Positions 1 through 64,000 of a DNA stretch of 64,000 nt are shown here, in pieces (position 1 is the first letter of the stretch; each line of letters opens with the position of its first letter). This DNA comes from Saccharophagus sp. K07 (GTDB lineage Bacteria > Pseudomonadota > Gammaproteobacteria > Pseudomonadales > Cellvibrionaceae). The notes below the pieces were generated by a model. That model ran no database searches. It was not told where the DNA came from and saw only the letters and a list, made by a program, of their open reading frames with translations. The stretch is from the NCBI RefSeq assembly GCF_014336955.1, contig NZ_QRAI01000001.1, forward strand, positions 806,001 to 870,000, read 5' to 3'. Made by a program: the position numbers and the translations under genes.

Positions 1-3000
1 CATCTGGTGCGCGCATTTCCATTGCACCTTTCCCTAAATTGCAGGGTTTGGAACAGGATGAGCAACTTTATCGTCAACGCACCGGGCAGGCTTTAAAAGC
101 CGAATATGCGCGCGATGCCCTAACCAAAAAACAATTGTTGGTGGAATTAAATTCCGAGGAGTTGGATAAGCGGGCAGTCGAAATTTATCGTAAAGCGCAG
201 ACCTCTTTAAAAGAGAGCGGCTCCAATACCTTATTTTTGGCGATTGGATTTTTGCTGTGGAAACAAAATACCAAAGAGGAACGTCGCTATCGCGCGCCAC
301 TGATTTTATTGCCGGTTTCCCTAGAGCGAAAATCCGTGCGCAGTGGTATTCAAGTCACGGCGAGCGATGATGAGCCCATGTTCAACACTACCCTGGTTGA
401 AATGCTCAAGCGGGATTTCGCCATCGAACTGACCGGCCTGAATAGCGTATTACCGCAAGACCAGAGTGGTATTGATGTCGCAGGCATATGGAACCGGGTG
501 CGGCACGCAATTAAAAGCGTACCGGGATTTGAAGTTGTCGAGGATGTGGTGCTCGGTCACTTTTCCTTCGCCAAATATTTAATGTGGAAGGATCTGGTTG
601 ATCGTTCGGAGGATTTAAAGCGCAATCCGGTGGTAAAACATCTGCTGGAAACGCCGCGAGAGCCTTATGAAAGCGATATTCGTTTTGTGGAACCAGCGGA
701 TATCGATAAACAATATTCTCCATCCGATTTGTTAACGCCATTGCCTGCTGACTCGTCCCAGATGGCTGCCATAGCCACGGCGGATCGCGGTAAGGATTTT
801 GTGATTATAGGTCCGCCCGGTACAGGTAAGAGCCAAACCATCAGTAATCTGATTGCCCATATGCTGGGCAAAGGGAAAAAAGTTCTTTTTGTGTCGGAAA
901 AAACCGCAGCCTTGGAGGTTGTACATCGCCGCTTAAAAGATATTGGTTTGGGCCACTTCTGTTTGGAATTGCATTCCAATAAAGCGAAAAAAGCCGATGT
1001 ATTGGAGCAGTTGCGCACATCCTGGGCGACTTCATCCAAGCTTGATGCCTCCAGTTGGGAAAAAGAAGCTGCGCGTTTGAAAGCCTTGCGCGATCGTTTG
1101 AATCGGGTTGTCGATGCACTGCATACCCCTCGCCGCAACGGTTTGACGCCTCACTATGCGATAGGCATTAAAGTGAGGGATGCGGATCTTGCCGCAAAGA
1201 TAAAACTCTTCTGGCCGAATGCCGATTATCACGACACGCAACAATTGCAGAGATTGCGGGAAGTTGCCCAATGGTTGGAGGTTCAGTCCAAGGCTGTCGG
1301 CAATCTCAAAAATCATTCCCTGCGCATTATTGCCAATCATGATTGGCGACCTCAATGGCAAGAAGAGGTCGTCAACAGCGCCCGTCAATTGCAGGTGCAG
1401 GCAAAACATATGGAGCGTGCATTTCCCTCTTTATGGAATGCTCTGGGTTTAAGCCTAGGCAATGTTCCACTGCATAAATTTGACGCGGTGGCTGAATTGG
1501 GTCAGGTGTTGCTGGATTCTTATCGCAAGCAGTCCGCATTCGCGCTGGAACCGGGTGCAACCGAACGTGTGGACGCTCTGGAAGAGGCGATTAACTATCT
1601 CAAAAAATATATCCAAGCCCAGGCCAAATTAAGCTGTCAGTACGCGCCTTTGGCGTGGCAAAAACTGGATGCAGATGTATTGGGCGAGCGTTGGCGCGAG
1701 GCGAACAATACTTGGTGGCCCAAAAGCTTTTTTACCAAACGCGCTGTTATTAAAGAGCTGAAGCAGGGCGGTGCCTTAGGCAACCCTGATCCCAATAACG
1801 ATATTGAAGTATTGAAACTACTGCGCGATGCCGGTCGCAATATTGATCGTTTGGATCGAGCTCTAAAAGGTCTGCGTGATTGGAATTCCTACGATTCCAA
1901 TCCTGAAGCGATTACAGCACTGAAATCACTTGCCATTCGTTTGCGCACTGCCGTTGGCAAACTGGCTGACGATATGGAATCCATGACGGCCATGCGTGGC
2001 AAAATTCGCGCTTTGCTTTACGACGCCAATGATCTGCTAGCGCCAGAAGCTGCCGTAGGGCGCGTGGTAACGGATTTCCTTGCATCGCTGGACGCTTTCA
2101 ATTCTGCCAAACAAAAATTCGAGGAATTGATCGGCAATACATTGGTTGCTCATTTGGAGAATCATTCTGCTGGCCTGGCAGAAATTGATGTGCTTTGCAG
2201 CGGCATTATCGAAAATCAAACCGCATTAAAAGAGTGGTGTGGCTGGGTGCGCAGACGTTCCGAAGCGCTGGATTGTCAGCTTGCCCCCTTGGTTGAAGCA
2301 ATTGAAAACGGCAGTGTGACTCCGGATGAAGTGACAGAGGTTTTTGAAGCCGCCTATTGCGCATGGTGGTCTGCTGCCGTGATCGGCGAAGACGAAGTGT
2401 TGCGAACATTTTCCTCGCCGGAGCACGAGGCGGATATCAAAGCCTTCCGTAAATTGGATACCGAATTTTGCCAGCTCACCGCGCGTTATATTGCAGCAAA
2501 ACTCTCCGGTCAGATTCCCAATGCGGACGATATCAAGCGCAGTTCGTCCTGGGGAATTTTGCGTCATGAATTGCAAAAGAAAACGCGGCACAAGCCGGTG
2601 CGGGAGTTGATGGAAGAAATTCCGGATGTGATTACTTCTCTATCGCCCTGTTTAATGATGTCACCCTTATCAGTCGCGCAATTTCTATCGGCCAGTCAGA
2701 CTTTGTTCGACGTCATTATTTTTGACGAAGCTTCGCAAATTACCGTGTGGGACGCGGTGGGGGCTTTGGCGCGTGGACAGCAAGTGATTGTCGCGGGCGA
2801 TCCCAAACAAATGCCGCCGACCAATTTCTTCGCCCGCTCTGAGGATGATCCGGATGGCGAGGTGGATTATGAGGGCGATCTGGAAAGTATTCTGGATGAA
2901 TTGATTGGCTCCAGCATTCCGCAGCGAGTTTTGAATCTGCACTACAGATCCAGACGTGAAAGTTTGATTGCGTTTTCCAATAGCCGTTATTACGACAGCT

Positions 3001-3193
3001 CGCTGGTGACTTTTCCAGCGCCTGTGCATCCGGATAAAGGTGTGTCTCTGGTCAAATGCGAAGGTTTTTATGCGCGCGGCAAAGGCCGACACAATTTGGG
3101 CGAAGCCAAAAGCATAGTGGCGGAAATTGTTAGACGACTAACCTCTCCAGATCAGGCAGTTCGCTCCCGCTCTATCGGCGTTGTCACATTTAA

Positions 3194-4353
3194 GGAAGCT
3201 CTGATTAAGTTCAAATTTTTTCACTCATATTTTTTGAATAATTCTCAATTTCATTCATGGCGGAAAAGGCATGATTTTTCCCGTTTTTCCTACTTGTTTT
3301 GCCTTAAATCTGGCCAATTGCCAGATTTAAGGCGCACTGACCCTAGGTCAGCAAGAATTTCTTGCAGGTAAGCAGGTTTGCAAAACCCGCTAAAACATAA
3401 AGCCGGTTGGTATTTTTGGCGAGTCCCCGGTAACGCACTTTGGCATAGCCAAACTGCTGTTTGATCTTTAAAAATACGTGCTCTACTTTCGCTCGCACTT
3501 GGGCCTTGGCTTTTTCTGCCCGTGCGGCAATTCCTCTTAATGTTTTGCGAACACCGGGACGCTGACTAATTAGCCAATCCACTTCCACATCTTTTAGCTC
3601 GGGTCTTTTTTCTGCGCCGCGATATCCCGCGTCGCCCCAAACGGTACCCTCTTCGCCGTGCAGCAGTTCCGACAATTGCGTTATATCGTGCTCATTGGCA
3701 GACGTGGTAGTTAGCGTATGAACAACACCCAAAGTATCATCCACGCCAACATGCATTTTCATCCCAAAATGCCATTCGTTGCCTTTCTTGGTTTGATGCA
3801 TTTCGGGATCACGCTCACCATTTTCATTTTTGGTCGAGGTGGGCGCTTCGATAATAGTGGCATCAACAATACTACCTTCTTTCAGTATTAATCCCTGTTT
3901 GTCGAGATGGCGGTTCACTTCTTTAAAAAGGGCTTCGCCTAAATTGTAGCGCTCTAACAAATGGCGGAATTTCAAAATAGTGGTTTCGTCCGGTATGGAA
4001 CCGCTCAAGCTCAAGCCTGCGAATCTGCGCATGGATTCGATCTCGTACAGTGAATCCTCCATAGCTGGGTCGCTGAGATTGTAAAACAGCTGCATGCAGT
4101 GAACTCGCAGCATGACATTTAACGGGTAGGGATGGCGCCCTTGGCCATTTTTGGGGTAATGCCGCTGGATCTTGCGCTCCAATTGCTTCCAGGGAATCAG
4201 CGTATCCATTTGTTCGAGAAACTTTTCCCGCCGGGTTTTGCGCTTCTTTGCGTTATATTCGGCTTCGGCAAAAGTGAGCTGATTCATAATCGATTACCCT
4301 AAGAGTTGAGCTGTGCTAATTATGCCAAATTTTTGGACTTAACCAGAGGCTCC
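3194..4353 (-). mobile_element. IS5-family insertion sequence, copy A
   Basis: A 1160-bp element with imperfect terminal inverted repeats of about 28 bp: GGAAGCTCTGATTAAGTTC at the left end against GGAGCCTCTGGTTAAGTCC read inward from the right. It is flanked on both sides by TTAA (3190-3193 and 4354-4357), matching the 4-bp YTAR target duplication of the IS5 group. One transposase gene fills most of it. A perfect palindrome at about 3304-3330 lies just past the transposase stop and may act as its terminator. It appears identical to copy B at 6784-7943, so both insertions look recent. It interrupts the helicase-nuclease gene. Confidence 0.95.
3343..4287 (-). CDS. IS5-family DDE transposase (copy A)
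   Basis: 314-residue transposase with the IS5 layout: an N-terminal helical DNA-binding region (residues about 20-110, with RHPYPLNVMLRVHCMQ), then the RNase H-like catalytic core. DDE candidates are the Asp in IVDATIIEAP, the Asp in WGDAGYRG, and the Glu in KVEHVFLKIKQQFGYAKVRYRG, which is the Y-R-E signature region of the IS4/IS5 superfamily. Length is normal for a single-ORF IS5 element and no frameshift is seen, so it should be functional. It catalyses cut-and-paste or replicative movement of the element. Confidence 0.95.
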   Translation of the reverse strand: MNQLTFAEAEYNAKKRKTRREKFLEQMDTLIPWKQLERKIQRHYPKNGQGRHPYPLNVMLRVHCMQLFYNLSDPAMEDSLYEIESMRRFAGLSLSGSIPDETTILKFRHLLERYNLGEALFKEVNRHLDKQGLILKEGSIVDATIIEAPTSTKNENGERDPEMHQTKKGNEWHFGMKMHVGVDDTLGVVHTLTTTSANEHDITQLSELLHGEEGTVWGDAGYRGAEKRPELKDVEVDWLISQRPGVRKTLRGIAARAEKAKAQVRAKVEHVFLKIKQQFGYAKVRYRGLAKNTNRLYVLAGFANLLTCKKFLLT

Positions 4354-5164
4354 TTAATTCAGAACAGCAGACATTAATCGAAGACTTATTGGATAAAGCG
4401 CGCTCGGATGATCCATCCATAGAATGGGCTTTTTCCGAAGAAAGTACTCTGGAACCGGTTTTTGTCAAAAATCTGGAAACGGTCCAAGGTGATGAGCGCG
4501 ATGTGATTTTATTTAGCATTACCTTTGGCCCGGACGAAGCCGGTCATATGACCATGAATTTTGGTCCTCTCAATCGTACCGGTGGCGAGCGGCGATTAAA
4601 CGTGGCTCTGACGCGCGCAAGACACGAGATGATGGTGTTTTCCACAATGCCATCGGACCGCATAGATTTATCTCGCACACAAGCGCGCGCGGTTGCCGAT
4701 TTAAAACATTTCCTCGAATACGCCGAGCGCGGCCCCGTTGCTTTGGCCGCTGCCGTGCGCGGTTCCATGGGGGATTTTGAATCACCTTTCGAAACTGCCG
4801 TTGCGCGCGCCTTGCAGGAAAAAGGTTGGACCGTACATCCGCAAATCGGTGTATCCGCCTATCGTATTGATTTGGGCATAGTACATCCGGATAAACCTGG
4901 ATTGTATTTGGCCGGTATTGAATGCGACGGCGCCATGTACCACAGCTCTGCATACGCCAGAGAGCGCGACAAAATTCGCCAATCCGTATTGGAAGGCTTG
5001 GGGTGGACGTTATTTAGAGTCTGGTCCACCGATTGGTGGACCAATCGCGCGAAAGCGTCAGAAACTATTGATGCGGCATTAAAACGCCGTTTGGAACAAA
5101 CGAAATAAAATTGATCGTCGGCAGACGCTTGGTGATTAGCTTGGTTTCTGCTGGCGCAAAACAA

Positions 5165-6265
5165 TTATTCGTTATTGTTGGCCGATAATAGCTGTTCCGC
5201 CCGCGCCAATGCGGTATCCAAGCTTGATTTAAGCCGTTTAATCTCTTCGGCATACTTTTCACGTACTTCGGCATCCGCACGACGTTCAGCTTCGCGTTGT
5301 GCAATGTCCAACTTTGCTGATTGAAAGCATTGTGCGTCCTGTGTGGCGATTTGGATTTCTTTTTCAACTAGAGCTGCGCGATCAAGTTCACCTTTTTGAA
5401 ATTGCCGTCGCAATGAAACGCTCGGTTCACCCGGGTAAGTAAAAGTCAGGCCCTTTTCCGCCATGCAATTTTGCCAATCCTGAAGCGCCTTTTGATAATC
5501 CGCGTCCTCAACAACAATATTGTCAATTTTTTTTCGAATCTGCGTTTCCAGAACTTCCGCTTTCATCTGCTCTATATCGTTCCCATAAACCGAGCGCTGC
5601 GCGTCTGACAGGCAAGACTCTGTGTCCCAGACGACAGTGCCAAAGCCGGGCACTTCGACATTAACCCAAGAGCCTTCTTGTGGAACGGCGCTAAGATCAG
5701 GCTTTTTTCCTCCAAACGCTTCATCCCACGCAACTTGTGTTGCTTCATCGAGTTGGGCAAGCAAATCCTCATTTGCATCGGGTGGCAGAGGTAGTCCTTC
5801 ACTGTCCAAGCCCGCGGAAATTCCGTAGCCTATTTCGCTTGCCGCTTTTATATCGCCAGAGCTTATGGCTTCACCCCAGGGGTCAAGCTCTTCGTTAGCA
5901 AAATAGCGGTTAGGAATATATTCAAATCCTCTTTCATTCATACAGCGCGAAATAGCAATTTCCTCCGCATCATGCAGCATGCGAGACTGTTCATCGTTGG
6001 GAATAAGTTCTTGCAAGGGGGCCTCGAATTCTTGTTCTTCATCGAGTTCTGCTTTGCTTATTTCGGGCGTTTTCATCGAAATCAGTATTTCAGTCGCAAT
6101 CTCTGGGTATTGAGCTGCTTGGGCTTCTGCTATTTGAGCAACTTTCTCCGTATTTAGATCCGAAGCGGAAAGTAATCGATAAGAGATAAAGATTAAAGAT
6201 ATTCCGGCAAAGCTGTATCCGAGCCGTCTTAAAATTTTGCGTCGCTGCAGCATCCACAGTCTCAT
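5165..6265 (-). CDS. membrane-anchored four-cysteine protein of unknown function
   Basis: 366 residues. A basic N-terminus (LQRRKILRRL) and one hydrophobic segment (residues about 15-33) predict an inner-membrane anchor with the rest outside the cytoplasm. The body has four spaced cysteines in recurring contexts: CMNERGF, SCLSDAQ, NCMAEKG and QCFQSA. The paired Cys-Met/aromatic contexts look like an internal duplication whose halves could each hold a disulfide. The C-terminal 90 residues are highly charged and helical (QREAERRADAEVREKYAEEIKRL). I do not recognise a named family. It is convergent with the 3' end of the helicase-nuclease pseudogene and lies downstream of the I36-like gene on the same strand, 68 bases away across a terminator-like hairpin. 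Confidence 0.75.
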   Translation of the reverse strand: MRLWMLQRRKILRRLGYSFAGISLIFISYRLLSASDLNTEKVAQIAEAQAAQYPEIATEILISMKTPEISKAELDEEQEFEAPLQELIPNDEQSRMLHDAEEIAISRCMNERGFEYIPNRYFANEELDPWGEAISSGDIKAASEIGYGISAGLDSEGLPLPPDANEDLLAQLDEATQVAWDEAFGGKKPDLSAVPQEGSWVNVEVPGFGTVVWDTESCLSDAQRSVYGNDIEQMKAEVLETQIRKKIDNIVVEDADYQKALQDWQNCMAEKGLTFTYPGEPSVSLRRQFQKGELDRAALVEKEIQIATQDAQCFQSAKLDIAQREAERRADAEVREKYAEEIKRLKSSLDTALARAEQLLSANNNE

Positions 6266-6305
6266 TACTTAAATGACTAAAGTGATTTAAATATAGATAA
6301 AATAG

Positions 6306-6325
6306 TCCCGCCTAAGGCGGGACTT
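6306..6325 (-). terminator. hairpin terminator after the I36-like gene
   Basis: GTCCCGCC and GGCGGGAC form an 8-bp GC stem with a 3-base loop, followed on the minus strand by a T-rich stretch (ATTTTATC). It sits just past the stop of the gene at 6334-6747. Confidence 0.7.
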
Positions 6326-6333
6326 GGAAAGAG

Positions 6334-6747
6334 TTATTGTTTGGGGCATTTTTCCACTTTTGTTGCGTCAGTCCATTTGTTAGATGAGACGACGTCTTTC
6401 CATTCGTGAAGCACATGCACTGTGCTAACCGGAATGACTGGTCCCCAAGTGTAAAGGGTATGTTTTTTCTTCAGCAGAAATACGTCCTCTTTTTTTTGCC
6501 CGTAGTTTTGATTGTAGCCTGTATACAAGCAATTATTCTGACTTCTTCCGTTGTTATAGAACGAATCTGCCTTGTTATCCCATTTAAAATCGCCCCAGTC
6601 ATCATTGTTGTATTGGACGCTCCCCGATTTTCCTGTTTCTCTATCACTAAAACAGGTGTAGCCAGCACTACAAGCAGATGCAGTTGGGGCGCCAATAAAA
6701 GCTGAGAAAAAAGTAGCAGAAAATAGAACCTTTAAAGAATTTTTCAT
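6334..6747 (-). CDS. secreted peptidase inhibitor I36-like protein
   Basis: 137 residues from the ATG at 6747, which has GGAGGG 8 bases upstream; a longer open frame begins inside the IS and is discarded. The N-terminus MKNSLKVLFSATFFSAFIGA...SA is a Sec signal peptide. The mature part opens CSAGYTCFSDRETGKSG and continues NNDDWGDFKWDNKADSFYNNG then CLYTGYNQ. This pattern of Cys, aromatic and N-x-D repeats matches the I36/SMPI-type beta-gamma-crystallin-like inhibitors of extracellular metalloproteases. The inhibitor function is inferred from family resemblance. IS copy B ends 36 bases upstream of the start, so the native promoter is probably gone or replaced. Confidence 0.75.
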   Translation of the reverse strand: MKNSLKVLFSATFFSAFIGAPTASACSAGYTCFSDRETGKSGSVQYNNDDWGDFKWDNKADSFYNNGRSQNNCLYTGYNQNYGQKKEDVFLLKKKHTLYTWGPVIPVSTVHVLHEWKDVVSSNKWTDATKVEKCPKQ

Positions 6748-6783
6748 TTTTGTTTCCCTCCATTTGGGTGGAGGCGATTCTAA

Positions 6784-7943
6784 GGAAGCTCTGATTAAGT
6801 TCAAATTTTTTCACTCATATTTTTTGAATAATTCTCAATTTCATTCATGGCGGAAAAGGCATGATTTTTCCCGTTTTTCCTACTTGTTTTGCCTTAAATC
6901 TGGCCAATTGCCAGATTTAAGGCGCACTGACCCTAGGTCAGCAAGAATTTCTTGCAGGTAAGCAGGTTTGCAAAACCCGCTAAAACATAAAGCCGGTTGG
7001 TATTTTTGGCGAGTCCCCGGTAACGCACTTTGGCATAGCCAAACTGCTGTTTGATCTTTAAAAATACGTGCTCTACTTTCGCTCGCACTTGGGCCTTGGC
7101 TTTTTCTGCCCGTGCGGCAATTCCTCTTAATGTTTTGCGAACACCGGGACGCTGACTAATTAGCCAATCCACTTCCACATCTTTTAGCTCGGGTCTTTTT
7201 TCTGCGCCGCGATATCCCGCGTCGCCCCAAACGGTACCCTCTTCGCCGTGCAGCAGTTCCGACAATTGCGTTATATCGTGCTCATTGGCAGACGTGGTAG
7301 TTAGCGTATGAACAACACCCAAAGTATCATCCACGCCAACATGCATTTTCATCCCAAAATGCCATTCGTTGCCTTTCTTGGTTTGATGCATTTCGGGATC
7401 ACGCTCACCATTTTCATTTTTGGTCGAGGTGGGCGCTTCGATAATAGTGGCATCAACAATACTACCTTCTTTCAGTATTAATCCCTGTTTGTCGAGATGG
7501 CGGTTCACTTCTTTAAAAAGGGCTTCGCCTAAATTGTAGCGCTCTAACAAATGGCGGAATTTCAAAATAGTGGTTTCGTCCGGTATGGAACCGCTCAAGC
7601 TCAAGCCTGCGAATCTGCGCATGGATTCGATCTCGTACAGTGAATCCTCCATAGCTGGGTCGCTGAGATTGTAAAACAGCTGCATGCAGTGAACTCGCAG
7701 CATGACATTTAACGGGTAGGGATGGCGCCCTTGGCCATTTTTGGGGTAATGCCGCTGGATCTTGCGCTCCAATTGCTTCCAGGGAATCAGCGTATCCATT
7801 TGTTCGAGAAACTTTTCCCGCCGGGTTTTGCGCTTCTTTGCGTTATATTCGGCTTCGGCAAAAGTGAGCTGATTCATAATCGATTACCCTAAGAGTTGAG
7901 CTGTGCTAATTATGCCAAATTTTTGGACTTAACCAGAGGCTCC
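6784..7943 (-). mobile_element. IS5-family insertion sequence, copy B
   Basis: A 1160-bp element in the same orientation as copy A; by eye the two are identical across their length. The left flank is CTAA (6780-6783) but the right flank is TTAG (7944-7947). These are reverse complements, not a direct repeat, so this copy does not show a normal 4-bp target duplication. The simplest reading is that two insertions recombined and the DNA between them was deleted, consistent with the headless gene that begins at the right end. Confidence 0.95.
6933..7877 (-). CDS. IS5-family DDE transposase (copy B)
   Basis: 314 residues, identical in sequence to the copy A transposase, with the same DDE-type core and Y-R-E signature region. 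Intact start and stop. Two identical intact copies 2.4 kb apart in direct orientation offer a substrate for homologous deletion of the region between them. Confidence 0.95.
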   Translation of the reverse strand: MNQLTFAEAEYNAKKRKTRREKFLEQMDTLIPWKQLERKIQRHYPKNGQGRHPYPLNVMLRVHCMQLFYNLSDPAMEDSLYEIESMRRFAGLSLSGSIPDETTILKFRHLLERYNLGEALFKEVNRHLDKQGLILKEGSIVDATIIEAPTSTKNENGERDPEMHQTKKGNEWHFGMKMHVGVDDTLGVVHTLTTTSANEHDITQLSELLHGEEGTVWGDAGYRGAEKRPELKDVEVDWLISQRPGVRKTLRGIAARAEKAKAQVRAKVEHVFLKIKQQFGYAKVRYRGLAKNTNRLYVLAGFANLLTCKKFLLT

Positions 7944-8890
7944 TTAGATTGGGTGCAGCACTGCCGGAATCATTCACGAGATCCGCCAATGCAAAATATT
8001 ATGTGCCGCACAATGATACCAGTTTGCAGCTTCTGCGATTTTCGATTCGTTATCTGGATGGTCAGGACTGGATATCCGATATTCGGACTACTACTTCTTC
8101 AGTGCCTCCTTTTGAGCGCTCTATCTATATCACCGTTAATAATGCAATGAAGGATCTGCCCGGATTATATAGAGCTGATATAACGGCAACTTCCGCTGTG
8201 GGCGGTCAGGATACTTTTCGAGTTGTCCGCGATCTTTACACCGGTTTTGATGACCACTTTGTCGAATTTATATTAGGTGGGGAGTCGGATGAGAGAGTGA
8301 CCAGCCGCATTGTTGGAGTAAATGTTTTGAACTCTCAGCCATTTCAATGGTGGGCGGAGAAAGATGGTGATTGGTTCGATATAGACACTAAAATCACAGA
8401 CATTGTTATCAGTGTTGGCTATGAAGCCATAGTCAATATGCAGAATGGTGAGGCCGCTAGAGGTTCTATCACTCTCAAAAGTGATCATCCGGAAATCGCT
8501 GATTACACTTTCCCTGTTACAGCGCAAAAAAGATTTACCGAAATTCAATTTTTTGAACCTGCAGAAGTGGTTGCTGGGCAGCCTTTTATTTTGACGGTGA
8601 GAGGAAAGTTTCTGCCAGACCCTGGCACTACTGCGTGGATTGCTTTCTCTGACGGTTCCTTTGGAACGCTTTCATACAATAATGAGTTAGCGACTTACCA
8701 AATTACTCATGATGGAATAAGTCTTCCGGGAGAATATAAATTTCATGCCCCATCCTCTCTGGAGTGGAAGGCGGACAATGATGGATTCCCTGGATTGCGT
8801 TTTGTTCCGGATTCGAGCTTGAGAGTCGTCGATGAAAGTCAGGCAAAATCCGCAGAAAAATTGCAGTGGCGTATCCAGCCCATTAAGTGA
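7944..8890 (+). pseudogene. 5'-truncated exported beta-domain protein next to IS copy B
   Basis: The open frame enters directly from the IS end; the first possible start is a TTG at 7949, with no ribosome site and no signal peptide, so the 5' part is missing. The remaining 313 residues are beta-rich. Residues about 15-90 (SIRYLDGQDWISDIRT, SIYITVNN) look like a BACON-type Ig domain, and VVAGQPFILTVRGKFLPDPG resembles an IPT/TIG domain. The character is similar to the intact BACON-like lipoprotein at 20009-22354, and a lost signal peptide and lipobox are expected. Probably a dead remnant of a larger surface protein. Confidence 0.75.
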
Positions 8891-8909
8891 ATTTCCAGCC
8901 TCGTTGTAT

Positions 8910-8937
8910 GGAATCCGGCGAAAAATCGTCGGATTCC
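8910..8937 (+). terminator. possible hairpin after the truncated gene
   Basis: GGAATCCG and CGGATTCC pair across a 12-base loop, 20 bases past the stop. No strong T-run follows, so termination efficiency is uncertain. Confidence 0.4.
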
Positions 8938-9116
8938 TTACTTCAATCATCCGTAACCAATCTTGTTTTATTTTTGATCGCCGTTTGAGCAAAAAATGGC
9001 GATTGCCTCTTCTGTTCAGTACCTCGCACATAGGCATGTAAAGGGAGCATAGAGGCGCACGCCTTTTTATGGCAGAATCCCGCCCCACTTTTATTTACAA
9101 TCTTAGGGATAACACC

Positions 9117-9530
9117 GTGTTAGAAACGACGCTTACCACTCTTAATGGTCTTCCTCCATTTCTTGCCTATTTTGCGGTTGCAGTAGCGCTTTTTGTCGCT
9201 TTTTCGTTCATCTATTCATGGGTGACGCCGCATCACGAGTTCGAGCTGATTCGCGCCAACAACGTCTCCGCTGCGCTGGCGTTCGGTGGGGCACTGATCG
9301 GTTTTGCGCTTCCGCTTTCCAGCGCGATTAGTCACTCACTGTCCATTTTGGATTGCGCCATTTGGGGTGCGGTGGCATTGGTCGTGCAGGTTTTAACGTT
9401 TGTGGTGTTGCGTGTGTTGGTCCGGCAATTGCCGGAACGCATCACCAAGGGAGAAGTTGCAGCAGGCGCGCTGTCTGCTGCTGTGGCCATAGCGGTAGGA
9501 CACATCAATGCCGCTTGTATGACCTATTAA
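9117..9530 (+). CDS. DUF350 membrane protein (YjfL-like)
   Basis: About 137 residues from the GTG at 9117, chosen because family members begin MLETxLxxLNGLPxFLAYF; the in-frame ATG at 9069 would add 16 non-conserved residues and has no ribosome site. Four hydrophobic segments at about residues 12-35, 50-75, 82-105 and 115-137 give the usual DUF350 fold, with the conserved VTPHHEFELIRANNVSAALAFGG loop. First gene of an operon with the DUF1190 protein and the glutathionylspermidine-synthase-like protein, the same trio as enteric yjfL-yjfM-yjfC. Biochemical function is unknown. Confidence 0.85.
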   Translation: MLETTLTTLNGLPPFLAYFAVAVALFVAFSFIYSWVTPHHEFELIRANNVSAALAFGGALIGFALPLSSAISHSLSILDCAIWGAVALVVQVLTFVVLRVLVRQLPERITKGEVAAGALSAAVAIAVGHINAACMTY

Positions 9531-9547
9531 TTGGGAGATAGCAGATT

Positions 9548-10144
9548 ATGAAACGCAGTAAAAAAGCCGCACTGGTACTTATGGCTCCTGCCGCTTCACT
9601 GTTGGTTGCAGGATGCAGCACAAATAAAGATCCGGCATTGGTATACGGGTCCTTGCAGGAGTGCATCAGTTCCGGCATCAACAGCGAAGAACAATGCCGT
9701 TTGGATTATGCGAAGGCGGAGCGACTACATCCAACTGTAGCGCCCAAATATGTCAGCCGCGCAGAGTGCGAAGCGGATTTTGGCCCGGGCAAATGCGAAG
9801 AAGCGCCGAAAGCCGGTGAGGGCGGTAGTCACAGCAGCGGCTTTTTTATGCCGATGATGATGGGCTTTTTGGCCGGTCAAATGATGAACGGCTTGAAAGG
9901 CGGTGGTGCGCAGCAGGCGAGTGGATTGGCTCCCAATGCGAATACCAACCATGTGCCACAACCCTTGTATAAAACGCGCAATGAGGATGAATACCGCACG
10001 GCGAGCAACCAGTCCGTGGGCGCCAGCAGCTACTATACCGGGGCCAAGAATATATCCCCCTCCAAGGTGGCGCCCCAACAAGGCACAGTAGTAAGACGTG
10101 GCGGATTTGGTCAGGCCAGTAAAGTCTACTCTAGCGGTGGCTAA
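9548..10144 (+). CDS. DUF1190 lipoprotein (YjfM/YgiB-like)
   Basis: 198 residues. The signal peptide ends in a lipobox (SLLVAGC, Cys 23), so it is lipid-anchored. Four further cysteines follow in short motifs (LQECISSG, EEQCRLDY, RAECEADFGPGKCEEAP), as in DUF1190 proteins. The C-terminal half is Gly/Met/Ser rich (FFMPMMMGFLAGQMMNG) and low complexity, ending RRGGFGQASKVYSSGG, typical of YgiB. It follows the DUF350 gene by 17 bases and precedes the synthetase-like gene by 5, so the three are one transcript. YgiB/YjfM proteins are always paired with YgiC/YjfC; their role is not established. Confidence 0.9.
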   Translation: MKRSKKAALVLMAPAASLLVAGCSTNKDPALVYGSLQECISSGINSEEQCRLDYAKAERLHPTVAPKYVSRAECEADFGPGKCEEAPKAGEGGSHSSGFFMPMMMGFLAGQMMNGLKGGGAQQASGLAPNANTNHVPQPLYKTRNEDEYRTASNQSVGASSYYTGAKNISPSKVAPQQGTVVRRGGFGQASKVYSSGG

Positions 10145-10149
10145 TTAAT

Positions 10150-11322
10150 ATGAGACGGATTTGTTGTCCCGAGCGCGCCCATTGGCGCGCTTTTGCTGAA
10201 GAAGTCGGATTTGGCTTTCACACCATCGATGATGAGCCTTACTGGGATGAAAGTGCGTATTACCAGTTTCGCATGCAGCAAATCGAAAATGATTTGGAAG
10301 CTCCCACCGAAGAACTCCATGAGATGGTTCTGGATATGGTGGGAGATATCACGCGCAGCGAGGAAATGCTCACCCAATTAAATATCCCGCGCGACTACTG
10401 GAGTTACGTTTGGAATTCCTGGAATAACCGCGATCCCCACCTATATGGCCGCATGGATTTTGCCTACCACGGCGTTGGTCCGGCCAAATTGCTCGAATTA
10501 AATTACGACACACCTACCTCGCTGTTTGAAACAGGTTTTTTCCAGTGGGTGTGGCTGGAAGAGCAAATGCAAGCGGGGGTTTTGCCTGCCGGTGCGGATC
10601 AATTCAATTCTCTGCAGGATAAATTGGAGCAGGCATTTCGGGAATTGTATTTGCCCAATCCCTTCCATTTTGCCAGCGTGAGAAATAGCGCAGAAGATAA
10701 AGGAACTGTCCATTATTTAATGGACTTGGCAACCCAAGCTGGTATCGATGCGCGTTATTTGGCAATAGAGGATATTGGCGAAATCGACGGGCAATTGGTG
10801 GATTTGGACAATACTCCGATTGCGGGTTTGTTCAAGTTGTATCCGTGGGAATTTTTGCTGCAGGAAGAATTTGCCGGTGTGTTGTACACCAGCGCCACCA
10901 AAATTATCGAACCCGGCTGGAAAATGCTGTTGTCCAATAAAGGCATTTTGCCGTTGTTGTGGCAGCGTTATCCCAACCATCCCAATTTATTGCCCGCGTT
11001 TTTCGAAGATGCCGCCAATGCACCTTTAACCTCAGGCTGGGTGCGCAAACCGCTGTTTTCCCGCGAAGGCGCCAATATTCAATTGGTCGATAATGAAGGT
11101 CAGCGTTTGGCTGTTGATGGTCCCTACGGCCAAGGCCGATTTATTCGCCAGGAATTTTGTCCATTGCCAAAATTCTACGACGAAAATCGCAACCAAGAGG
11201 TGTACACGCTGATCGGCAGTTGGGTTGTTGGTGATTATGCCGCGGGAATTGGTATTCGTGAGGATTCCTCATTAATTACCAAAGATACCTCACGCTTTGT
11301 GCCGCATATTATTTTGGATTGA
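10150..11322 (+). CDS. glutathionylspermidine synthase family protein (YgiC/YjfC-like)
   Basis: 390 residues, normal length for the stand-alone ATP-grasp half of glutathionylspermidine synthase. Family landmarks are HLYGRMDFAYHGVGPAKLLELNYDTPTSLFE (substrate and ATP-site region), GLFKLYPWEFLLQEEF, EPGWKMLLSNKGILPLLWQRYPNHPNLLPAF (Mg/ATP binding) and VKPLFSREGANI-like VRKPLFSREGANIQL. The amidase half of GspSA is absent. YgiC/YjfC proteins are thought to ligate an unidentified amine or peptide rather than spermidine. Third gene of the operon; no signal peptide, so cytosolic. Confidence 0.92.
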   Translation: MRRICCPERAHWRAFAEEVGFGFHTIDDEPYWDESAYYQFRMQQIENDLEAPTEELHEMVLDMVGDITRSEEMLTQLNIPRDYWSYVWNSWNNRDPHLYGRMDFAYHGVGPAKLLELNYDTPTSLFETGFFQWVWLEEQMQAGVLPAGADQFNSLQDKLEQAFRELYLPNPFHFASVRNSAEDKGTVHYLMDLATQAGIDARYLAIEDIGEIDGQLVDLDNTPIAGLFKLYPWEFLLQEEFAGVLYTSATKIIEPGWKMLLSNKGILPLLWQRYPNHPNLLPAFFEDAANAPLTSGWVRKPLFSREGANIQLVDNEGQRLAVDGPYGQGRFIRQEFCPLPKFYDENRNQEVYTLIGSWVVGDYAAGIGIREDSSLITKDTSRFVPHIILD

Positions 11323-11386
11323 CGCAGCGCCAGGCGTGCACACAGAAATCGCAATGTGAGTTGGGCTGTTTAGAGTGGAGAGAGCG

Positions 11387-12046
11387 ATGAGTACATATAT
11401 AGAGCGGCTTTACGGTACGACTAATCCAACTCACGCGGTGATCTGGCTGCACGGGCTTGGGGCAAGTGCGGATGATTTTGTTCCGGTGATTCCTTATTTA
11501 GGTTTGAACGAGAAACTCGCGATTCGTTTTATCTTCCCCCAGGCACCGGATCGCCCGATTACCATCAACGGCGGTTATATCATGCCCGGTTGGTACGACA
11601 TCAAAGGCATGGATATTACCGACAAAGAAGATCTCCCCGGCATGACGCAATCGCGCAATGCCTTGGAAGCTTTGATAGCCGAACAAATAGCAAAGGGAAT
11701 TCCCAGCCAAAATATCCTGCTCGCAGGTTTTTCCCAGGGTGGGGCGGTTGCTTATTACACCGGCATTCGCAGCCCACATAAGTTGGCTGGAATATTGGCC
11801 TTATCGACCTATTTGCCATTTTTAAGCTTAGCCAAACAAGAACACTCCGGCATAAACAAAAATTCTCCCATACTCGCCATGCACGGCAAATACGATACTG
11901 TTGTGCCTTTGTCATATGGAAAAATGAGTGCGGATGGTCTGTCAGCTTTAGGCTATAACGTCGATTGGCGTGAGTACGATATGGAGCATGAGGTAGTGCA
12001 GGAGCAGCTTTTGGATATTGGAAACTGGATTAATAATCTTTTTTGA
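11387..12046 (+). CDS. carboxylesterase, alpha/beta hydrolase (YpfH/EstB-like)
   Basis: 219 residues from the ATG at 11387, which has GGAGAG 6 bases upstream; an in-frame codon at 11375 is less likely. Phospholipase/carboxylesterase (Abhydrolase_2) family. The oxyanion region is WLHGLGASADDF (residues 20-31), the nucleophile elbow GFSQGG gives Ser116, the acid is Asp170 in HGKYDTVVP, and the base is His201 in MEHEV. Length is typical. It hydrolyses short-chain esters in the cytosol; the natural substrate is unknown. It may be co-transcribed with the upstream operon (64-base gap) and ends at a strong terminator. Confidence 0.92.
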   Translation: MSTYIERLYGTTNPTHAVIWLHGLGASADDFVPVIPYLGLNEKLAIRFIFPQAPDRPITINGGYIMPGWYDIKGMDITDKEDLPGMTQSRNALEALIAEQIAKGIPSQNILLAGFSQGGAVAYYTGIRSPHKLAGILALSTYLPFLSLAKQEHSGINKNSPILAMHGKYDTVVPLSYGKMSADGLSALGYNVDWREYDMEHEVVQEQLLDIGNWINNLF

Positions 12047-12060
12047 GTATCGATAAATAA

Positions 12061-12081
12061 AAAGGCCGCTGCGCGGCCTTT
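12061..12081. terminator. bidirectional terminator
   Basis: AAAGGCCGC-TGC-GCGGCCTTTT is a 9-bp perfect stem with A and T tracts on the two sides. It serves the esterase on the plus strand and could also serve the convergent lipoprotein gene ending at 12105. Confidence 0.9.
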
Positions 12082-12104
12082 TGCGAAAGGCATAAATGTC
12101 CGGG

Positions 12105-12685
12105 TTATTCGGACGCAACGAGTTGAATATGTCTTTCGCCGTCAATTTCTACTAATTCAAACTCGGTATTGCCTGGGATATACAGCGGAGTGCCAGCGGC
12201 AGCCTGCCCACAGATGTCATCCTCGCAATAAACCTTCTTTGTGTAACCCGCTAGAGAAAACCAGTTTTCGCCGTCTGCCACCCGATACATTATAAGTCCG
12301 CCCCCGCTGGAACCGACGCCATTTTTATATCGCGTTCCCACTGGGTCTTCGACTTCATTATCCACGCTGATAAGAGATATTTCGTAATCGCAACCGTCCG
12401 CCACAAAAGGAGGCGTTTTTCTTTTGGATGCGGTGATCTGACGGGTGGTGCCCCAAATGATATCAAGCTGCGGACCTCCACATCCGCTGCCAGTCCTTAT
12501 AACGTAGTCATTGGTATCTTCGATATTTTCGCAGAAATAGGAGTTGTTGCCGAATGACTCAACACAAAAGGCTGGAGTGCTTTGGATAGTGAGTTGCTCA
12601 ATTGTTACCTCCGATCCTTGCTCACTCCCGCAGCCGCTAAAAAAAGAGCTAGGCCAGCTAGGGCAACATATTTTTGTGGTTCCAT
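12105..12685 (-). pseudogene. lipoprotein of unknown function, frameshifted in a poly-T tract
   Basis: The start ATG at 12685 opens MEPQKYVALAGLALF, an incomplete lipoprotein signal. At seven Ts (minus strand; A-run 12639-12645) the frame would need one more T to continue as FFSGCGSEQGSEVTIEQL, a clean lipobox. As written the frame instead runs to AAAGVSKDRR and stops at 12605. The downstream frame is open to 12105, and the corrected product is about 193 residues with cysteines in pairs (FCVESFGNNSYFCEN, GCGGPQ, GCDYEI, YCEDDICGQ). The body has no family I recognise. The one-base defect in a homopolymer could be a real mutation, phase variation, slippage or a sequencing error. Confidence 0.75.
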
Positions 12686-13160
12686 TTTTTTAGGCCTCTC
12701 TGCCATGACATTATTTTGGATGAAACACATGACAACAGATTCTTGAATTATGCTTCTAAAATCTGTATCTAAGTGTCGGAAGTATAAAATCTTTAGAGAT
12801 CTTAGTAACGCCGGATCTTGTTTAGAGGCGAATAATTTGAAGTTTGTCACGGAATCTCTATGGGTGAAAATGCATGAAAACGCGAATTTATTGGGTTTTT
12901 AATGAATTATTTTAACTTGTTGATAAATACTGCGTTAATTTGAATTAAAAAGCGACATTTATCCAATGGTTTGATGGATTTCATGTTTTATTGGGTGATT
13001 TGGCACTTTGTTTCCATTGTTGTGGTCCTGGATTAGCACTTTTCTACTGGAAAATTTCGACATCCAACGCCTTTTTAAAGTGGGTGAAAAGCTCTGCCAT
13101 GTGTGTTGAGTAAATATCAATATGTAAGATTTTTCAGAATTTAGTAAAGGAGGAAGTACA
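12686..13160. other. AT-rich intergenic region
   Basis: 475 bases between divergent genes. It holds the ribosome site AAAGGAGG (13146-13153) for the PQQ-dehydrogenase gene and presumably both promoters. I see no convincing ORF, RNA or operator. Confidence 0.6.
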
Positions 13161-15797
13161 GTGGTGGATGCGTCCATAGCTATGATGCGGTGCTGGATAA
13201 TTGTTTTTCTAATTCTGCTCTCAGCATGTGTTGATGGTTCAAAAAAAAATCCCATTGATCCAGGTTCATCATCTAGTAGTTCATCAAGTTCTAGCTCGTC
13301 GAATTCTTCTAGTTCGTCCAGCTCTTCAAGTTCCAGCTCATCTGGCGGTTCTAATCCATCCCTTGCCCTATGTTTGGCCACCGAATACGAACAACCAGCG
13401 GCGATTTCTCTGCAGGAAATAGTGCCCCAGCAGAAATTCACCTTGCCGACCGGGCTCACATTTTTCCCGGGCAACAACAAAATTATGTACTTGCTTCAGC
13501 AAGATGGGATGATTTGGCGTTTGGTTGATGACGGCGGAGAGATAATAGTAAACCCGTTTGTCGATTTGCGTGAATATTACAATGTGGTTTATTTACCTGA
13601 AGGACTGGGTGGTTGTAATGAATGCGGTCTATATAGCATGGTCTTTCATCCAAACTTCAACCAAAACGGATACATCTATATATCGTTCACTACGGATGGG
13701 GCGAATGGAAGACCGTTGCAAACACATATTAAAAGATTTCGATCATCGGATAATGGTGTTTCGTTGGCTCAGGATAATTCTGGAAAGCTGGAAGAAACGG
13801 TAATTTTTGAAATTCAGCAGCCTGCCAACTTGCATAACAATGGACAAATACGATTTGGGCCAGATGGCTATTTGTATATTGGTATGGGAGACGGTGGCTA
13901 TTCTCTTGACGCACAGAACGTCCATAATCCATTCGGTTCTATACTGCGCGTAACTGATGAGGGGGAGCCTGCTCCAGGAAATTTGGTGCAAGGAGGCTTG
14001 CCTGAGCTTTATGCCATAGGGCTACGTAATCCTTGGTTTTGGAGCTTTGACCGATTAACGGGTGATTTATGGGCGGGTGATGTTGGTCATGCCAAAATTG
14101 AAGAGGTCAACCGCATTTTTAATGGCGGTAATTACGGCTGGCCGTGTTTTGAAGGTAATGCCACATATATCAATTGCGGTTCATCAGGGCCTTTTGAAAA
14201 TCCCGTTTGGGATTATGGAAGAGTAGACGGCTCGTCAGTAACAGGTGGATATGTCTATCGAGGTCGAGTGATCGAGTCACTGTACGGGACCTATCTATTT
14301 AGTGATTTTCTCAGTGGAATTATTTGGGGGTTGAGAGAAATTCCTGGGGAATCCGGCTATGAGAGGGTTCAGTTGATCGCGAGTGGTAAAGCAGTGTCTG
14401 CATTTGCAGAAGATAATGATGGTGAGCTTTACATCCTGGACTATACAGAAGGTGGCATATATCGGTTGGTCCCTACGATCAATGATTCGACCAAAAAACC
14501 TTTGCCCGTCCGATTATCCGAAACCGGTTGTATGAATATACGCGATGTGACTCAGCCGGATTCGAAGTTGTTGCCCTATAGCATTAACGAGCCATTTTGG
14601 TCGGACGGAGCTGATAAAGAACGATTTATTTCGCTGCCGGAAAAAAGCCAAATAGAAGTAGACGATCAAGGCGACTTTCATTTTCCTGTCGGCACTATCC
14701 TGCTAAAAAATTTCCGTTTACAAGGTAAATTGATAGAAACGCGATTGTTGCTTAATCAAGAAAACTCAGGTTGGAGTGGTTACAGCTATGCCTGGAACGA
14801 TGATGTCACGGAAGCGATTTTGCTAGAGACCAGTGAGGACAGGGAATTTGGCGGACAGATATGGCACTACCCCAGCCGCGCAGAATGTCGGCAATGTCAT
14901 ACCTCCGCCGCCGGATTCAGTTTAGGGCTCGAAATTGCTCAGCTCAATCGAATTAGTCCGAATACTGGGCAAAACCAGCTGGATTGGTTTGTTGAGCGAA
15001 ATTTATTTTCCAGTGAACTAGGACCACATCAATTAGCTCTGAAATTACCAGGCAGCAAAGATTTATCCGCTTCTTTAGGTGAGCGAGCACGTGCCTTTTT
15101 ACACAGCAACTGTTCTTATTGTCATCGCCCGGGCGGTACTAGCCAGAGTAATATGGATTTGAGATTCGGCACGGAATTGATATTTACCAATACATGTGGC
15201 GTGGAACCAATTCAGGGTGATTTGGGAATAGCATCTGCTCTTTTGCTGGCACCGGGTGTGGCTGACAGGTCTTTAATTTGGCAGCGCATATCCGCCAACA
15301 ATGAAAATAAAATGCCTCCATTGGCGCGCAATCATGTGGATATGGAAAGCGCGGAATTAATTCGGGATTGGATTAATAATATGGACTTTTGCCGCACCAT
15401 TGCGGGGCCTTTGGACGGCAAGTATGCACTGCACAAAGATGAAAACACTATTCTAGGTCGAACCAATTCCTTACCTGCGTTGGTCAATACGGATTCAGAA
15501 AATAAAGTGGAATGGCAGATCAAGCCTGCAATCGAAAATTTCTACCATATCAGTCTTGTTGGCGACGATGATCTATTTTTACATTACGAAAACCTCAAAT
15601 TAAGTATTGGCCCTATCAGACCGGAGTGGTGGAGTGCGCACTGGGAATTGATCGCCGAAGAGGATTATTTTCTGGTTCGTAATCGCTGGTATGGTCACTA
15701 CCTTAGAGTCGTAAACGACAGTGTGGGTATGGCTCCCTTATCTGACGAAGGACAGTACAAATGGCGTATTGTGCTAAACCCTAACCACGGAGGGTGA
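13161..15797 (+). CDS. PQQ-type sugar dehydrogenase / di-haem lipoprotein
   Basis: 878 residues; GTG start supported by AAAGGAGG at ideal spacing. The lipobox LLSAC is followed by a poly-Ser linker (residues about 36-66). Residues about 90-445 form a six-bladed propeller of the soluble glucose dehydrogenase/AA12 type: FHPNFNQNGYIYISFT, LHNNGQIRFGPDGYLYIGMGDGG, AIGLRNPWFWSFD, GDVGHAKIEEVN, NYGWPCFEG. Residues about 450-715 carry two haem c motifs, CRQCH (Cys576) and CSYCH (Cys651), the latter in a cytochrome-like C-terminal part ending PPLARNHVDMESAELIRDWI. The last 150 residues (YHISLVGDDDLFLHYENLKL, WELIAEEDYFLVRNRWYGHYLRV) are a beta-rich module that may bind ligand. Likely a surface lipoprotein that oxidises sugar and passes electrons to its own haems. 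AA12-type proteins have been proposed as electron donors to lytic polysaccharide monooxygenases; no such enzyme is in the window. Confidence 0.88.
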   Translation: MVDASIAMMRCWIIVFLILLSACVDGSKKNPIDPGSSSSSSSSSSSSNSSSSSSSSSSSSSGGSNPSLALCLATEYEQPAAISLQEIVPQQKFTLPTGLTFFPGNNKIMYLLQQDGMIWRLVDDGGEIIVNPFVDLREYYNVVYLPEGLGGCNECGLYSMVFHPNFNQNGYIYISFTTDGANGRPLQTHIKRFRSSDNGVSLAQDNSGKLEETVIFEIQQPANLHNNGQIRFGPDGYLYIGMGDGGYSLDAQNVHNPFGSILRVTDEGEPAPGNLVQGGLPELYAIGLRNPWFWSFDRLTGDLWAGDVGHAKIEEVNRIFNGGNYGWPCFEGNATYINCGSSGPFENPVWDYGRVDGSSVTGGYVYRGRVIESLYGTYLFSDFLSGIIWGLREIPGESGYERVQLIASGKAVSAFAEDNDGELYILDYTEGGIYRLVPTINDSTKKPLPVRLSETGCMNIRDVTQPDSKLLPYSINEPFWSDGADKERFISLPEKSQIEVDDQGDFHFPVGTILLKNFRLQGKLIETRLLLNQENSGWSGYSYAWNDDVTEAILLETSEDREFGGQIWHYPSRAECRQCHTSAAGFSLGLEIAQLNRISPNTGQNQLDWFVERNLFSSELGPHQLALKLPGSKDLSASLGERARAFLHSNCSYCHRPGGTSQSNMDLRFGTELIFTNTCGVEPIQGDLGIASALLLAPGVADRSLIWQRISANNENKMPPLARNHVDMESAELIRDWINNMDFCRTIAGPLDGKYALHKDENTILGRTNSLPALVNTDSENKVEWQIKPAIENFYHISLVGDDDLFLHYENLKLSIGPIRPEWWSAHWELIAEEDYFLVRNRWYGHYLRVVNDSVGMAPLSDEGQYKWRIVLNPNHGG

Positions 15798-16052
15798 GGG
15801 CGAAAGCTGCTCGATAAGGGCGGCTTTCAATGCGTTTTCAAACAACGGTCTTAGAACTGCCTGTCTTTTAATATGCGGGATAAAAATTGGCACTTTTTTA
15901 ACATGAAAGTACCAGTTTTTATCTTGCCGATTCTCGGAATAATTCTTTAAAAACCGGAATCTACGGCACAACTTTTTGCCGGAGAATGGGATAAGGTTTG
16001 GCTCCCAATCATCATATGATTATGGTCAGAACGCATATTTGGAATAAAACCT

Positions 16053-17432
16053 ATGACAAGCAAAAAGCGGAATCTGCTCTCATTTCTTATACCAGCACTC
16101 GCATTACTTACACTCGTAGGATGTGGCAGCGGCGGCGTGAGCCCCACGTCGTCTTCCAGCTCATCCTCGAGTAGCTCTAGTTCCAGTTCTTCATCGTCCA
16201 GTAGTTCCAGTTCCTCATCATCGAGCAGCTCAAGTTCCAGCTCTTCTGGCGCAGCTGAGCTTCCGTTGGTAGTTGCCATTAATGCAGGTAGTAATTCAGC
16301 CGTAACCTTTGAAGGGGTGGAGTATCAGGCGGATAAATATTCTCGCGGTGGTACGCCCAATAGTACTCAAGACTTCGTCATGGGCGGGGCTTTGTACCAA
16401 ACAGAACGTTATGGAACTTTCAGTTATGAAATTCCCGTGACAGCAAACGGTCGATATACAGTACAACTGCACTTTGCCGAAATTTATCAAAACGCTGCAA
16501 ACGCACGTAGTTTCAGTGTCGCAATTGAAGGCAACACCGTAATCCGTGATCTGGATCTCTTTTCCGAAGTGGGTCACGACGTCGGTTACACCGAAACCTT
16601 CCGAGATATTCAGGTTAATGACCGCAGCGTGACGATTGAAATGATCAAAGGGGTGGAAAACCCGACTCTCGCAGGGTTTGCGATTTTTTCCGCTGATGGA
16701 AAATTGGATACAACCGTTGTTCCTACTCCGGATCTGACGAAGTTTTCCGCCTACACCGGCAAGAAAACCAGCAGAACTGTCATGACGTCAAACCATGCTA
16801 CCGGTCATGTTGGAGATTTCTTCTTCACCCACTGGAAAGATGGCGGTTCCACTTCTTTAACTCTGGATACAACCGGAGATTTTAGTGTCAGCTGGCAAGG
16901 CGGTGGTTATAACTACGTCGGTGGCCCTGGTTGGCACTATGGGGATTTGAATCGTGTGATCGGCTTCCGTTTTGCGAGCGATAGCGGCGCAAGCTATATC
17001 GCTCTGTACGGTTGGGGATACGACAAAGATATGCCCAAGTCGAACCCGGCTCACTTGGTTGAATACTATATTTTGCAGCGTTGGACCTATGACCCAAGCC
17101 AGGGTGCAACCTATGGTAAAACCTTCGTGAGTAATGGCGTGGAGTATTCCACCTATCGCTCAACACGAAACCAGCAGCCTTCGATCAACGGCCGCTCGAC
17201 CTTCTACCAATATTGGAGCAAGCCGACTCGCCAAGCTGCATTTGGACAGGATCACAAAATCATATTTGCTGATCACGTGAAGGCATGGGCGGATACAGGT
17301 TGGGTTCTGCCGAATACGAATAATTTGGATGCGAGCGATGACCCCACCTATCAGGTAATCGCGGTCGAAGTGTTCAACCCCGGTAGCAGTGGAACTGCAT
17401 CGGGACGAGTGTGGGACGCGACTGGCCAATAA
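16053..17432 (+). CDS. malectin-like domain plus GH11-type xylanase lipoprotein
   Basis: 459 residues. The lipobox LTLVGC (Cys24) is followed by a 30-plus residue poly-Ser linker. A malectin/CBM57-like domain spans about 69-210 (VVAINAGSNSAVTFEGVEYQAD, YTVQLHFAEIYQ, AGFAIFSADG). From about 230 comes a GH11 jelly roll: FFTHWKDGG, SVSWQGGGYNYVGGPGWHYG, LYGWGY, LVEYYILQRWTYDP, STYRSTRNQQPSINGRSTF, YQYWSKPT, DHVKAWADTGW, YQVIAVEVF. By alignment with GH11 xylanases the nucleophile is Glu337 (VEYY) and the acid/base Glu439 (AVEVF replacing ATEGY). Short insertions before VEYY and in the penultimate loop set it apart from classical GH11. Endo-beta-1,4-xylanase activity at the cell surface is expected. 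It is a near-duplicate of the catalytic domain at 22609-23418. Confidence 0.9.
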   Translation: MTSKKRNLLSFLIPALALLTLVGCGSGGVSPTSSSSSSSSSSSSSSSSSSSSSSSSSSSSSSSSSGAAELPLVVAINAGSNSAVTFEGVEYQADKYSRGGTPNSTQDFVMGGALYQTERYGTFSYEIPVTANGRYTVQLHFAEIYQNAANARSFSVAIEGNTVIRDLDLFSEVGHDVGYTETFRDIQVNDRSVTIEMIKGVENPTLAGFAIFSADGKLDTTVVPTPDLTKFSAYTGKKTSRTVMTSNHATGHVGDFFFTHWKDGGSTSLTLDTTGDFSVSWQGGGYNYVGGPGWHYGDLNRVIGFRFASDSGASYIALYGWGYDKDMPKSNPAHLVEYYILQRWTYDPSQGATYGKTFVSNGVEYSTYRSTRNQQPSINGRSTFYQYWSKPTRQAAFGQDHKIIFADHVKAWADTGWVLPNTNNLDASDDPTYQVIAVEVFNPGSSGTASGRVWDATGQ

Positions 17433-17453
17433 TCCTAAAAAAATTGCGGATTT

Positions 17454-17484
17454 AAAAGGGCGCCCAAATGGCGCCCTTTTTCTT
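17454..17484 (+). terminator. terminator after malectin-GH11 gene
   Basis: AAAAGGGCGC (17454-17463) pairs with GCGCCCTTTT (17471-17480), followed by TTCTTTT. It lies 22 bases past the stop. Confidence 0.88.
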
Positions 17485-17639
17485 TTGCGGCGCTTCATGT
17501 TGTCGCTGCAAATTCTTTATTGTGCGCTATTTCAGGATTTATAACGAAAAGCCATATAACCTACGTAGTTTTATGGTGGCCTGCTCGTTATAGCATTTGA
17601 GAAGGCTCTCTTGCACGCTCAATAAATAAGGAGCTTGTG

Positions 17640-19640
17640 ATGGAAATATTCAGATCCAGACTGCGGGCCTATAGTTTTTTCCCGCTGGTTGCCTGTCTGG
17701 CTGCACCTTTGCTAAGCCATTCTGCTGATGATGGCACGCAAATGAGTGAACCATTTCGCATTAATTATGCGGGCTATTTACCGCAAGCGAGCAAGTTGGC
17801 GTTTTATCTGGTCCCGAATCGCGGAACGATTCAGTGGCAAATTCAGGGCACTAATTGCGCAGGGTCTTCCAATCGTTATGTGAGCAACGATAAAAGCTCT
17901 GGCGACAGTTTTTATGTCATAGATTTTACCGACTGTACTCAGCAGGGAAGAAACTTGCGCGTACAAGTTGGTCAGCATGTATCTCTGCCTTTTGATATAA
18001 GTCCGGATCCTTACGGTGGCATAAAGTACGAATTTTTTGATTATTTTCGCGACCACGAAACCAGTGCCACATTTACCAATGCCAAAAATAACTGGGCGAC
18101 CGGACTTTCGCTGCAATTTCGTTACGTGCGAGATGCGGGTGACAATGGCGCTTATCCGACAAATACCGCAGAAGCATCCTGGGCGCTGATCAATTTGTTG
18201 GAAACCTATCCGAACGTAAATAATTACTACGCCAATGGTTTGCCGGGCGCGCGCACTGTTTACGATCAGCTGAAAATTCTGACTGAACAATTCCATTATG
18301 TGCTGGCGCACGGCGGCGCTTTGGCGATTCCGAAATTTCATACCAATGTCAATCCGTTTTGGGCAGATTGTTCGCCGCACAGCAGCGGCACTTGTATTTC
18401 TGAACCTGAAACCAAGGCGACATTTGCCACTGCGCGAGCCATGGCTGCTATGGCGCGAGTGCATCATAGATTCAATGCACAAAGTGATGCAGAGTCAGCT
18501 TATTCATTGGCGCAACGCGCCTGGAATGGCGCGCGCAATAATCCGCTGAAATGTAATCAGGCGGATGCGTTTGGCGGTGAGGGCGGTTTTTATCCGGATA
18601 ACGATCCCTACAGTTTGTGGCGCGATCCGAAAAAGAATCGCGATAATTGTTACCCGCACAAAAACAATACGGAAGACGATGAATACTCTGCAGCAGTAGA
18701 GCTGTATCTTGCGGCTTTAAAATTAAATCGCAGTAATGATGCCAATCACTATCGCAGCATAGTCGTCGGTCATCCGCGTTTTGATGAAGCAAGTTCCTAC
18801 TGGTGGGGAGCTGTGGCAGCGGAAGGCAGTTTGTCTTTGTTGACCAACGAAGCTCTGCACGACATTGATTTGTCCAATTTAAAATCCAAACTGACGGACA
18901 AAGCCAACGCTATTTTGGGCTTTCAAAATCTCGGTTATCCCGGTGTCACCTGGGATCCAAATTCCTCTCAGTGGAATACCGGCGATCAAGACCATGTGGA
19001 CAACAATGTCCGTTGGGGATCTCATCGCATGGCATTAAATGATGCGCGCATTTTAATGGCGGTTGCGGAAATTCACCGTGCGCGCAGAGATAGCGAATCA
19101 GCCATTAAATACGCTCGCGGTGCCTTGAAAGTAATGGACCATATTTCCGGGCTTAACCCCATTGGCCTTGCAATGTTTACTGCGAATGGTTATTCACAGT
19201 TCGAACATGCCATAGAGCGCACCCACGACGGTGCCGATGATAAAGACACTTGGCCCGGCAAAATGGTGCTCGGTCCCAATAACTGGACTAATGCCGATGA
19301 TTCCGAGATGCCGGAATTTGGTTCTCAGCCCGGTTTGAAGATGTTTGCTGTAACTGGGACGGGATGGGCATCGAGAGAGATCTCCATCGACGGTAATGCC
19401 TCACTGGTGCCAGTTGCTTACTTCACCACAGAAGTGGCGCCAGCGATCCTCGCAGGAGAGCTGCCCCAGGAGCCAGAACCCCAAGAACCACAGCAGCCGG
19501 AGCCTGAGCAGCCTTCGCAACCAGAACAACCTTCACAGCCAGAACAGCCTGCTGCAGGAGCTTTGAGTCGCTTGCATCTGTTTGGCTTGATCGCATTGCT
19601 GTTTGCGGTGCAGTGTCGCCGCTTCGGCTGTCGTTTCTAA
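17640..19640 (+). CDS. glycoside hydrolase family 9 enzyme with C-terminal hydrophobic tail
   Basis: 666 residues from the ATG at 17640 (AAGGAG 6 bases upstream; a GTG just before is possible). A signal peptide is followed by a CelD_N-type Ig domain (FRINYAGYLPQASKLAFYL...VIDFTD, residues about 40-125). The (alpha/alpha)6 catalytic domain has Asp165/Asp168 in YVRDAGDNG and the catalytic Glu580 in SREISIDGNASLVPVAYF, which matches NEVALDYNAxLV of family 9. GLNPIGLAMFTANG replaces the usual GRNPxxxSxVTGxG. After a Pro-Glu-Gln repeat linker (about 610-640) it ends GALSRLHLFGLIALLFAV plus arginines, resembling GlyGly-CTERM/rhombosortase tails. Likely a beta-glucanase or exo-acting glucosidase; the substrate is uncertain. 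Confidence 0.88.
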   Translation: MEIFRSRLRAYSFFPLVACLAAPLLSHSADDGTQMSEPFRINYAGYLPQASKLAFYLVPNRGTIQWQIQGTNCAGSSNRYVSNDKSSGDSFYVIDFTDCTQQGRNLRVQVGQHVSLPFDISPDPYGGIKYEFFDYFRDHETSATFTNAKNNWATGLSLQFRYVRDAGDNGAYPTNTAEASWALINLLETYPNVNNYYANGLPGARTVYDQLKILTEQFHYVLAHGGALAIPKFHTNVNPFWADCSPHSSGTCISEPETKATFATARAMAAMARVHHRFNAQSDAESAYSLAQRAWNGARNNPLKCNQADAFGGEGGFYPDNDPYSLWRDPKKNRDNCYPHKNNTEDDEYSAAVELYLAALKLNRSNDANHYRSIVVGHPRFDEASSYWWGAVAAEGSLSLLTNEALHDIDLSNLKSKLTDKANAILGFQNLGYPGVTWDPNSSQWNTGDQDHVDNNVRWGSHRMALNDARILMAVAEIHRARRDSESAIKYARGALKVMDHISGLNPIGLAMFTANGYSQFEHAIERTHDGADDKDTWPGKMVLGPNNWTNADDSEMPEFGSQPGLKMFAVTGTGWASREISIDGNASLVPVAYFTTEVAPAILAGELPQEPEPQEPQQPEPEQPSQPEQPSQPEQPAAGALSRLHLFGLIALLFAVQCRRFGCRF

Positions 19641-20008
19641 CTCTCGATTAGTACGCTCTGGCATTTCCGATTAGCGCTCCGGCTTTTCGCTTAGATTGCT
19701 AGCTTTTTCCCGCAGGAGAATAGGGTGTTCTCCTGCGGAATTTTCCTGATCCTGCCAAAGTTGCTGCGCTGCCGCAATCCTTTTGTCTCCTTTTTCTGTA
19801 CATACACCTCATTTGCCTTATGCTGCCCGGCCACCTAGGCTGAAATTCTATGCAGTCCTGGTGAAGGCATAAGGTAAATAATAAAAAACGATGTTTTTAC
19901 TCGTTGGAGGTGTTTTATCCATCGAGTGTCATGAATGTAGGTCTTTTAGATCTGAGTTGTCTGCTTTACGGATACGCATCTTACGTTGATTAATTTTGAT
20001 GGGACACT
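19641..20008 (+). other. intergenic region after GH9
   Basis: 368 bases without a gene. A perfect 11-bp stem (CCGCAGGAGAA 19710-19720 with TTCTCCTGCGG 19728-19738) ends GH9 transcription. The rest is presumably the promoter of the next lipoprotein gene; no clear operator is visible. Confidence 0.6.
19710..19738 (+). terminator. terminator after GH9 gene
   Basis: 11-bp perfect stem with a 7-base loop, followed by AATTTTCC, 70 bases past the GH9 stop. Confidence 0.8.
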
Positions 20009-22354
20009 ATGTATAAATTTAATAAAACTCTGTTTGGAATTTGGCTACTCTTGACTCTAATCGCGTGTAGCAGCGGTGGTGGAAGCGGCGGCAACAGCAA
20101 CAGCTCGGGCGGAAGCAGTGGTGGGAGCGGGGGCGGGAGCGGGAACGAGCCACCAAAATCCAATTATTCGGTTGCGCTGAATGCATCAAGCATTACTCTG
20201 GAATTGCCTTATGGAGGAACAGCTGAACCTAAATTGGTATCGGTGAATTTTGTTGGCGATGGTCTGGTTGTTGGTTATCCGCCAGGCAACTCTAATGATC
20301 AACCGGTAACAGCAGAAATTCTCAGTAATTCCGGCAAATCCGCTGTCGTGGCTCTTGCTGCAGCTCCGGGACTGTCATATCCGGAGTTGGGAACTTACTC
20401 CACCGTTATCCGGTTTGCCACTGGCAGCGCGGATGGAACCGAATATGTGTACAAGGATTTGCAAGTCAGAATTGTCCAGCTGGATGGGTTTGATATTCAG
20501 CTTGCCTCGAGCCCTGTCTATAGCGGAATTTGGGGGGACGGTGGTCACTCAGCTTTTGTTGTACGAACTTTTGAGAAATCCTGGTCGGTCAGTTCGTCAT
20601 CACCAGGCGTTCGTTTTACTCCTGAATCGGGAAAAGGAACCGAAACCGTTCTGGTCACCCACGATCCGGATGAGACTCCGGTAGGATCATCTGAAAAAAC
20701 CATTACTTTCACAGCGGGTTCCGGTGAATCCATATCCAAAACGATTTCATATCAGTTACGGTTGCCTGAACTCTCGCAATTGAATGATCTGATCCATTTG
20801 CCGAATCATGATAAAGGACAGAGTTTGTCGCCTGTGGCGCTCAGCTTGAATTTCCAGAATGGTGTAGCCGTTCCATGGACAGCGACAGCCAGTCCATGGA
20901 TTAGTTTGACTTCAGCGGAAGGTGTCACCGGTCAAAATGATATTGAGTTTTATGTCAGTAATGAGGTTTTTCCTGGTGAAGCCGAAAACATGAATGGGGT
21001 GATCACTGTTGAATTCGACATTCCTGGTGCATCATTCAGTCGTGAAATCCAAGTGAATTTTCCCTTTGAACCCTTTTATATTCAGGCTGCACCCTCGGCG
21101 ATAGCCCATTCGGATTACAATACTTGGGAAAACCACGACGGAAAAATCATCGTAAACCTACCGCTCAATAATATTGAAGGGGTAACAAGCTCAGCGCCTT
21201 GGTTGATCATCCATGACGTGTCAGAAAAGTTTATTTTTTATCGTTTAGAGACGACGGATCTGCCATTTGGATATCATGAGGCCACGATATCTGTGGCGCA
21301 GCCACAACTAAATGGCGTGGTTGCAACACAAATTAATGTGGGTTACTACAAGTCTGAATTGCCTGCCACTTATGGTGAAAATGGTGAATGGAGTAGTGAT
21401 GCATTCGCGGTGGCAGACAAATTGGGTCCCTGGTTATACATCGGCCGCTCGGATTCCCCGAACAGTATCGCTAAATATAATTTCATCACTAAATCAGTTG
21501 AAGAAACGGTGGTAGTGGAAGAGCTGGAGAAAATTGGCGCTTTAACCATAAGTGATGATGGCAAAACCTTATATGGTTTGTCCTACGATTGGGGGACAGG
21601 ATGGGGGAAATTGCTCCAAATCCATTTGGATGATTTTGCCAACTACTCAATCGTGAATATTGATGGACCTCAATCACCCGATTTTTTGCGTTACGCGCGA
21701 TTTAACGGCAAAAGTATGGTGAGCGATGGTGGTGGCTGGTTTGATGCGGATTCTGGTTCGCTGATTTTATACAGCGGCGATTATCATCCCTATAAATACA
21801 GTAAAACCGGTGAATATTTCCTGACGCCGAGTTCATATACTCCCGGTGGAATTTTTTATTCAAAATACACCTACAGCTATTTGACCAACGAACTGGCGAG
21901 AACGTCATTAGGCAGTCTCGAAATGGATATGCGCACCAATTCGCTTAATTTGTCTACGAATGAGGATTGGATGGTTCTCGTTACGGCGAATATGGAAGAG
22001 ACTGAAAAAACGGTCACATCCTTTCGTCTTGCAAACGAGCTTGACTATACGCTTGAGACCTCGGGAAGAATGCATCTCCATTTCAATGATATCGAGGGAT
22101 ATCCCTGGGCTGATGTAAGTGGTAGAGGCGTTATAGCGGTGCAGGTTGATCGATTTCGCACGACCGATGAAGATGAAAGGGTATTATCTTTGTTTACAGC
22201 GAATCTTGAACTTATCGCCGAACATAAAATCGACTGGTTTCATTATTTTGCAGCCGATTGGCGAACATTTACCGGCGATGGAAAACTCTTTTCATCTTTT
22301 GTAAAACAGCCAGGCCGTGAGACAGGAACAATGTACCTATATTCCTCCAAATAA
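20009..22354 (+). CDS. BACON-like / propeller-like surface lipoprotein
   Basis: 781 residues. The lipobox LIACSS is followed by a Gly/Ser linker (GGGSGGNSNSSGGSSGG), unlike the pure Ser linkers of its neighbours. Residues about 50-440 hold three or four Ig-like repeats with BACON flavour (WTATASPWISLTSAEGVTGQNDIEFYVSNE; SAPWLIIHDVSE; EATISVAQPQLNG). From about 455 a repetitive beta region begins (GPWLYIGRSDSPNSIAKYNFITKSVEE, ALTISDDGKTLYGLSYD, RYARFNGKSMVSDGGG), suggesting a WD/YVTN-type propeller. No catalytic motif is seen. BACON domains often accompany polysaccharide-binding surface proteins; its place between GH9 and GH11 genes suggests a binding or scaffold role (inference). The truncated gene at 7944-8890 looks similar in type. 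Confidence 0.75.
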   Translation: MYKFNKTLFGIWLLLTLIACSSGGGSGGNSNSSGGSSGGSGGGSGNEPPKSNYSVALNASSITLELPYGGTAEPKLVSVNFVGDGLVVGYPPGNSNDQPVTAEILSNSGKSAVVALAAAPGLSYPELGTYSTVIRFATGSADGTEYVYKDLQVRIVQLDGFDIQLASSPVYSGIWGDGGHSAFVVRTFEKSWSVSSSSPGVRFTPESGKGTETVLVTHDPDETPVGSSEKTITFTAGSGESISKTISYQLRLPELSQLNDLIHLPNHDKGQSLSPVALSLNFQNGVAVPWTATASPWISLTSAEGVTGQNDIEFYVSNEVFPGEAENMNGVITVEFDIPGASFSREIQVNFPFEPFYIQAAPSAIAHSDYNTWENHDGKIIVNLPLNNIEGVTSSAPWLIIHDVSEKFIFYRLETTDLPFGYHEATISVAQPQLNGVVATQINVGYYKSELPATYGENGEWSSDAFAVADKLGPWLYIGRSDSPNSIAKYNFITKSVEETVVVEELEKIGALTISDDGKTLYGLSYDWGTGWGKLLQIHLDDFANYSIVNIDGPQSPDFLRYARFNGKSMVSDGGGWFDADSGSLILYSGDYHPYKYSKTGEYFLTPSSYTPGGIFYSKYTYSYLTNELARTSLGSLEMDMRTNSLNLSTNEDWMVLVTANMEETEKTVTSFRLANELDYTLETSGRMHLHFNDIEGYPWADVSGRGVIAVQVDRFRTTDEDERVLSLFTANLELIAEHKIDWFHYFAADWRTFTGDGKLFSSFVKQPGRETGTMYLYSSK

Positions 22355-22381
22355 GAAAAATTCCGGCAAATAAGCAAAAAG

Positions 22382-22412
22382 GGCTAGTCATTGGACCAAA
22401 TGACTGGCCTTT
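22382..22412 (+). terminator. terminator after BACON-like lipoprotein gene
   Basis: GGCTAGTCATT pairs with AATGACTGGCC (one G-T pair), followed by TTTCT, 27 bases past the stop. Confidence 0.75.
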
Positions 22413-22608
22413 CTGCATCACATCTATCCTCAAATCTCGCTCCAATCCTCCGTGTCTTATTAAACGCACACTTCGCAAAGTGGTTCTATACTCAAAAGCG
22501 GACGAAATATACGAAAAAGGATAATAAGCTCCGCTGATGGGCTTGAAATTTATAACAATTGTGCATCACAGCATGCCTGTAGTCCGGCATGACGGTTAGA
22601 GGATCACT

Positions 22609-23418
22609 ATGAGAATCCATTCTGGTTTTAAAGCAGCAATATTAATGACGGCGTGTAGCCTGGTGAGTTGCGTGTCTGCGCAAAAGTCGGTTGACGCTCA
22701 AGCAGCAGTTGTCCCCGGTATCGAGAAATTCCAGGCTTACACCCAGGTATTTCCGGAAAAAGCGCTGATCACCCAAAACCATGCGACTGGCCATGTTGGC
22801 AAATTCTTCTTTACCCATTGGAAGGATGCCGGTGCGGCTTCTTTGAGCCTAGATGCGACTGGTGCCTTTAGCGTCAGCTGGCAGGGTGGTGGTTACAACT
22901 ATGTCGGTGGGCCAGGTTGGCACTACGGCGATAAAAACCGCGTTATTGGCTATCGCTTCGAGGAGGATAGTGGGGCGAGCTATATCACCCTGTACGGCTG
23001 GGGATACGACAAAGCCATGCCAACATCAGATCCCGCGCATCTGGTGGAGTACTACATTCTCCAGCGCTGGACCTATGACCCAAGTAAAGACGGTGTCTAT
23101 GGCAAAACCTTTGTCAGCGACGGGGTCGAGTATTCCACCTACAGGTCTGTGCGTGAGGTAAAACCCTCGATCAACGGCCCCACGACCTTTTACCAATACT
23201 GGAGCAAGCCGACGCAACAAAGACCTCTTGGTCAGGATCACAAAATCATCTTCGCCGACCATGTGAAAGCCTGGGCCGATACGGGTTGGATTCTTCCGAA
23301 TATGAACAACTTCGACGCTAGCGACGACCCGACCTATCAGGTTATGGCCGTCGAGGTATTTAATCCGCCTAAGGACGGTACTGCATCCGGACGAGTCTGG
23401 GACGCGACACCTCGCTAA
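22609..23418 (+). CDS. GH11-type xylanase lipoprotein
   Basis: 269 residues; RBS AGAGGAT. The short signal has a lipobox-like SLVSC, then almost directly the GH11 domain without linker or binding module. Motifs parallel the malectin-GH11 protein: FFTHWKDAG, SVSWQGGGYNYVGGPGWHYG, LYGWGYDKAMP, LVEYYILQRWTYDPSK, STYRSVREVKPSINGPTTF, YQYWSKPTQQ, DHVKAWADTGW, YQVMAVEVF. Nucleophile Glu147 and acid/base Glu249 are 102 residues apart, exactly as in the paralogue. Probably a second surface endoxylanase, separated by gene duplication and loss or gain of the malectin domain. Confidence 0.9.
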   Translation: MRIHSGFKAAILMTACSLVSCVSAQKSVDAQAAVVPGIEKFQAYTQVFPEKALITQNHATGHVGKFFFTHWKDAGAASLSLDATGAFSVSWQGGGYNYVGGPGWHYGDKNRVIGYRFEEDSGASYITLYGWGYDKAMPTSDPAHLVEYYILQRWTYDPSKDGVYGKTFVSDGVEYSTYRSVREVKPSINGPTTFYQYWSKPTQQRPLGQDHKIIFADHVKAWADTGWILPNMNNFDASDDPTYQVMAVEVFNPPKDGTASGRVWDATPR

Positions 23419-23427
23419 CACGCCCAT

Positions 23428-23450
23428 GGGAGTGGTCAACCACCACTCCC
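23428..23450 (+). terminator. terminator after GH11 gene
   Basis: GGGAGTGGT pairs with ACCACTCCC across a short loop, 10 bases past the stop; a T-run (TTTTTT) follows about 10 bases later. Confidence 0.7.
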
Positions 23451-23676
23451 TTGCTCGCACTTTTTTCTGGTCATTTTTACCCAATATTCCCTTGTCCTGC
23501 GCCCCTTTCCTGGTGATTTGCTACTTAATCACCGTCAAATCTCCGTCTTTTTGACTGCGTCACATTAGTTTCTTTGAAATCATTGTCACAAATCGGTTAA
23601 TTGTTAGCGCCTGCACACCCTGAGATTTTGTAACATCAATGGTCATATGAAATGACAACAAAAAGTGGGTTTAACC

Positions 23677-25980
23677 ATGATCGGAGTAGCAAGGTTTTGT
23701 CGGACAAGAAGCCACTGGCTCTTGGCCTTTTATCTAATTTTTAACTTGGCTGCCTGCGGTAGTGAGGGCGATGAGCCTTCATCAGGCGGTGCTAGTTCAT
23801 CCAGCAGTTCCAGCTCTTCGAGCAGCAGCTCCAGCTCCTCAGGTTTTACGTGCTCCTCCTGCGTTGGCCTGATTCTGAATGAAGCGGTTTCGTCGAATTC
23901 GGAATTCAAAGACGAGGATGGGGACAGCGAAGACTGGTTTGAGATACATAACCACAGCAACAACCCAGTCCGGTTGGCGGGTTGGAGTGTGTCCGATGAC
24001 GAGCTTGAACCGCAAAAATGGCAGTTCCCCGATATCACTTTGGACGCGGGCGGCTATCTGGTGGTGTGGGCTTCGGATAAGGACCGATCTGAGCCTGGTC
24101 GACCTTTACACGCCAACTTCAAAATCTCTTCCTCTGGCGAAACCCTGTACCTGTTTGAAAACGGAACCCTCAAGCAATTTCTGCACATTGAAGGATTGCG
24201 CACAGGCACCTCCGTTGGTCTGTCTGAGGTGAGCAAGTCGACGGTTTATTACGATCAGCCGACGCCCGGTGCGGCCAATAGCGCGCGCGAGTATCGCGGC
24301 GTTCTTAATGGTTTGGTGGAGTTTTCCGATAAAGGTGGAATAACGGAAGCCTCAATGGTGATGCTAAATGGCGCTGAGGCCAATCAAACCATTCGTTACA
24401 CGCTCGATGGCAGTGTGCCCAATGAGAATTCACCGGTTTATCAGGGCGCAATTTTTCTGACAAAAAATACCGCGATTCGCGCGCGTATTTTTGCCGATGG
24501 TTATATTCCCTCGGTTGTGCAATCGCGCACCTTCCTGGTTGGTGCCCGACACGATATTCCGGTGGTTACTTTGGAAGCGGATCCATTGGATTTTTTTGAT
24601 ACGGAGTACGGCATCTATGTACTCGGTCCAAAATACGAGCCTATGCCACCCAACTATGGAGCTAACTTCTGGCAGGATTGGGAGCGGGAAATTCACTTTG
24701 CGTTTTACGAGCCGGATGGTGCTCTGGGAACAGAATTCAGCGCCGGTGTGCAGATCTTTGGTGGATACACACGATCATTTGCGCAAAAAGCCTTGGCTAT
24801 ATATGCGCGCAGTCGCTATGGCGTGGACAAATTTGACTATCGCTTTTTCCCCCAGCTGAGCTACAAAAAATTCGAACATTTAGTGTTGCGCGCATCGGGC
24901 AACGATTGGATGCGTACTATGCTGCGGGATCGCGCATTCACCACCTTGATGGAGGGAAGTGGCCTCGATTATCAAGCGGGACGCGCTGTCGCGGTTTATT
25001 TAAATGGCGAGTACTGGGGCTTGCATAACCTGCGCGAAAAAGTCAACGAAGCTTTCTTAAACTCTAAACATGATGTCAAGAAAAAAGATGTCACCATCTT
25101 GGAGGCGAATGCAGAAGTTGTCGAAGGCTCCAACGAAGAGTATTTGGCGTTAATCGATTATGTGTCGAAAACGGATCCAGAGTTGCCTGAGTTCTACTCT
25201 ACAGTTGCAGAGCAAGTTGATATCGAAAACTTTATCGCCTATCAGGTTGTGCAAATATTTATCGCCAACGACGACTGGCCGGTAAGGAACATCAAGTATT
25301 GGAAAACTCCGAAAACCAAATGGCGTTGGATTTTGTACGACACCGATTTTGGTTTCGGTCTGTACGAACGCAATGTGCAGAAAAATTCCCTGGCTTACGC
25401 GACAGCTGCGAACGCCATGGGCGCTAATGTAAATAATCCGCCCTGGTCGACCTTGTTGCTACGTCGCCTGCTGCAGAATCCACAATTCCGGCAGCAATTC
25501 ATCAATTATTTTGCGGACCAATTAAATACTCGTTTCCTACCCTCGAATGTAGCAGCTGTTGTAGAGCGTCTGGCAGACGAAATCCGCACGGAAATCCCAC
25601 TGCAAAAAGCTCGCTGGGGAGGTCAGCGCAGTACCTGGAATTGGGAAAGCGAAATTCAAAGCCTGATCACCTATGGCAACGCCAGACCGAATTATGTGTG
25701 GCAGCACCTGCGCCAATATTTTGGGTTGTCTGATCCTCATAATCTGTCCGTAACAGCTCTCAATACGGCGATGGGCAGTGTCCAGGTCAATTCTGTTGCA
25801 GTCGCGCAGGAGAGTTGGAGTGGGCAATATTTTGCGGAAGTTCCTATAACGGTAACCGCTGTTCCCAAAGCGGGTTATCGCTTCTCTCATTGGGAAGGGG
25901 ATATAACTTCAGCAGACAGAACGCTCAGCGTGTCCTTGGTTGAAGATTTGAATCTGACGCCGGTTTTTGTGGCGGAGTAA
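23677..25980 (+). CDS. lamin-tail / CHB_HEX_C / CotH-kinase-like lipoprotein
   Basis: 767 residues from the ATG at 23677 (an in-frame GTG at 23665 is possible; neither has a strong ribosome site). The lipobox LAAC is followed by a short poly-Ser linker. A lamin-tail domain (LILNEAVSSNSEFKDEDGD, WFEIHN, LAGWSVSDD) spans about 60-170. A chitobiase-C-terminal-like Ig domain (IRYTLDGSVPNENSPVYQGAI) lies at about 205-285. A CotH-type kinase domain covers about 290-680, with LVLRASGNDWMRTMLRDRAF, YWGLHNLREKVNEAF and WRWILYDTDFGFGLY, the last holding the candidate metal-binding Asp pair. It ends with a divergent InlB-repeat-like domain (FSHWEGDITSADRTLSV). CotH domains are atypical protein kinases in Bacillus spores; here a secreted modification or adhesion role is inference. 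Confidence 0.85.
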   Translation: MIGVARFCRTRSHWLLAFYLIFNLAACGSEGDEPSSGGASSSSSSSSSSSSSSSSGFTCSSCVGLILNEAVSSNSEFKDEDGDSEDWFEIHNHSNNPVRLAGWSVSDDELEPQKWQFPDITLDAGGYLVVWASDKDRSEPGRPLHANFKISSSGETLYLFENGTLKQFLHIEGLRTGTSVGLSEVSKSTVYYDQPTPGAANSAREYRGVLNGLVEFSDKGGITEASMVMLNGAEANQTIRYTLDGSVPNENSPVYQGAIFLTKNTAIRARIFADGYIPSVVQSRTFLVGARHDIPVVTLEADPLDFFDTEYGIYVLGPKYEPMPPNYGANFWQDWEREIHFAFYEPDGALGTEFSAGVQIFGGYTRSFAQKALAIYARSRYGVDKFDYRFFPQLSYKKFEHLVLRASGNDWMRTMLRDRAFTTLMEGSGLDYQAGRAVAVYLNGEYWGLHNLREKVNEAFLNSKHDVKKKDVTILEANAEVVEGSNEEYLALIDYVSKTDPELPEFYSTVAEQVDIENFIAYQVVQIFIANDDWPVRNIKYWKTPKTKWRWILYDTDFGFGLYERNVQKNSLAYATAANAMGANVNNPPWSTLLLRRLLQNPQFRQQFINYFADQLNTRFLPSNVAAVVERLADEIRTEIPLQKARWGGQRSTWNWESEIQSLITYGNARPNYVWQHLRQYFGLSDPHNLSVTALNTAMGSVQVNSVAVAQESWSGQYFAEVPITVTAVPKAGYRFSHWEGDITSADRTLSVSLVEDLNLTPVFVAE

Positions 25981-25994
25981 TCGCGTAAAAACCA

Positions 25995-26020
25995 AAAACC
26001 CGGCCTAGGCCGGGTTTTTT
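25995..26020. terminator. bidirectional terminator
   Basis: AAAACCCGGCC-TA-GGCCGGGTTTTTT, an almost perfect palindrome between two convergent genes (stops at 25980 and 26044). Confidence 0.92.
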
Positions 26021-26043
26021 ATTTAGAAGAGAGAACTGCCGGA

Positions 26044-27804
26044 TTATTGGATGGTTACGTCCCAATAGAACTCACGTACTTGTTCATCCGGAACAGATAC
26101 TCTCAAAGTGAGAGTGCCAGTAGTTGCGGTAGAGCCTCCTTTCAAAGTTACGCCGTAGGGGCCAGTAGGCGCACCAACAATATCTTCCACTGTCCACGAG
26201 GTTATGCCTTCCAGAGTTCCCGCAGTAGTACTAAAGGAGATTTGCGTTCCTGACGGAAGTGGGTTGCCAATAGCACAGCCGGCTGGTGCTTGATTTTCTG
26301 CATTAATATTGCCGTCTGATAAATACAACCCGGTCAAACTCCTGGTTGAGTTAATTGGAACAACCACGGGTGAAGCGAAAGTTCCGGTGGAGCAAATTGT
26401 CGGATTGTTGCCTTGAGAGATAAACAACTGCGTAATCGCGGCCAAGTCAACATACTTCACGTCTGGTGAACACAAGCTGGTGTGTTGGCAGTTCAAGCCA
26501 TTCCAAAGGCCATCCCCATCATCGCGAACCTTGTTGCGATTGGTATCGATAAAGTAATCGTCGGGCTGATAGTTCTCTGAATAGTCACGACTTAAGAAGG
26601 GCTCGCCTAGATCGTGCGTTGCATCGAAAGTGTCGCCATCATCAAAGATATTGTTGCCATTTCTATCGATAAAATCTTCGGTGCCTTTTACTGTAGCGAA
26701 AATACGCGCGCGACCGTTGGCGGGTTCTCTGCCGTCGGGCTTCCATTGAACAGAGCAGGTGCCGTTCTCCGTTGTACAAGATGGTGTGACATAGCCGCCG
26801 TCGATGCTAACGAAGTTAATAGCTGTGCCATCCACGACCGGGTTGCCCACGCGGTCTGTCGCGACCACGGTTACAGATGCTTCGGGGGTGTTCAATTTAT
26901 TCCAGGCGTTGAGGCTATTTTTGTCCAGGCCAATATGGAAGTGATTGGCAGATGGCAATCCAGTGGATATCACAAGCCCTCCTGACAGCGCTTCGGCACC
27001 ACTTTCTTCATGGCGTGCTACAACCGTAACAACGTTGGGCATAGAGCCAGACAATACGTGAGCGCGTACAAGGCCGTCACTCCCGGAAATGCCGGTTGTT
27101 TCAACGAGACGAATTGTATCGCCTGCAAGACCTTCAATGCGGAAGGTTACGCGCTGTCCGGCAACGGAAGAACCGTAAATGCCATTCAGTCGGAATGTGA
27201 TCGTCGATCTTTCAGGGCCGCCGCTGCCTGCAATTGCGATATTTCCAGGTTCGGTTGATTCCCATGAAATAAAGGAAACCTTATCTTCGATGAAGATCTC
27301 AGAAGAGTAGGAGAACGATGGGAAATCGGGCGTAGTGAAGGTGACAACATCGCTACCGACGCATCCAAATGTGGTGTAGGAAAAGCTGATCTGATTTTCG
27401 TTGGTAATGGGGCCAACAATCTCGGCTAAACCGTCTCGTATACATTCAGATGTGGCTTTCCACCCGGTTCCTACTGGTTGGACCGTATTGCCATTGCGGT
27501 TGGTGAAGTTCAAATGAACGGCTGTTGAAGCGTGAGGTTCTAGTGGTTGGTTAACAATATTGGCTTCAACAAAAACCGGGTTTCCTTGTGCGTCTCGAAG
27601 AGGGCTGGTGACGGTCGTTCCGCTAGACGAACTGGCCGACGAGCTGGAGCTAGACGAAGGAGAAGAGGGAGTAAGTGTGCCTATTTTAGTTGGTCCTGAG
27701 CGATTATTGTCAGAACTCGAACAGCCCACTAGACCGATAAAACAAGCGAAAACCAACGAAGGTGCCGCCCACCGAAGTTTAGGCGAAGGATTAACAAATT
27801 CCAT
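26044..27804 (-). CDS. Ig-like (Big_1-type) poly-Ser lipoprotein
   Basis: 586 residues; RBS AAAGGAAT. The lipobox GLVGC is followed by a Ser-rich linker (SPSSSSSSSASSSSGT). Three or four Ig-like domains follow. Residues about 175-365 contain intimin/invasin-like Big_1 strands (STITFRLNGIYGSSVAGQRVTFRI, ASVTVVATDRVGNPVVDGTAINF, GTCSVQWKPDG). Two Asp/Asn-rich loops, DRNGNNIFDDGDTFD and DTNRNKVRDDGDG, look like calcium-binding EF-hand-like loops. The last domain contains ISFSTTAGTLEGITSWTVED. No enzyme motif. Probably a surface adhesin or structural protein; transcribed opposite to the CAZyme cluster. Confidence 0.82.
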   Translation of the reverse strand: MEFVNPSPKLRWAAPSLVFACFIGLVGCSSSDNNRSGPTKIGTLTPSSPSSSSSSSASSSSGTTVTSPLRDAQGNPVFVEANIVNQPLEPHASTAVHLNFTNRNGNTVQPVGTGWKATSECIRDGLAEIVGPITNENQISFSYTTFGCVGSDVVTFTTPDFPSFSYSSEIFIEDKVSFISWESTEPGNIAIAGSGGPERSTITFRLNGIYGSSVAGQRVTFRIEGLAGDTIRLVETTGISGSDGLVRAHVLSGSMPNVVTVVARHEESGAEALSGGLVISTGLPSANHFHIGLDKNSLNAWNKLNTPEASVTVVATDRVGNPVVDGTAINFVSIDGGYVTPSCTTENGTCSVQWKPDGREPANGRARIFATVKGTEDFIDRNGNNIFDDGDTFDATHDLGEPFLSRDYSENYQPDDYFIDTNRNKVRDDGDGLWNGLNCQHTSLCSPDVKYVDLAAITQLFISQGNNPTICSTGTFASPVVVPINSTRSLTGLYLSDGNINAENQAPAGCAIGNPLPSGTQISFSTTAGTLEGITSWTVEDIVGAPTGPYGVTLKGGSTATTGTLTLRVSVPDEQVREFYWDVTIQ

Positions 27805-28125
27805 GATGATTCCTTTTGCGATAACAGAGCTGGTACTTAGCGAGTCCCGTGCGACCCGCCTTCATTATTGTGATCGGTTCGCTCTTCTTACGAATCACTT
27901 CATGCGGAAAATGAGCAAACCGCCGCAACTTTAATCAAAAAAAGCTTATGCAGCAAATGGCGGTTCTTCAAGCTTGCGGCAGGTATTTTTTGAGTTGCGG
28001 GGTATTGCACCCCGGCAAAAAGTCCCATCCATGCCTTAATAAGAGGTAAGGGAAGAGCAACCTTGAAATCCTGGAGAAGGTTATTTGGTTAAGTTATTGA
28101 AAATCGATAACCTATTCCCGGCCAG
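27805..28125. other. intergenic region upstream of Ig lipoprotein gene
   Basis: 321 bases holding the Ig-lipoprotein promoter and the rnk 3' flank. A small hairpin GGGGTATTGCACCCC lies near 27998-28012. Nothing else supported. Confidence 0.5.
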
Positions 28126-28539
28126 TCAACAAGCGACGGTTTGAGTTGTTAGTTCAAAAACTCGCAAGTATCGGACATGTCCATTGGGCAGGGTCCATTT
28201 TATGTGGTCGCCGATTCGGCTCCCTAGCAGGGCGATCCCCAGGGATGATGTCACGGAAACGACCTGTAGTTTGTCATCTCCAGTGGGTTGCTTCTTGGGA
28301 TTGTCGCTCAATAAAAGCCTTGTAACAGAGCCGGTGCCCATGTCTTTCAGACTAACGATTGCCCCAATCCTGGCGATGTCATCCGGAAATAGATGATCAT
28401 CGATAACTTTTGCAGTATCGAGCTTGGGATAGGCCTTACCGTAACCCTGCGCATTTCCGTTAAGCTGGGATCTTACTCGGGTGAGTTTTTTATAATCGGT
28501 TTTGCAGAGCAAAGTAATTCTGGTGCTCGATTCGAACAT
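28126..28539 (-). CDS. rnk: Rnk-like GreA/GreB-family RNA polymerase-binding protein
   Basis: 137 residues, the length of E. coli Rnk. A short N-terminal coiled-coil (TDYKKLTRVRSQLN) replaces the long GreA/GreB coiled coil and lacks its acidic tip. The C-terminal FKBP-like domain (about residues 55-130) shows IGAIVSLKDMGTGSVTRLLLSDNP and SSLGIALLGSRIGDHIKWTLPNG, the conserved GreA/GreB_C signature. Rnk binds the RNA polymerase secondary channel and competes with Gre factors and DksA; the nucleoside diphosphate kinase link is historical. It is preceded by its own terminator-insulated small gene on the same strand. Confidence 0.9.
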   Translation of the reverse strand: MFESSTRITLLCKTDYKKLTRVRSQLNGNAQGYGKAYPKLDTAKVIDDHLFPDDIARIGAIVSLKDMGTGSVTRLLLSDNPKKQPTGDDKLQVVSVTSSLGIALLGSRIGDHIKWTLPNGHVRYLRVFELTTQTVAC

Positions 28540-28552
28540 GATTTCTTACCAA

Positions 28553-28580
28553 ATAAAAAAGTGGCGGATCAACCGCCACT
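28553..28580 (-). terminator. terminator between small basic gene and rnk
   Basis: AGTGGCGG and CCGCCACT pair across ATCAA; on the minus strand the stem is followed by TTTTTTATTT. It separates the gene at 28643-28732 from rnk. Confidence 0.88.
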
Positions 28581-28642
28581 GACCTGTTGTAAATTTGACC
28601 AATCCTTTTGCGCTGCCCGTTGTATTAGCTGGGCATTTGTTA

Positions 28643-28732
28643 TCAGTCCTTCCCGTTTTTCTTCTCCCTTTTTTCCTTGCGCTTTTCTTTAAGAGATTTT
28701 TGTGGTGGTTTCTTGGCTTTTTCTTTACTCAT
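28643..28732 (-). CDS. small Lys-rich protein (29 residues)
   Basis: ATG at 28732 with AGGAGGA 7 bases upstream, encoding 29 residues from MSKEKAKKPPQKSLKEKR to a TGA at 28643. It is 16 of 29 Lys or Arg, with no hydrophobic segment, so it is likely disordered and nucleic-acid- or ribosome-associated (inference). A strong terminator follows 60 bases downstream, so the unit has its own ribosome site and terminator. I do not recognise a named family. Confidence 0.65.
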   Translation of the reverse strand: MSKEKAKKPPQKSLKEKRKEKREKKNGKD

Positions 28733-28896
28733 AAAGTTTCCTCCTGAGTGAAAATTTCCAGAAAAATCGCGACTGCAATTTTCCTGGGCGATGCAGCAGA
28801 GCTGCGAATCTTTGATGTTTCACTCGCCGACTTAAAAATGACGCTAAGTCAGGATTTTGAGCTCAGCATCAGCCTGGTTTTCCAGGAGGCGAGCAA

Positions 28897-28968
28897 ATGA
28901 GGAAATTAGCCGAGCGCAAGCAGCGCGCCCGGTTTAGGCGGGACAGGCGGGAGACTTTCTCCAGATAA
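28897..28968 (+). CDS. candidate 23-residue Arg-rich peptide
   Basis: ATG at 28897 with AGGAGG 7 bases upstream, encoding MRKLAERKQRARFRRDRR plus five residues, TAA at 28968. Ten of 23 residues are Arg or Lys. The strong ribosome site and composition suggest a real micro-ORF, but 72 bases are not enough to exclude chance. It lies in an otherwise empty region divergent from the Lys-rich gene. Confidence 0.4.
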   Translation: MRKLAERKQRARFRRDRRETFSR

Positions 28969-29164
28969 ACAAATGACTATCTCTAATCATGTCTGGTTCG
29001 GAAAATTGGGAGTAAATGTCATCATACCCAAGCAAATATTAAAGTCAAATATACGATTGGATATTGCGAATTGCAAAAAAACGGAATTTCTTTTTTTTGA
29101 AGGTTGGGAGGTTTTGGGGGGAAATATTGTGAAAAAAGGATTTTTTATGAGGGGAAATATGAAA

Positions 29165-29193
29165 TCCGCTGGACCGAATTTGGGTCCAGCGGA
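29165..29193 (-). terminator. terminator after gdhA
   Basis: TCCGCTGGACC pairs with GGTCCAGCGGA (11 bp) 10 bases past the gdhA stop. On the minus strand a short T-rich stretch (TTTCATATTT) follows. Confidence 0.8.
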
Positions 29194-29202
29194 AAAAGGA
29201 AA

Positions 29203-31174
<1,972 letters not shown>

Positions 31175-33862
31175 ATGCGTAAGATACTAGTCATAGGAAT
31201 GCTGAGTTTGATGTTGGCAGCGTGTGGGGACGACGAGACCTCATCCGGCGACGTCACCAGCAGTTCATCGAGCAGCAGCTCGTCAAGCAGCAGTTCTTCA
31301 AGTAGCAGTTCGTCGTCCAGCAGCACTTCTTCAAGCAGTAGTTCATCATCAAGCAGTTCATCGAATGGTGGGATGTCGAGCGGTGACGCCGTGAGAGGCA
31401 AGGCGACTTTCGCCGCTCGCTGCACCACCTGTCACAAAGACGATAACGACGACGGTTATTTTGGAACCAACGACGGCATATCCGGAGATACAGGTGTCTA
31501 CAAAATTGACCCTGATGACCTGGGTTCACCCTCGATTTATCCGTCTTACAACGGCGCTTCTCGAGATGGCTTGGCAGCGTTTATCCAACAGTACATGGGG
31601 CCAGCCGCAGGCTGTGACGCTCAGTGTGCCTTGGATACCGCCACTTACATTTGGTCACTGAAAGATGGTGTTAAGGGACCAACTGCTGGAGTCATCGCGT
31701 GTACCAATCCTAATGCCATTCATTACGGCAAACGCACGCTCCATATCCTGAGTTCTTACGAATATCACAACTCTTTGAGCCAGCTGTTCACCCTCCCGTT
31801 ACCAGACGACTATTCCTCTCCGGCTAAGTTTGGTCTCGACGTTACCATTGCGCGTTTGCCAAACCACGTGAGTGAAACGCTCAACGAAACTCGCGTTAAC
31901 AACTTCTATGACAACGCAGTAGAAATTGCTGACTGGGCAATCTCTTCCAATGCGTTGCCGTTCTCTTGTGACGACCCTATCCAGTGCGCCACGGATTTCA
32001 TTAATGAATTCGCGTACGTAGCGTATCGACGTGCGTTGACCGAGGTGGAGCAGGCTGATATCAACCTGATTTTCACTGAAGCTCCTAGCCTGGAAGATGG
32101 CTTGAAGTGGGCGATCCGCACAGTGTTGATGTCGCCTAACTTCCTGTACCGCTCAGAATTGGGAACCAAGGTTTCCGATCTGCTGGCCAATCCAGTTGTC
32201 GCGCCTGGCACCAAGTATGAATTCCAAGGTACGCCTACGACTTTCAGAAACCTGAAAATCGAGCGCTATAACCGCATTAGCGTTGATAACTCCGGAACTT
32301 ACTCCTATCGCTGGACAGGCAAAGACCTGATTGCTATCAGCGTCAAAGGTGCGAAGAGTGAATTCGATCGCTGGCCGGTTCTGACTATTGGTGCAGGTTA
32401 CGGCGATGGCGGCGTTCTGCAGCGCATCACTGTTAACCACAGTGGTTATCGCACTTACTACATAGTGGTCGACAAAGTTCCGAATGGTCCGATCTACTTC
32501 CTGAATGACGCCAACTACGCTGGCAACGACTACCTGATGCCGCCGATCGAAGTTGCCACTTTGAGCATCGGTGTTCAGGGTGAAGCCAAGCCGGTACAAG
32601 ACGATGTCACCAAGTTGCGTGCAGCGGATCAGAACGCTTATGCGTTGGATCCTTATGAATACGCATCCGCACTCTCTTTTGCATTGACCGGTTCTGGTCC
32701 TTCCAAAGCTCTGTTGGATGCAGCGGTGGCAGGTGAGCTGGTTGATCTTGCTAAACGCGAAGCTCACGTCGATGCCTTGATCGATTCTCCGCTCGGTAAG
32801 AAACACATCGAGCGCCTCGGCGGTAAATGGTTCAGCACAGATGGTCTGACTGAGAAGACTCGTAACGTAGCCGAGTTCACTCCTGAAGTGCGTCAATCCA
32901 TGATGCAAGAGATTCGCGAGATCTTTAAACACGTGTTCTACAACGGCGACTTCCCGAGCATGTACCGCGGTGACTTTACCTATCTCGACAAGACCTTGTC
33001 AGATTTCTACAAGTTGCCTGGTGGCGGTTCCTCTCACGGTGACTTCCGTTATGTCGATACCACTGGCACTCCTCGTGGTGGTGTGATCGCGTCCGGTGCT
33101 TACATGGCATACAACGCACATATGGATTACACCTCTCCGATTCAGCGTTCAGCTCACTTCCGTCAGGACGTGTTGTGTCAAGCGATTCCGCTGCCAACCA
33201 ACTTGGAAGACTCTGAAGAGCGTGCCGCCGCTGCCAAGATGTTGGAAGCTCGCTTACAAGCAGGCGATATCACCACTGCGGACTGGTATGACAAGCAAAC
33301 CAATATTCCAGGTTCTTCTTGTGCCGCATGCCATAACGCCATCATCAACCCCTTGTTCGGCATTGATGACTTCGACAACGTAGGCCGTCTGCGTCCTCGT
33401 GTTAACGGTAAGGTGGTACAGGACGGTCTGATCGCGATCAATGGTGTTCCAGTGCCACAAGGTGTGCGCAACTTGGAAATCACCCAGGTCAGCGAAGGCT
33501 ATCTGTATGGCTATGATGCAGTGGGAACCCTGTCTGGTGCGAAAGCGGATGCCGCCAAAGCTTCTGGTGATGGCTTGAGATTCTCCGGTGCGAAAGAGCT
33601 CAGCCGCCTGGTTGTGGACAACGATTTGCCTGGCGTATCTGCTTGCTTGATCGAGAAGACAACTCGTTATGCTCTTGGATACACGCTGAACAAGGTTCTG
33701 TTGGATCCTGCAGAGAATGGATATTACGGTATCAGCAATGCACAAGCGGCTGAATTTGCCTGTGTTAAGCAGGAACTTGAAGCTGCCTACGCTAAAAACA
33801 AGAGCCCGCGCGACGTGCTGAAAGCCGTTGTTATGTCTGACTCTTTCCGATTCCGTAAATAA
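31175..33862 (+). CDS. poly-Ser DUF1592-type haem lipoprotein with inserted CBM60-like module
   Basis: 895 residues. The lipobox MLAAC is followed by a very long Ser linker (about residues 28-63). A cytochrome c motif CTTCH (Cys83) opens the globular part. DUF1587-like (ILSSYEYHNSLSQLF), DUF1595-like (FAYVAYRRALTEVEQ) and DUF1592 (LDPYEYASALSFALTG) blocks follow, then DUF1588 (RGGVIASGAYMAYNAHMDYTSP...SCAACHNAIINPLFGIDDFD, with haem motif Cys716) and DUF1585 (ELSRLVVDNDLPGVSACLIEK). Between DUF1595 and DUF1592 residues about 345-465 form a beta-sandwich resembling CBM36/CBM60 xylan-binding modules (SVKGAKSEFDRWPVLTIG, FLNDANYAGNDY). The family is found with DUF1552 proteins, as here. Likely a surface redox protein targeted to polysaccharide; the reaction is unknown. 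Confidence 0.85.
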   Translation: MRKILVIGMLSLMLAACGDDETSSGDVTSSSSSSSSSSSSSSSSSSSSSSTSSSSSSSSSSSSNGGMSSGDAVRGKATFAARCTTCHKDDNDDGYFGTNDGISGDTGVYKIDPDDLGSPSIYPSYNGASRDGLAAFIQQYMGPAAGCDAQCALDTATYIWSLKDGVKGPTAGVIACTNPNAIHYGKRTLHILSSYEYHNSLSQLFTLPLPDDYSSPAKFGLDVTIARLPNHVSETLNETRVNNFYDNAVEIADWAISSNALPFSCDDPIQCATDFINEFAYVAYRRALTEVEQADINLIFTEAPSLEDGLKWAIRTVLMSPNFLYRSELGTKVSDLLANPVVAPGTKYEFQGTPTTFRNLKIERYNRISVDNSGTYSYRWTGKDLIAISVKGAKSEFDRWPVLTIGAGYGDGGVLQRITVNHSGYRTYYIVVDKVPNGPIYFLNDANYAGNDYLMPPIEVATLSIGVQGEAKPVQDDVTKLRAADQNAYALDPYEYASALSFALTGSGPSKALLDAAVAGELVDLAKREAHVDALIDSPLGKKHIERLGGKWFSTDGLTEKTRNVAEFTPEVRQSMMQEIREIFKHVFYNGDFPSMYRGDFTYLDKTLSDFYKLPGGGSSHGDFRYVDTTGTPRGGVIASGAYMAYNAHMDYTSPIQRSAHFRQDVLCQAIPLPTNLEDSEERAAAAKMLEARLQAGDITTADWYDKQTNIPGSSCAACHNAIINPLFGIDDFDNVGRLRPRVNGKVVQDGLIAINGVPVPQGVRNLEITQVSEGYLYGYDAVGTLSGAKADAAKASGDGLRFSGAKELSRLVVDNDLPGVSACLIEKTTRYALGYTLNKVLLDPAENGYYGISNAQAAEFACVKQELEAAYAKNKSPRDVLKAVVMSDSFRFRK

Positions 33863-33869
33863 TAAGTTT

Positions 33870-33893
33870 CGCGGCGGGACATAAACCGCCGCG
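33870..33893. other. intercistronic hairpin
   Basis: CGCGGCGG and CCGCCGCG pair across 8 bases between the DUF1592 and DUF1552 genes. With no T-run it is more likely an mRNA-stabilising or processing element than a terminator. Confidence 0.6.
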
Positions 33894-33916
33894 TAGCCAA
33901 AACAGGTTATACGACC

Positions 33917-35212
33917 ATGACAGATATAAAGAAAATGAAAGAACCCGATCAGAAAGTTGCAGAAGCTCAGCGCAAAGATGTGCAAAGATCCCGTCGCAAG
34001 TTTCTCGATCTTGTTGCCAAATCCGGTATCGCTTCATCCACCTTGCGTTTTTCCAGCCTGCTGGGCGGTATCATGACCGCACGATATGCGCATGCGCAGG
34101 AAACGCCAAAGCGCGTAGTCTATTGCTACATTCACAGTGGCTCGCCTGAAGACTGGCGTCCATCTTCTGCTTCCAACATCTCCAGCTCGGCGTCTTCTTT
34201 CCACTATGGTCCTGGCAGCTACAACGTTGCGCAGATCTGCCACTTCCGCGGTGTTGATACCGAGGTTGCGGGGCACGGTGGTGCTCGGCAGGCGCTGGGG
34301 GGCGACTACACCCGCAATACCGTGGACGTAGATCTCGGACCTATTTTGGGACCGCGTAGTTACTACACCACTATCTTCCTTGGCTCCAATGCCGCAGATG
34401 CGGGCTCTGGTCCCGGCATGATCATCAGTAAAGGTGGTTTGCCGATTGAGGATCCCAAACAAGCGTTGGGCCGCTATTTTGGTGCTCTGCCGGAAGTTGG
34501 CAAAGACGACACCTATAAGTTGTCTTTTGAAGCGCAAAAACGCGCAATCGACAGCATCAAGAAAAAGCTCAGCACTGAAGAGCATGATCGTTTGGCGAAG
34601 CACTTGACCGCGATCGAAAAAATCGAGGCTCGTATTGCGGATTTGGCGAACGCTGCGGCGCCGGACCTCAACGCTTGCAAACCAACTATTCCTGGCACTT
34701 ACGATGATTCAACCAATGCGGGAATGGTGGAGCACTCCAAATTGCAGGCGGACATCATCGTCGCTGCATTCCAGTGCGACTTGACCCGAGTTGCGGTGCT
34801 GCAGATCGGTAACCACAACGGCGGTGGCTGGACCTATCGCGGTTTTGACGGACACAGCGCGGCTCACTCTGGTGGTGCTTCCGTGTGGAACCCAATGATG
34901 CGCGAGAAATTCGAGGTACCTGCGTATTTCATCAAGAAATTGATGGATACCTTGGACTCTGATGGTCAACCACTGATCAATAGCACGGCGTTCTGTCAGG
35001 TGACTTGCTTCGGTAACGGCTTGTCACACGCATCGACGGATGCGCCTTTCTTGTTGGCAACCAAGATGCCTGGATTCAAATCCGGTTTTTCATCCAAAGG
35101 CACAGCCTCGACTTCAAGAGACTTCCATGCGGAAGTTGCAAAAGGTCTGGGTATAGATCCGAAAGGATTGCACTTGGGTGGTGCAACCGGCGGCGATGTC
35201 GGCTTGACCTGA
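33917..35212 (+). CDS. DUF1552 protein, Tat-exported
   Basis: 431 residues. The N-terminus carries RSRRKFLDLVAKSG, an excellent twin-arginine motif, then a moderate hydrophobic stretch ending ARYAHAQ, so it should be exported folded, possibly with a cofactor. The DUF1552 body includes VVYCYIHSGSPEDWRP, FRGVDTEVAGHGGARQALGGDYT, LGSNAADAGSGPGMIISKGGLP, HSKLQADIIVAAFQCDLTRVAVLQIGNHNGGG and NSTAFCQVTCFGNGLSHAS. The fold is related to the DUF1501/alkaline-phosphatase-like superfamily. It lies 54 bases after the DUF1592 gene, the standard pairing for this family, and shares its terminator. Substrate unknown. Confidence 0.9.
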   Translation: MTDIKKMKEPDQKVAEAQRKDVQRSRRKFLDLVAKSGIASSTLRFSSLLGGIMTARYAHAQETPKRVVYCYIHSGSPEDWRPSSASNISSSASSFHYGPGSYNVAQICHFRGVDTEVAGHGGARQALGGDYTRNTVDVDLGPILGPRSYYTTIFLGSNAADAGSGPGMIISKGGLPIEDPKQALGRYFGALPEVGKDDTYKLSFEAQKRAIDSIKKKLSTEEHDRLAKHLTAIEKIEARIADLANAAAPDLNACKPTIPGTYDDSTNAGMVEHSKLQADIIVAAFQCDLTRVAVLQIGNHNGGGWTYRGFDGHSAAHSGGASVWNPMMREKFEVPAYFIKKLMDTLDSDGQPLINSTAFCQVTCFGNGLSHASTDAPFLLATKMPGFKSGFSSKGTASTSRDFHAEVAKGLGIDPKGLHLGGATGGDVGLT

Positions 35213-35239
35213 TAGACGCAGATCCATCTATAGAAGTAA

Positions 35240-35270
35240 AAAGCCTCGCCATTGGCGGGGCTTTTTTTTG
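35240..35270 (+). terminator. terminator of the DUF1592-DUF1552 operon
   Basis: AAGCCTCGCC-ATT-GGCGGGGCTTTTTTTT, a GC-rich stem with one G-T pair followed by eight Ts, 28 bases past the stop. Confidence 0.93.
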
Positions 35271-35387
35271 CTGCCCGAGATAGAAGGGTGGGAATCTTTG
35301 CCGAATGAGGTTCTAGGCGAACTGAGTGGAGAGTGATACCTTCCGGATCTCTAACGAGACGTCCAAGTTTATAAACGTTGGTGAGCG

Positions 35388-36782
35388 ATGACTGAAAAAG
35401 CCGATTTTATTTTTCCTTCAGGGGTATTGATTTGCCCTATATGTGCTCAGGAATTGAGTTCATTTCACTGCCATGGGTGCAACAGCGAATTTTTTCCCTT
35501 GGGAGAAATACCTTGCGTATTCACCACCGGAATCCAGCAAAAAAATCTTTGGCAGCATCAAATGGCCATGATGGAAACCCAGGGTGCAGATGCGCTGGAG
35601 CATTTGGATTACATCCTTCAGGGATATGATGTGTCGCCGCGCAGCCGGGAGCGGTTGGAGCAGGCCTATGATGCGATGAAAGAAAGCCTGGAAATGATCA
35701 TGGGCTTGCTGAAAGACGGGGGATTGCGCAGTCAGCGCAGTGAGTTATTTGAAAAAATGACCGTCGATAACCCCACCGAGTATTACCACCACATTCTGCG
35801 CGACTGGGCGTGGGATGCAGAACCGAGCAAACACTTTAAAACCCATGTGAACGACGCGAATTTGCAGCGGGTGCTCGGAATCTGGCCGGAGTTGCAGCCG
35901 GAGAAAATGTTGTTTCTTGGCGCCGGGGCAGGGCGCTTGAGTTGGGATTTGCACAAAACGTTTAAACCGCAATACACCATTGCATCGGATATCAATCCCT
36001 TTCTTTTGATTTGCGCTCAAACGCTGATCAAGCGTCGCCACTCCATTACCTTGCCAGAACTCTATACCTATCCGCAGATCGGCTATCCCTATTCCAAATC
36101 CTGGGTTATGAATCCGCCGGACGACCCAGAGGGATTGCACAAAAACTGGTTTGCCTTGGGGGCTGATGTCTGGAATATGCCGCTCAAAGAAAGCAGCGTG
36201 GATACGATAGTGACTTCGTGGTTGCTGGATGTGACGGGCGGAGATGTTAAAGACCTTATTGCGGTGATCGATTATTTGCTGAAACCTGGCGGTTACTGGA
36301 TCAACACTGGGCCTTTATTATATTCCGGGCAGCTGAGTTTTGAATTGAAATACTCCGCCGAGGAAATTTTAGATTTTGCCCAGATGGCGGGTTTCGAGGT
36401 GGAAAAACAAAGCGTCGAAGAAGTTGCCCATATGGCTTCGCCCTTGAATGCGCGCTATCACCATGAGCAGGTATTTTCCTTTTCGGCCCGCAAGCGCACG
36501 GAGCCACGACCTGTGGCGAAGCCTGGAAAGACAGCTGAATGGTTGACGCCCGCCTGGCTCGTAATGCACCACCAGCCAGTTCCGCAGATCGATTTCCAAT
36601 GTGAAATGGGCCACGACTTTATTCGCAATGTATTGAGTCTTGTCGACGGAAAAAGAAGCATTTATTTGATTGCGCAACTGGTGCAGCCAACTTTGCCTCC
36701 CGGTGTGGATGCAAAAGAAGCGGTGGTGGCTTTATTCGGACAAATCTTGGAACAGATGGCTGATGCGCCTGAAAAAGAGTGA
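35388..36782 (+). CDS. N2227-like SAM-dependent methyltransferase with N-terminal zinc ribbon
   Basis: 464 residues. An N-terminal CPICAQELSSFHCHGC suggests a zinc ribbon (Cys-x2-Cys, Cys-x2-Cys). The central methyltransferase resembles the carnosine N-methyltransferase family (N2227): YYHHILRDWAWD, MLFLGAGAGRLSWDLHKTF (SAM-binding motif I), ASDINPFLLICAQ, DTIVTSWLLDVTGGDVKDLI, YLLKPGGYWINTGPLLY. The last 90 residues (NVLSLVDGKRSIYLIAQLV) resemble a PqqD-like winged helix that could bind a peptide substrate. No signal peptide. Alone between two terminators. The substrate is unknown; a small peptide or imidazole compound is suggested by family resemblance only. Confidence 0.75.
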   Translation: MTEKADFIFPSGVLICPICAQELSSFHCHGCNSEFFPLGEIPCVFTTGIQQKNLWQHQMAMMETQGADALEHLDYILQGYDVSPRSRERLEQAYDAMKESLEMIMGLLKDGGLRSQRSELFEKMTVDNPTEYYHHILRDWAWDAEPSKHFKTHVNDANLQRVLGIWPELQPEKMLFLGAGAGRLSWDLHKTFKPQYTIASDINPFLLICAQTLIKRRHSITLPELYTYPQIGYPYSKSWVMNPPDDPEGLHKNWFALGADVWNMPLKESSVDTIVTSWLLDVTGGDVKDLIAVIDYLLKPGGYWINTGPLLYSGQLSFELKYSAEEILDFAQMAGFEVEKQSVEEVAHMASPLNARYHHEQVFSFSARKRTEPRPVAKPGKTAEWLTPAWLVMHHQPVPQIDFQCEMGHDFIRNVLSLVDGKRSIYLIAQLVQPTLPPGVDAKEAVVALFGQILEQMADAPEKE

Positions 36783-36988
36783 TTAGCTTGTTTCAGGAAG
36801 TTGGCGGGTTGAAAATCACTTGCGGGGAAGCAGGAAGGGTATTTGCTGCTATCTAGAGCATGCCAGCAGTACTCTCGGTTTGAGGCTCGTGTGTGTGGCT
36901 TGCCGAAAGGGCGCAAGCCACTGATTTATGCAACTGATTGGGTCGCTATGAACAGGGAAAAGCCACCTAAGGAGAGCGGAGATAGCTT

Positions 36989-37318
36989 ATGAACCGTAAG
37001 ATAATCTCTGCACTCGTTATTTTCTTGATGTTGCAGGCGTGCACAATAACTAAGAAGGGTTGTCAGTTTCAGTACACCGATGAGTTTAAAGAAACTTATG
37101 TCTTGCCGTACTTAAGGGAAAACGTCGGCGCTGAAATGCTGCCCTTTTTTAATGTTGACGATCCGGTTTTAACTGATAAAGGAGGCGTCACGAGACTAGT
37201 GGTTTCTCCCATCAAGGTTGTCGATGGTCGAATAGTTATGTACGAAAATAGCTTTGTGTTTATCGTCAAAAATTGTACGAGAGAGCTGGTTGATTCATTC
37301 ACGGTGGTTAGGAATTAA
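36989..37318 (+). CDS. small lipoprotein of unknown function
   Basis: 109 residues; RBS GGAGAGCGGAG. Signal peptide with lipobox MLQAC. Mature part begins TITKKGCQFQYTDEFKETYVLPYLRENV and has two further cysteines (GC, KNCTRE) that could form a disulfide. No recognised domain. Confidence 0.7.
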   Translation: MNRKIISALVIFLMLQACTITKKGCQFQYTDEFKETYVLPYLRENVGAEMLPFFNVDDPVLTDKGGVTRLVVSPIKVVDGRIVMYENSFVFIVKNCTRELVDSFTVVRN

Positions 37319-37356
37319 AGTACGAAGAAGTCGAATCGAACTTTGGGCTTTGCCCC

Positions 37357-37617
37357 TTGCTTGATGAGCCTGGCCGGTACTCCAGCCGGGCATTTCTTTT
37401 TAACCGCCAGCCCGGCCTTATCGAGCCAATGGCCGCATTTGCTCAAGGGTCGGTTGGTATGGCGACAACTACGGTAATGAAAAGGGCATTTGGGTTGAAG
37501 TTATTTTCAAGAAAAACTGGTGCGTTATATGCCACAGTTTGGGTTGGAAGCGCTGCTAGTTTGTTGACAATATCCTCTTTGGGTAGAGGTCATAATTTGT
37601 ATGATCAGGGTGTCTGA
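37357..37617 (+). CDS. doubtful small ORF
   Basis: 86 codons from a TTG with no ribosome site; internal ATGs at about 37429 and 37459 are alternatives. The C-terminal part (ALYATVWVGSAASLLTISSL) is hydrophobic. No family recognised. It sits in a 345-base gap beside a transposase remnant, so it may be a gene fragment or chance. Confidence 0.25.
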   Translation: MLDEPGRYSSRAFLFNRQPGLIEPMAAFAQGSVGMATTTVMKRAFGLKLFSRKTGALYATVWVGSAASLLTISSLGRGHNLYDQGV

Positions 37618-37663
37618 GATCCGGTATCGCTCTTATCTGGATTGGTAATTGGAACAAATTGAT

Positions 37664-37993
37664 ATGCAGTTATTGAATTGCCCGAATTGTGGAAAACATG
37701 CAATTCCCCTGGTTGAGAAACTAAAAATCGCGGTAGATGGAGAAGGCTTTCAGTGTAGTGAGTGTGGTGTAACGTTTGGAGTCTTCGCAATAGTAAGGCT
37801 TTTAATAGGCGTTGTTGCTACAGCAATGTTTTTCTTTTCTTTTGCCTATTTTTTTGGACGTTTTGGCTTTTTATATGGATTGCTGTGCTCGGTGGTAAGT
37901 TCTTTTTTTACACTCATTTTTCTGTCTTCTGCGTGCCCTTTATTCAAGTTGAAGCAGGATAATCGGAGACAGACCCCAATTAAAAAGTTGTAA
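37664..37993 (+). CDS. zinc-ribbon, two-transmembrane small protein
   Basis: 109 residues from ATG 37664 (a TTG 15 bases upstream is possible). N-terminal [10 protein letters not shown]...FQCSECGV is a zinc ribbon (C-x2-C, C-x2-C) of the kind that precedes membrane segments in small sensor or quality-control proteins. Two hydrophobic helices follow (about 45-66 and 70-93) with a basic tail [15 protein letters not shown]. Its 3' end abuts the IS3-type remnant, so the original C-terminus may have been replaced. Confidence 0.55.
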
Positions 37994-38440
37994 ATGCCTT
38001 CAGAAAGCCCTTCACAACGACCTGAATGCAAGCGGCAAGGTTTCAGCTTTAGCCGCTTTCTTTTTAGCCGTTTATCCATGGCCCAACCAATAGCTCGCCG
38101 CGAATACAAGTCAATGATTGCCGCCAGGTACAGCCATCCTGCAGTCTAGATGTAATGTCGGCCCCCACGGCAGATTTGGTGCGACTGGGTTAAACCGCCG
38201 ATCAAGAATGTTCTCCGCTATCGGCAGGCTATGGTTGTTATTAGTGGTCATGCGAAATTTGCGTTTTTGTTTGCCCGTAGCTCCAGTTTATCCAGCTGTA
38301 ACTGGAGCTACTTTCCCAGCTCTCCGATGCGTTTTGGCTCGGGCGTCATACCTGTTTTTCCCTTAGTAGCTAGCAGCCGGTAATCGACTGAGATTCATGC
38401 TCCTTTAGCCAGCAGCGCAGTGATTGATATCTTAAATGAG
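37985..38440 (-). pseudogene. decayed IS3-family transposase (orfB) remnant
   Basis: Two reading frames on the minus strand show IS3 orfB. One gives KRKFRMTTNNNHSLPIAENI...FNPVAPNLPWGPDIT (about 38274-38150), the region before the first catalytic Asp. The other gives [21 protein letters not shown] (about 38146-38080), containing the second block. Further upstream GEHESQSIT-like sequence near 38400 may be the N-terminal part. Stops and frame changes make it non-functional, and no inverted repeats are obvious. Confidence 0.75.
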
Positions 38441-38542
38441 TCGATTGTAAAACTACTTCACAAATCAAAAGATGTTGTCTGGCGAAAAAACAGCCAATTA
38501 AGATTTGTTTCGTTTGGTTTTGTCCGCCATCGAATATATAGA

Positions 38543-38589
38543 AACTTAGGTAAGCGTCTTTGGTTACCCATATAACGCTGCCTAAGTTA
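38543..38589. other. stem-loop upstream of the kinase gene
   Basis: AACTTAGGTAAGCG (38543-38556) is complementary, with one bulge, to CGCTGCCTAAGTT (38577-38589). The structure ends 30 bases before the kinase GTG start and could be an operator, a leader structure or an IS end. Confidence 0.45.
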
Positions 38590-38619
38590 AGATAGCCGGC
38601 AAACTCTACGGACTATGTT

Positions 38620-40587
38620 GTGATACCGAAAGATCTTCGCATTCCTGGATACGATATCGAAGCTTTGCTGGGCAAGGGCGGCATGGCTGCTGTTTATCGT
38701 GCGCGGCAACAGAACTTTGGTCGCGATGTTGCGCTGAAGGTGTTGAACCCCGCCGTCGACGATCTCGAGGAATTTAGTCGGCGGTTTTTGCAAGAGTCTG
38801 TCATTGCTGCGAAGTTACATCACAGCAATATAGTGCAGGTTTACAACGTCGGTCAGCACGAGAATTTTTTCTACATTTCAATGGAGTACCTGGACGGCGG
38901 CGACTTGAGCAATCGCTTGCAACAGGGCTTGTCGATCAGAGAAACACTGCGCATCATCACCCAGCTCGCCGATGCTCTGGATTTTGCTCATCGAAAAAAT
39001 ATCATTCACCGCGATATCAAACCCGCCAATATCATGTTCAGGGAGGATGGTGCTGCGGTTCTGACCGACTTTGGTATCGCCAAAGAATTGGAGAGCCAAT
39101 CGGACCTCACTCAAACCGGGTTGATTCTCGGCACACCCAAATATATGAGTCCCGAACATCTGCGCGGTGAAGAGGTGGATCACCGGGCGGACATCTATGC
39201 ATTGGGCATAGTTTTCTATCGTTGCTTAACCAATTATGTGCCGTTCGACGGGAAAGACATGGTGACCACGGCCTATTTGCAGGATTGTGAGCCGGTGCCC
39301 GCCTTGCCGCCGGAGGTCGCGTGTTTTCAGCCTGTGATTAACCGGATGCTGGAAAAATCGCCGCTGGATCGCTTTCAGCGCGCCAGGGAGGTGATAGAGG
39401 CCCTGGAGCAGATCGACAAATCGCAATATTCTCCGGATTTAACCAACCTTGATGTGGCTGCTGCACATAAAGCTGCGCCTCCGACTGTGACACGCAGTAC
39501 TAGCGGACGTCATTCCGTTACCGGTTCCCATTCAGCCAGTGGGCGAATCGAACCTCGAATTGGCTCTGATCAAACGGTGTTTCATTTCAAGCCTGGGCTT
39601 AACGAAACGATTCGTGCGGAGCACATGACGGATTCCGGTTATGGTGCATCTACGAAGCTCGCCGTGAAGCGGAAGTCAGGCGTTAAAGCTGTTGTGTTGG
39701 GGGCGGTTGTTTTCGGTGGGCTGGTGATTCCGGCCAATCAATTGCTTCAAAGCGAAACCAATTTTGGCGGCGTTGCGGCGACGATTTGGGAACAACTGGT
39801 TAATGGCACTCTAGGTAAACAGCTTGCGCCATTAAGTGAGGAAATCTCATCTGCTCGTACAAATAATATTTCTGGTCCGGTAGATGTCCACTTGGTCAGG
39901 GCAGCGGCAGAGAAATTGGGTTTGGATTCTCATCCGGTTGTGTCGAAGATCTTGCCGCTCAATAAGGTCGAAATTGAATATGCTCCAGGCGAGCCTGCAA
40001 GCTCCGAGGATATGCTTGCTCGTGCGAAACAAAAAGAGCAGTTGGCGGCAGAGGCTGCAGCGCGAGCTGCGGCGGTCGCAGAACAAGTTTCTATTTTGTT
40101 GGCAGAGGCGGAATCCTTGCGAACAAGCTATCGCCTGCGCAGACCTGCAGGCCAAAATGCTTACAGCAAATATCAGGAGGTTTTAGCGTTGCAACCTGAT
40201 AATGCCGAAGCTTTAGCCGGCGTGGAAAAAATTGCGGACGCCTATATTGCGATGATGGAACGCGCGCTCAATGAAAAAAAACTCGATGCTGCACGTTCAT
40301 ATCTTGATGAAGCACGAGAGATCTCGCCTCATCGCACCGTGTATGAAAATTTGGAATCCAAGCTTGCATTTGCCATTGAAGCAAAACGAGAACAGGAACT
40401 GTTATTGGCTGCGGAACAGCGCCTGACGAGAATTCAAGAATTGTTGCTTGCCGCAAAGCAGGATGAAGAAGCCGGGCGAATTCGCTCGCCTGTCGGCAAC
40501 AATGCCCTAGAAAAATATCAGCAAATACTCGATCTGGATCCAAATAATATACAAGCGATCAATAAATTGATCGAGTACGGCCGATAA
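38620..40587 (+). CDS. membrane Ser/Thr protein kinase (PknB-like)
   Basis: 655 residues from a GTG start. Hanks-type kinase domain at about 10-275: GKGGMAAVYRA glycine loop, Lys40 (VALK), HRDIKPANIM with Asp132, DFG Asp150, GTPKYMSPEHL activation segment. All catalytic residues are present. A Ser/Thr-rich juxtamembrane stretch (TRSTSGRHSVTGSHSASGR) may be autophosphorylated. One transmembrane helix lies at about 352-370. The outer part has a charged helical region and two related blocks, RRPAGQNAYSKYQEVLALQPDN and RSPVGNNALEKYQQILDLDPNN, about 110 residues apart, which look like TPR-type repeats. Convergent with a large lipoprotein gene. Such kinases often regulate secretion or cell-envelope processes; the target here is unknown. 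Confidence 0.92.
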   Translation: MIPKDLRIPGYDIEALLGKGGMAAVYRARQQNFGRDVALKVLNPAVDDLEEFSRRFLQESVIAAKLHHSNIVQVYNVGQHENFFYISMEYLDGGDLSNRLQQGLSIRETLRIITQLADALDFAHRKNIIHRDIKPANIMFREDGAAVLTDFGIAKELESQSDLTQTGLILGTPKYMSPEHLRGEEVDHRADIYALGIVFYRCLTNYVPFDGKDMVTTAYLQDCEPVPALPPEVACFQPVINRMLEKSPLDRFQRAREVIEALEQIDKSQYSPDLTNLDVAAAHKAAPPTVTRSTSGRHSVTGSHSASGRIEPRIGSDQTVFHFKPGLNETIRAEHMTDSGYGASTKLAVKRKSGVKAVVLGAVVFGGLVIPANQLLQSETNFGGVAATIWEQLVNGTLGKQLAPLSEEISSARTNNISGPVDVHLVRAAAEKLGLDSHPVVSKILPLNKVEIEYAPGEPASSEDMLARAKQKEQLAAEAAARAAAVAEQVSILLAEAESLRTSYRLRRPAGQNAYSKYQEVLALQPDNAEALAGVEKIADAYIAMMERALNEKKLDAARSYLDEAREISPHRTVYENLESKLAFAIEAKREQELLLAAEQRLTRIQELLLAAKQDEEAGRIRSPVGNNALEKYQQILDLDPNNIQAINKLIEYGR

Positions 40588-40606
40588 ACCTTTAAGCCAC
40601 GCTTTT

Positions 40607-42541
40607 CTAGAAACAAGCCAGTGTTCGTTCAGCAAAACGTTCGCGCAGCTTGCGAATGCGTTCAATTATCCTTTCATTCTTAGGATCGCGATCAAGCTTG
40701 AGTTGTAACAGGGCGACGGATTTGGCCAAATTTTCCACTTCCAGTGGACAGTTGTTCTGTGCCGCAAAACGATCGGCCATCTTCAGATATTCGTTTTCCT
40801 GATTGCGCAAAACCGCTGCCAAATTACCAGCCACGGTTCGGGCTGCCTCTGTAGTAAGGTTTTGCAAAATTTCTGCATTATTTGGCAATTTTGCCACTTT
40901 ATAGGGAATCACCAATTCGCCCACTTCCAACCCTTCGCTGCTCTCGTCTTCGTGTTCGGATTGCAGTGTGATGCTGTCGGGGAAAATCACTCGTTCATTT
41001 TTCGCATCCATTAAGCGATAACTGACGGCAAGTACGCCCACCTTTCGATGCAGCGTATTGGTGATATAAATACTTTCCTGCTTGGCTTCTTTAAGCGTTT
41101 CTTCCGGCATTTCTTGTTTGGCGCGCTCTTTCGGCGGTAGTTTGAGCCATTCGATATAGGCTGGGTTGGGGCGTTCATATTCTCCGACCGTAACACGCAT
41201 CTGTTTTTTATTGCGCGTCTGGGTTTCATCTACTTTGGCTTCCAACACACTGCCGCGAATAACTGCGTCCGTAGGTAGTGCGTCAGCTTCGACTATGTGA
41301 ATTTGATCGCCGACAGAATCTTGCAGATGTTGCACGACCAGCGATGTGATCACATCTCCATAATTTTCGACTTCGCTGCGCGAGCGAAATTGTGTAACTC
41401 GCACACTCTTCAAGGTAGTGCTCTGTACTTGGGTAAGTTGCCTGAAAAGGTCAGCACTATTGGGGGCAATGATTTCTTGTGCATAGAGCAAGCCGAGGCC
41501 AGCGTATGAATTTTTAGGGCTCACCTCGTCATATTTTTGTGCGATTTGTCGGATCAGGTCGGGAGTGCGTGGGTTGACCTCCTGCGGTAGACCCAATATG
41601 CGTCGAACCTCAATCTCCTGGTGATACAACTGAAACAATTGGGAGAGATTGCGCCTTGAATGGATGTTGTCGGCTACATAAGCGGAAAACATGGCGGCAA
41701 TTCCCGGAGCATCGGGGCGCAGTTTTTCGACAATTTTTTTGTAATCGGATTTTTCAGTGAGATCCTGCAGAACCTTATAGGCTGCATCCATATTGCCGCG
41801 TGCTTGAGCGCGAATATACCGGCCTTTAAAAAGCTTGGCGTAGGCGGCCTGCATTGCATCGACAATGTTGGTTGGTTCATCGGGGTATATGGAACGGACG
41901 AAGTCGATTTTTTCTTCCAGATTTTTACTTAAGTTGTTTTTTTCTTGCGCAGCGTAAATGGCTTTGATGATGACATCCATTTGCATGTCACGAGCATTTT
42001 GCCACTGGTTCTCGCCGGTGAGGACATGCAATTGATGATAGATGGTGGCGCGTCGCTCAGCTTTTAAATCGGAGCGATTAGATTCTGTTTTCAAGCGGGT
42101 AATTAAATTTTCTGTGGCGAATTGTTCGCGCACAATGGGAGTGTTGATCTGCGGCAGCAGTGAAGGCGAAATCTTATTGTCTTTGCTTAGTTCTTGTTTG
42201 AGAGTCTCAATATCTGGCAGTGGAATTTTGCCTTGATAATCGCCATTGGCTTTGATGCGTTTTTTATTTAGATCCCTTTCGAGTTGCTGCGTCTGCAACT
42301 CGATGGTTCGGTGATTTAATTCCTGCAACAAGGCAAATTCGTTGGGATGCTGCTGCGTATCTGTGTTTGCGAGAAAAGTCTCGAGGGAGCGTTGCCACTC
42401 TTTAATTTGCTCCACATCAGTTGTGCTCTGCACTTGTTCGGCAGTTAAACCGGCCAAAGATTGGTCGTAGGTAGGTCTGCTGCTGCAACTCGCCAGAAAT
42501 ATCCAGCTGATCACAATGATCAGTTTCACGTATTCACGCAT
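40607..42541 (-). CDS. large lipoprotein of unknown function
   Basis: 644 residues. Signal peptide with lipobox FLASC. Residues about 30-360 are helical and charged (EQIKEWQRSLETFLANTDTQ, NLEEKIDFVRSIYPDEPTNIVDAMQAAYAKLFKG). Residues about 370-560 are mixed and hold DQIHIVEADALPTDAVIRGSVLEAKVDE, NTLHRKVGVLAVSYRLMDAKNERVIF, similar in feel to lipoproteins that build a secretory or curli-like channel (CsgG-type DUF799/PEGA-like strands), but I cannot name a family. C-terminal tail is helical with Cys643 next to the end. Its end is 19 bases from the kinase gene end, so the two are convergent neighbours; a functional link is speculative. Confidence 0.7.
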   Translation of the reverse strand: MREYVKLIIVISWIFLASCSSRPTYDQSLAGLTAEQVQSTTDVEQIKEWQRSLETFLANTDTQQHPNEFALLQELNHRTIELQTQQLERDLNKKRIKANGDYQGKIPLPDIETLKQELSKDNKISPSLLPQINTPIVREQFATENLITRLKTESNRSDLKAERRATIYHQLHVLTGENQWQNARDMQMDVIIKAIYAAQEKNNLSKNLEEKIDFVRSIYPDEPTNIVDAMQAAYAKLFKGRYIRAQARGNMDAAYKVLQDLTEKSDYKKIVEKLRPDAPGIAAMFSAYVADNIHSRRNLSQLFQLYHQEIEVRRILGLPQEVNPRTPDLIRQIAQKYDEVSPKNSYAGLGLLYAQEIIAPNSADLFRQLTQVQSTTLKSVRVTQFRSRSEVENYGDVITSLVVQHLQDSVGDQIHIVEADALPTDAVIRGSVLEAKVDETQTRNKKQMRVTVGEYERPNPAYIEWLKLPPKERAKQEMPEETLKEAKQESIYITNTLHRKVGVLAVSYRLMDAKNERVIFPDSITLQSEHEDESSEGLEVGELVIPYKVAKLPNNAEILQNLTTEAARTVAGNLAAVLRNQENEYLKMADRFAAQNNCPLEVENLAKSVALLQLKLDRDPKNERIIERIRKLRERFAERTLACF

Positions 42542-42757
42542 AATGTTTTGTGTTTCGTTATTCGTGGTTGGAATGCCCCGGGTTGCAAACGATAGAGGGG
42601 TCAGCTTGCCGCTACTCTATTCAGTTTGATGCGCGGGTTCAAGGATTTACCCGCCATAAGAAAAAAGGCTTTATTGTAGTTGTTTCGTTCGGGTGTGTTG
42701 AGAAATTGCGCAATAAAGGTGCGGTGAGTTGGTTAAACGATCAACGAAATGTGACGC

Positions 42758-42785
42758 GGTTGATGGAGCAGCGGCTCCATCAACC
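42758..42785 (-). terminator. hairpin after gcvP
   Basis: GGTTGATGGAGC pairs perfectly with GCTCCATCAACC across a 4-base loop, 9 bases past the gcvP stop. Minus-strand sequence after it is only moderately T-rich. Confidence 0.7.
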
Positions 42786-42793
42786 GGAATTAT

Positions 42794-45682
42794 TTATTGA
42801 TAAGACTCAATCGGCGGACAGCTGCACACCAGGTTTCGATCGCCGTACACGTTATCAATGCGATTTACGGATGGCCAAACTTTATGTGCTCTTAAGTAGG
42901 GCAGAGGTCGGCCGGCTACATCGCGACTGTAGGGACGGTCCCAAGTTTCATCCATCACGTCATCCAGAGAATGTGGGGCGTGCTTCAACGGGTTGTTATC
43001 GCCCGGCCATTCCCCGCTTTCCACTCTGGCAATTTCCCGGCGAATTTCGATCATGGCGTCGCAGAAGCGATCAAGCTCAACCTTGGACTCGCTCTCGGTC
43101 GGTTCGATCATCAACGTGCCAGCAACCGGGAATGACATGGTCGGCGCGTGGAAACCGTAATCCATCAAGCGCTTGGCAATGTCTTCTTCACTGATGCCAC
43201 TGGCTTCTTTCAACGGGCGCAAATCCAGCAGACATTCGTGGGCGACAAAGCCGTTGCGACCGGTGTAGAGCACGGGATAGTGATCCTGCAGTCGTTTGGC
43301 TATGTAATTCGCGTTGAGAATGGCGTACTCCGTAGCTTTTTTCATGCCTTCGGCGCCCATCATGCGAATGTACATCCAGCTTATCGGCAAGATGCTCGCC
43401 GAGCCCCAGGGGCCGGCGGAAATAGTGCCGTTGCGCGCATCGGTTTGCGGAATTGGTTGCACCGGATGCCCAGGGAGGTAGGGCGCCAGGTGAGCTTTCA
43501 CACCAATCGGGCCCATGCCGGGGCCGCCACCGCCGTGTGGGATACAGAAGGTTTTATGGAGGTTCAGGTGCGACACGTCACCACCGAATTCCCCTGGGGC
43601 CGCGAGTCCAACCAGTGCGTTCATATTGGCGCCGTCGATATACACCTGCGCCCCTACGCTATGCACCAGCTCGCAAATTTCGCGAATCTGTTCTTCGAAC
43701 ACCCCGTGAGTGGAAGGGTAGGTGGCCATAAGGGCTGCGATATTGGTGCCGAACTGTTCGACTTTCGCGCGCAGATCGTCGATATCCACGTTGCCTTCAC
43801 TGTCGCAGCCCACCACAACGACTTTTAATCCAGCCATTTGCGCTGATGCGGGGTTGGTGCCGTGGGCAGAGGCGGGAATCAAACAAATCTCGCGCTGTTC
43901 GCCTTTGGCTTCGAAATAACGCTTGATCACCACCAGACCAGCGTATTCACCTTGAGAGCCGGCATTGGGTTGTAAACTGATGGCGTCATAGCCGGTACAG
44001 GCTTTCAGCATCTCCTGGAGCTCATTGAACAATTGCACGTAACCGGCGGCTTGCTCGATGGGCGCAAACGGGTGCATGCGGCTGAATTCCGGCCAAGTAA
44101 CCGGGATCATCTCCGCAGTGGCGTTGAGTTTCATGGTGCAGGAACCGAGTGGAATCATCGCGTGATTGAGAGCGATATCCCGCGACTCCAGGCGCTTCAA
44201 ATAGCGCAGCATCTCGGTTTCGGAGTGATATTGATTGAAGACCGGGTGCGTAAGGAAAGGCGAGTTGCGGCTGCACTGGGCCGGAATGGCTTCCGTCTGC
44301 TGCGCGCGCGATTCCAGAACGCCGAGATCTTGGGCGTGCGGTGCGGATGCAAAAATCTCTAGCAGAGTTTCGACATCGCTGCTGGTGGTAGTCTCATCAA
44401 CGCTGATGCCGATGGCGTTTTTGTCTACCCGGCGCAGATTGATTTTGCGCGATTCCGCGCGCTCAATCAGCGGGTTTTGGTTATCGCCAACTTCTACTGT
44501 GAGCGTATCGAAAAAGTTTTCGTAGCGCAGTTTATAGCCTTGCGCTTTTAGCCCTTGCGCCAGAATCTTGGCTGACAAATGCACGCGGTTGGCGATGCGT
44601 TTCAGGCCTTCAGGTCCGTGGTAAATCGCGTAGAAGGTGCTCATCAACGCCAACAGTACCTGTGAGGTACAAATGTTGGAATTGGCTTTTTCGCGGCGGA
44701 TATGTTGTTCGCGGGTTTGCATCGCCATGCGCAGCGCTTGTTTGCCACGCGCGTCTATGGAAACGCCAATGATGCGGCCGGGTGCGGAGCGTTTGTAGGC
44801 GTCGCGGAACGCGAAGAATGCGGCATGGGGACCGCCAAAGCCCATAGGGATACCGAAACGTTGATTAGTGCCGACCACAATATCAGCGCCCATCTCTCCT
44901 GGAGCTTTGAGTACTACTAGGCTCAGAATGTCGGCGGCCACTGTGACCAGCGCGTCTTTCGCGTGCGCCACTTCGATGATCGGCGTCAGGTCGCGCACTT
45001 GGCCAGTGGTGCCGGGATATTGCAGCAGAACGCCGAAACAATCGCAGTTGGCCAGATCAGTTTCGGGATCTCCCACAACGATTTCAAAGCCGAAATATTC
45101 CGCGCGAGTGCGCACAACGGCCAGCGTCTGAGGATGCACGTCGCGACTGACAAAGAAGGTATCAGAGCGGTTTTTCTTGGCGACGCGCTTGCACATGGCC
45201 ATGGCTTCGGCAGCAGCCGTGCCTTCGTCCAGCATACTGGCGTTCGCCAGTTCCATGCCGGTCAGATCGATGATCATTTGCTGGAAGTTCAAAAGGCCTT
45301 CCAGTCGGCCTTGAGCGATTTCTGGCTGATATGGGGTATAAGCGGTATACCAGCCCGGGTTTTCCAACACGTTACGCAGGATGACGTTAGGTACATGAGT
45401 GTCGTAATACCCCTGACCGAGATAATTTTTGAAGATCTGATTGCGTGCGGCGATGGACTTCAGTTCGGCCAGAGCGGCTTGCTCGGAAATAGCGGGGCGC
45501 AGCGCGCGAGTGGTTTCGCAACGAATCGCAGCGGGAACAGTGCGGTCAATCAGTTCTGCCACAGAGGCTACCTTGAGTGTCTCCAGCATCGCGGAGGTCT
45601 GGGCGCTATCCGGGCCTATGTGACGTCGGATGAACTCGCCGGAGTCCTGAAGCTGGGCAAAGGTATCAACGGGGTTGGTCAT
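42794..45682 (-). CDS. gcvP: glycine dehydrogenase (decarboxylating), P-protein
   Basis: 962 residues from ATG 45682 ([24 protein letters not shown]), matching the usual start of the family; the frame is open 46 codons further but those are not conserved. The P-protein decarboxylates glycine and loads the aminomethyl group on the lipoyl H-protein. Landmarks: [40 protein letters not shown], the N-terminal half; [15 protein letters not shown] and [17 protein letters not shown]; the PLP-lysine site [24 protein letters not shown]. Fused single-chain form, normal length. gcvT and gcvH are not adjacent. Upstream I see no glycine riboswitch. Confidence 0.97.
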
Positions 45683-45927
45683 AGCAGGGGTTCCGTACTT
45701 TAAAAAATAGGGACAAAACGAAAGCAGACTGTACTTGGTCAGTTGAGGCAACACGATCAGTTGAGGGAGCAACAAGATCAGTTGTAACCGAACTGGAGGC
45801 AAGGAATCGCCGTCGGCCAAAACTAGATGCCGTATAGTAGCAAACTTCCTGGCAGTGGCGGGATGCTACGCTATGTTAGGTATACATTGTTGAGGCGATT
45901 GTTTTTGCAAAATACGAGGGGAAACTG

Positions 45928-47007
45928 GTGGATTACTTCACGATAGGAGCAATCATTTGGGTGGGAATTTTTCTCCTGCTCGGAATACTGAAAGGCTTTT
46001 GGAAATCCGTTGCGGCTGCAGCAAGCCTATTTTTAGGCTATTTCGCCTCTGTGTATTTCGGGGCATGGACGGCAGATTATTTCGTTGAGCAGTTTGCCTC
46101 GCTAAAAATCGGCAGAAGTGTCTGGTGGGTCATGGGAGCCACGCTCATTTTTATCGTGGTGAGTCTTGTCGTTAGATTGCTTATTTTGGCGGTCGGAAAA
46201 TCTTTGCCGATTGGCAGTCGTCTTTTTGATCGCCTCGGAGGAGGGGTAATCAGCGTTGGCTACGGTGCAGTATTAGGCGCAGTGTTATTGTGGGGTGCAG
46301 CCTTTTTGGCGGACAGCTGGAATCTACGCCAGGAACGAGCGGGCGGAGAAAATGCCGCCCGTATTGATACCTCATCGCCAGCGGTGACCTGGTCGCGCCG
46401 TCTAATGGCTTATTGGGTGAATTGGAATGTCAAACAAAGCGGCGGCTCTGAGACCTTGGCTGGTATTTCGAGGGCAGTTGCTGAAAGTCCAGCACGTGTT
46501 ATGGCCGAAGTTCAATCCACTGTGCGATCATCCGAATTCAAACAATTAATACAAAGTGAACATGTACAGGAACTTGTTGCGCAGCAGGATTCCGCGGCGT
46601 TACAACGCTCACCAGAATTCCAGCAATTATTGCAACAGCCCGCGGTACAAGAGTTGCGCAAAGTGATTGCGCCAGATTCCGCTGGATGGAGCGAAGAAAA
46701 AATCGCTCAGGAAGCCGTAGATATTTGGAATCGTGTAGAACAATTGAAATCCCACCCTCAGGTAGCTCAGTTATTGAATGACACGGAACTGCAAGCTTTT
46801 ATGCAGGGAAGTGGAAATATCACGCCATCTCTTCTCAGCAAAGGACAAGAATTATTTTCGCTGTTGGGGCGCGACACGGCACTTATTCAGGAGTTGAATG
46901 CGCAACGCTTGTACCAGTGGCGCGATGCGGAAGGTGATGTGCATGTTACGGGCGAGCAAGATGTGCCAGAGGATAGAAAAGCCTCAGCAGAGCCACTCGA
47001 TTTTTAA
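45928..47007 (+). CDS. CvpA-family membrane protein with DUF4124-like tail
   Basis: 359 residues from GTG 45928 with GAGGGG upstream. Four transmembrane segments in the first 135 residues match CvpA (IIWVGIFLLLGILKGFWKSVAAAASLFLGYFASVYFG, LPIGSRLFDRLGGGVISVGYGAVLGAVL). The extra 200-residue part is helical with repeated ALQRSPEFQQLLQQPAVQELRK-type segments and ends LYQWRDAEGDVHVTGEQDVPED, a DUF4124-like motif often used to contact peptidoglycan or envelope enzymes. CvpA proteins affect colicin production and envelope homeostasis. It starts a likely operon with the Nudix hydrolase 18 bases later. Confidence 0.8.
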   Translation: MDYFTIGAIIWVGIFLLLGILKGFWKSVAAAASLFLGYFASVYFGAWTADYFVEQFASLKIGRSVWWVMGATLIFIVVSLVVRLLILAVGKSLPIGSRLFDRLGGGVISVGYGAVLGAVLLWGAAFLADSWNLRQERAGGENAARIDTSSPAVTWSRRLMAYWVNWNVKQSGGSETLAGISRAVAESPARVMAEVQSTVRSSEFKQLIQSEHVQELVAQQDSAALQRSPEFQQLLQQPAVQELRKVIAPDSAGWSEEKIAQEAVDIWNRVEQLKSHPQVAQLLNDTELQAFMQGSGNITPSLLSKGQELFSLLGRDTALIQELNAQRLYQWRDAEGDVHVTGEQDVPEDRKASAEPLDF

Positions 47008-47025
47008 TTCACAAGGCGTCTTATT

Positions 47026-47607
47026 ATGAGCGATAAAAAAACAGACGATCCAGAACTCAGAGTTGGCGGATGGCAGCGCCTTAGTTCCCGTGTGGCTTAT
47101 GAAAATCCCTGGATCAAGGTTTTTCATGAGGAGGTTAAAACTCCCAACGGCACCGACGGAATTTACGGTTTGGTCCATTTCAAAGGAACCGCAGTAGGAG
47201 TGGTTCCTGTTGATGACGAAGGCAACACCTGGCTTGTGCGCCAAAGTCGCTACACGCTCAATCAATTTACTTGGGAAATTCCGGAAGGCGGCGCGAAAGA
47301 GGGTGAGTCGACGCTGGAATGTGCCAAAAGGGAATTGGCGGAGGAAGCTGGCTTGCAAGCGTGCGAGTGGCAGGAGTTGCTGAGAATTCACACGTCCAAC
47401 TCGGTAACGGATGAGGCCGGAGTGCTGTATCTGGCCAGAGGATTATCGCCCTGTGCGCAGAATCTTGATGCAACGGAGGATATCGAGGTGCGCAAACTGC
47501 CGTTGCAGGAAGCCATTCAAATGGTGGTGAATGGCGAAATTACCGACGCGCTCAGTATTGCGGCTCTCTTGCGCTTGGCGATTGACAAGCGTTATCTCAC
47601 TACCTGA
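47026..47607 (+). CDS. Nudix hydrolase (ADP-ribose pyrophosphatase-like)
   Basis: 193 residues. A full Nudix box G-x5-E-x7-REUxEExGU is present as GGAKEGESTLECAKRELAEEAGL, preceded by WEIPEGG. The N-terminal region (RVAYENPWIKVFHEEVKTPNG...VHFKGTAVGVVPVDDEGNTWLVRQSRYTLNQFTWEIP) has the domain-swap strands of the ADP-ribose/GDP-mannose pyrophosphatase group. It hydrolyses a nucleoside diphosphate-X compound, most likely ADP-ribose, in the cytosol. Stop codon lies 10 bases before the next lipoprotein start. Confidence 0.9.
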   Translation: MSDKKTDDPELRVGGWQRLSSRVAYENPWIKVFHEEVKTPNGTDGIYGLVHFKGTAVGVVPVDDEGNTWLVRQSRYTLNQFTWEIPEGGAKEGESTLECAKRELAEEAGLQACEWQELLRIHTSNSVTDEAGVLYLARGLSPCAQNLDATEDIEVRKLPLQEAIQMVVNGEITDALSIAALLRLAIDKRYLTT

Positions 47608-47617
47608 TTTGTAATAA

Positions 47618-48334
47618 ATGATGCTGAGCCGATTTTTTTGCGTTGTTGTTCTCCTCTTGTTGCAAGCCTGTGCCACGCAAACTAAATCGTTTATTACCTA
47701 CGATGGATACAGGTATCTGGACGGAAAAAAAGAGTTCCAATTGGCGGAACTGTCTGCTTTGGAATTGCATCAAGTGGAGCACGCTGACGGTGTATGTAAG
47801 CCCGTAACGGAAAATCAGATTAAATCCCTGATTAATGCCGGTCATAATGCCGTGCGGGTTGTTGCATTGTCGGTCAGTACACTTGCTGATGAAACCTGCG
47901 AAGGAGAATTCCATATTCTGCCGCCTGCGCTTCCCGGAGGTCTTCCCCGCGTCAATGAAAATGCCATGCTGCATTACGACCGTATGATTGTGTTGGCGGA
48001 TAAATATGGTTTGCGCCTGCTGTTGTCTTTTATTGATCGCGAAGGGAGTAACCGGCTGGCAAGGTTTTATGAGGAAAATGGTGAGGATCTGTACGATATT
48101 CACAGCAAAACCTACGTGGCCTATACCCACGTTATCAAGCAGATCCTTCAGCGACGCAATTCCATGAGTGGGCGGCTCTATCGCGATGAGCCCGCCATTA
48201 TGGCCTGGGAAATTCGTGAACAGCCTGCCACCGGGGAATTTTTCACGCGTACCCTCGCATTTATCAAAATACTGGATCCGAATCATCTAGTGCTGGGCGA
48301 AACTGCGAGCCAAAATGACCCATTAATTCCTTAA
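47618..48334 (+). CDS. degenerate GH5-like lipoprotein
   Basis: 238 residues, lipobox LLQAC. The body follows the first half of a GH5 mannanase barrel: NAVRVVALS (beta-2 region), YDRMIVLADKYGLRLLLSFID (beta-3), and RRNSMSGRLYRDEPAIMAWEIREQPATGE, which parallels the mannanase segment RxNTxTGxxYxDDPTIxAWExANEP. The catalytic acid/base Glu is kept but the Asn before it is Arg, and the protein ends about 30 residues later at DPNHLVLGETASQ, before the nucleophile half. So it is either a truncated, inactive or repurposed GH5. Operon-linked to the Nudix gene. Confidence 0.65.
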   Translation: MMLSRFFCVVVLLLLQACATQTKSFITYDGYRYLDGKKEFQLAELSALELHQVEHADGVCKPVTENQIKSLINAGHNAVRVVALSVSTLADETCEGEFHILPPALPGGLPRVNENAMLHYDRMIVLADKYGLRLLLSFIDREGSNRLARFYEENGEDLYDIHSKTYVAYTHVIKQILQRRNSMSGRLYRDEPAIMAWEIREQPATGEFFTRTLAFIKILDPNHLVLGETASQNDPLIP

Positions 48335-48637
48335 AAAAAAAGCCAATCGATAAGAAAGATTTATTTAATTGGAGGACCGGTGCGATTACGCGCAAACTGA
48401 CTGTGATGATGGGAAGAAGGCTCAATCTCGAGATGGTAATGTTTCGCGATAGGAGGCCAAACGGGTCTATCATTAATCAAAGGGTGGGGCGCCAATGTTG
48501 TCTTGGTAACAGTGCCCGCAAAGGTTCGGTGTGACAATCACCGCAAACGCTTAACAACGATGTTTATGCGAAGGCTGGTAAATCGCGCAAACTGCAGAAC
48601 ACATTTGGTTTTGTTTTAACCTGCTGAGGAAAGAGAC
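48335..48637. other. intergenic region upstream of dps
   Basis: 303 bases without a convincing gene. It should contain the dps promoter; the dps ribosome site is GAGGAAAG just before the start. The dyad GATAGG...GTCTATC near 48449-48473 is noted but does not fit OxyR spacing. Confidence 0.5.
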
Positions 48638-49111
48638 ATGCTCAAGATTGATATAGGTATCAACGAGAACGATCGTACAAATGTCGCGGAAGGCTTAAAA
48701 AAGTTGCTGGCAGACACTTACACACTCTATTTGCAGACCCATAATTTCCACTGGAACGTTACCGGCCCTCAGTTTCGCGAACTGCATTTGATGTTTGAAG
48801 AACACTACAACGAACTCGCCACGGCGGTGGATGATATTGCCGAGCGTATCCGCACCTTGGGTGTACACGCGCCGGGCACTTACAAAGCATTTGCTGCGTT
48901 GAGTTCCATCGAAGAAGTGGAAGGTGTTCCGCCTGCGGAAAAAATGGTGGAACTCCTGACCCACGGGCATGAGCAAGTCGTCAAGACTGCACGCCAAGTA
49001 CTGAAAACTGCACAAGACGCGGCGGATGAATCCACCATTTCTCTGGTGTCGGATCGTATGAGAGTGCACGAAAAAACCGCTTGGATGCTGCGCTCGACCC
49101 TGCGCCAATAG
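48638..49111 (+). CDS. dps: Dps-family DNA-protecting ferritin
   Basis: 157 residues forming the four-helix Dps subunit; twelve assemble into a shell that stores iron and consumes peroxide. The ferroxidase ligands map to His38 ([11 protein letters not shown]), His50, Glu54 (in place of the E. coli Asp67), Asp65 and Glu69 (AVDDIAERI). Short N-terminus without a Lys-rich DNA-binding tail, so direct DNA binding may be weak. Good ribosome site, own terminator. Confidence 0.95.
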
Positions 49112-49133
49112 TCAGCCAGCAACATCAAGCAAT

Positions 49134-49160
49134 AAAAAAGCCCCAGAAGGGGCTTTTTTA
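49134..49160. terminator. bidirectional terminator between dps and lnt
   Basis: AAAAAAGCCCC-AGAA-GGGGCTTTTTTA, serving dps (plus) and the lnt operon (minus). Confidence 0.92.
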
Positions 49161-49175
49161 TTGGAGCGGGGTGAA

Positions 49176-50720
49176 TTAAACCGACGGCGCCGGTTCCCTT
49201 TCCACCGGGTGGCGCGACCTCACACACATACGGTCATAAGCCAGAACAAAGATAAGCATGGCTGCCGCTAGTATCACCACAGGCAAAGAACCCCAGATGA
49301 TAAACGGAGTTGCGCCGGACGCTGCGAAAACCTGGCCGACAATTGCTTCGCGGGTACTTCGCCCCCCTTTAACCACCACTTCACCTTTGGGATTGATAAT
49401 GCCGCTGACGCCGTTGTTGGTCGCTCGGACCAGATAACGACCGGTCTCAAGTGCGCGCATCTGAGCCATTTCAAAATGCTGCAAAGGACCTATGGATTGG
49501 CCGAACCAAGCGTCATTGCTGACAGTAAGGAGAACATTAGCTGTGGCGGCGCGTTCCGCGACCAGATCGGGGTAAACCACTTCGTAACAAATCGACGGAG
49601 CGATCGTCACATCCTTGGCTTTCAAGCCCTGAGAATAGGGCGGACCGGGATGAATAATGGAGGTCGGCAGATTGAAAAACTCAATCAGGCCGCGCAACCA
49701 GCGCTCAAAAGGGACATATTCGCCAAAGGGCACTAAACGGGTTTTGAACGTGATTCCCGAACCTTTGCCGACGGCGACCATGCTGTTGTAGTACTCCTGT
49801 CTGTCATGGTCATCGTAAAGAATGCCGGTGATAAAGACCGTGTCCGTTTTGTTGGCTTGTTCCGCCAGCGACTCCAGATCAGCCAAGGCGTCGTGATACA
49901 GCAAAGGAATGGCTGCCTCCGGCCAGATCACCCAATCGAGATCCCAAAGGGGCGCAGAGATGCCGTGGAAAATACGGAAGGTTTCGTCCAGGTAGAGCGG
50001 GTCCCACTTGCGCTCCTGCGGAATATTGCCCTGCGCCATGCCCACGGAAATAGGCTTCTCATCCAGTTGCGTCCATTCAACAGGGCGCAGAAACGCGCCG
50101 CTGAGCCAGAGCAGAACGGCTACCGCAACTGCAGCAATCTGCCCTTTGGTCGACAAGGTTTTTGCCTGCAGTTCGAGCAGTACCGCCGCGCAATATGCAA
50201 CCACGTAGCTGACGCCAAACACACCGAGGATCGGTGCCCAGCCTGCAAGGGGTGTTTCCAGATGGGCGTAGCCTACGTACAGCCAGGGGAAACCGGTGAA
50301 AATCCAGCTGCGAAACCACTCATTGATCACCCATGCTGCCGGAAATCCTATGAGCAGACTCCAGCGACGGGCGCTGAACCAGCGACCGTACGCAGCAAAC
50401 GGTGTGGCAAACGCTAAAGCCAAGCCTGTGACGAACAGGCTTGTTAACAAGAGCGAAAGGGGAACCGAGGTTGAGCCAAATTGGCTGATGCTGATGTACA
50501 CCCAGCTGGCGCCAAAGCCATACATGCCTAGGCCAAAGGCTGTGGCCAGAGCAAAGCAGCGACGGCCGGTCTCGCGATAGGTGACAGCTCCGAGGTAGGC
50601 CACACTGAGTAAGCCCAAGCCCCACCAGTTATAGGGCGCAAGGGAAAATGGGATAAGAGCGCCCGCAACTGGGGCTAGCAATACTCGCAGCCAGAAAGGA
50701 ACGTGACGGGTTAGAGTCAT
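49176..50720 (-). CDS. lnt: apolipoprotein N-acyltransferase
   Basis: 514 residues. It transfers a third acyl chain from phospholipid to the N-terminal Cys of lipoproteins in the inner membrane. About six transmembrane helices in residues 10-210 are followed by a periplasmic nitrilase-like domain with Glu268 (WPEAAIPLL), Lys327 (KTRLVPFGEYVPF) and Cys378 (SICYEVVYP), nearly the same numbers as in E. coli. The C-terminus has one more helix. It overlaps corC by 4 bases (ATGA) and ends the miaB-ybeZ-ybeY-corC-lnt block. The many lipoproteins in this window depend on it. Confidence 0.96.
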   Translation of the reverse strand: MTLTRHVPFWLRVLLAPVAGALIPFSLAPYNWWGLGLLSVAYLGAVTYRETGRRCFALATAFGLGMYGFGASWVYISISQFGSTSVPLSLLLTSLFVTGLALAFATPFAAYGRWFSARRWSLLIGFPAAWVINEWFRSWIFTGFPWLYVGYAHLETPLAGWAPILGVFGVSYVVAYCAAVLLELQAKTLSTKGQIAAVAVAVLLWLSGAFLRPVEWTQLDEKPISVGMAQGNIPQERKWDPLYLDETFRIFHGISAPLWDLDWVIWPEAAIPLLYHDALADLESLAEQANKTDTVFITGILYDDHDRQEYYNSMVAVGKGSGITFKTRLVPFGEYVPFERWLRGLIEFFNLPTSIIHPGPPYSQGLKAKDVTIAPSICYEVVYPDLVAERAATANVLLTVSNDAWFGQSIGPLQHFEMAQMRALETGRYLVRATNNGVSGIINPKGEVVVKGGRSTREAIVGQVFAASGATPFIIWGSLPVVILAAAMLIFVLAYDRMCVRSRHPVEREPAPSV

Positions 50721-51592
50721 ACAGTGGGTTTTTCAGGAACCGTAAGGCGTACCAAATGAATTTGGCGACTATCGGCGTAAAGTACCCTGAATGTAAAGCC
50801 ATCCAGTTCCACAACCTCATTGCGTGTGGGCATGTGGCCAAACGCATGGGTGAGAATTCCGCCGATGGTGTCGAATTCATCGTCGCTGAATGAGGCATTG
50901 AAGAATTCATTGAACTCTTCGATAGGGGTCAGCGCCTTGAGGATAAAGTCCCTTTCCGCCACTTGGCGGATGAAATCCTCTTCTTCGTCATCCGTTTCGT
51001 CTTCGATATCGCCAACGATCTCTTCGAGAATATCTTCGATGGTCACCAGACCGGACACGCCGCCGTATTCATCAATCACCAGCGCCATGTGATAACGCTT
51101 CTCGCGGAATTCCTTCAGCAACACGTTCAGGCGCTTGCTTTCCGGAATGATATTGGCCGGGCGCAGAATTTCGCAGAGATTGAAGTTTTCCCGCGGCTCC
51201 AGGATAAGCGGTAACAGGTCCTTCGCCAGCAGGATGCCTTTGACTTCATCCATGGATTCGCCGATCACCGGAAAGCGGGAGTGACCAGATTGGATGACTT
51301 TGGGCAGGAACTCGCGCGGTTTTTCTTCGTGATTGATCACGACCATTTGCGAGCGCGGCACCATGATCTCCCTGACTTGCAGGTGAGATACGCCTAGTGC
51401 GCCTTCAATGATTTCCAAGGCTTCTGGATCGACCACCCGGTTCTTGGCTGCTTCCTTGATGATTTTCAGCAGCTCTTCCTGGGATTTAGGCTCCGAATTG
51501 GAGAAACTCTGCAGCAAACGATCGAGCCAGGAGCGTTCATGAGACCGCCCGTGGTTTGCTGCAGAATGACTACTCGACGGATCATCCGACAT
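50717..51592 (-). CDS. corC: CorC/YbeX-type CBS-domain protein
   Basis: 291 residues from ATG 51592 (AGGAC upstream); a start at 51613 is possible. Two CBS domains (IMVPRSQMVVINHEEKPREFLPKVIQSGHSRFPVIGESMDEVKGIL; residues about 65-130 and 130-190, ending VIDEYGGVSGLVTIEDILEEIVGDIEDE) and a C-terminal transporter-associated CorC_HlyC domain (DFILKALTPIEEFNEFF..TIGGILTHAFGHMPTRNEVVELDGFTFRVLYADSRQIHLVRL). No transmembrane segments, so it is the cytosolic YbeX form. Linked to magnesium/cobalt handling and, in the operon with ybeY, to ribosome and rRNA metabolism. Confidence 0.95.
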   Translation of the reverse strand: MSDDPSSSHSAANHGRSHERSWLDRLLQSFSNSEPKSQEELLKIIKEAAKNRVVDPEALEIIEGALGVSHLQVREIMVPRSQMVVINHEEKPREFLPKVIQSGHSRFPVIGESMDEVKGILLAKDLLPLILEPRENFNLCEILRPANIIPESKRLNVLLKEFREKRYHMALVIDEYGGVSGLVTIEDILEEIVGDIEDETDDEEEDFIRQVAERDFILKALTPIEEFNEFFNASFSDDEFDTIGGILTHAFGHMPTRNEVVELDGFTFRVLYADSRQIHLVRLTVPEKPTV

Positions 51593-51647
51593 GGCTGGGT
51601 CCTGTAAGGGCATTTTTCATGAGTGAGATAAAAAACGTCATGGTAAA

Positions 51648-52124
51648 TCAAAGGGGCTCGTAAGGAGCCGGGAAACCGAGGGTACCCAAAATGCGGGTCT
51701 CCAAAGCTTCCATAACTTCAGCATCGGCATCGGTTTCGTGGTCGTAGCCGAGCAAATGGAGCGTGCCGTGCACCACCATATGCGCCCAGTGGGCGAGCAG
51801 GGTTTTGCCTTGCTCGAGCGCTTCACGCTCAACCACGCCCGCGCATATCACCAGATCCCCTAAAAGAGGGATCTGCAGTTCCGGGGGGAGTTCACTGGGG
51901 AAAGACAGAACGTTGGTTGGCTTGTCCTTCTGGCGATATTGAGCGTTGAGAGAGCGGCTTTCATCGAAGCCGACTACCCGGATGGTGAGCTCGCTGTTGA
52001 TTTTGTCCGCCGGCAGGGCGGCAGCGACCCAGCTCCGGAAATCCTCTTCAGAAGGGATGTTTTTGTCAGCGGTGGCGATTTGTACATCGACCTCCGGCAT
52101 GGAGGTCGAGGAAGGAGTGTTCAT
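51648..52124 (-). CDS. ybeY: YbeY endoribonuclease / 16S rRNA maturation factor
   Basis: 158 residues. The UPF0054 zinc motif [11 protein letters not shown] gives His119, His123 and His129; N-terminal [28 protein letters not shown] is typical. Cytosolic metal-dependent RNase acting in 16S rRNA 3' processing and ribosome quality control. Nine bases after the PhoH gene, so co-transcribed. Confidence 0.96.
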
Positions 52125-52133
52125 AAACCAAAA

Positions 52134-53141
52134 TCAGTCGTTGGTTCTGGGTTCTTCGGCGGCATTGTAGGCTTCTACTATGCGTTGCACCAGTGGGTGT
52201 CGGACCACGTCTTTGGCATCGAAGTGGGTAAAGCTGATGCCTTGAACATGCGACAGTACCTCAACCGCATGGCGCAATCCGGACGGATGGCCGCGCGGCA
52301 GGTCAATCTGGGTCGGATCTCCCGTGATGACAGCAGTAGAGCCAAATCCAATACGAGTAAGGAACATCTTCATTTGTTCCCGCGTCGTGTTCTGACTTTC
52401 GTCCAGAATAATGAACGAATTATTTAGCGTCCGACCGCGCATATAAGCGAGCGGAGCAACTTCAATAACATGGCGTTCAATCAGCTTGCCCACGTTTTCG
52501 AAACCGAGCATTTCGTACAGAGCGTCGTACAGAGGGCGCAGATAAGGGTCAACTTTCTGTGACAGGTCCCCTGGCAGAAAGCCGAGTTTTTCGCCCGCTT
52601 CCACCGCTGGGCGTACCAGCAGAATTCTCTCGATTTCATCCTTCAACAAGGACTCAACCGCGCAGGCAACTGCCAGGTAGGTTTTACCTGTACCCGCCGG
52701 CCCTATGCCGAAGTTGATGTCGTGGTTGCGCACTGCATTGACGTATTTTTGCTGATTGCGTCCGCGCGGTTTGATGGTGCACTTTTTGGTTCGGATCAGG
52801 ACAGAGGCTTCCTGGGCTTGGCCGTTCTCGGGGGCGGCTATGGCCTCCGCTCCAGCTTCCTGAAGTGCCAGATGCACTTCCGCTGGAGTGATCTCGGTAT
52901 CGCTGGAGGTGTCGGAGTACAACTGGCGCAACACATTAGCGGTAACCTGAGTGCGCTGTTCTTCGCCGTGAATTGCGAACACATTACCCCGGTTGTGGAT
53001 TTCCACGTCCAGGCGCTTTTCGATGTGTTTCAAATGGCTGCCAAACTGGCCACAGAGATTGGCCAATCGTCGGCTGTCGTCGGGTTCAAGAACAACATTG
53101 AGGGTGGTAGAGACTGAAGACGTGTTTTGTGCTGTATCCAA
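52134..53141 (-). CDS. ybeZ: PhoH-family ATPase (YbeZ)
   Basis: 335 residues; TTG start (MDTAQNTSSVSTTLNV) because the nearest ATG is in another frame. P-loop NTPase: Walker A GPAGTGKTYLAVACAVE, Walker B FIILDESQNTT, sensor region GSTAVITGDPTQIDLPRG. The N-terminal 100 residues contain a KH-like segment (LANLCGQFGSHLKHIEKRLDVEIHNRGN). Partner of YbeY in most gammaproteobacteria; likely an RNA-related ATPase. Confidence 0.95.
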   Translation of the reverse strand: MDTAQNTSSVSTTLNVVLEPDDSRRLANLCGQFGSHLKHIEKRLDVEIHNRGNVFAIHGEEQRTQVTANVLRQLYSDTSSDTEITPAEVHLALQEAGAEAIAAPENGQAQEASVLIRTKKCTIKPRGRNQQKYVNAVRNHDINFGIGPAGTGKTYLAVACAVESLLKDEIERILLVRPAVEAGEKLGFLPGDLSQKVDPYLRPLYDALYEMLGFENVGKLIERHVIEVAPLAYMRGRTLNNSFIILDESQNTTREQMKMFLTRIGFGSTAVITGDPTQIDLPRGHPSGLRHAVEVLSHVQGISFTHFDAKDVVRHPLVQRIVEAYNAAEEPRTND

Positions 53142-53278
53142 GAGGCTTGTCCATTGGTTTGATAACGGTGGCTGAGCTGGACGGGCCAGATCAACCTCGA
53201 TGCAAATAAGCCTAACCCAAAAGAGGATCTATAGAAAATACTGGATATTTTTCTGCGTTCGTCAAGCTGCAATGCAGC

Positions 53279-53304
53279 ATCGGGCTGGCAATGGCAAGCC
53301 CGAT
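53279..53304 (-). other. hairpin between miaB and ybeZ
   Basis: ATCGGGCT and AGCCCGAT pair across 10 bases in the 186-base gap. No T-run, so possibly an attenuating or processing structure. Confidence 0.5.
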
Positions 53305-53327
53305 GATAATCGCGCCATGGAACCCTA

Positions 53328-54692
53328 TTAATCCAATTCGGAGCCTAACAGTGTTCCGCGCAGAGAGTTAGGCAAGGCTTCTTCAATAAGAATGTCGGCG
53401 AAGTGACCGATCAAGGCAGGGTTGTCGCAGCGGAAGTTCACCACGCGGTTGTTTTCCGTGCGGCCGCTGAGCTGTCCCGGATCTTTCTTGGAATAGCCGG
53501 TTACCAGCACGCGCTCGGTATTGCCCACCATTCTGCGGCTGATTTCCTGCGCCTGTTGGGTGATACGTTGCTGGAGAATCGCCAAGCGCTGCTTTTTCAC
53601 TTCTTCCGGGGTGTCATCCGGCAGGTCTGCTGCAGGCGTTCCTGGGCGGGGGCTGTAAATAAAGCTGAATGAGGTATCGAAGCCTATGTCCTTGATCAGG
53701 TTCATAGTGGCTTCAAAGTCCTTATCCGTTTCGCCCGGGAAGCCGACGATAAAGTCGGAGGAAAAGCTGATATTGGGGCGAATCTTTTTCAGGCGGCGCA
53801 GTTTGGATTTGTACTCCAACACCGTGTGGCCGCGTTTCATCGCCATCAGAATTCGGTCGGAACCGCTTTGGACCGGCAGGTGAACGTGGCTGACCAGCTC
53901 TGGCACTTCGGCGAACACGTCGATCAGGCGATCGGAGAATTCCACCGGGTGCGACGTGGTGAAGCGGATGCGGTCGATGCCGTCGATCTTGGCGACCAGG
54001 GTAATCAATTCTGCCAGGTCAACCACGCCATTGGGGCCTTCGCCGCGATAGGCGTTGACGTTCTGGCCGAGCAGGTTGACTTCCCGGACCCCTTGGCGCG
54101 CCAAGTGGGCGACTTCATCCAAAACGGACTGCAATGGGCGGCTGACTTCTTCGCCGCGGGTATAAGGTACGACACAGAAGGTGCAGTACTTGGAGCAGCC
54201 TTCCATGATCGAAACGAAAGCTGTAGCGCCGTCTGCTTCCGGCTGGGGCAGGCGGTCGAACTTCTCGATTTCGGGGAAGCTGATATCGACAATCACCACA
54301 CCATTGGGGCGTGGCGTTTCGATCATCTCCGGCAGACGGTGCAATGTCTGTGGTCCAAAGATCAAATCCACGTAGGGCGCTCGTTTGGCAATGGCTTCAC
54401 CTTCCTGGCTCGCCACACATCCACCCACGCCTATGATAAGATCCGGCTTTTTTTCCTTCAGGCGTTTCCAGCGGCCAAGTTGGTGAAAGAGCTTCTCCTG
54501 GGCCTTTTCACGAATGGAGCAGGTGTTGACCAATAGAACATCCGCTTCTTCCGGATCGTCCGTCGCTACCATGTCGTGAGACTCTCCCAGCAGATCGCGC
54601 ATACGGGATGAATCGTATTCATTCATCTGGCAGCCGTGTGTTTCGATAAACAGTTTTCTGCTGCGCTTTGGCGCAATGGATTGCTCTGACAT
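53328..54692 (-). CDS. miaB: tRNA-2-methylthio-N6-dimethylallyladenosine synthase
   Basis: 454 residues. It methylthiolates i6A37 in tRNAs. MTTase domain cysteines are Cys21 ([11 protein letters not shown]), Cys58 ([12 protein letters not shown]) and Cys92 ([10 protein letters not shown]). The radical-SAM cluster is C166-x3-C170-x2-C173 ([17 protein letters not shown]). A TRAM domain follows at about 385-450 ([26 protein letters not shown]). Full length; heads the miaB-ybeZ-ybeY-corC-lnt block as in E. coli. Confidence 0.97.
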
Positions 54693-55061
54693 GATGATTC
54701 CGTTGGATGGTCTAACAACAGTGGGCTTGGCAAATGGGCCAGCCGGACAGCTAAAAAAGGACCTGTTGAGTCGTGGAGGTCAAAAAACGTGCGCGCATTA
54801 TACTGATGCGTTACTGCATTGCCCATAAGTGGCGCAAATCCTTTGTGCTGGTTCTTGTTTCGCTGCAAAGCGCCCCCACTTAGGCGGGCCGACCAAAGAT
54901 AACGGGCAGCGGTCCGTGGTAATGAGAAGGAAGTGATGGGACAGACCGGAGACGGTCAGAATTCATAAGTCGTTTGCTGAGCAAATAGCGTGGCGGGCGA
55001 ATAGGTGAATAACGTAGTTTGAAGCGGCGACGAAGGTCAGCCGATTATTTTCGAGAGTGAT
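54693..55061. other. divergent promoter region miaB / DUF1820
   Basis: 369 bases. It contains a small perfect palindrome GACCG-GAGA-CGGTC at 54944-54957, a candidate operator or leader hairpin. No gene seen. Confidence 0.45.
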
Positions 55062-55397
55062 ATGGCAAAGAATCCGATTTACAAAGTTATTTTTTACAAC
55101 CAGAACCAGGTGTACGAGGTTTACGCCCGCGCAATTTATCAGAGCGATATGTACGGCTTTATCGAACTGGAAGAGTTTGTGTTTGGTGAGCGCAGTCAAG
55201 TCTTGGTCGATCCTGCGGAAGAGCGTTTGAAAGCGGAATTTACCGATGTAAAACGTTCCTATATTCCGTTGCATTCCATCATTCGCATAGATGAAGTGGA
55301 AAAAGAAGGCGCCGTGCGCGTGACCGAATTGAAGTCCGGGGAAAAAGTTACCCCATTTCCATTTCCAACCCTTATTCCCACTCCGAAAGGCGATTGA
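55062..55397 (+). CDS. DUF1820 protein
   Basis: 111 residues. Gammaproteobacterial DUF1820 family: YKVIFYNQNQVYEVYARAIYQSDMYGFIELEEFVFGERSQVLVDPAEERLKAEF, then the conserved VKRSYIPLHSIIRIDEVEKEG. No membrane segment. Its stop TGA overlaps the ATG of the next gene by one base, so the two are translationally coupled. Function unknown. Confidence 0.9.
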   Translation: MAKNPIYKVIFYNQNQVYEVYARAIYQSDMYGFIELEEFVFGERSQVLVDPAEERLKAEFTDVKRSYIPLHSIIRIDEVEKEGAVRVTELKSGEKVTPFPFPTLIPTPKGD

Positions 55398-56191
55398 TGC
55401 TTCATTACAAAGTCTCGGGCGAGGGAAAGCCCTTGGTTCTGGTGCACGGGCTGTTCGGCTCCCTGGAAAACGTCGGTGCCATTGCCCGTCTCCTGTCTTC
55501 TGATTTTAAGGTTTATTCCGTCGATCTTCCCAATCACGGCCGTTCACCCCATAAAGCGGGGATGGACTTGGCGCATATGGCTGAGTGCGTTTCCAATTGG
55601 ATGGGAAGCGTTGGTTTGTCCCAAGCGTTCTTGGTGGGGCACTCGCTCGGCGGCAAAGTCGCTATGGAAATTGCTTTGTCGCAACCCGAGCGAGTCGAGA
55701 AAGTGGTGGTGATCGATATAGCCCCCGTCACTTACGCGGCGCGGCATCTCGATGTTTTTGCCGGGATCAATGCGGTTGATCCGGCGGCAATAAGTAGTCG
55801 CGGGGATGCCGAGGCTATCGCCAGTGCCTATATAAAAGAACCTGCCGTTCTGAGTTTCATATTAAAAAATCTCGTCCGAACCGAGACGGGCTTTGAGTGG
55901 CGGATGAATCTGCAGGATTTGCAGGAGCAGTACCCCACGTTGATTCATGAGAATCTTTCGGGTGCCGTTTTTGCAAAACCAGTGCTATTTTTGAAAGGTG
56001 GTGATTCTGACTATATCCGTCCGGACTACCGCAACAATATTTTGCAACGTTTTCCGCAAGCTCAGTTAAAGGTCATCCCCAATACGGGGCATTGGCTGCA
56101 CGCGGAAAAACCGGATCTTACCGCGACTTTGATCCGAAAATTTCTTTTGGCGGCGACAGGTGTTGGGTCGGATGCCTCAAATCCTGAATGA
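55397..56191 (+). CDS. alpha/beta hydrolase (YbfF-like esterase)
   Basis: 264 residues from ATG 55397, which overlaps the upstream stop (TGATG). Oxyanion motif HGLFGSLENVG (His18-Gly), nucleophile Ser83 in GHSLGGKVAM, acid in LFLKGGDSDYIRP, base His in NTGHWLHAEKP. Size and motifs match YbfF-type acyl-CoA/carboxylesterases. Coupled to DUF1820 and followed 12 bases later by DUF4404. Confidence 0.9.
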   Translation: MLHYKVSGEGKPLVLVHGLFGSLENVGAIARLLSSDFKVYSVDLPNHGRSPHKAGMDLAHMAECVSNWMGSVGLSQAFLVGHSLGGKVAMEIALSQPERVEKVVVIDIAPVTYAARHLDVFAGINAVDPAAISSRGDAEAIASAYIKEPAVLSFILKNLVRTETGFEWRMNLQDLQEQYPTLIHENLSGAVFAKPVLFLKGGDSDYIRPDYRNNILQRFPQAQLKVIPNTGHWLHAEKPDLTATLIRKFLLAATGVGSDASNPE

Positions 56192-56203
56192 CGGAGACAG
56201 TCT

Positions 56204-56458
56204 ATGGCCACAACAAAACTTGAAAACTTGATGACGGAATTGCACGAGCGTTTCGGTGAAGTGGAGCCAAGTCCACAACAGCAACAACTGTTAGAGGATT
56301 TGCAGCAGCGGATTCACAATGTTTCCGCAGGTGGTGCGGCGGAACCGACGCCGCTGGACACCATCGAGGTGATGATCGAAAGTCTGGGTGAAAAACACCC
56401 AAATGTGACGGCGTTACTACGTGAGCTTCTTGACACCCTGAAAAACATCGGCGTCTAA
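56204..56458 (+). CDS. DUF4404 small protein
   Basis: 84 residues, entirely helical: MTELHERFGEVEPSPQQQQLLEDLQQRI and TPLDTIEVMIESLGEKHPNVTALLRELLDTLKNIGV. Matches DUF4404. Good ribosome site (GGAGACAG). Function unknown; last gene of the DUF1820-esterase unit. Confidence 0.85.
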   Translation: MATTKLENLMTELHERFGEVEPSPQQQQLLEDLQQRIHNVSAGGAAEPTPLDTIEVMIESLGEKHPNVTALLRELLDTLKNIGV

Positions 56459-56804
56459 TGACGGCCTTTTTACGGTCACAATAAAAAAGCCGACCTGCGA
56501 TTTTTAACTTATTTTCAAGTTAAAAAACGGGTCGGATAAGCAAAAAAATTCTGTCTGAGGTGAATGCTTTTATTTGCCCAGAATTGCTATTCGAGAGTCG
56601 TTTTACACGGGTGGTCCAATAGACCATAAGCGGGGCGAACTATAACTTGGTGCGGGATGAATGGCATTCCGTAAAAGTTAAAAATGTGACGCATTTAAAG
56701 AGAGTTTTTAACCGAGTGCAATTTCTGTCACGAAGACGAGCAGAATCGGACATCCGTTTTTTGCACTTGGTGTTTCTCCTAATTCTCACGCTGAGGAACA
56801 GGCT
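56459..56804. other. intergenic region with long stem-loop
   Basis: 346 bases before the Nudix-type regulator. It contains the nested stem-loop at 56490-56535 and an AT-rich stretch with likely promoter. The ribosome site GAGGAA (56793-56798) supports the TTG start downstream. No ORF. Confidence 0.6.
56490..56535. terminator. nested stem-loop after DUF4404
   Basis: Outer stem CCGACC/GGTCGG encloses an inner perfect AT stem (TTTTTAACTT / AAGTTAAAAA) with a 6-base loop. It could terminate the upstream operon or act as a leader structure for a transcript. Confidence 0.6.
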
Positions 56805-57539
56805 TTGAATAAGAAGTTAGAAGAAGCGCCGCTCACATTTATTTCCGGTGAAATCCGCACGGGACCGGGCGCTATACAAAATCTTTCGATCGACTGTGTC
56901 ATTTTTGGATTTCACCAGGGACGCCTGAAAGTGTTGTGCGTGAAATACGCTATGGGCGAGCACGCAGGTCGATGGGCTCTGCCGGGTGGTTGGCTGCATA
57001 AAGATGAGAGCATCGACGATTCCGCCGCCCGCCATTTGCGCGATCTCACCGGCTTGGAAGACATCTACCTGGAGCAATTGCAGGCTTTCGGCAGCATCGA
57101 TCGAGTGCCTGGGCAGCGCATTGTGACCATCGCTTATTACGCGCTGGTGCGACCGGAGGATTATGAACTCATCATTGGTTACACCACTGATGATGTGCAG
57201 TGGCGCGATGTGGAAGAAACCTCAGGTTTGATCTTCGATCACGATCAAATTCTGCATTGTGCGCTCGACTCACTGCGCCACAAGGTTCGTCATGAACCTA
57301 TTGGTTTTAATTTGCTCCCCAAAAAATTCACCTTGTTGCAATTGCAAGAGCTGTACGAGGCAATTCTGGACGTCAAATTGGACAAGCCGAATTTCCGGCG
57401 CAAAATGATCAAAATGAAATTGCTGGTGCCGTCCGGTGAGAAGCAGCAGCATGTTGCACACAGAGCAGCAGAGTTGTATCGCTTCGACGAGGAAATTTAT
57501 AAGCGCCTGTGCGAGCAAGGGTTTACGTTTGAAGTGTGA
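56805..57539 (+). CDS. Nudix-type transcriptional regulator (NrtR/AraR-like)
   Basis: 244 residues from TTG 56805, the only start with a ribosome site (GAGGAA). N-terminal Nudix fold (LSIDCVIFGFHQGRLKVLCVKYAMGEHAGRWALPGGWLHKDESIDDSAARHLRDLTGLEDIYLEQL) with a degenerate Nudix box: RHLRDLTGL replaces the REUxEExGU acidic residues, so hydrolysis is unlikely. C-terminal winged helix at about 165-240 (KKFTLLQLQELYEAILDVKLDKPNFRRKMIKMKLLVPSGEKQQ). In this family the Nudix domain senses a sugar or NAD-related ligand and the wHTH represses catabolic operons. Its operator is not identified here. Confidence 0.9.
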   Translation: MNKKLEEAPLTFISGEIRTGPGAIQNLSIDCVIFGFHQGRLKVLCVKYAMGEHAGRWALPGGWLHKDESIDDSAARHLRDLTGLEDIYLEQLQAFGSIDRVPGQRIVTIAYYALVRPEDYELIIGYTTDDVQWRDVEETSGLIFDHDQILHCALDSLRHKVRHEPIGFNLLPKKFTLLQLQELYEAILDVKLDKPNFRRKMIKMKLLVPSGEKQQHVAHRAAELYRFDEEIYKRLCEQGFTFEV

Positions 57540-57568
57540 TTTGCAGAATTTGAAATTTTTCGCGTGAT

Positions 57569-57594
57569 AAAAAGGGAGCTTGGCTCCCTTTTTT
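57569..57594 (+). terminator. terminator after Nudix-type regulator
   Basis: AAAAAGGGAGC-TTG-GCTCCCTTTTTT, 30 bases past the stop. Confidence 0.9.
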
Positions 57595-57702
57595 ATTTTC
57601 CGTGACTTGTTCTGAATATAGCTGACGCTGTTTGCGTACTAAGCGCGGCCAACATGATTTTTCCGCTCGTTTAAATCGGCTGCCATCGAATATGGCCCTC
57701 AC

Positions 57703-58081
57703 TGTGCAACCGGAACATAGGTAACACTTTAAACCGGCAACATGGTTTACACCTTTTCTCCTCCATGCCGCTCGCATGCAGGTTCCCGTCGCGCAGTTTT
57801 CAGGTTGATATGGCCGAGCCAGTGGAAGCTGGGCAGTGGCAGACGCTCCTTCATCCTGATAACGCGTCACCCACTTATAAACCGTTTTGCGGCTTAAGCC
57901 ATAACCTCGGGCTAATTCACTGATGCTGCTTTCCTGTCGCAGCCAGTCAGCGATCAACTGCATCTTCAAATCCATCACACAAGTCTCGTTCCAGGGCATA
58001 AGCAAGTCCTCCTTGCTCATACGATACTTGTGTAACCCATGTTCCCGGTTTGTTTTGTTACCTATGTTGCCGGTTTGTACA
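57703..58081 (-). mobile_element. internally deleted IS481-like element (MITE-like)
   Basis: 379 bases. The two ends are about 50-bp imperfect inverted repeats: plus strand from 57703 (TGTGCAACCGGAACATAGGT and on to TTTACACC) against minus strand from 58081 (TGTACAAACCGGCAACATAG and on to GTTACACA). Each end holds two copies of an ACCGGxAACATxGGTxACA unit, as in IS481-family ends. Inside is only the first part of a transposase (58000-57830), so it depends on a complete copy elsewhere. Confidence 0.75.
57830..57999 (-). pseudogene. IS481-family transposase N-terminal fragment
   Basis: Encodes MPWNETCVMDLKMQLIADWL and on through SELARGYGLSRKTVYKWVTRY, the helix-turn-helix start of IS481 transposases (typically MPWNECxxMDERxxFV). 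The AGGAGG ribosome site is kept. After RYQDEGASATAQ the frame leaves the transposase and runs into the other terminal repeat; the catalytic core is deleted. Confidence 0.75.
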
Positions 58082-58087
58082 TTCTAG

Positions 58088-58123
58088 CCCCCCTCTCCCT
58101 CTGGGAGAGGGCTGGGGTGAGGG
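58088..58123. repeat. REP-like palindromic repeat
   Basis: CCCTCTCCC-TCT-GGGAGAGGG followed by CTGGGGTGAGGG, a short palindromic word family spread through many proteobacterial chromosomes. It lies directly beside the IS481-like element. Confidence 0.65.
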
Positions 58124-58186
58124 CAATGGGGTAGCACCGGCGTTTGGGAAAATTAACGTCAACTTTTTCTGGGTTGGACCCTGGCA

Positions 58187-58215
58187 AAAAAATCCCCGCA
58201 TATGCGGGGATTTTT
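58187..58215 (-). terminator. terminator after the aspartate aminotransferase gene
   Basis: AAAAATCCCCGCATATGCGGGGATTTTT is fully self-complementary with T-runs on both sides, 22 bases past the stop. Confidence 0.92.
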
Positions 58216-58236
58216 GCAGAGCAGGGAAGCGAAAAA

Positions 58237-59523
58237 TTAGTTTCCTGCTTGTGCCAGAGCTTGGCGCACAGATGCCAGTTTTACGCACAACACAAACACT
58301 TGCATGGCGGCGTCCACTTGGCTCACGGTTGGAACGGTTGGCGCGATACGGATATTGCGATCCTGTGGATCCTTACCGTAGGGGTAGGTTGCGCCAGCAG
58401 GGGTCAGTTTTACACCAGCTTCGCCAGCCAGACGCACGACTTCTTTAGCGAGACCCGGACGGGTATCGAAGGAGATGAAGTAACCGCCGTCTGCCGTCTC
58501 CCAGCTTCCCAAATCGTTATCGCTGAACGCGGCATTCAAGTGCTTCAACACGCTTTCGAAACGCGGCTTGATGATAGCGGCATGTTTTTGCATGTGCTCT
58601 TGCAGGCTGCCGGGTTTGGCGAAGAAACGCACATGGCGCAATTGGTTCACTTTATCGGGGCCGATGGTCAGGAAGCTGATGACTTTCTGGAAGCCTTTCA
58701 GGTTGTTCTGGCTGGCGCCCATAAAGGCTACGCCGCTGCCTGCGTGGGTGATTTTGGAGGTAGAGGCGAACTGCAGAACGGAGTCTTGCGTGCCCAGTTT
58801 TTCACACAGGTTAAAGATGTTGGCCAGTTGCGGCGGATTGCTGGACAGGTCGTGGATCGCGTAAGCGTTGTCCCAGAAAACGCGGAAGTTGGGGCTGGCA
58901 ATTTTGCCGAGCGCTGCAATGCGCTCAACGGTTGCGTCGCTGTATACCACGCCGCTTGGGTTGGAGTACTTGGGCACGCACCACATGCCTTTGATGCTGG
59001 AATCTGCCTTGAGCAGAGCTTCCACTTGGTCCATGTCAGGACCGTTGCTGTCCATAGGAACGTTGATCATCTCAATGCCCATCTGTTCGCAGATGGCGAA
59101 GTGGCGGTCGTAGCCGGGAACCGGACAGAGGAATTTGACTTTGCCTTCTTTGCTCCAGGCGCTGTCTGGACCATTGAGGCCGAAGAAATAGGCCGCCATA
59201 ACCGCTTGGTGCATCAGGGTTAGGCTACTGTTGCCGCCGGCGAGGACGTTGGCCGCAGGAACGCCCATGATCTGCTCGCCCAGCTTTTTGGCTTCTGGAA
59301 TACCGTCGAGGCCGCCGTAGTTGCGGGTATCTACGCCTGAATCGCTTTCGTAGTTGCCCTGCAGAATCCCATCCAGCGCATCGGACAGGCTCAATTGCTC
59401 GGCCGATGGTTTACCGCGGGTCAGGTCCAGATTCAGGTTTTGCGCCTTGATGCGGCTGTATTCTTCCGCGAGTTCGCGCTCCCATTGTTGCAATTGTGCT
59501 GGTGTCGCTTGATTGAGTTGCAA
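58237..59523 (-). CDS. aminotransferase class I, aspartate aminotransferase type Ic
   Basis: 428 residues from TTG 59523 (MQLNQATPAQLQQWERELAEEYSRI) with AGAGGAT upstream; the frame is open 43 codons more but those are not conserved and lack a ribosome site. PLP enzyme of the Asp_aminotransf family: RNYGGLDGIPEAKKLGEQIMGV, FLCPVPGYDRHFAICEQMGIEMINVPM, MWCVPKYSNPSGVVYSD, FWDNAYAIHDL, PLP lysine in FASTSKITHAGSGVAFMGAS, and arginine near NIRIAPTVPT. Cytosolic; interconverts aspartate and glutamate via the 2-oxo acids. Single-gene unit. Confidence 0.92.
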   Translation of the reverse strand: MQLNQATPAQLQQWERELAEEYSRIKAQNLNLDLTRGKPSAEQLSLSDALDGILQGNYESDSGVDTRNYGGLDGIPEAKKLGEQIMGVPAANVLAGGNSSLTLMHQAVMAAYFFGLNGPDSAWSKEGKVKFLCPVPGYDRHFAICEQMGIEMINVPMDSNGPDMDQVEALLKADSSIKGMWCVPKYSNPSGVVYSDATVERIAALGKIASPNFRVFWDNAYAIHDLSSNPPQLANIFNLCEKLGTQDSVLQFASTSKITHAGSGVAFMGASQNNLKGFQKVISFLTIGPDKVNQLRHVRFFAKPGSLQEHMQKHAAIIKPRFESVLKHLNAAFSDNDLGSWETADGGYFISFDTRPGLAKEVVRLAGEAGVKLTPAGATYPYGKDPQDRNIRIAPTVPTVSQVDAAMQVFVLCVKLASVRQALAQAGN

Positions 59524-59685
59524 GGTCGTATCCTCTGGCGTTAGACGATTGAGAAGAGTCACGTGCGATCGGCACGAAAAAAAGCGCGGCATTATAGCAA
59601 GTGCCGCGCAGTCCTTTGAGTGGTTCTGGCGATGAACTTGAAGAAAAAGCACCCAAATCGGGCATATATCCGTTGGGTGCCGGAT

Positions 59686-61239
59686 TTAGATCAACATACC
59701 GCGCAGCATAAAGAACATAAGCGCACCTAACACCGCAGATGCAGGTACGGTGATAACCCAGGCCGCGGCAATGCGGTACAGATGTTTGCGCTTGACCAGC
59801 TCCTGTTTGTAGATTTTCTTTAAGCGCTTGCGATCTTTTTTGGTCAGCGGCACTTCTTCTGGAAACTTCTTGGCCCGCTTGAGCATGGCGCGCATTTCCT
59901 CGACATCCGCAGTCTGGAAATTGCGCAGGTAAGTGCGCAGCTGGTCCTGGTCTTCAGCTTCGTGACGCTCCAGGATGCGATGCAGTTTGCTGGCGTAACG
60001 TGTCTTTAAGTATTCGCGCAGAAAACCAACGCCGCAGATGCCTCCCAGGGCAATGTGGGTTGAGCTGACGGGAAGGCCCAATTGTGACGCGATGATGACG
60101 GTAATCGCCGCGGACATGGCGATACAGTAGGCGCGCGACTTATCGAGTTCGGTAATTTCACTGCCAACAGTGCGAATCAGGCGGGGGCCAAACGCCGCTA
60201 GGCCAATTGAAAGACCGAGGGCGCCAATTGCCATCACCCACACCGGAATAGACGCCTTTTCTGATACGGATCCCGTGACTAGCGCATCCGCGATGGCTGC
60301 CAGGGGGCCAATTGCATTGGCCACATCATTGGCGCCGTGGGCGAAACTCAGAAGTGCGGCGGCAAAAACCAGCGGGACGGTGAAAAGATCATTGACCCGC
60401 TCGCGGGTGTTTTCCATGACCTGAGTCGCACGGTTGACCGAACGGCGAGTGATTTCGTACACCGCTGCGGCCACGCCCAGGCCGATCAAGGCAGCGGTCA
60501 GGGGGCCGGTTTTCCAGATATTGGAGATCCCTTTTAACACTAGGTAGGTGGTAAAGGCCCACGCCATAAAAGCCACCAGCCAAGGTACGTAAACGCGAGC
60601 GGACTGCATTACATCATCGCGATAGAGGATGGTCTTCTTGATAAGCATCAGAAGGCTCGCGGCTATAACGCCTCCCATCACAGGGGAAATCACCCAACTC
60701 GAGGCGATAGTTCCCAAGTTGCCCCAGTTGGCGATGCCCATGCCGCCAGCCGCTACACCTGCACCCAGAACCGCCCCAACAATAGAGTGCGTAGTCGATA
60801 CCGGGGCTCCAATCACAGTGGCGAAATTCAGCCAGATTGCCCCTGCGAGCAGAGAGGCGGTCATCAACCACACAAATGTTTGTGTATCACTGATCTCTTG
60901 CGGGTCGATAATGCCGGATTTAATCGTTCCCACCACTTCGCCACCGGCGATCAGCGCCCCAGCAGCCTCGAAAATGGCTGCCAATAAAATTGCCCCTCCC
61001 AGGGTCAGAGCTTTAGATCCAACGGCAGGCCCAACATTGTTGGCAACATCATTGGCGCCGATGTTCATCGCCATATAACCGCCGACTACTGCAGCAAAGA
61101 CCAACAAATAGCCGCCACTGGTTGGTGATAGGGTGAGGACATAAAAAAGGGTGAGGAGAAGATAGACAAGGGAGATGCCGTACCGGACAAACCAGTGCAG
61201 CTCACCAGATTTTGAGGTGATCATTATTGATGTTCCCAA
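59686..61239 (-). CDS. PiT-family inorganic phosphate transporter
   Basis: 517 residues (first Met at 61239; a Met 5 codons in is equally possible). Ten to twelve transmembrane helices. The duplicated PiT signature is present twice: GANDVANNVGPAVGSKALTLGGA and GANDVANAIGPLAAIADAL. A charged cytosolic loop (residues about 415-480, HEAEDQDQLRTYLRNFQTADVEEMRAMLKRAKKFPEEVPLTKKDRKRL) lies between the halves and the last helix pair. Low-affinity phosphate or metal-phosphate symport. No DUF47 partner adjacent; it lies 98 bases after the amtB-linked unknown gene. Confidence 0.93.
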   Translation of the reverse strand: MGTSIMITSKSGELHWFVRYGISLVYLLLTLFYVLTLSPTSGGYLLVFAAVVGGYMAMNIGANDVANNVGPAVGSKALTLGGAILLAAIFEAAGALIAGGEVVGTIKSGIIDPQEISDTQTFVWLMTASLLAGAIWLNFATVIGAPVSTTHSIVGAVLGAGVAAGGMGIANWGNLGTIASSWVISPVMGGVIAASLLMLIKKTILYRDDVMQSARVYVPWLVAFMAWAFTTYLVLKGISNIWKTGPLTAALIGLGVAAAVYEITRRSVNRATQVMENTRERVNDLFTVPLVFAAALLSFAHGANDVANAIGPLAAIADALVTGSVSEKASIPVWVMAIGALGLSIGLAAFGPRLIRTVGSEITELDKSRAYCIAMSAAITVIIASQLGLPVSSTHIALGGICGVGFLREYLKTRYASKLHRILERHEAEDQDQLRTYLRNFQTADVEEMRAMLKRAKKFPEEVPLTKKDRKRLKKIYKQELVKRKHLYRIAAAWVITVPASAVLGALMFFMLRGMLI

Positions 61240-61337
61240 AGGTTAGCAATTTTGAGGGTCGCTATTGTCACAAAATTGTTGTGAATGCGACACCGTATTT
61301 TGTCGACCTTGGGAAAGGTTACCGGTGGAAGGTGGAC

Positions 61338-62003
61338 CTAGAGCAACTTATTGAAGACGTCACTAAAGGCTGCGCCGCCGTTGGACTTCAGTCGGGTGAC
61401 AGCTTCTTCCAGCAAAGCGTCAGCACGGACCGGCCCTAAATACTCACAGAAGCCGATGTAAAACAAGTTGATCACGCGGCGCAACTCTTGAATCTCCACC
61501 CGCGGTACGCGGATGTGCTGGTTGTCATCCTCAAGCCAGCGTTCCATTTGGATGCGGAGATCAGTGTTGATCTTGATACGCGACAGGTTCTTCTTGACGA
61601 AGTTGCCTATGTCGATGGCCGCGGCTGATTTCACCAGGCTCAACCATTTATCCACCAGCATACAAAACGCATCAATTTCGGCGAGCGTGTAATTGACATA
61701 GGTACTGGTGCCCCGGCGAGTTTTGTAAGCGGCCAAGGCTGCTGACGGATCTGGCAAGAGTTCTTCCGCTGACTTGCTCATGGTCGCCACCAGATTCACA
61801 AGCATCTGTTTGTGGTCTTGGGGTCTGCCGATTTTTTTGACGAGATCTGCCACGTAATAACGCAGACCGAATTTTGGTTGGTCGGCGTATTGGCTTTCCC
61901 ACAAGATCAAGGCTTCCATTAATTCCGTGTCCCGTAGGAAAGGTTGCAATCCCGTGTAAAGGGCGCGTCTGCGCAAACTCATTTCGTTGTGGTTGATGTT
62001 CAT
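61338..62003 (-). CDS. unknown helical protein coupled to amtB
   Basis: 221 residues, no signal peptide or membrane segment; strongly helical (RALYTGLQPFLRDTELMEALILWE, YKTRRGTSTYVNYTLAEIDAFCMLVDKWLSLVKSAAAIDIGNFVKKNL). Its ATG overlaps the amtB stop by 4 bases, so translation is coupled. I do not recognise the family; in length it resembles DUF47/PhoU-like partners of PiT but I see no matching motif. GlnK, the usual amtB partner, is not here. Confidence 0.75.
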   Translation of the reverse strand: MNINHNEMSLRRRALYTGLQPFLRDTELMEALILWESQYADQPKFGLRYYVADLVKKIGRPQDHKQMLVNLVATMSKSAEELLPDPSAALAAYKTRRGTSTYVNYTLAEIDAFCMLVDKWLSLVKSAAAIDIGNFVKKNLSRIKINTDLRIQMERWLEDDNQHIRVPRVEIQELRRVINLFYIGFCEYLGPVRADALLEEAVTRLKSNGGAAFSDVFNKLL

Positions 62004-63337
62004 CGTTCAATATTTTCCAGATTGCTTTTGTTATAGATGGAATGTTGGATGAACTCGGGGTAGGCGACCTCCGCGTGTTCGGTGAGGTCCAACCCGCGTT
62101 GCTCGTGCTGAGGGTCAGCGCGCAAGCAGCCGATTACGGCAAGAGCTTTGAAAAGTAAAAACGCCGCCCCGAATGACCATAGGAAACAAGCTCCAACGCC
62201 CAGCAGCTGGACCAGCATGATAGAAGGGTCAAACAATTTGCCGGTCAGGAAAGCGCCCGCACATAAAGTCCCCCAGGCACCGGCAAAAGCGTGTACCGCG
62301 ACAGCGCCGACCACATCGTCCAATCCCAACCGCACTAACAAGCGTTCGCCGCCGTATGCCACAAGGCCGGCACTAGCGCCAGTCACGATCGCCCATACAG
62401 GTTCCATGGTGGCGCATCCAGCGGTGATCCCCACCAATCCCGCCAGACTGCCATTAACGGCCGCCGGGACGGTGATGGGAGAGCGACTGAGAAAACAGAA
62501 GAGGAGGACGCATGCGACGCCTGCGGAGGCTGCCAGTTGGGTGTTAAGAACTATAAGGCCTATATTGGCATCCGCTTGCAAAGTCGAACCGCCGTTAAAT
62601 CCAAACCAGCCAAACCAGAGAATAAATCCGCCCAGGGCGACGAAATTGAGGTTGTGTCCTGCAATCAGGTGAGGGCGGCCTTGCGGACCGAATCTGCCGA
62701 GTCGTGGACCGAGCGCAATAATCCCTGCCAGGGCGCACCATCCACCAGTGGAATGCACAACGGTAGAGCCGGCAAAATCAATAAATCCCATTTCCGCCAG
62801 CCAACCGCTGCCTGAGAAATAGTTGCCCCAGGCCCAACTGCCGAAGATCGGATAAATCACGGCGGTAATCACCACTGAGGCAAATAAATAAGCGGGAAAA
62901 CGCGTGCGTTCCGCCATGGCACCGCTGGCGATGGTCGCGGCGGTGGCGGCGAACATGGTTTGGAACAATAAAAAGCTGTAATCCCACGGTTCGGCATTGT
63001 GCAAGGCGAATCCGGAAAGGCCGATCCAGCCGGAAGGATTTGCACCGAACATCAAGCCAAATCCCACCAACCAAAAAAACAAGCTACCGACGCACACATC
63101 GGTGTAATTTTTCATCACCACATTAATGCAGTTTTTGGAACGCGATAAACCGCTCTCCAGCAAGGCAAAACCTGCTTGCATAAAAAACACGAGAGCGCCG
63201 GCAATGGCGACCCAGATAACATCCGAGGGTTGTTTTACGGAAGCGTCCGGCTCAGCAAAAGCCGGCATTGCGGAAAATAACAAAGCGACAAATAAACACG
63301 CGATAGACGCTTGCAACGAGCATCGGGCCAAGAACAT
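62000..63337 (-). CDS. amtB: ammonium transporter
   Basis: 445 residues. Cleavable signal peptide (ends AMPAFA) and 11 transmembrane helices, as in AmtB. Family motifs: IWVAIAGALVFFMQAGFALLESGLSRSKNCINVVMKN, FQTMFAATAATIASGAMAERTRF, DFAGSTVVHSTGGWCALAG with the first pore His, GFILWFGWFGFNGGSTL, DDVVGAVAVHAFAGAWGTLCAG with the second pore His. The C-terminal cytosolic tail is short (LTEHAEVAYPEF resembles the GlnK-contacting AYP-type motif). A sigma-54 promoter about 100 bases upstream predicts nitrogen control. Confidence 0.96.
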   Translation of the reverse strand: MFLARCSLQASIACLFVALLFSAMPAFAEPDASVKQPSDVIWVAIAGALVFFMQAGFALLESGLSRSKNCINVVMKNYTDVCVGSLFFWLVGFGLMFGANPSGWIGLSGFALHNAEPWDYSFLLFQTMFAATAATIASGAMAERTRFPAYLFASVVITAVIYPIFGSWAWGNYFSGSGWLAEMGFIDFAGSTVVHSTGGWCALAGIIALGPRLGRFGPQGRPHLIAGHNLNFVALGGFILWFGWFGFNGGSTLQADANIGLIVLNTQLAASAGVACVLLFCFLSRSPITVPAAVNGSLAGLVGITAGCATMEPVWAIVTGASAGLVAYGGERLLVRLGLDDVVGAVAVHAFAGAWGTLCAGAFLTGKLFDPSIMLVQLLGVGACFLWSFGAAFLLFKALAVIGCLRADPQHEQRGLDLTEHAEVAYPEFIQHSIYNKSNLENIER

Positions 63338-63438
63338 AAATCGGTGATTTCCTGAGCCGGTTGGACGGAATCCATGAGAGAGCTGTTACGACGACGTGCG
63401 CCAAGAATAAGCAGTGTTCCATGTTCGGATCTCGTTGG

Positions 63439-63454
63439 AGCAAGCGATGTGCCA
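63439..63454 (-). promoter_or_regulatory. sigma-54 promoter of amtB
   Basis: Minus strand TGGCAC-ATCGC-TTGCT matches the -24/-12 consensus TGGCAC-N5-TTGCW at every consensus base, 102-117 bases upstream of the amtB start. Expected to need NtrC and be on in nitrogen limitation. Confidence 0.85.
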
Positions 63455-63679
63455 CAACGGAGCATGAGGGTAGGCATTAACGCGCGAGTCGGCAAAATAT
63501 CAGCTGTTTGCCGTAAACAACCGCAAAATGCGTCATTTTGTTTGATGTTGCGAATGCTTCGGTGCACTAGGTTGGGGCGGGTATATTCTGGCGGATAAAA
63601 GTTGGTGCAGTCGTTTGCAAGTTCGGCACTGAATAACGCGTTTGCATTAAATGCTGATAACAGATGTACAGGCAAAATA

Positions 63680-63710
63680 AAACCCGGTGAGCACAGGCTG
63701 CACCGGGTTT
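63680..63710 (-). terminator. terminator after the RND gene
   Basis: AAACCCGGTG and CACCGGGTTT form a 10-bp stem with an 11-base loop, then on the minus strand TTATTTTGCC. It lies just past the stop at 63731. Confidence 0.85.
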
Positions 63711-63730
63711 ATTTGCGGGAACGATTTTAG

Positions 63731-64000
63731 CTAAACCTTGGCACTGCTTGCGCGCAATTCGATCTCCAATTGCTGTTGCTTTTTCTTCGGCGAATCAGCA
63801 AATCGACCGAGCAATTGGTAAGTGACGGGTACAACAAACAGCGTAAAAAGGGTTGCGACTATAACGCCAGCAAATAGAGTTACACCCAGTACCGCGCGAG
63901 TCTCTGAACCAGCTCCGGAAGAAATAATCAGCGGAATAGCACCGGCCAGGGTTGTAATGCTGGTCATTATGATCGGCCGCAAACGCAGTAAAGATGCCTC
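63731..64000 (-). CDS. RND efflux transporter, C-terminal fragment (window edge)
   Basis: The last 90 residues of an AcrB/MexB-type inner-membrane pump; the frame runs off the right edge. EASLLRLRPIIMTSITTLAGAIPLIISSGAGSETRAVLGVTLFAGVIVATLFTLFVVPVTYQLL is the conserved TM10-TM12 region of hydrophobe/amphiphile efflux or cation pumps. The tail ADSPKKKQQQLEIELRASSAKV is cytosolic. Proton-driven export; substrate class cannot be told from this part. Confidence 0.92.
   Translation of the reverse strand, partial: EASLLRLRPIIMTSITTLAGAIPLIISSGAGSETRAVLGVTLFAGVIVATLFTLFVVPVTYQLLGRFADSPKKKQQQLEIELRASSAKV

Follow-up and report, generated by a model that had tools for sequence, protein, structure and literature searches.

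The gene pair at positions 31175-35212 of the window, the whole 64,000-nucleotide (64-kb) stretch of DNA analyzed here, in the genome of a marine bacterium, on balance appears to encode a variant form of the extracellular redox systems of the Cbp2D class, which are known but little understood. An earlier note on this DNA had reported a DUF1592 haem protein and a DUF1552 partner here, and its coordinates were right (open reading frames 31175-33862 and 33917-35212). Its reading of the pair as a secreted redox system acting on polysaccharides is supported at the level of homologues, namely by the homology to Cbp2D (X183-X132) and by carbohydrate-related domains (GH5, CBM2, CBM4_9 or malectin) in four of eight homologues hand-picked for a domain scan, together with the published cbp2D phenotypes. 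The note's remark that the pair has no established reaction agrees with the literature in the parts available, yet the homologue has a genetic phenotype: Cellvibrio japonicus needs Cbp2D to grow on insoluble cellulose according to the available part of PMC12542752, though the X132 part of Cbp2D is described, in the accessible sections of the Cbp2D/X183 literature, as of unknown function and without reported activity. The neighbourhoods offer that field two leads: cbp2D is followed by a DUF1552 gene, and in some members of the family a probable histidine methyltransferase accompanies the pair. The features are as follows.

31175..33862, + strand: gene for the 895-aa lipoprotein (ORF list, Pfam, alignment, AlphaFold model, profile comparison)
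31370..31663, + strand: X183-type c-type cytochrome domain, about residues 66-163 (profile and structure comparison)
32168..32635, + strand: insert slot, residues 332-487 (gap counts, CBM60 matches, profile comparison, AlphaFold, structure search)
32645..33862, + strand: C-terminal X132 part, with DUF1592, DUF1588 carrying a second CxxCH (716-720), and DUF1585 (Pfam, alignment, BLASTP)
33917..35212, + strand: 431-aa DUF1552/HXXSHH partner with a Tat-like SRRKFL (Pfam, motif scan, predicted fold)
35238..35269, + strand: hairpin resembling an intrinsic terminator, with a T run behind it, downstream of the DUF1552 gene (folding energy)
35388..36782, + strand: 464-aa CARNMT1-like methyltransferase with an N-terminal CPxC...CxxC segment (Pfam, 5yf0 alignment, neighbourhood counts)

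The haem lipoprotein and its inserted module

The 895-aa protein is predicted from its sequence to be a lipid-anchored di-haem lipoprotein. A lipobox (LMLAAC) and a poly-Ser linker, both read directly off the sequence, are followed by an X183 cytochrome and by an X132-type module with an inserted beta-sandwich. Pfam placed DUF1595/PSD5 (271-328), DUF1592/PSD4 (491-613), DUF1588/PSCyt3 (634-741) and DUF1585/PSD2 (799-840) above cut-off; Cytochrom_C (73-163) scored 20.1 bits against a cut-off of 21.3 in the whole-protein scan and 22.4 bits when the N-terminal part was scanned by itself. The lipobox Cys17, M141 and both CxxCH haem motifs (C83-H87 and C716-H720) are invariant in 13 aligned homologues, and M141 is the likely axial haem ligand. 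The N-terminal domain has the CxxCH, the conserved Met, the second Cys pair (Cys147/Cys151) and the profile match to solved domains that characterize X183: a profile of this domain from 23 homologues matched the Cbp2D X183 (7b21) with E 1.9e-27 and TtX183B (8q1w) with E 3.6e-19. By structure, the match to 8q1w (Z 8.2, rmsd 2.3, 35% identity over 75 aligned residues) was tied with that to thiosulfate dehydrogenase 4wq9 (Z 8.4).

About 155 extra residues separate DUF1595 from DUF1592. This gap is bimodal in 100 homologues, a set obtained after removal of near-copies at 90% and by sampling that leaned on two peptide patterns: it measures 2-32 residues in 65 proteins and 139-190 in 35, with none intermediate. 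The gap counts bear out the insert, and the strands modelled by AlphaFold (AF2) from about 348 to 470, with pLDDT of 82-96 in blocks of ten residues over the module, agree with its earlier placement at about residues 345-465. The state of the insert requires nine changes on the tree, so that it was gained or lost repeatedly, and a single origin in its simplest form was rejected.

On sequence and model grounds, the insert is a predicted divergent CBM60-type beta-sandwich. Pfam CBM60 was matched at E <= 0.1 by 22 of the 34 inserts aligned from the same slot (best 3.2e-15), some of which attain the CBM60 (PF16841) cut-off; L067 carries a different insert and was left out of this alignment. A profile of 13 inserts, some of them near CBM60 themselves, matched 22 CBM60 modules from other genes with E 3.8e-6 (hhalign), and a thin profile of the five nearest inserts gave a non-significant E of 0.083. 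The window insert does not reach the curated-profile cut-off, and scanned by itself it had no CBM60 match in Pfam up to E 10, its two matches being the DUF1595 flank (E 0.055) and CD1107-like (E 0.11); NCBIfam on the whole protein gave no usable match to the insert. With 36% identity to the window insert, that of L040 matched CBM60 with E 1.4e-5 and attains the cut-off once its in-frame neighbours are included. Of the two families against which the note had suggested checking an AlphaFold model, CBM36 was found among the top structural matches (1w0n: Z 8.7, rmsd 3.1, 98 aligned; the matches also include 7ay3, Z 8.6), and no CBM60 entry was among the matches listed. The ND part of the CBM60 signature is possible in the window insert; the second Asp of the signature (D-R-D/N), nearly invariant in the 22 CBM60 modules, has no clear counterpart, in a loop whose alignment is uncertain. 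Homology to CBM60 and a beta-sandwich fold are both found, and the CBM60-like label given earlier is supported for the insert family and its fold, a scope that stops short of ligand or calcium binding by the window copy.

A role of the sandwich in docking the DUF1552 partner or some other protein, instead of a sugar, is unlikely. Such a role would fit the eroded signature residues of the window copy and the scatter of the sandwich matches (Z about 7-9.5) over many unrelated proteins. However, clear CBM60 modules occupy the same slot in relatives, such as L055, where L067 has its different insert, and insert-less DUF1592 proteins are paired with DUF1552 too, so pairing does not depend on the insert; as a binder of the DUF1552 partner it was set aside.

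The DUF1552 partner and the third gene

The partner gene begins 54 bp after the DUF1592 frame on the same strand (+), and its product matches HXXSHH/DUF1552 (PF07586) with E 8.7e-22 (78.5 bits against a cut-off of 30; Pfam). The twin-arginine motif SRRKFL noted earlier is present, with the RR and hydrophobic stretch of a Tat signal, and a loose Tat-like RR pattern occurs in 81 of the 85 partners with a length of 350 aa or more; three below that length were skipped. We infer from these sequences that the partner is exported folded through Tat. The partner had no match by sequence in the PDB, so its fold was searched instead. Among the matches listed, the model resembles the alkaline-phosphatase superfamily with Z 14.8-16.0 over 224-264 aligned residues, the best being ENPP4 (Z 16.0, rmsd 3.3, 227 aligned) and sulfatases, among those listed, scoring Z 14.8-15.8; Foldseek matched LtaS with E 4.6e-4. 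The predicted fold is that of alkaline phosphatases and sulfatases, and it lends no support to the partner as part of a redox centre.

An active sulfatase or phosphatase stripping sulfate or phosphate from algal polymers beside the haem protein would suit the ENPP4, sulfatase and LtaS matches, and the names of relatives (Marinagarivorans, Marinimicrobium agarilyticum) suggest agar degraders. The active-site positions, judged from secondary structure, speak against this, and it seems quite improbable. No conserved Ser, Thr or Cys was seen at the expected nucleophile site in 62 partners, that region having instead an invariant His (H120, 62/62). The strand-1 Asp position, Asp in 24 of the 62, is Ser in the window partner, and the T-D-M-G position, Asp or Glu in 49 of the 62, is Cys in the window partner and 11 others. 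The near-invariant histidines of the partner are H120, H313, H317 and H371, of which the last three, placed likewise from secondary structure, may form a partial metal-ligand set.

Downstream of the pair, the hairpin region (35225-35275) folds at -21.3 kcal/mol with a z of -4.4; a consensus scan for promoters and terminators found no more sites than in shuffles and missed the hairpin. The third gene matches PF07942 (E 5.4e-18, Pfam) and its residues 137-365 align to 5yf0 (E 8e-12), a homology to the CARNMT1-type catalytic domain. In the Cellvibrionaceae, 23 of 30 long-form CARNMT1-like copies lie beside a DUF1592-DUF1552 pair or within 1.6 kb of one. Its product is, by sequence, a probable histidine methyltransferase, a conserved third gene in part of the family. 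That this enzyme methylates histidines of the DUF1552 protein in the cytoplasm, the Tat-exported product then joining the X183-X132 protein in a novel type of polysaccharide-oxidising complex, strikes us as very improbable. The idea starts from the near-invariant H120, H313, H317 and H371 in an alkaline-phosphatase fold and from the His in the nucleophile region.

Distribution of the pair and its possible role

Of 100 loci that were retrieved through the DUF1592 protein only, 88 had a DUF1552 gene with the DUF1592 gene under a strict rule (same strand, -300 to +4000 bp). Among the other loci, L038|13292, L039|1 and L111 are truncated where their sequence stops, and that of L100 stops 355 bp further on. 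DUF1552 lies just upstream in L128 and L155; in L116, L135, L149 and L160|10843 its frame overlaps that of DUF1592 beyond the limit of the rule and ends past it; in L160|5224 it is elsewhere, and in L104 none was found within 6 kb. The association extends from Myxococcota to Gammaproteobacteria. Our literature search found no paper naming DUF1592 together with DUF1552, nor one coupling cbp2D with a DUF1552 gene, the available portions of the cbp2D papers checked containing no such passage.

Insert-less pairs in Thiothrix, Methylococcus, a Campylobacterota MAG and many Myxococcota would agree with a module of the planctomycete cytochrome type that serves general redox or stress functions in the periplasm and has no tie to polysaccharides, as would a secreted DUF1552 protein of Rhodopirellula listed among shared stress-response genes in the accessible part of PMC2754498. 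We give this reading little credence: all 35 insert-bearing proteins and Cbp2D fall in one 60-row clade (support 100/100), which also holds five Myxococcota rows and one of Methylococcaceae, whereas the Thiothrix, Methylococcus, Campylobacterota and most Myxococcota rows lie outside it. Some members of that clade have CBM2, CBM4_9 or GH5 domains, such as L058, whose chain also bears a GH5 cellulase domain, and the Cbp2D growth phenotype belongs to it too.

In the scheme that we propose, the 895-aa protein would be a lipid-anchored electron-transfer protein with an X183 haem and an X132 haem, held on polysaccharide by the CBM60-like sandwich within X132. Electrons may pass to or from a nearby polymer-cleaving oxidative step, for example at an AA10 LPMO or at the X132 haem itself. 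The DUF1552 protein, leaving the cell folded via Tat as its RR motif suggests, would be a dedicated partner, probably not a phosphatase but a subunit that binds a metal or a ligand. The computed basis of the scheme is the domain make-up, the insertion in the slot, the homology to Cbp2D, the regular pairing and the predicted folds. Among named relatives, Marinagarivorans and other Cellvibrionaceae are the nearest, and GH11 and GH9 genes occur elsewhere in the window (by eye, no GH gene adjoins the pair), so that the plant polymers proposed earlier are one possible target only.

AA10 LPMO genes were found in 58 of 68 family genomes with a match to the DUF1592 protein (at least 68, six candidates per genome having been scored) against 32 of 76 without, in a test that ignores phylogeny; the genome itself has one. 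AA10 was absent from four of the 23 genomes with a DUF1592 match at E <= 1e-55 (G010, G033, G051 and G057), and its matches in G055, G056 and G058 were weak (E 1.4e-5 to 2.0e-8). An LPMO therefore cannot be the obligatory acceptor. In the available text of PMC10916295, isolated TtX183 domains did not drive LPMO, while CjX183 did so slowly. X132 (DUF1592-1588-1585) might itself be an oxidative polymer-cleaving enzyme, X183 only feeding or draining its haem and LPMO being unnecessary. The AA10-less genomes point that way, as do the length of the X132 core, many of whose residues are invariant across 13 aligned homologues, and the proposal, in the part of PMC12542752 available, that Cbp2D cuts cellulose directly with Cbp2E, their deletions growing worse than that of lpmo10B. 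We nevertheless regard it as a doubtful alternative, the accessible sections reporting no activity for X132.

Comparison with Cbp2D and other known systems

The locus L191, which we take to be Cellvibrio japonicus Ueda107, encodes a 1122-aa protein that aligns with the window protein over 483-895 (E 3e-28) and 47-330 (E 4e-15; BLASTP), the insert remaining unaligned. An ORF that precedes it gives 350 aa from a later in-frame ATG (residue 19), and a DUF1552 gene follows 47 bp behind the 1122-aa frame, its product sharing 29% identity with the window partner (E 6e-29). The lengths of Cbp2D and Cbp2E in the accessible part of PMC12542752, 1,122 and 350, equal those of these ORFs. The window protein has the make-up of the X132/Cbp2D class, DUF1595-DUF1592-DUF1588 with a CxxCH, homologous to the C-terminus of Cbp2D and following an X183, where X132 is equated with this Pfam set on the strength of the L191 protein and of the available figure legends, which label the beginning of X132 as DUF1587. 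Cbp2D is given as CBM2-X158-FN3-X183-X132 in the available part of PMC8981238; Pfam found no CBM2, X158 (YceI) or FN3 in the window protein, and in the L191 protein it found CBM2 and YceI, FN3 not being listed at E 0.001. The window's own genome showed no CBM2-X158 protein of the Cbp2E kind, its sole YceI-domain match lying in a 208-aa frame.

Cbp2D of C. japonicus and TERTU_2913 and TERTU_3803 of Teredinibacter turnerae thus resemble the window protein in having X183 and a C-terminal X132 with a second CxxCH, and a DUF1552 gene lies directly downstream in both Cbp2D and the window, as checked for the L191 locus only. Unlike those three, the window protein is a predicted lipoprotein with a poly-Ser linker and a CBM60-like module inside X132. 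The same domain families occur in the planctomycete PSCyt/PSD cytochrome proteins, whose CBM fusions and regular neighbours are already described in the accessible part of PMC5615132; the CBMs named there are Laminin_G_3, Bac_rhamnosid_N, NPCBM, CBM_6 and PA14, with no CBM60 among those. CBM60 and CBM36 share the beta-sandwich with the insert, and the slot inserts are homologous to CBM60 at the family level, but the window copy falls below Pfam detection and is without a clear second signature Asp. The third gene is homologous to human CARNMT1, a carnosine N-methyltransferase and protein histidine methyltransferase, from which the bacterial form differs by its added N-terminal CPxC...CxxC and by a Ser after GPLLY where the human enzyme has His.

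Layout of the gene pair and its surroundings

The ORF positions in the window bear out the coordinates that the earlier note had given for the two genes. The features of the cassette are as follows.

31175-33862, + strand: 895-aa DUF1592 haem protein, with a poly-Ser linker and a lipobox, LMLAAC, whose Cys17 is shared by all 13 homologues compared
residues 83-87: CxxCH
residues 271-328: DUF1595 (Pfam), separated from DUF1592 by a gap of ~160 residues
residues 491-613: DUF1592 (Pfam)
residues 634-741: DUF1588 (Pfam), with a CxxCH inside at 716-720
residues 799-840: DUF1585 (Pfam)
33917-35212, + strand: 431-aa DUF1552/HXXSHH protein, SRRKFL close to the N-terminus
35225-35275: hairpin and T run 3' of the DUF1552 gene (folding energy -21.3 kcal/mol, z -4.4)
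35388-36782: CARNMT1-like methyltransferase (PF07942, E 5.4e-18; human CARNMT1 5yf0, E 8e-12)

Consecutive genes for a glucose/sorbosone dehydrogenase-like protein (878 aa), a GH11 xylanase with a malectin domain and a GH9 with CelD_N occupy 13161-19640, ~11.5-18 kb upstream of the pair. A 781-aa ORF (20009-22354) had no Pfam match at E 0.01. Proteins with CotH kinase and lamin-tail domains are encoded near the cassette both in the window (23665-25980) and in a same-genus genome (L035:10150-12504).

A CBM60-type insert in a variable slot

Homologues came from 144 genomes of the bacterial family and from 79 loci on named genome contigs, and near-copies were dropped at 90%. With six candidates scored per genome, at least 68 of the 144 genomes had a DUF1592-protein match at E <= 1e-10. 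The slot between DUF1595 and DUF1592 measured 2-32 residues in 65 of 100 homologues and 139-190 in the other 35, with no intermediate length. In a 99-row tree, all 35 insert-bearing proteins and Cbp2D, the Cellvibrio japonicus X183-X132 protein, fell within one 60-row clade (support 100/100). Insert presence or absence changed state nine times on this tree, and the slot is therefore a site of repeated domain gain or loss. The insert of one homologue (L067:5439-8198) looked by eye unlike the CBM60-type inserts and had no Pfam match at E 0.001; its removal left 34 inserts. Two draft genomes (L037 and L054) have the DUF1592 gene broken up into two or three ORFs that overlap, by error or decay. 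Another locus (L058:4827-9890) encodes a single 1688-aa chain combining a GH5 cellulase domain, several cytochrome c domains and DUF1587/1595/1592/1588.

At E <= 0.1, Pfam CBM60 matched 22 of the 34 inserts, the best at 3.2e-15. When 61 genomes were scanned, CBM60 reached cut-off within three DUF1592 proteins, from L055, L060 and L043, and those of L040 and L064 reached it when scored with their neighbours in frame. The window insert had no CBM60 match in Pfam and is 36% identical to the L040 insert. Against 22 CBM60 reference modules, located at none of the listed DUF1592 positions, profiles of 13 inserts, of all 34 and of the five nearest to the window's gave E values of 3.8e-6, 2.6e-7 and 0.083, respectively. 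Because Pfam already finds some inserts of the 13-member set, and many of the full set, CBM60-like, the link between the window insert and CBM60 rests on homology to its slot-mates.

AlphaFold predicted a beta-sandwich at about residues 348-470 (whole-model mean pLDDT 91.5). Structural matches included a phage depolymerase (9qrm, Z 9.5), CBM36 (1w0n, Z 8.7, rmsd 3.1, 98 aligned; 7ay3, Z 8.6), CBM29 and CBM6; Z values of this size would not by themselves make a convincing CBM assignment. The 22 reference modules keep the ND and DR(D/N) signature with little or no variation; ND is present in the window insert, and a clear second Asp is not evident. The earlier note's CBM60-like module finds support in the insert family and in the fold and falls short in the window copy's own Pfam score and signature, and we regard the insert as a divergent CBM60-type module.

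The DUF1552 partner and a third gene

DUF1552 lies downstream on the same strand in 88 of the 100 DUF1592 homologues, within 81 bp or overlapping in 85 of these 88 pairs; the loci were found by DUF1592 alone and have a common ancestry. In Saccharophagus sp. K07 it directly follows all four DUF1592 genes; the genome has one more DUF1552 locus, on contig 9, at which DUF1592 gave no match. DUF1552 also follows cbp2D in L191, a locus whose 1122-aa homologue is taken as Cbp2D and which is presumably from C. japonicus Ueda107 (29% identity to the window partner, E 6e-29). The partner is predicted to adopt an alkaline-phosphatase-superfamily fold (mean pLDDT 84.5; Foldseek, LtaS E 4.6e-4), and ENPPs, sulfatases and phosphoethanolamine transferases had Z 14.8-16.0 among the matches listed. 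Across 62 aligned proteins, H120 and H313 never vary, and H317 and H371 occur in 61. Where a nucleophile would be expected, no conserved Ser/Thr/Cys was seen among these 62. Other potential ligand positions are variable and carry substitutions in the window partner (S74, C364), which is therefore unlikely to be an ordinary phosphatase or sulfatase. In other family branches, Lcl_C-domain homologues lie just behind DUF1552 (L043, L051, L052, L053, L054, L056, L116; domain checked by Pfam in the L043 and L056 proteins), in three of these seven loci preceding the methyltransferase gene.

Long forms of the methyltransferase, with matches beginning at or before query residue 24, occur in 14 of the 144 family genomes, all 14 also having a DUF1592-protein match at E <= 1e-89. 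Two genomes have such a match without the long form, G002 (short match) and G057 (72% complete). Among 30 long-form copies, 14 sit 20-288 bp behind DUF1552 and three more 1.36-1.59 kb behind it, with Lcl_C-type genes intervening. Six others adjoin such a pair: four follow it on the same strand, one precedes it (L205) and one is on the opposite strand (L202), so that 23 of 30 are tied to the pair, as non-independent events. Seven lack the pair in the stretch fetched (L198, L201, L203, L206, L207, L208, L210), the L206 contig stopping 197 bp upstream and that of L208 spanning 4.8 kb in all; their neighbours may point to another methylation target. CARNMT1 reportedly acts as a protein histidine methyltransferase on C3H zinc fingers (PMC12275196, in part), and a Tat substrate folding in the cytoplasm would be a natural candidate target for the bacterial enzyme. 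The methyltransferase is not obligatory, because in the window a terminator-like hairpin lies between it and DUF1552, and because G015, a genome with cbp2D, has no CARNMT1-like match.

Function and kinship with Cbp2D

AA10 was found in 58 of 68 DUF1592-positive family genomes versus 32 of 76 others, and the GH5-DUF1592 fusion of L058 was counted toward a polysaccharide link. A fixed LPMO link is opposed by the lack of an AA10 match in 4 of 23 strongly matching genomes, by no more than weak matches in three Marinagarivorans-type genomes and by the report that TtX183 domains did not feed electrons to an LPMO (PMC10916295, in part). Weighing both sides, we therefore lean, by a little, toward a polysaccharide-targeted extracellular electron-transfer complex with the acceptor left open.

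For Verrucomicrobia, these families of domains, their fusions to CBMs and their recurrent neighbours have already been reported (PMC5615132, in part). In the portions seen of the literature on DUF1592, DUF1552 and cbp2D, we found no account of cbp2D being followed by a DUF1552 gene with such a fold, nor of the methyltransferase link, and the passages seen had no description of CBM60 inside DUF1592 proteins.

A profile of 23 N-terminal domains matched the solved Cbp2D X183 (7b21, E 1.9e-27) and TtX183B (8q1w, E 3.6e-19). The window model matched 8q1w at Z 8.2 (35% identity over 75 aligned), with thiosulfate dehydrogenase 4wq9 tying at Z 8.4. A Met is reported as axial haem ligand in TtX183 (PMC10916295, in part), which the invariant Met141 would fit by alignment. 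The L191 1122-aa protein comprises CBM2, YceI, DUF1587, DUF1595, DUF1592 and DUF1588, and the preceding ORF, started at the ATG of residue 19, gives 350 aa; Cbp2D and Cbp2E have 1,122 and 350 aa (PMC12542752, in part). The C-terminal domain is named X132, with DUF1587 at its start (PMC8981238 and PMC10916295, in part; printed as DUF1687 in the latter). Outside its N-terminal domain, the window protein aligned with the C-terminus of the L191 protein (E 3e-28). The window protein resembles the Cbp2D class in sharing both the X183 domain and this C-terminal part.
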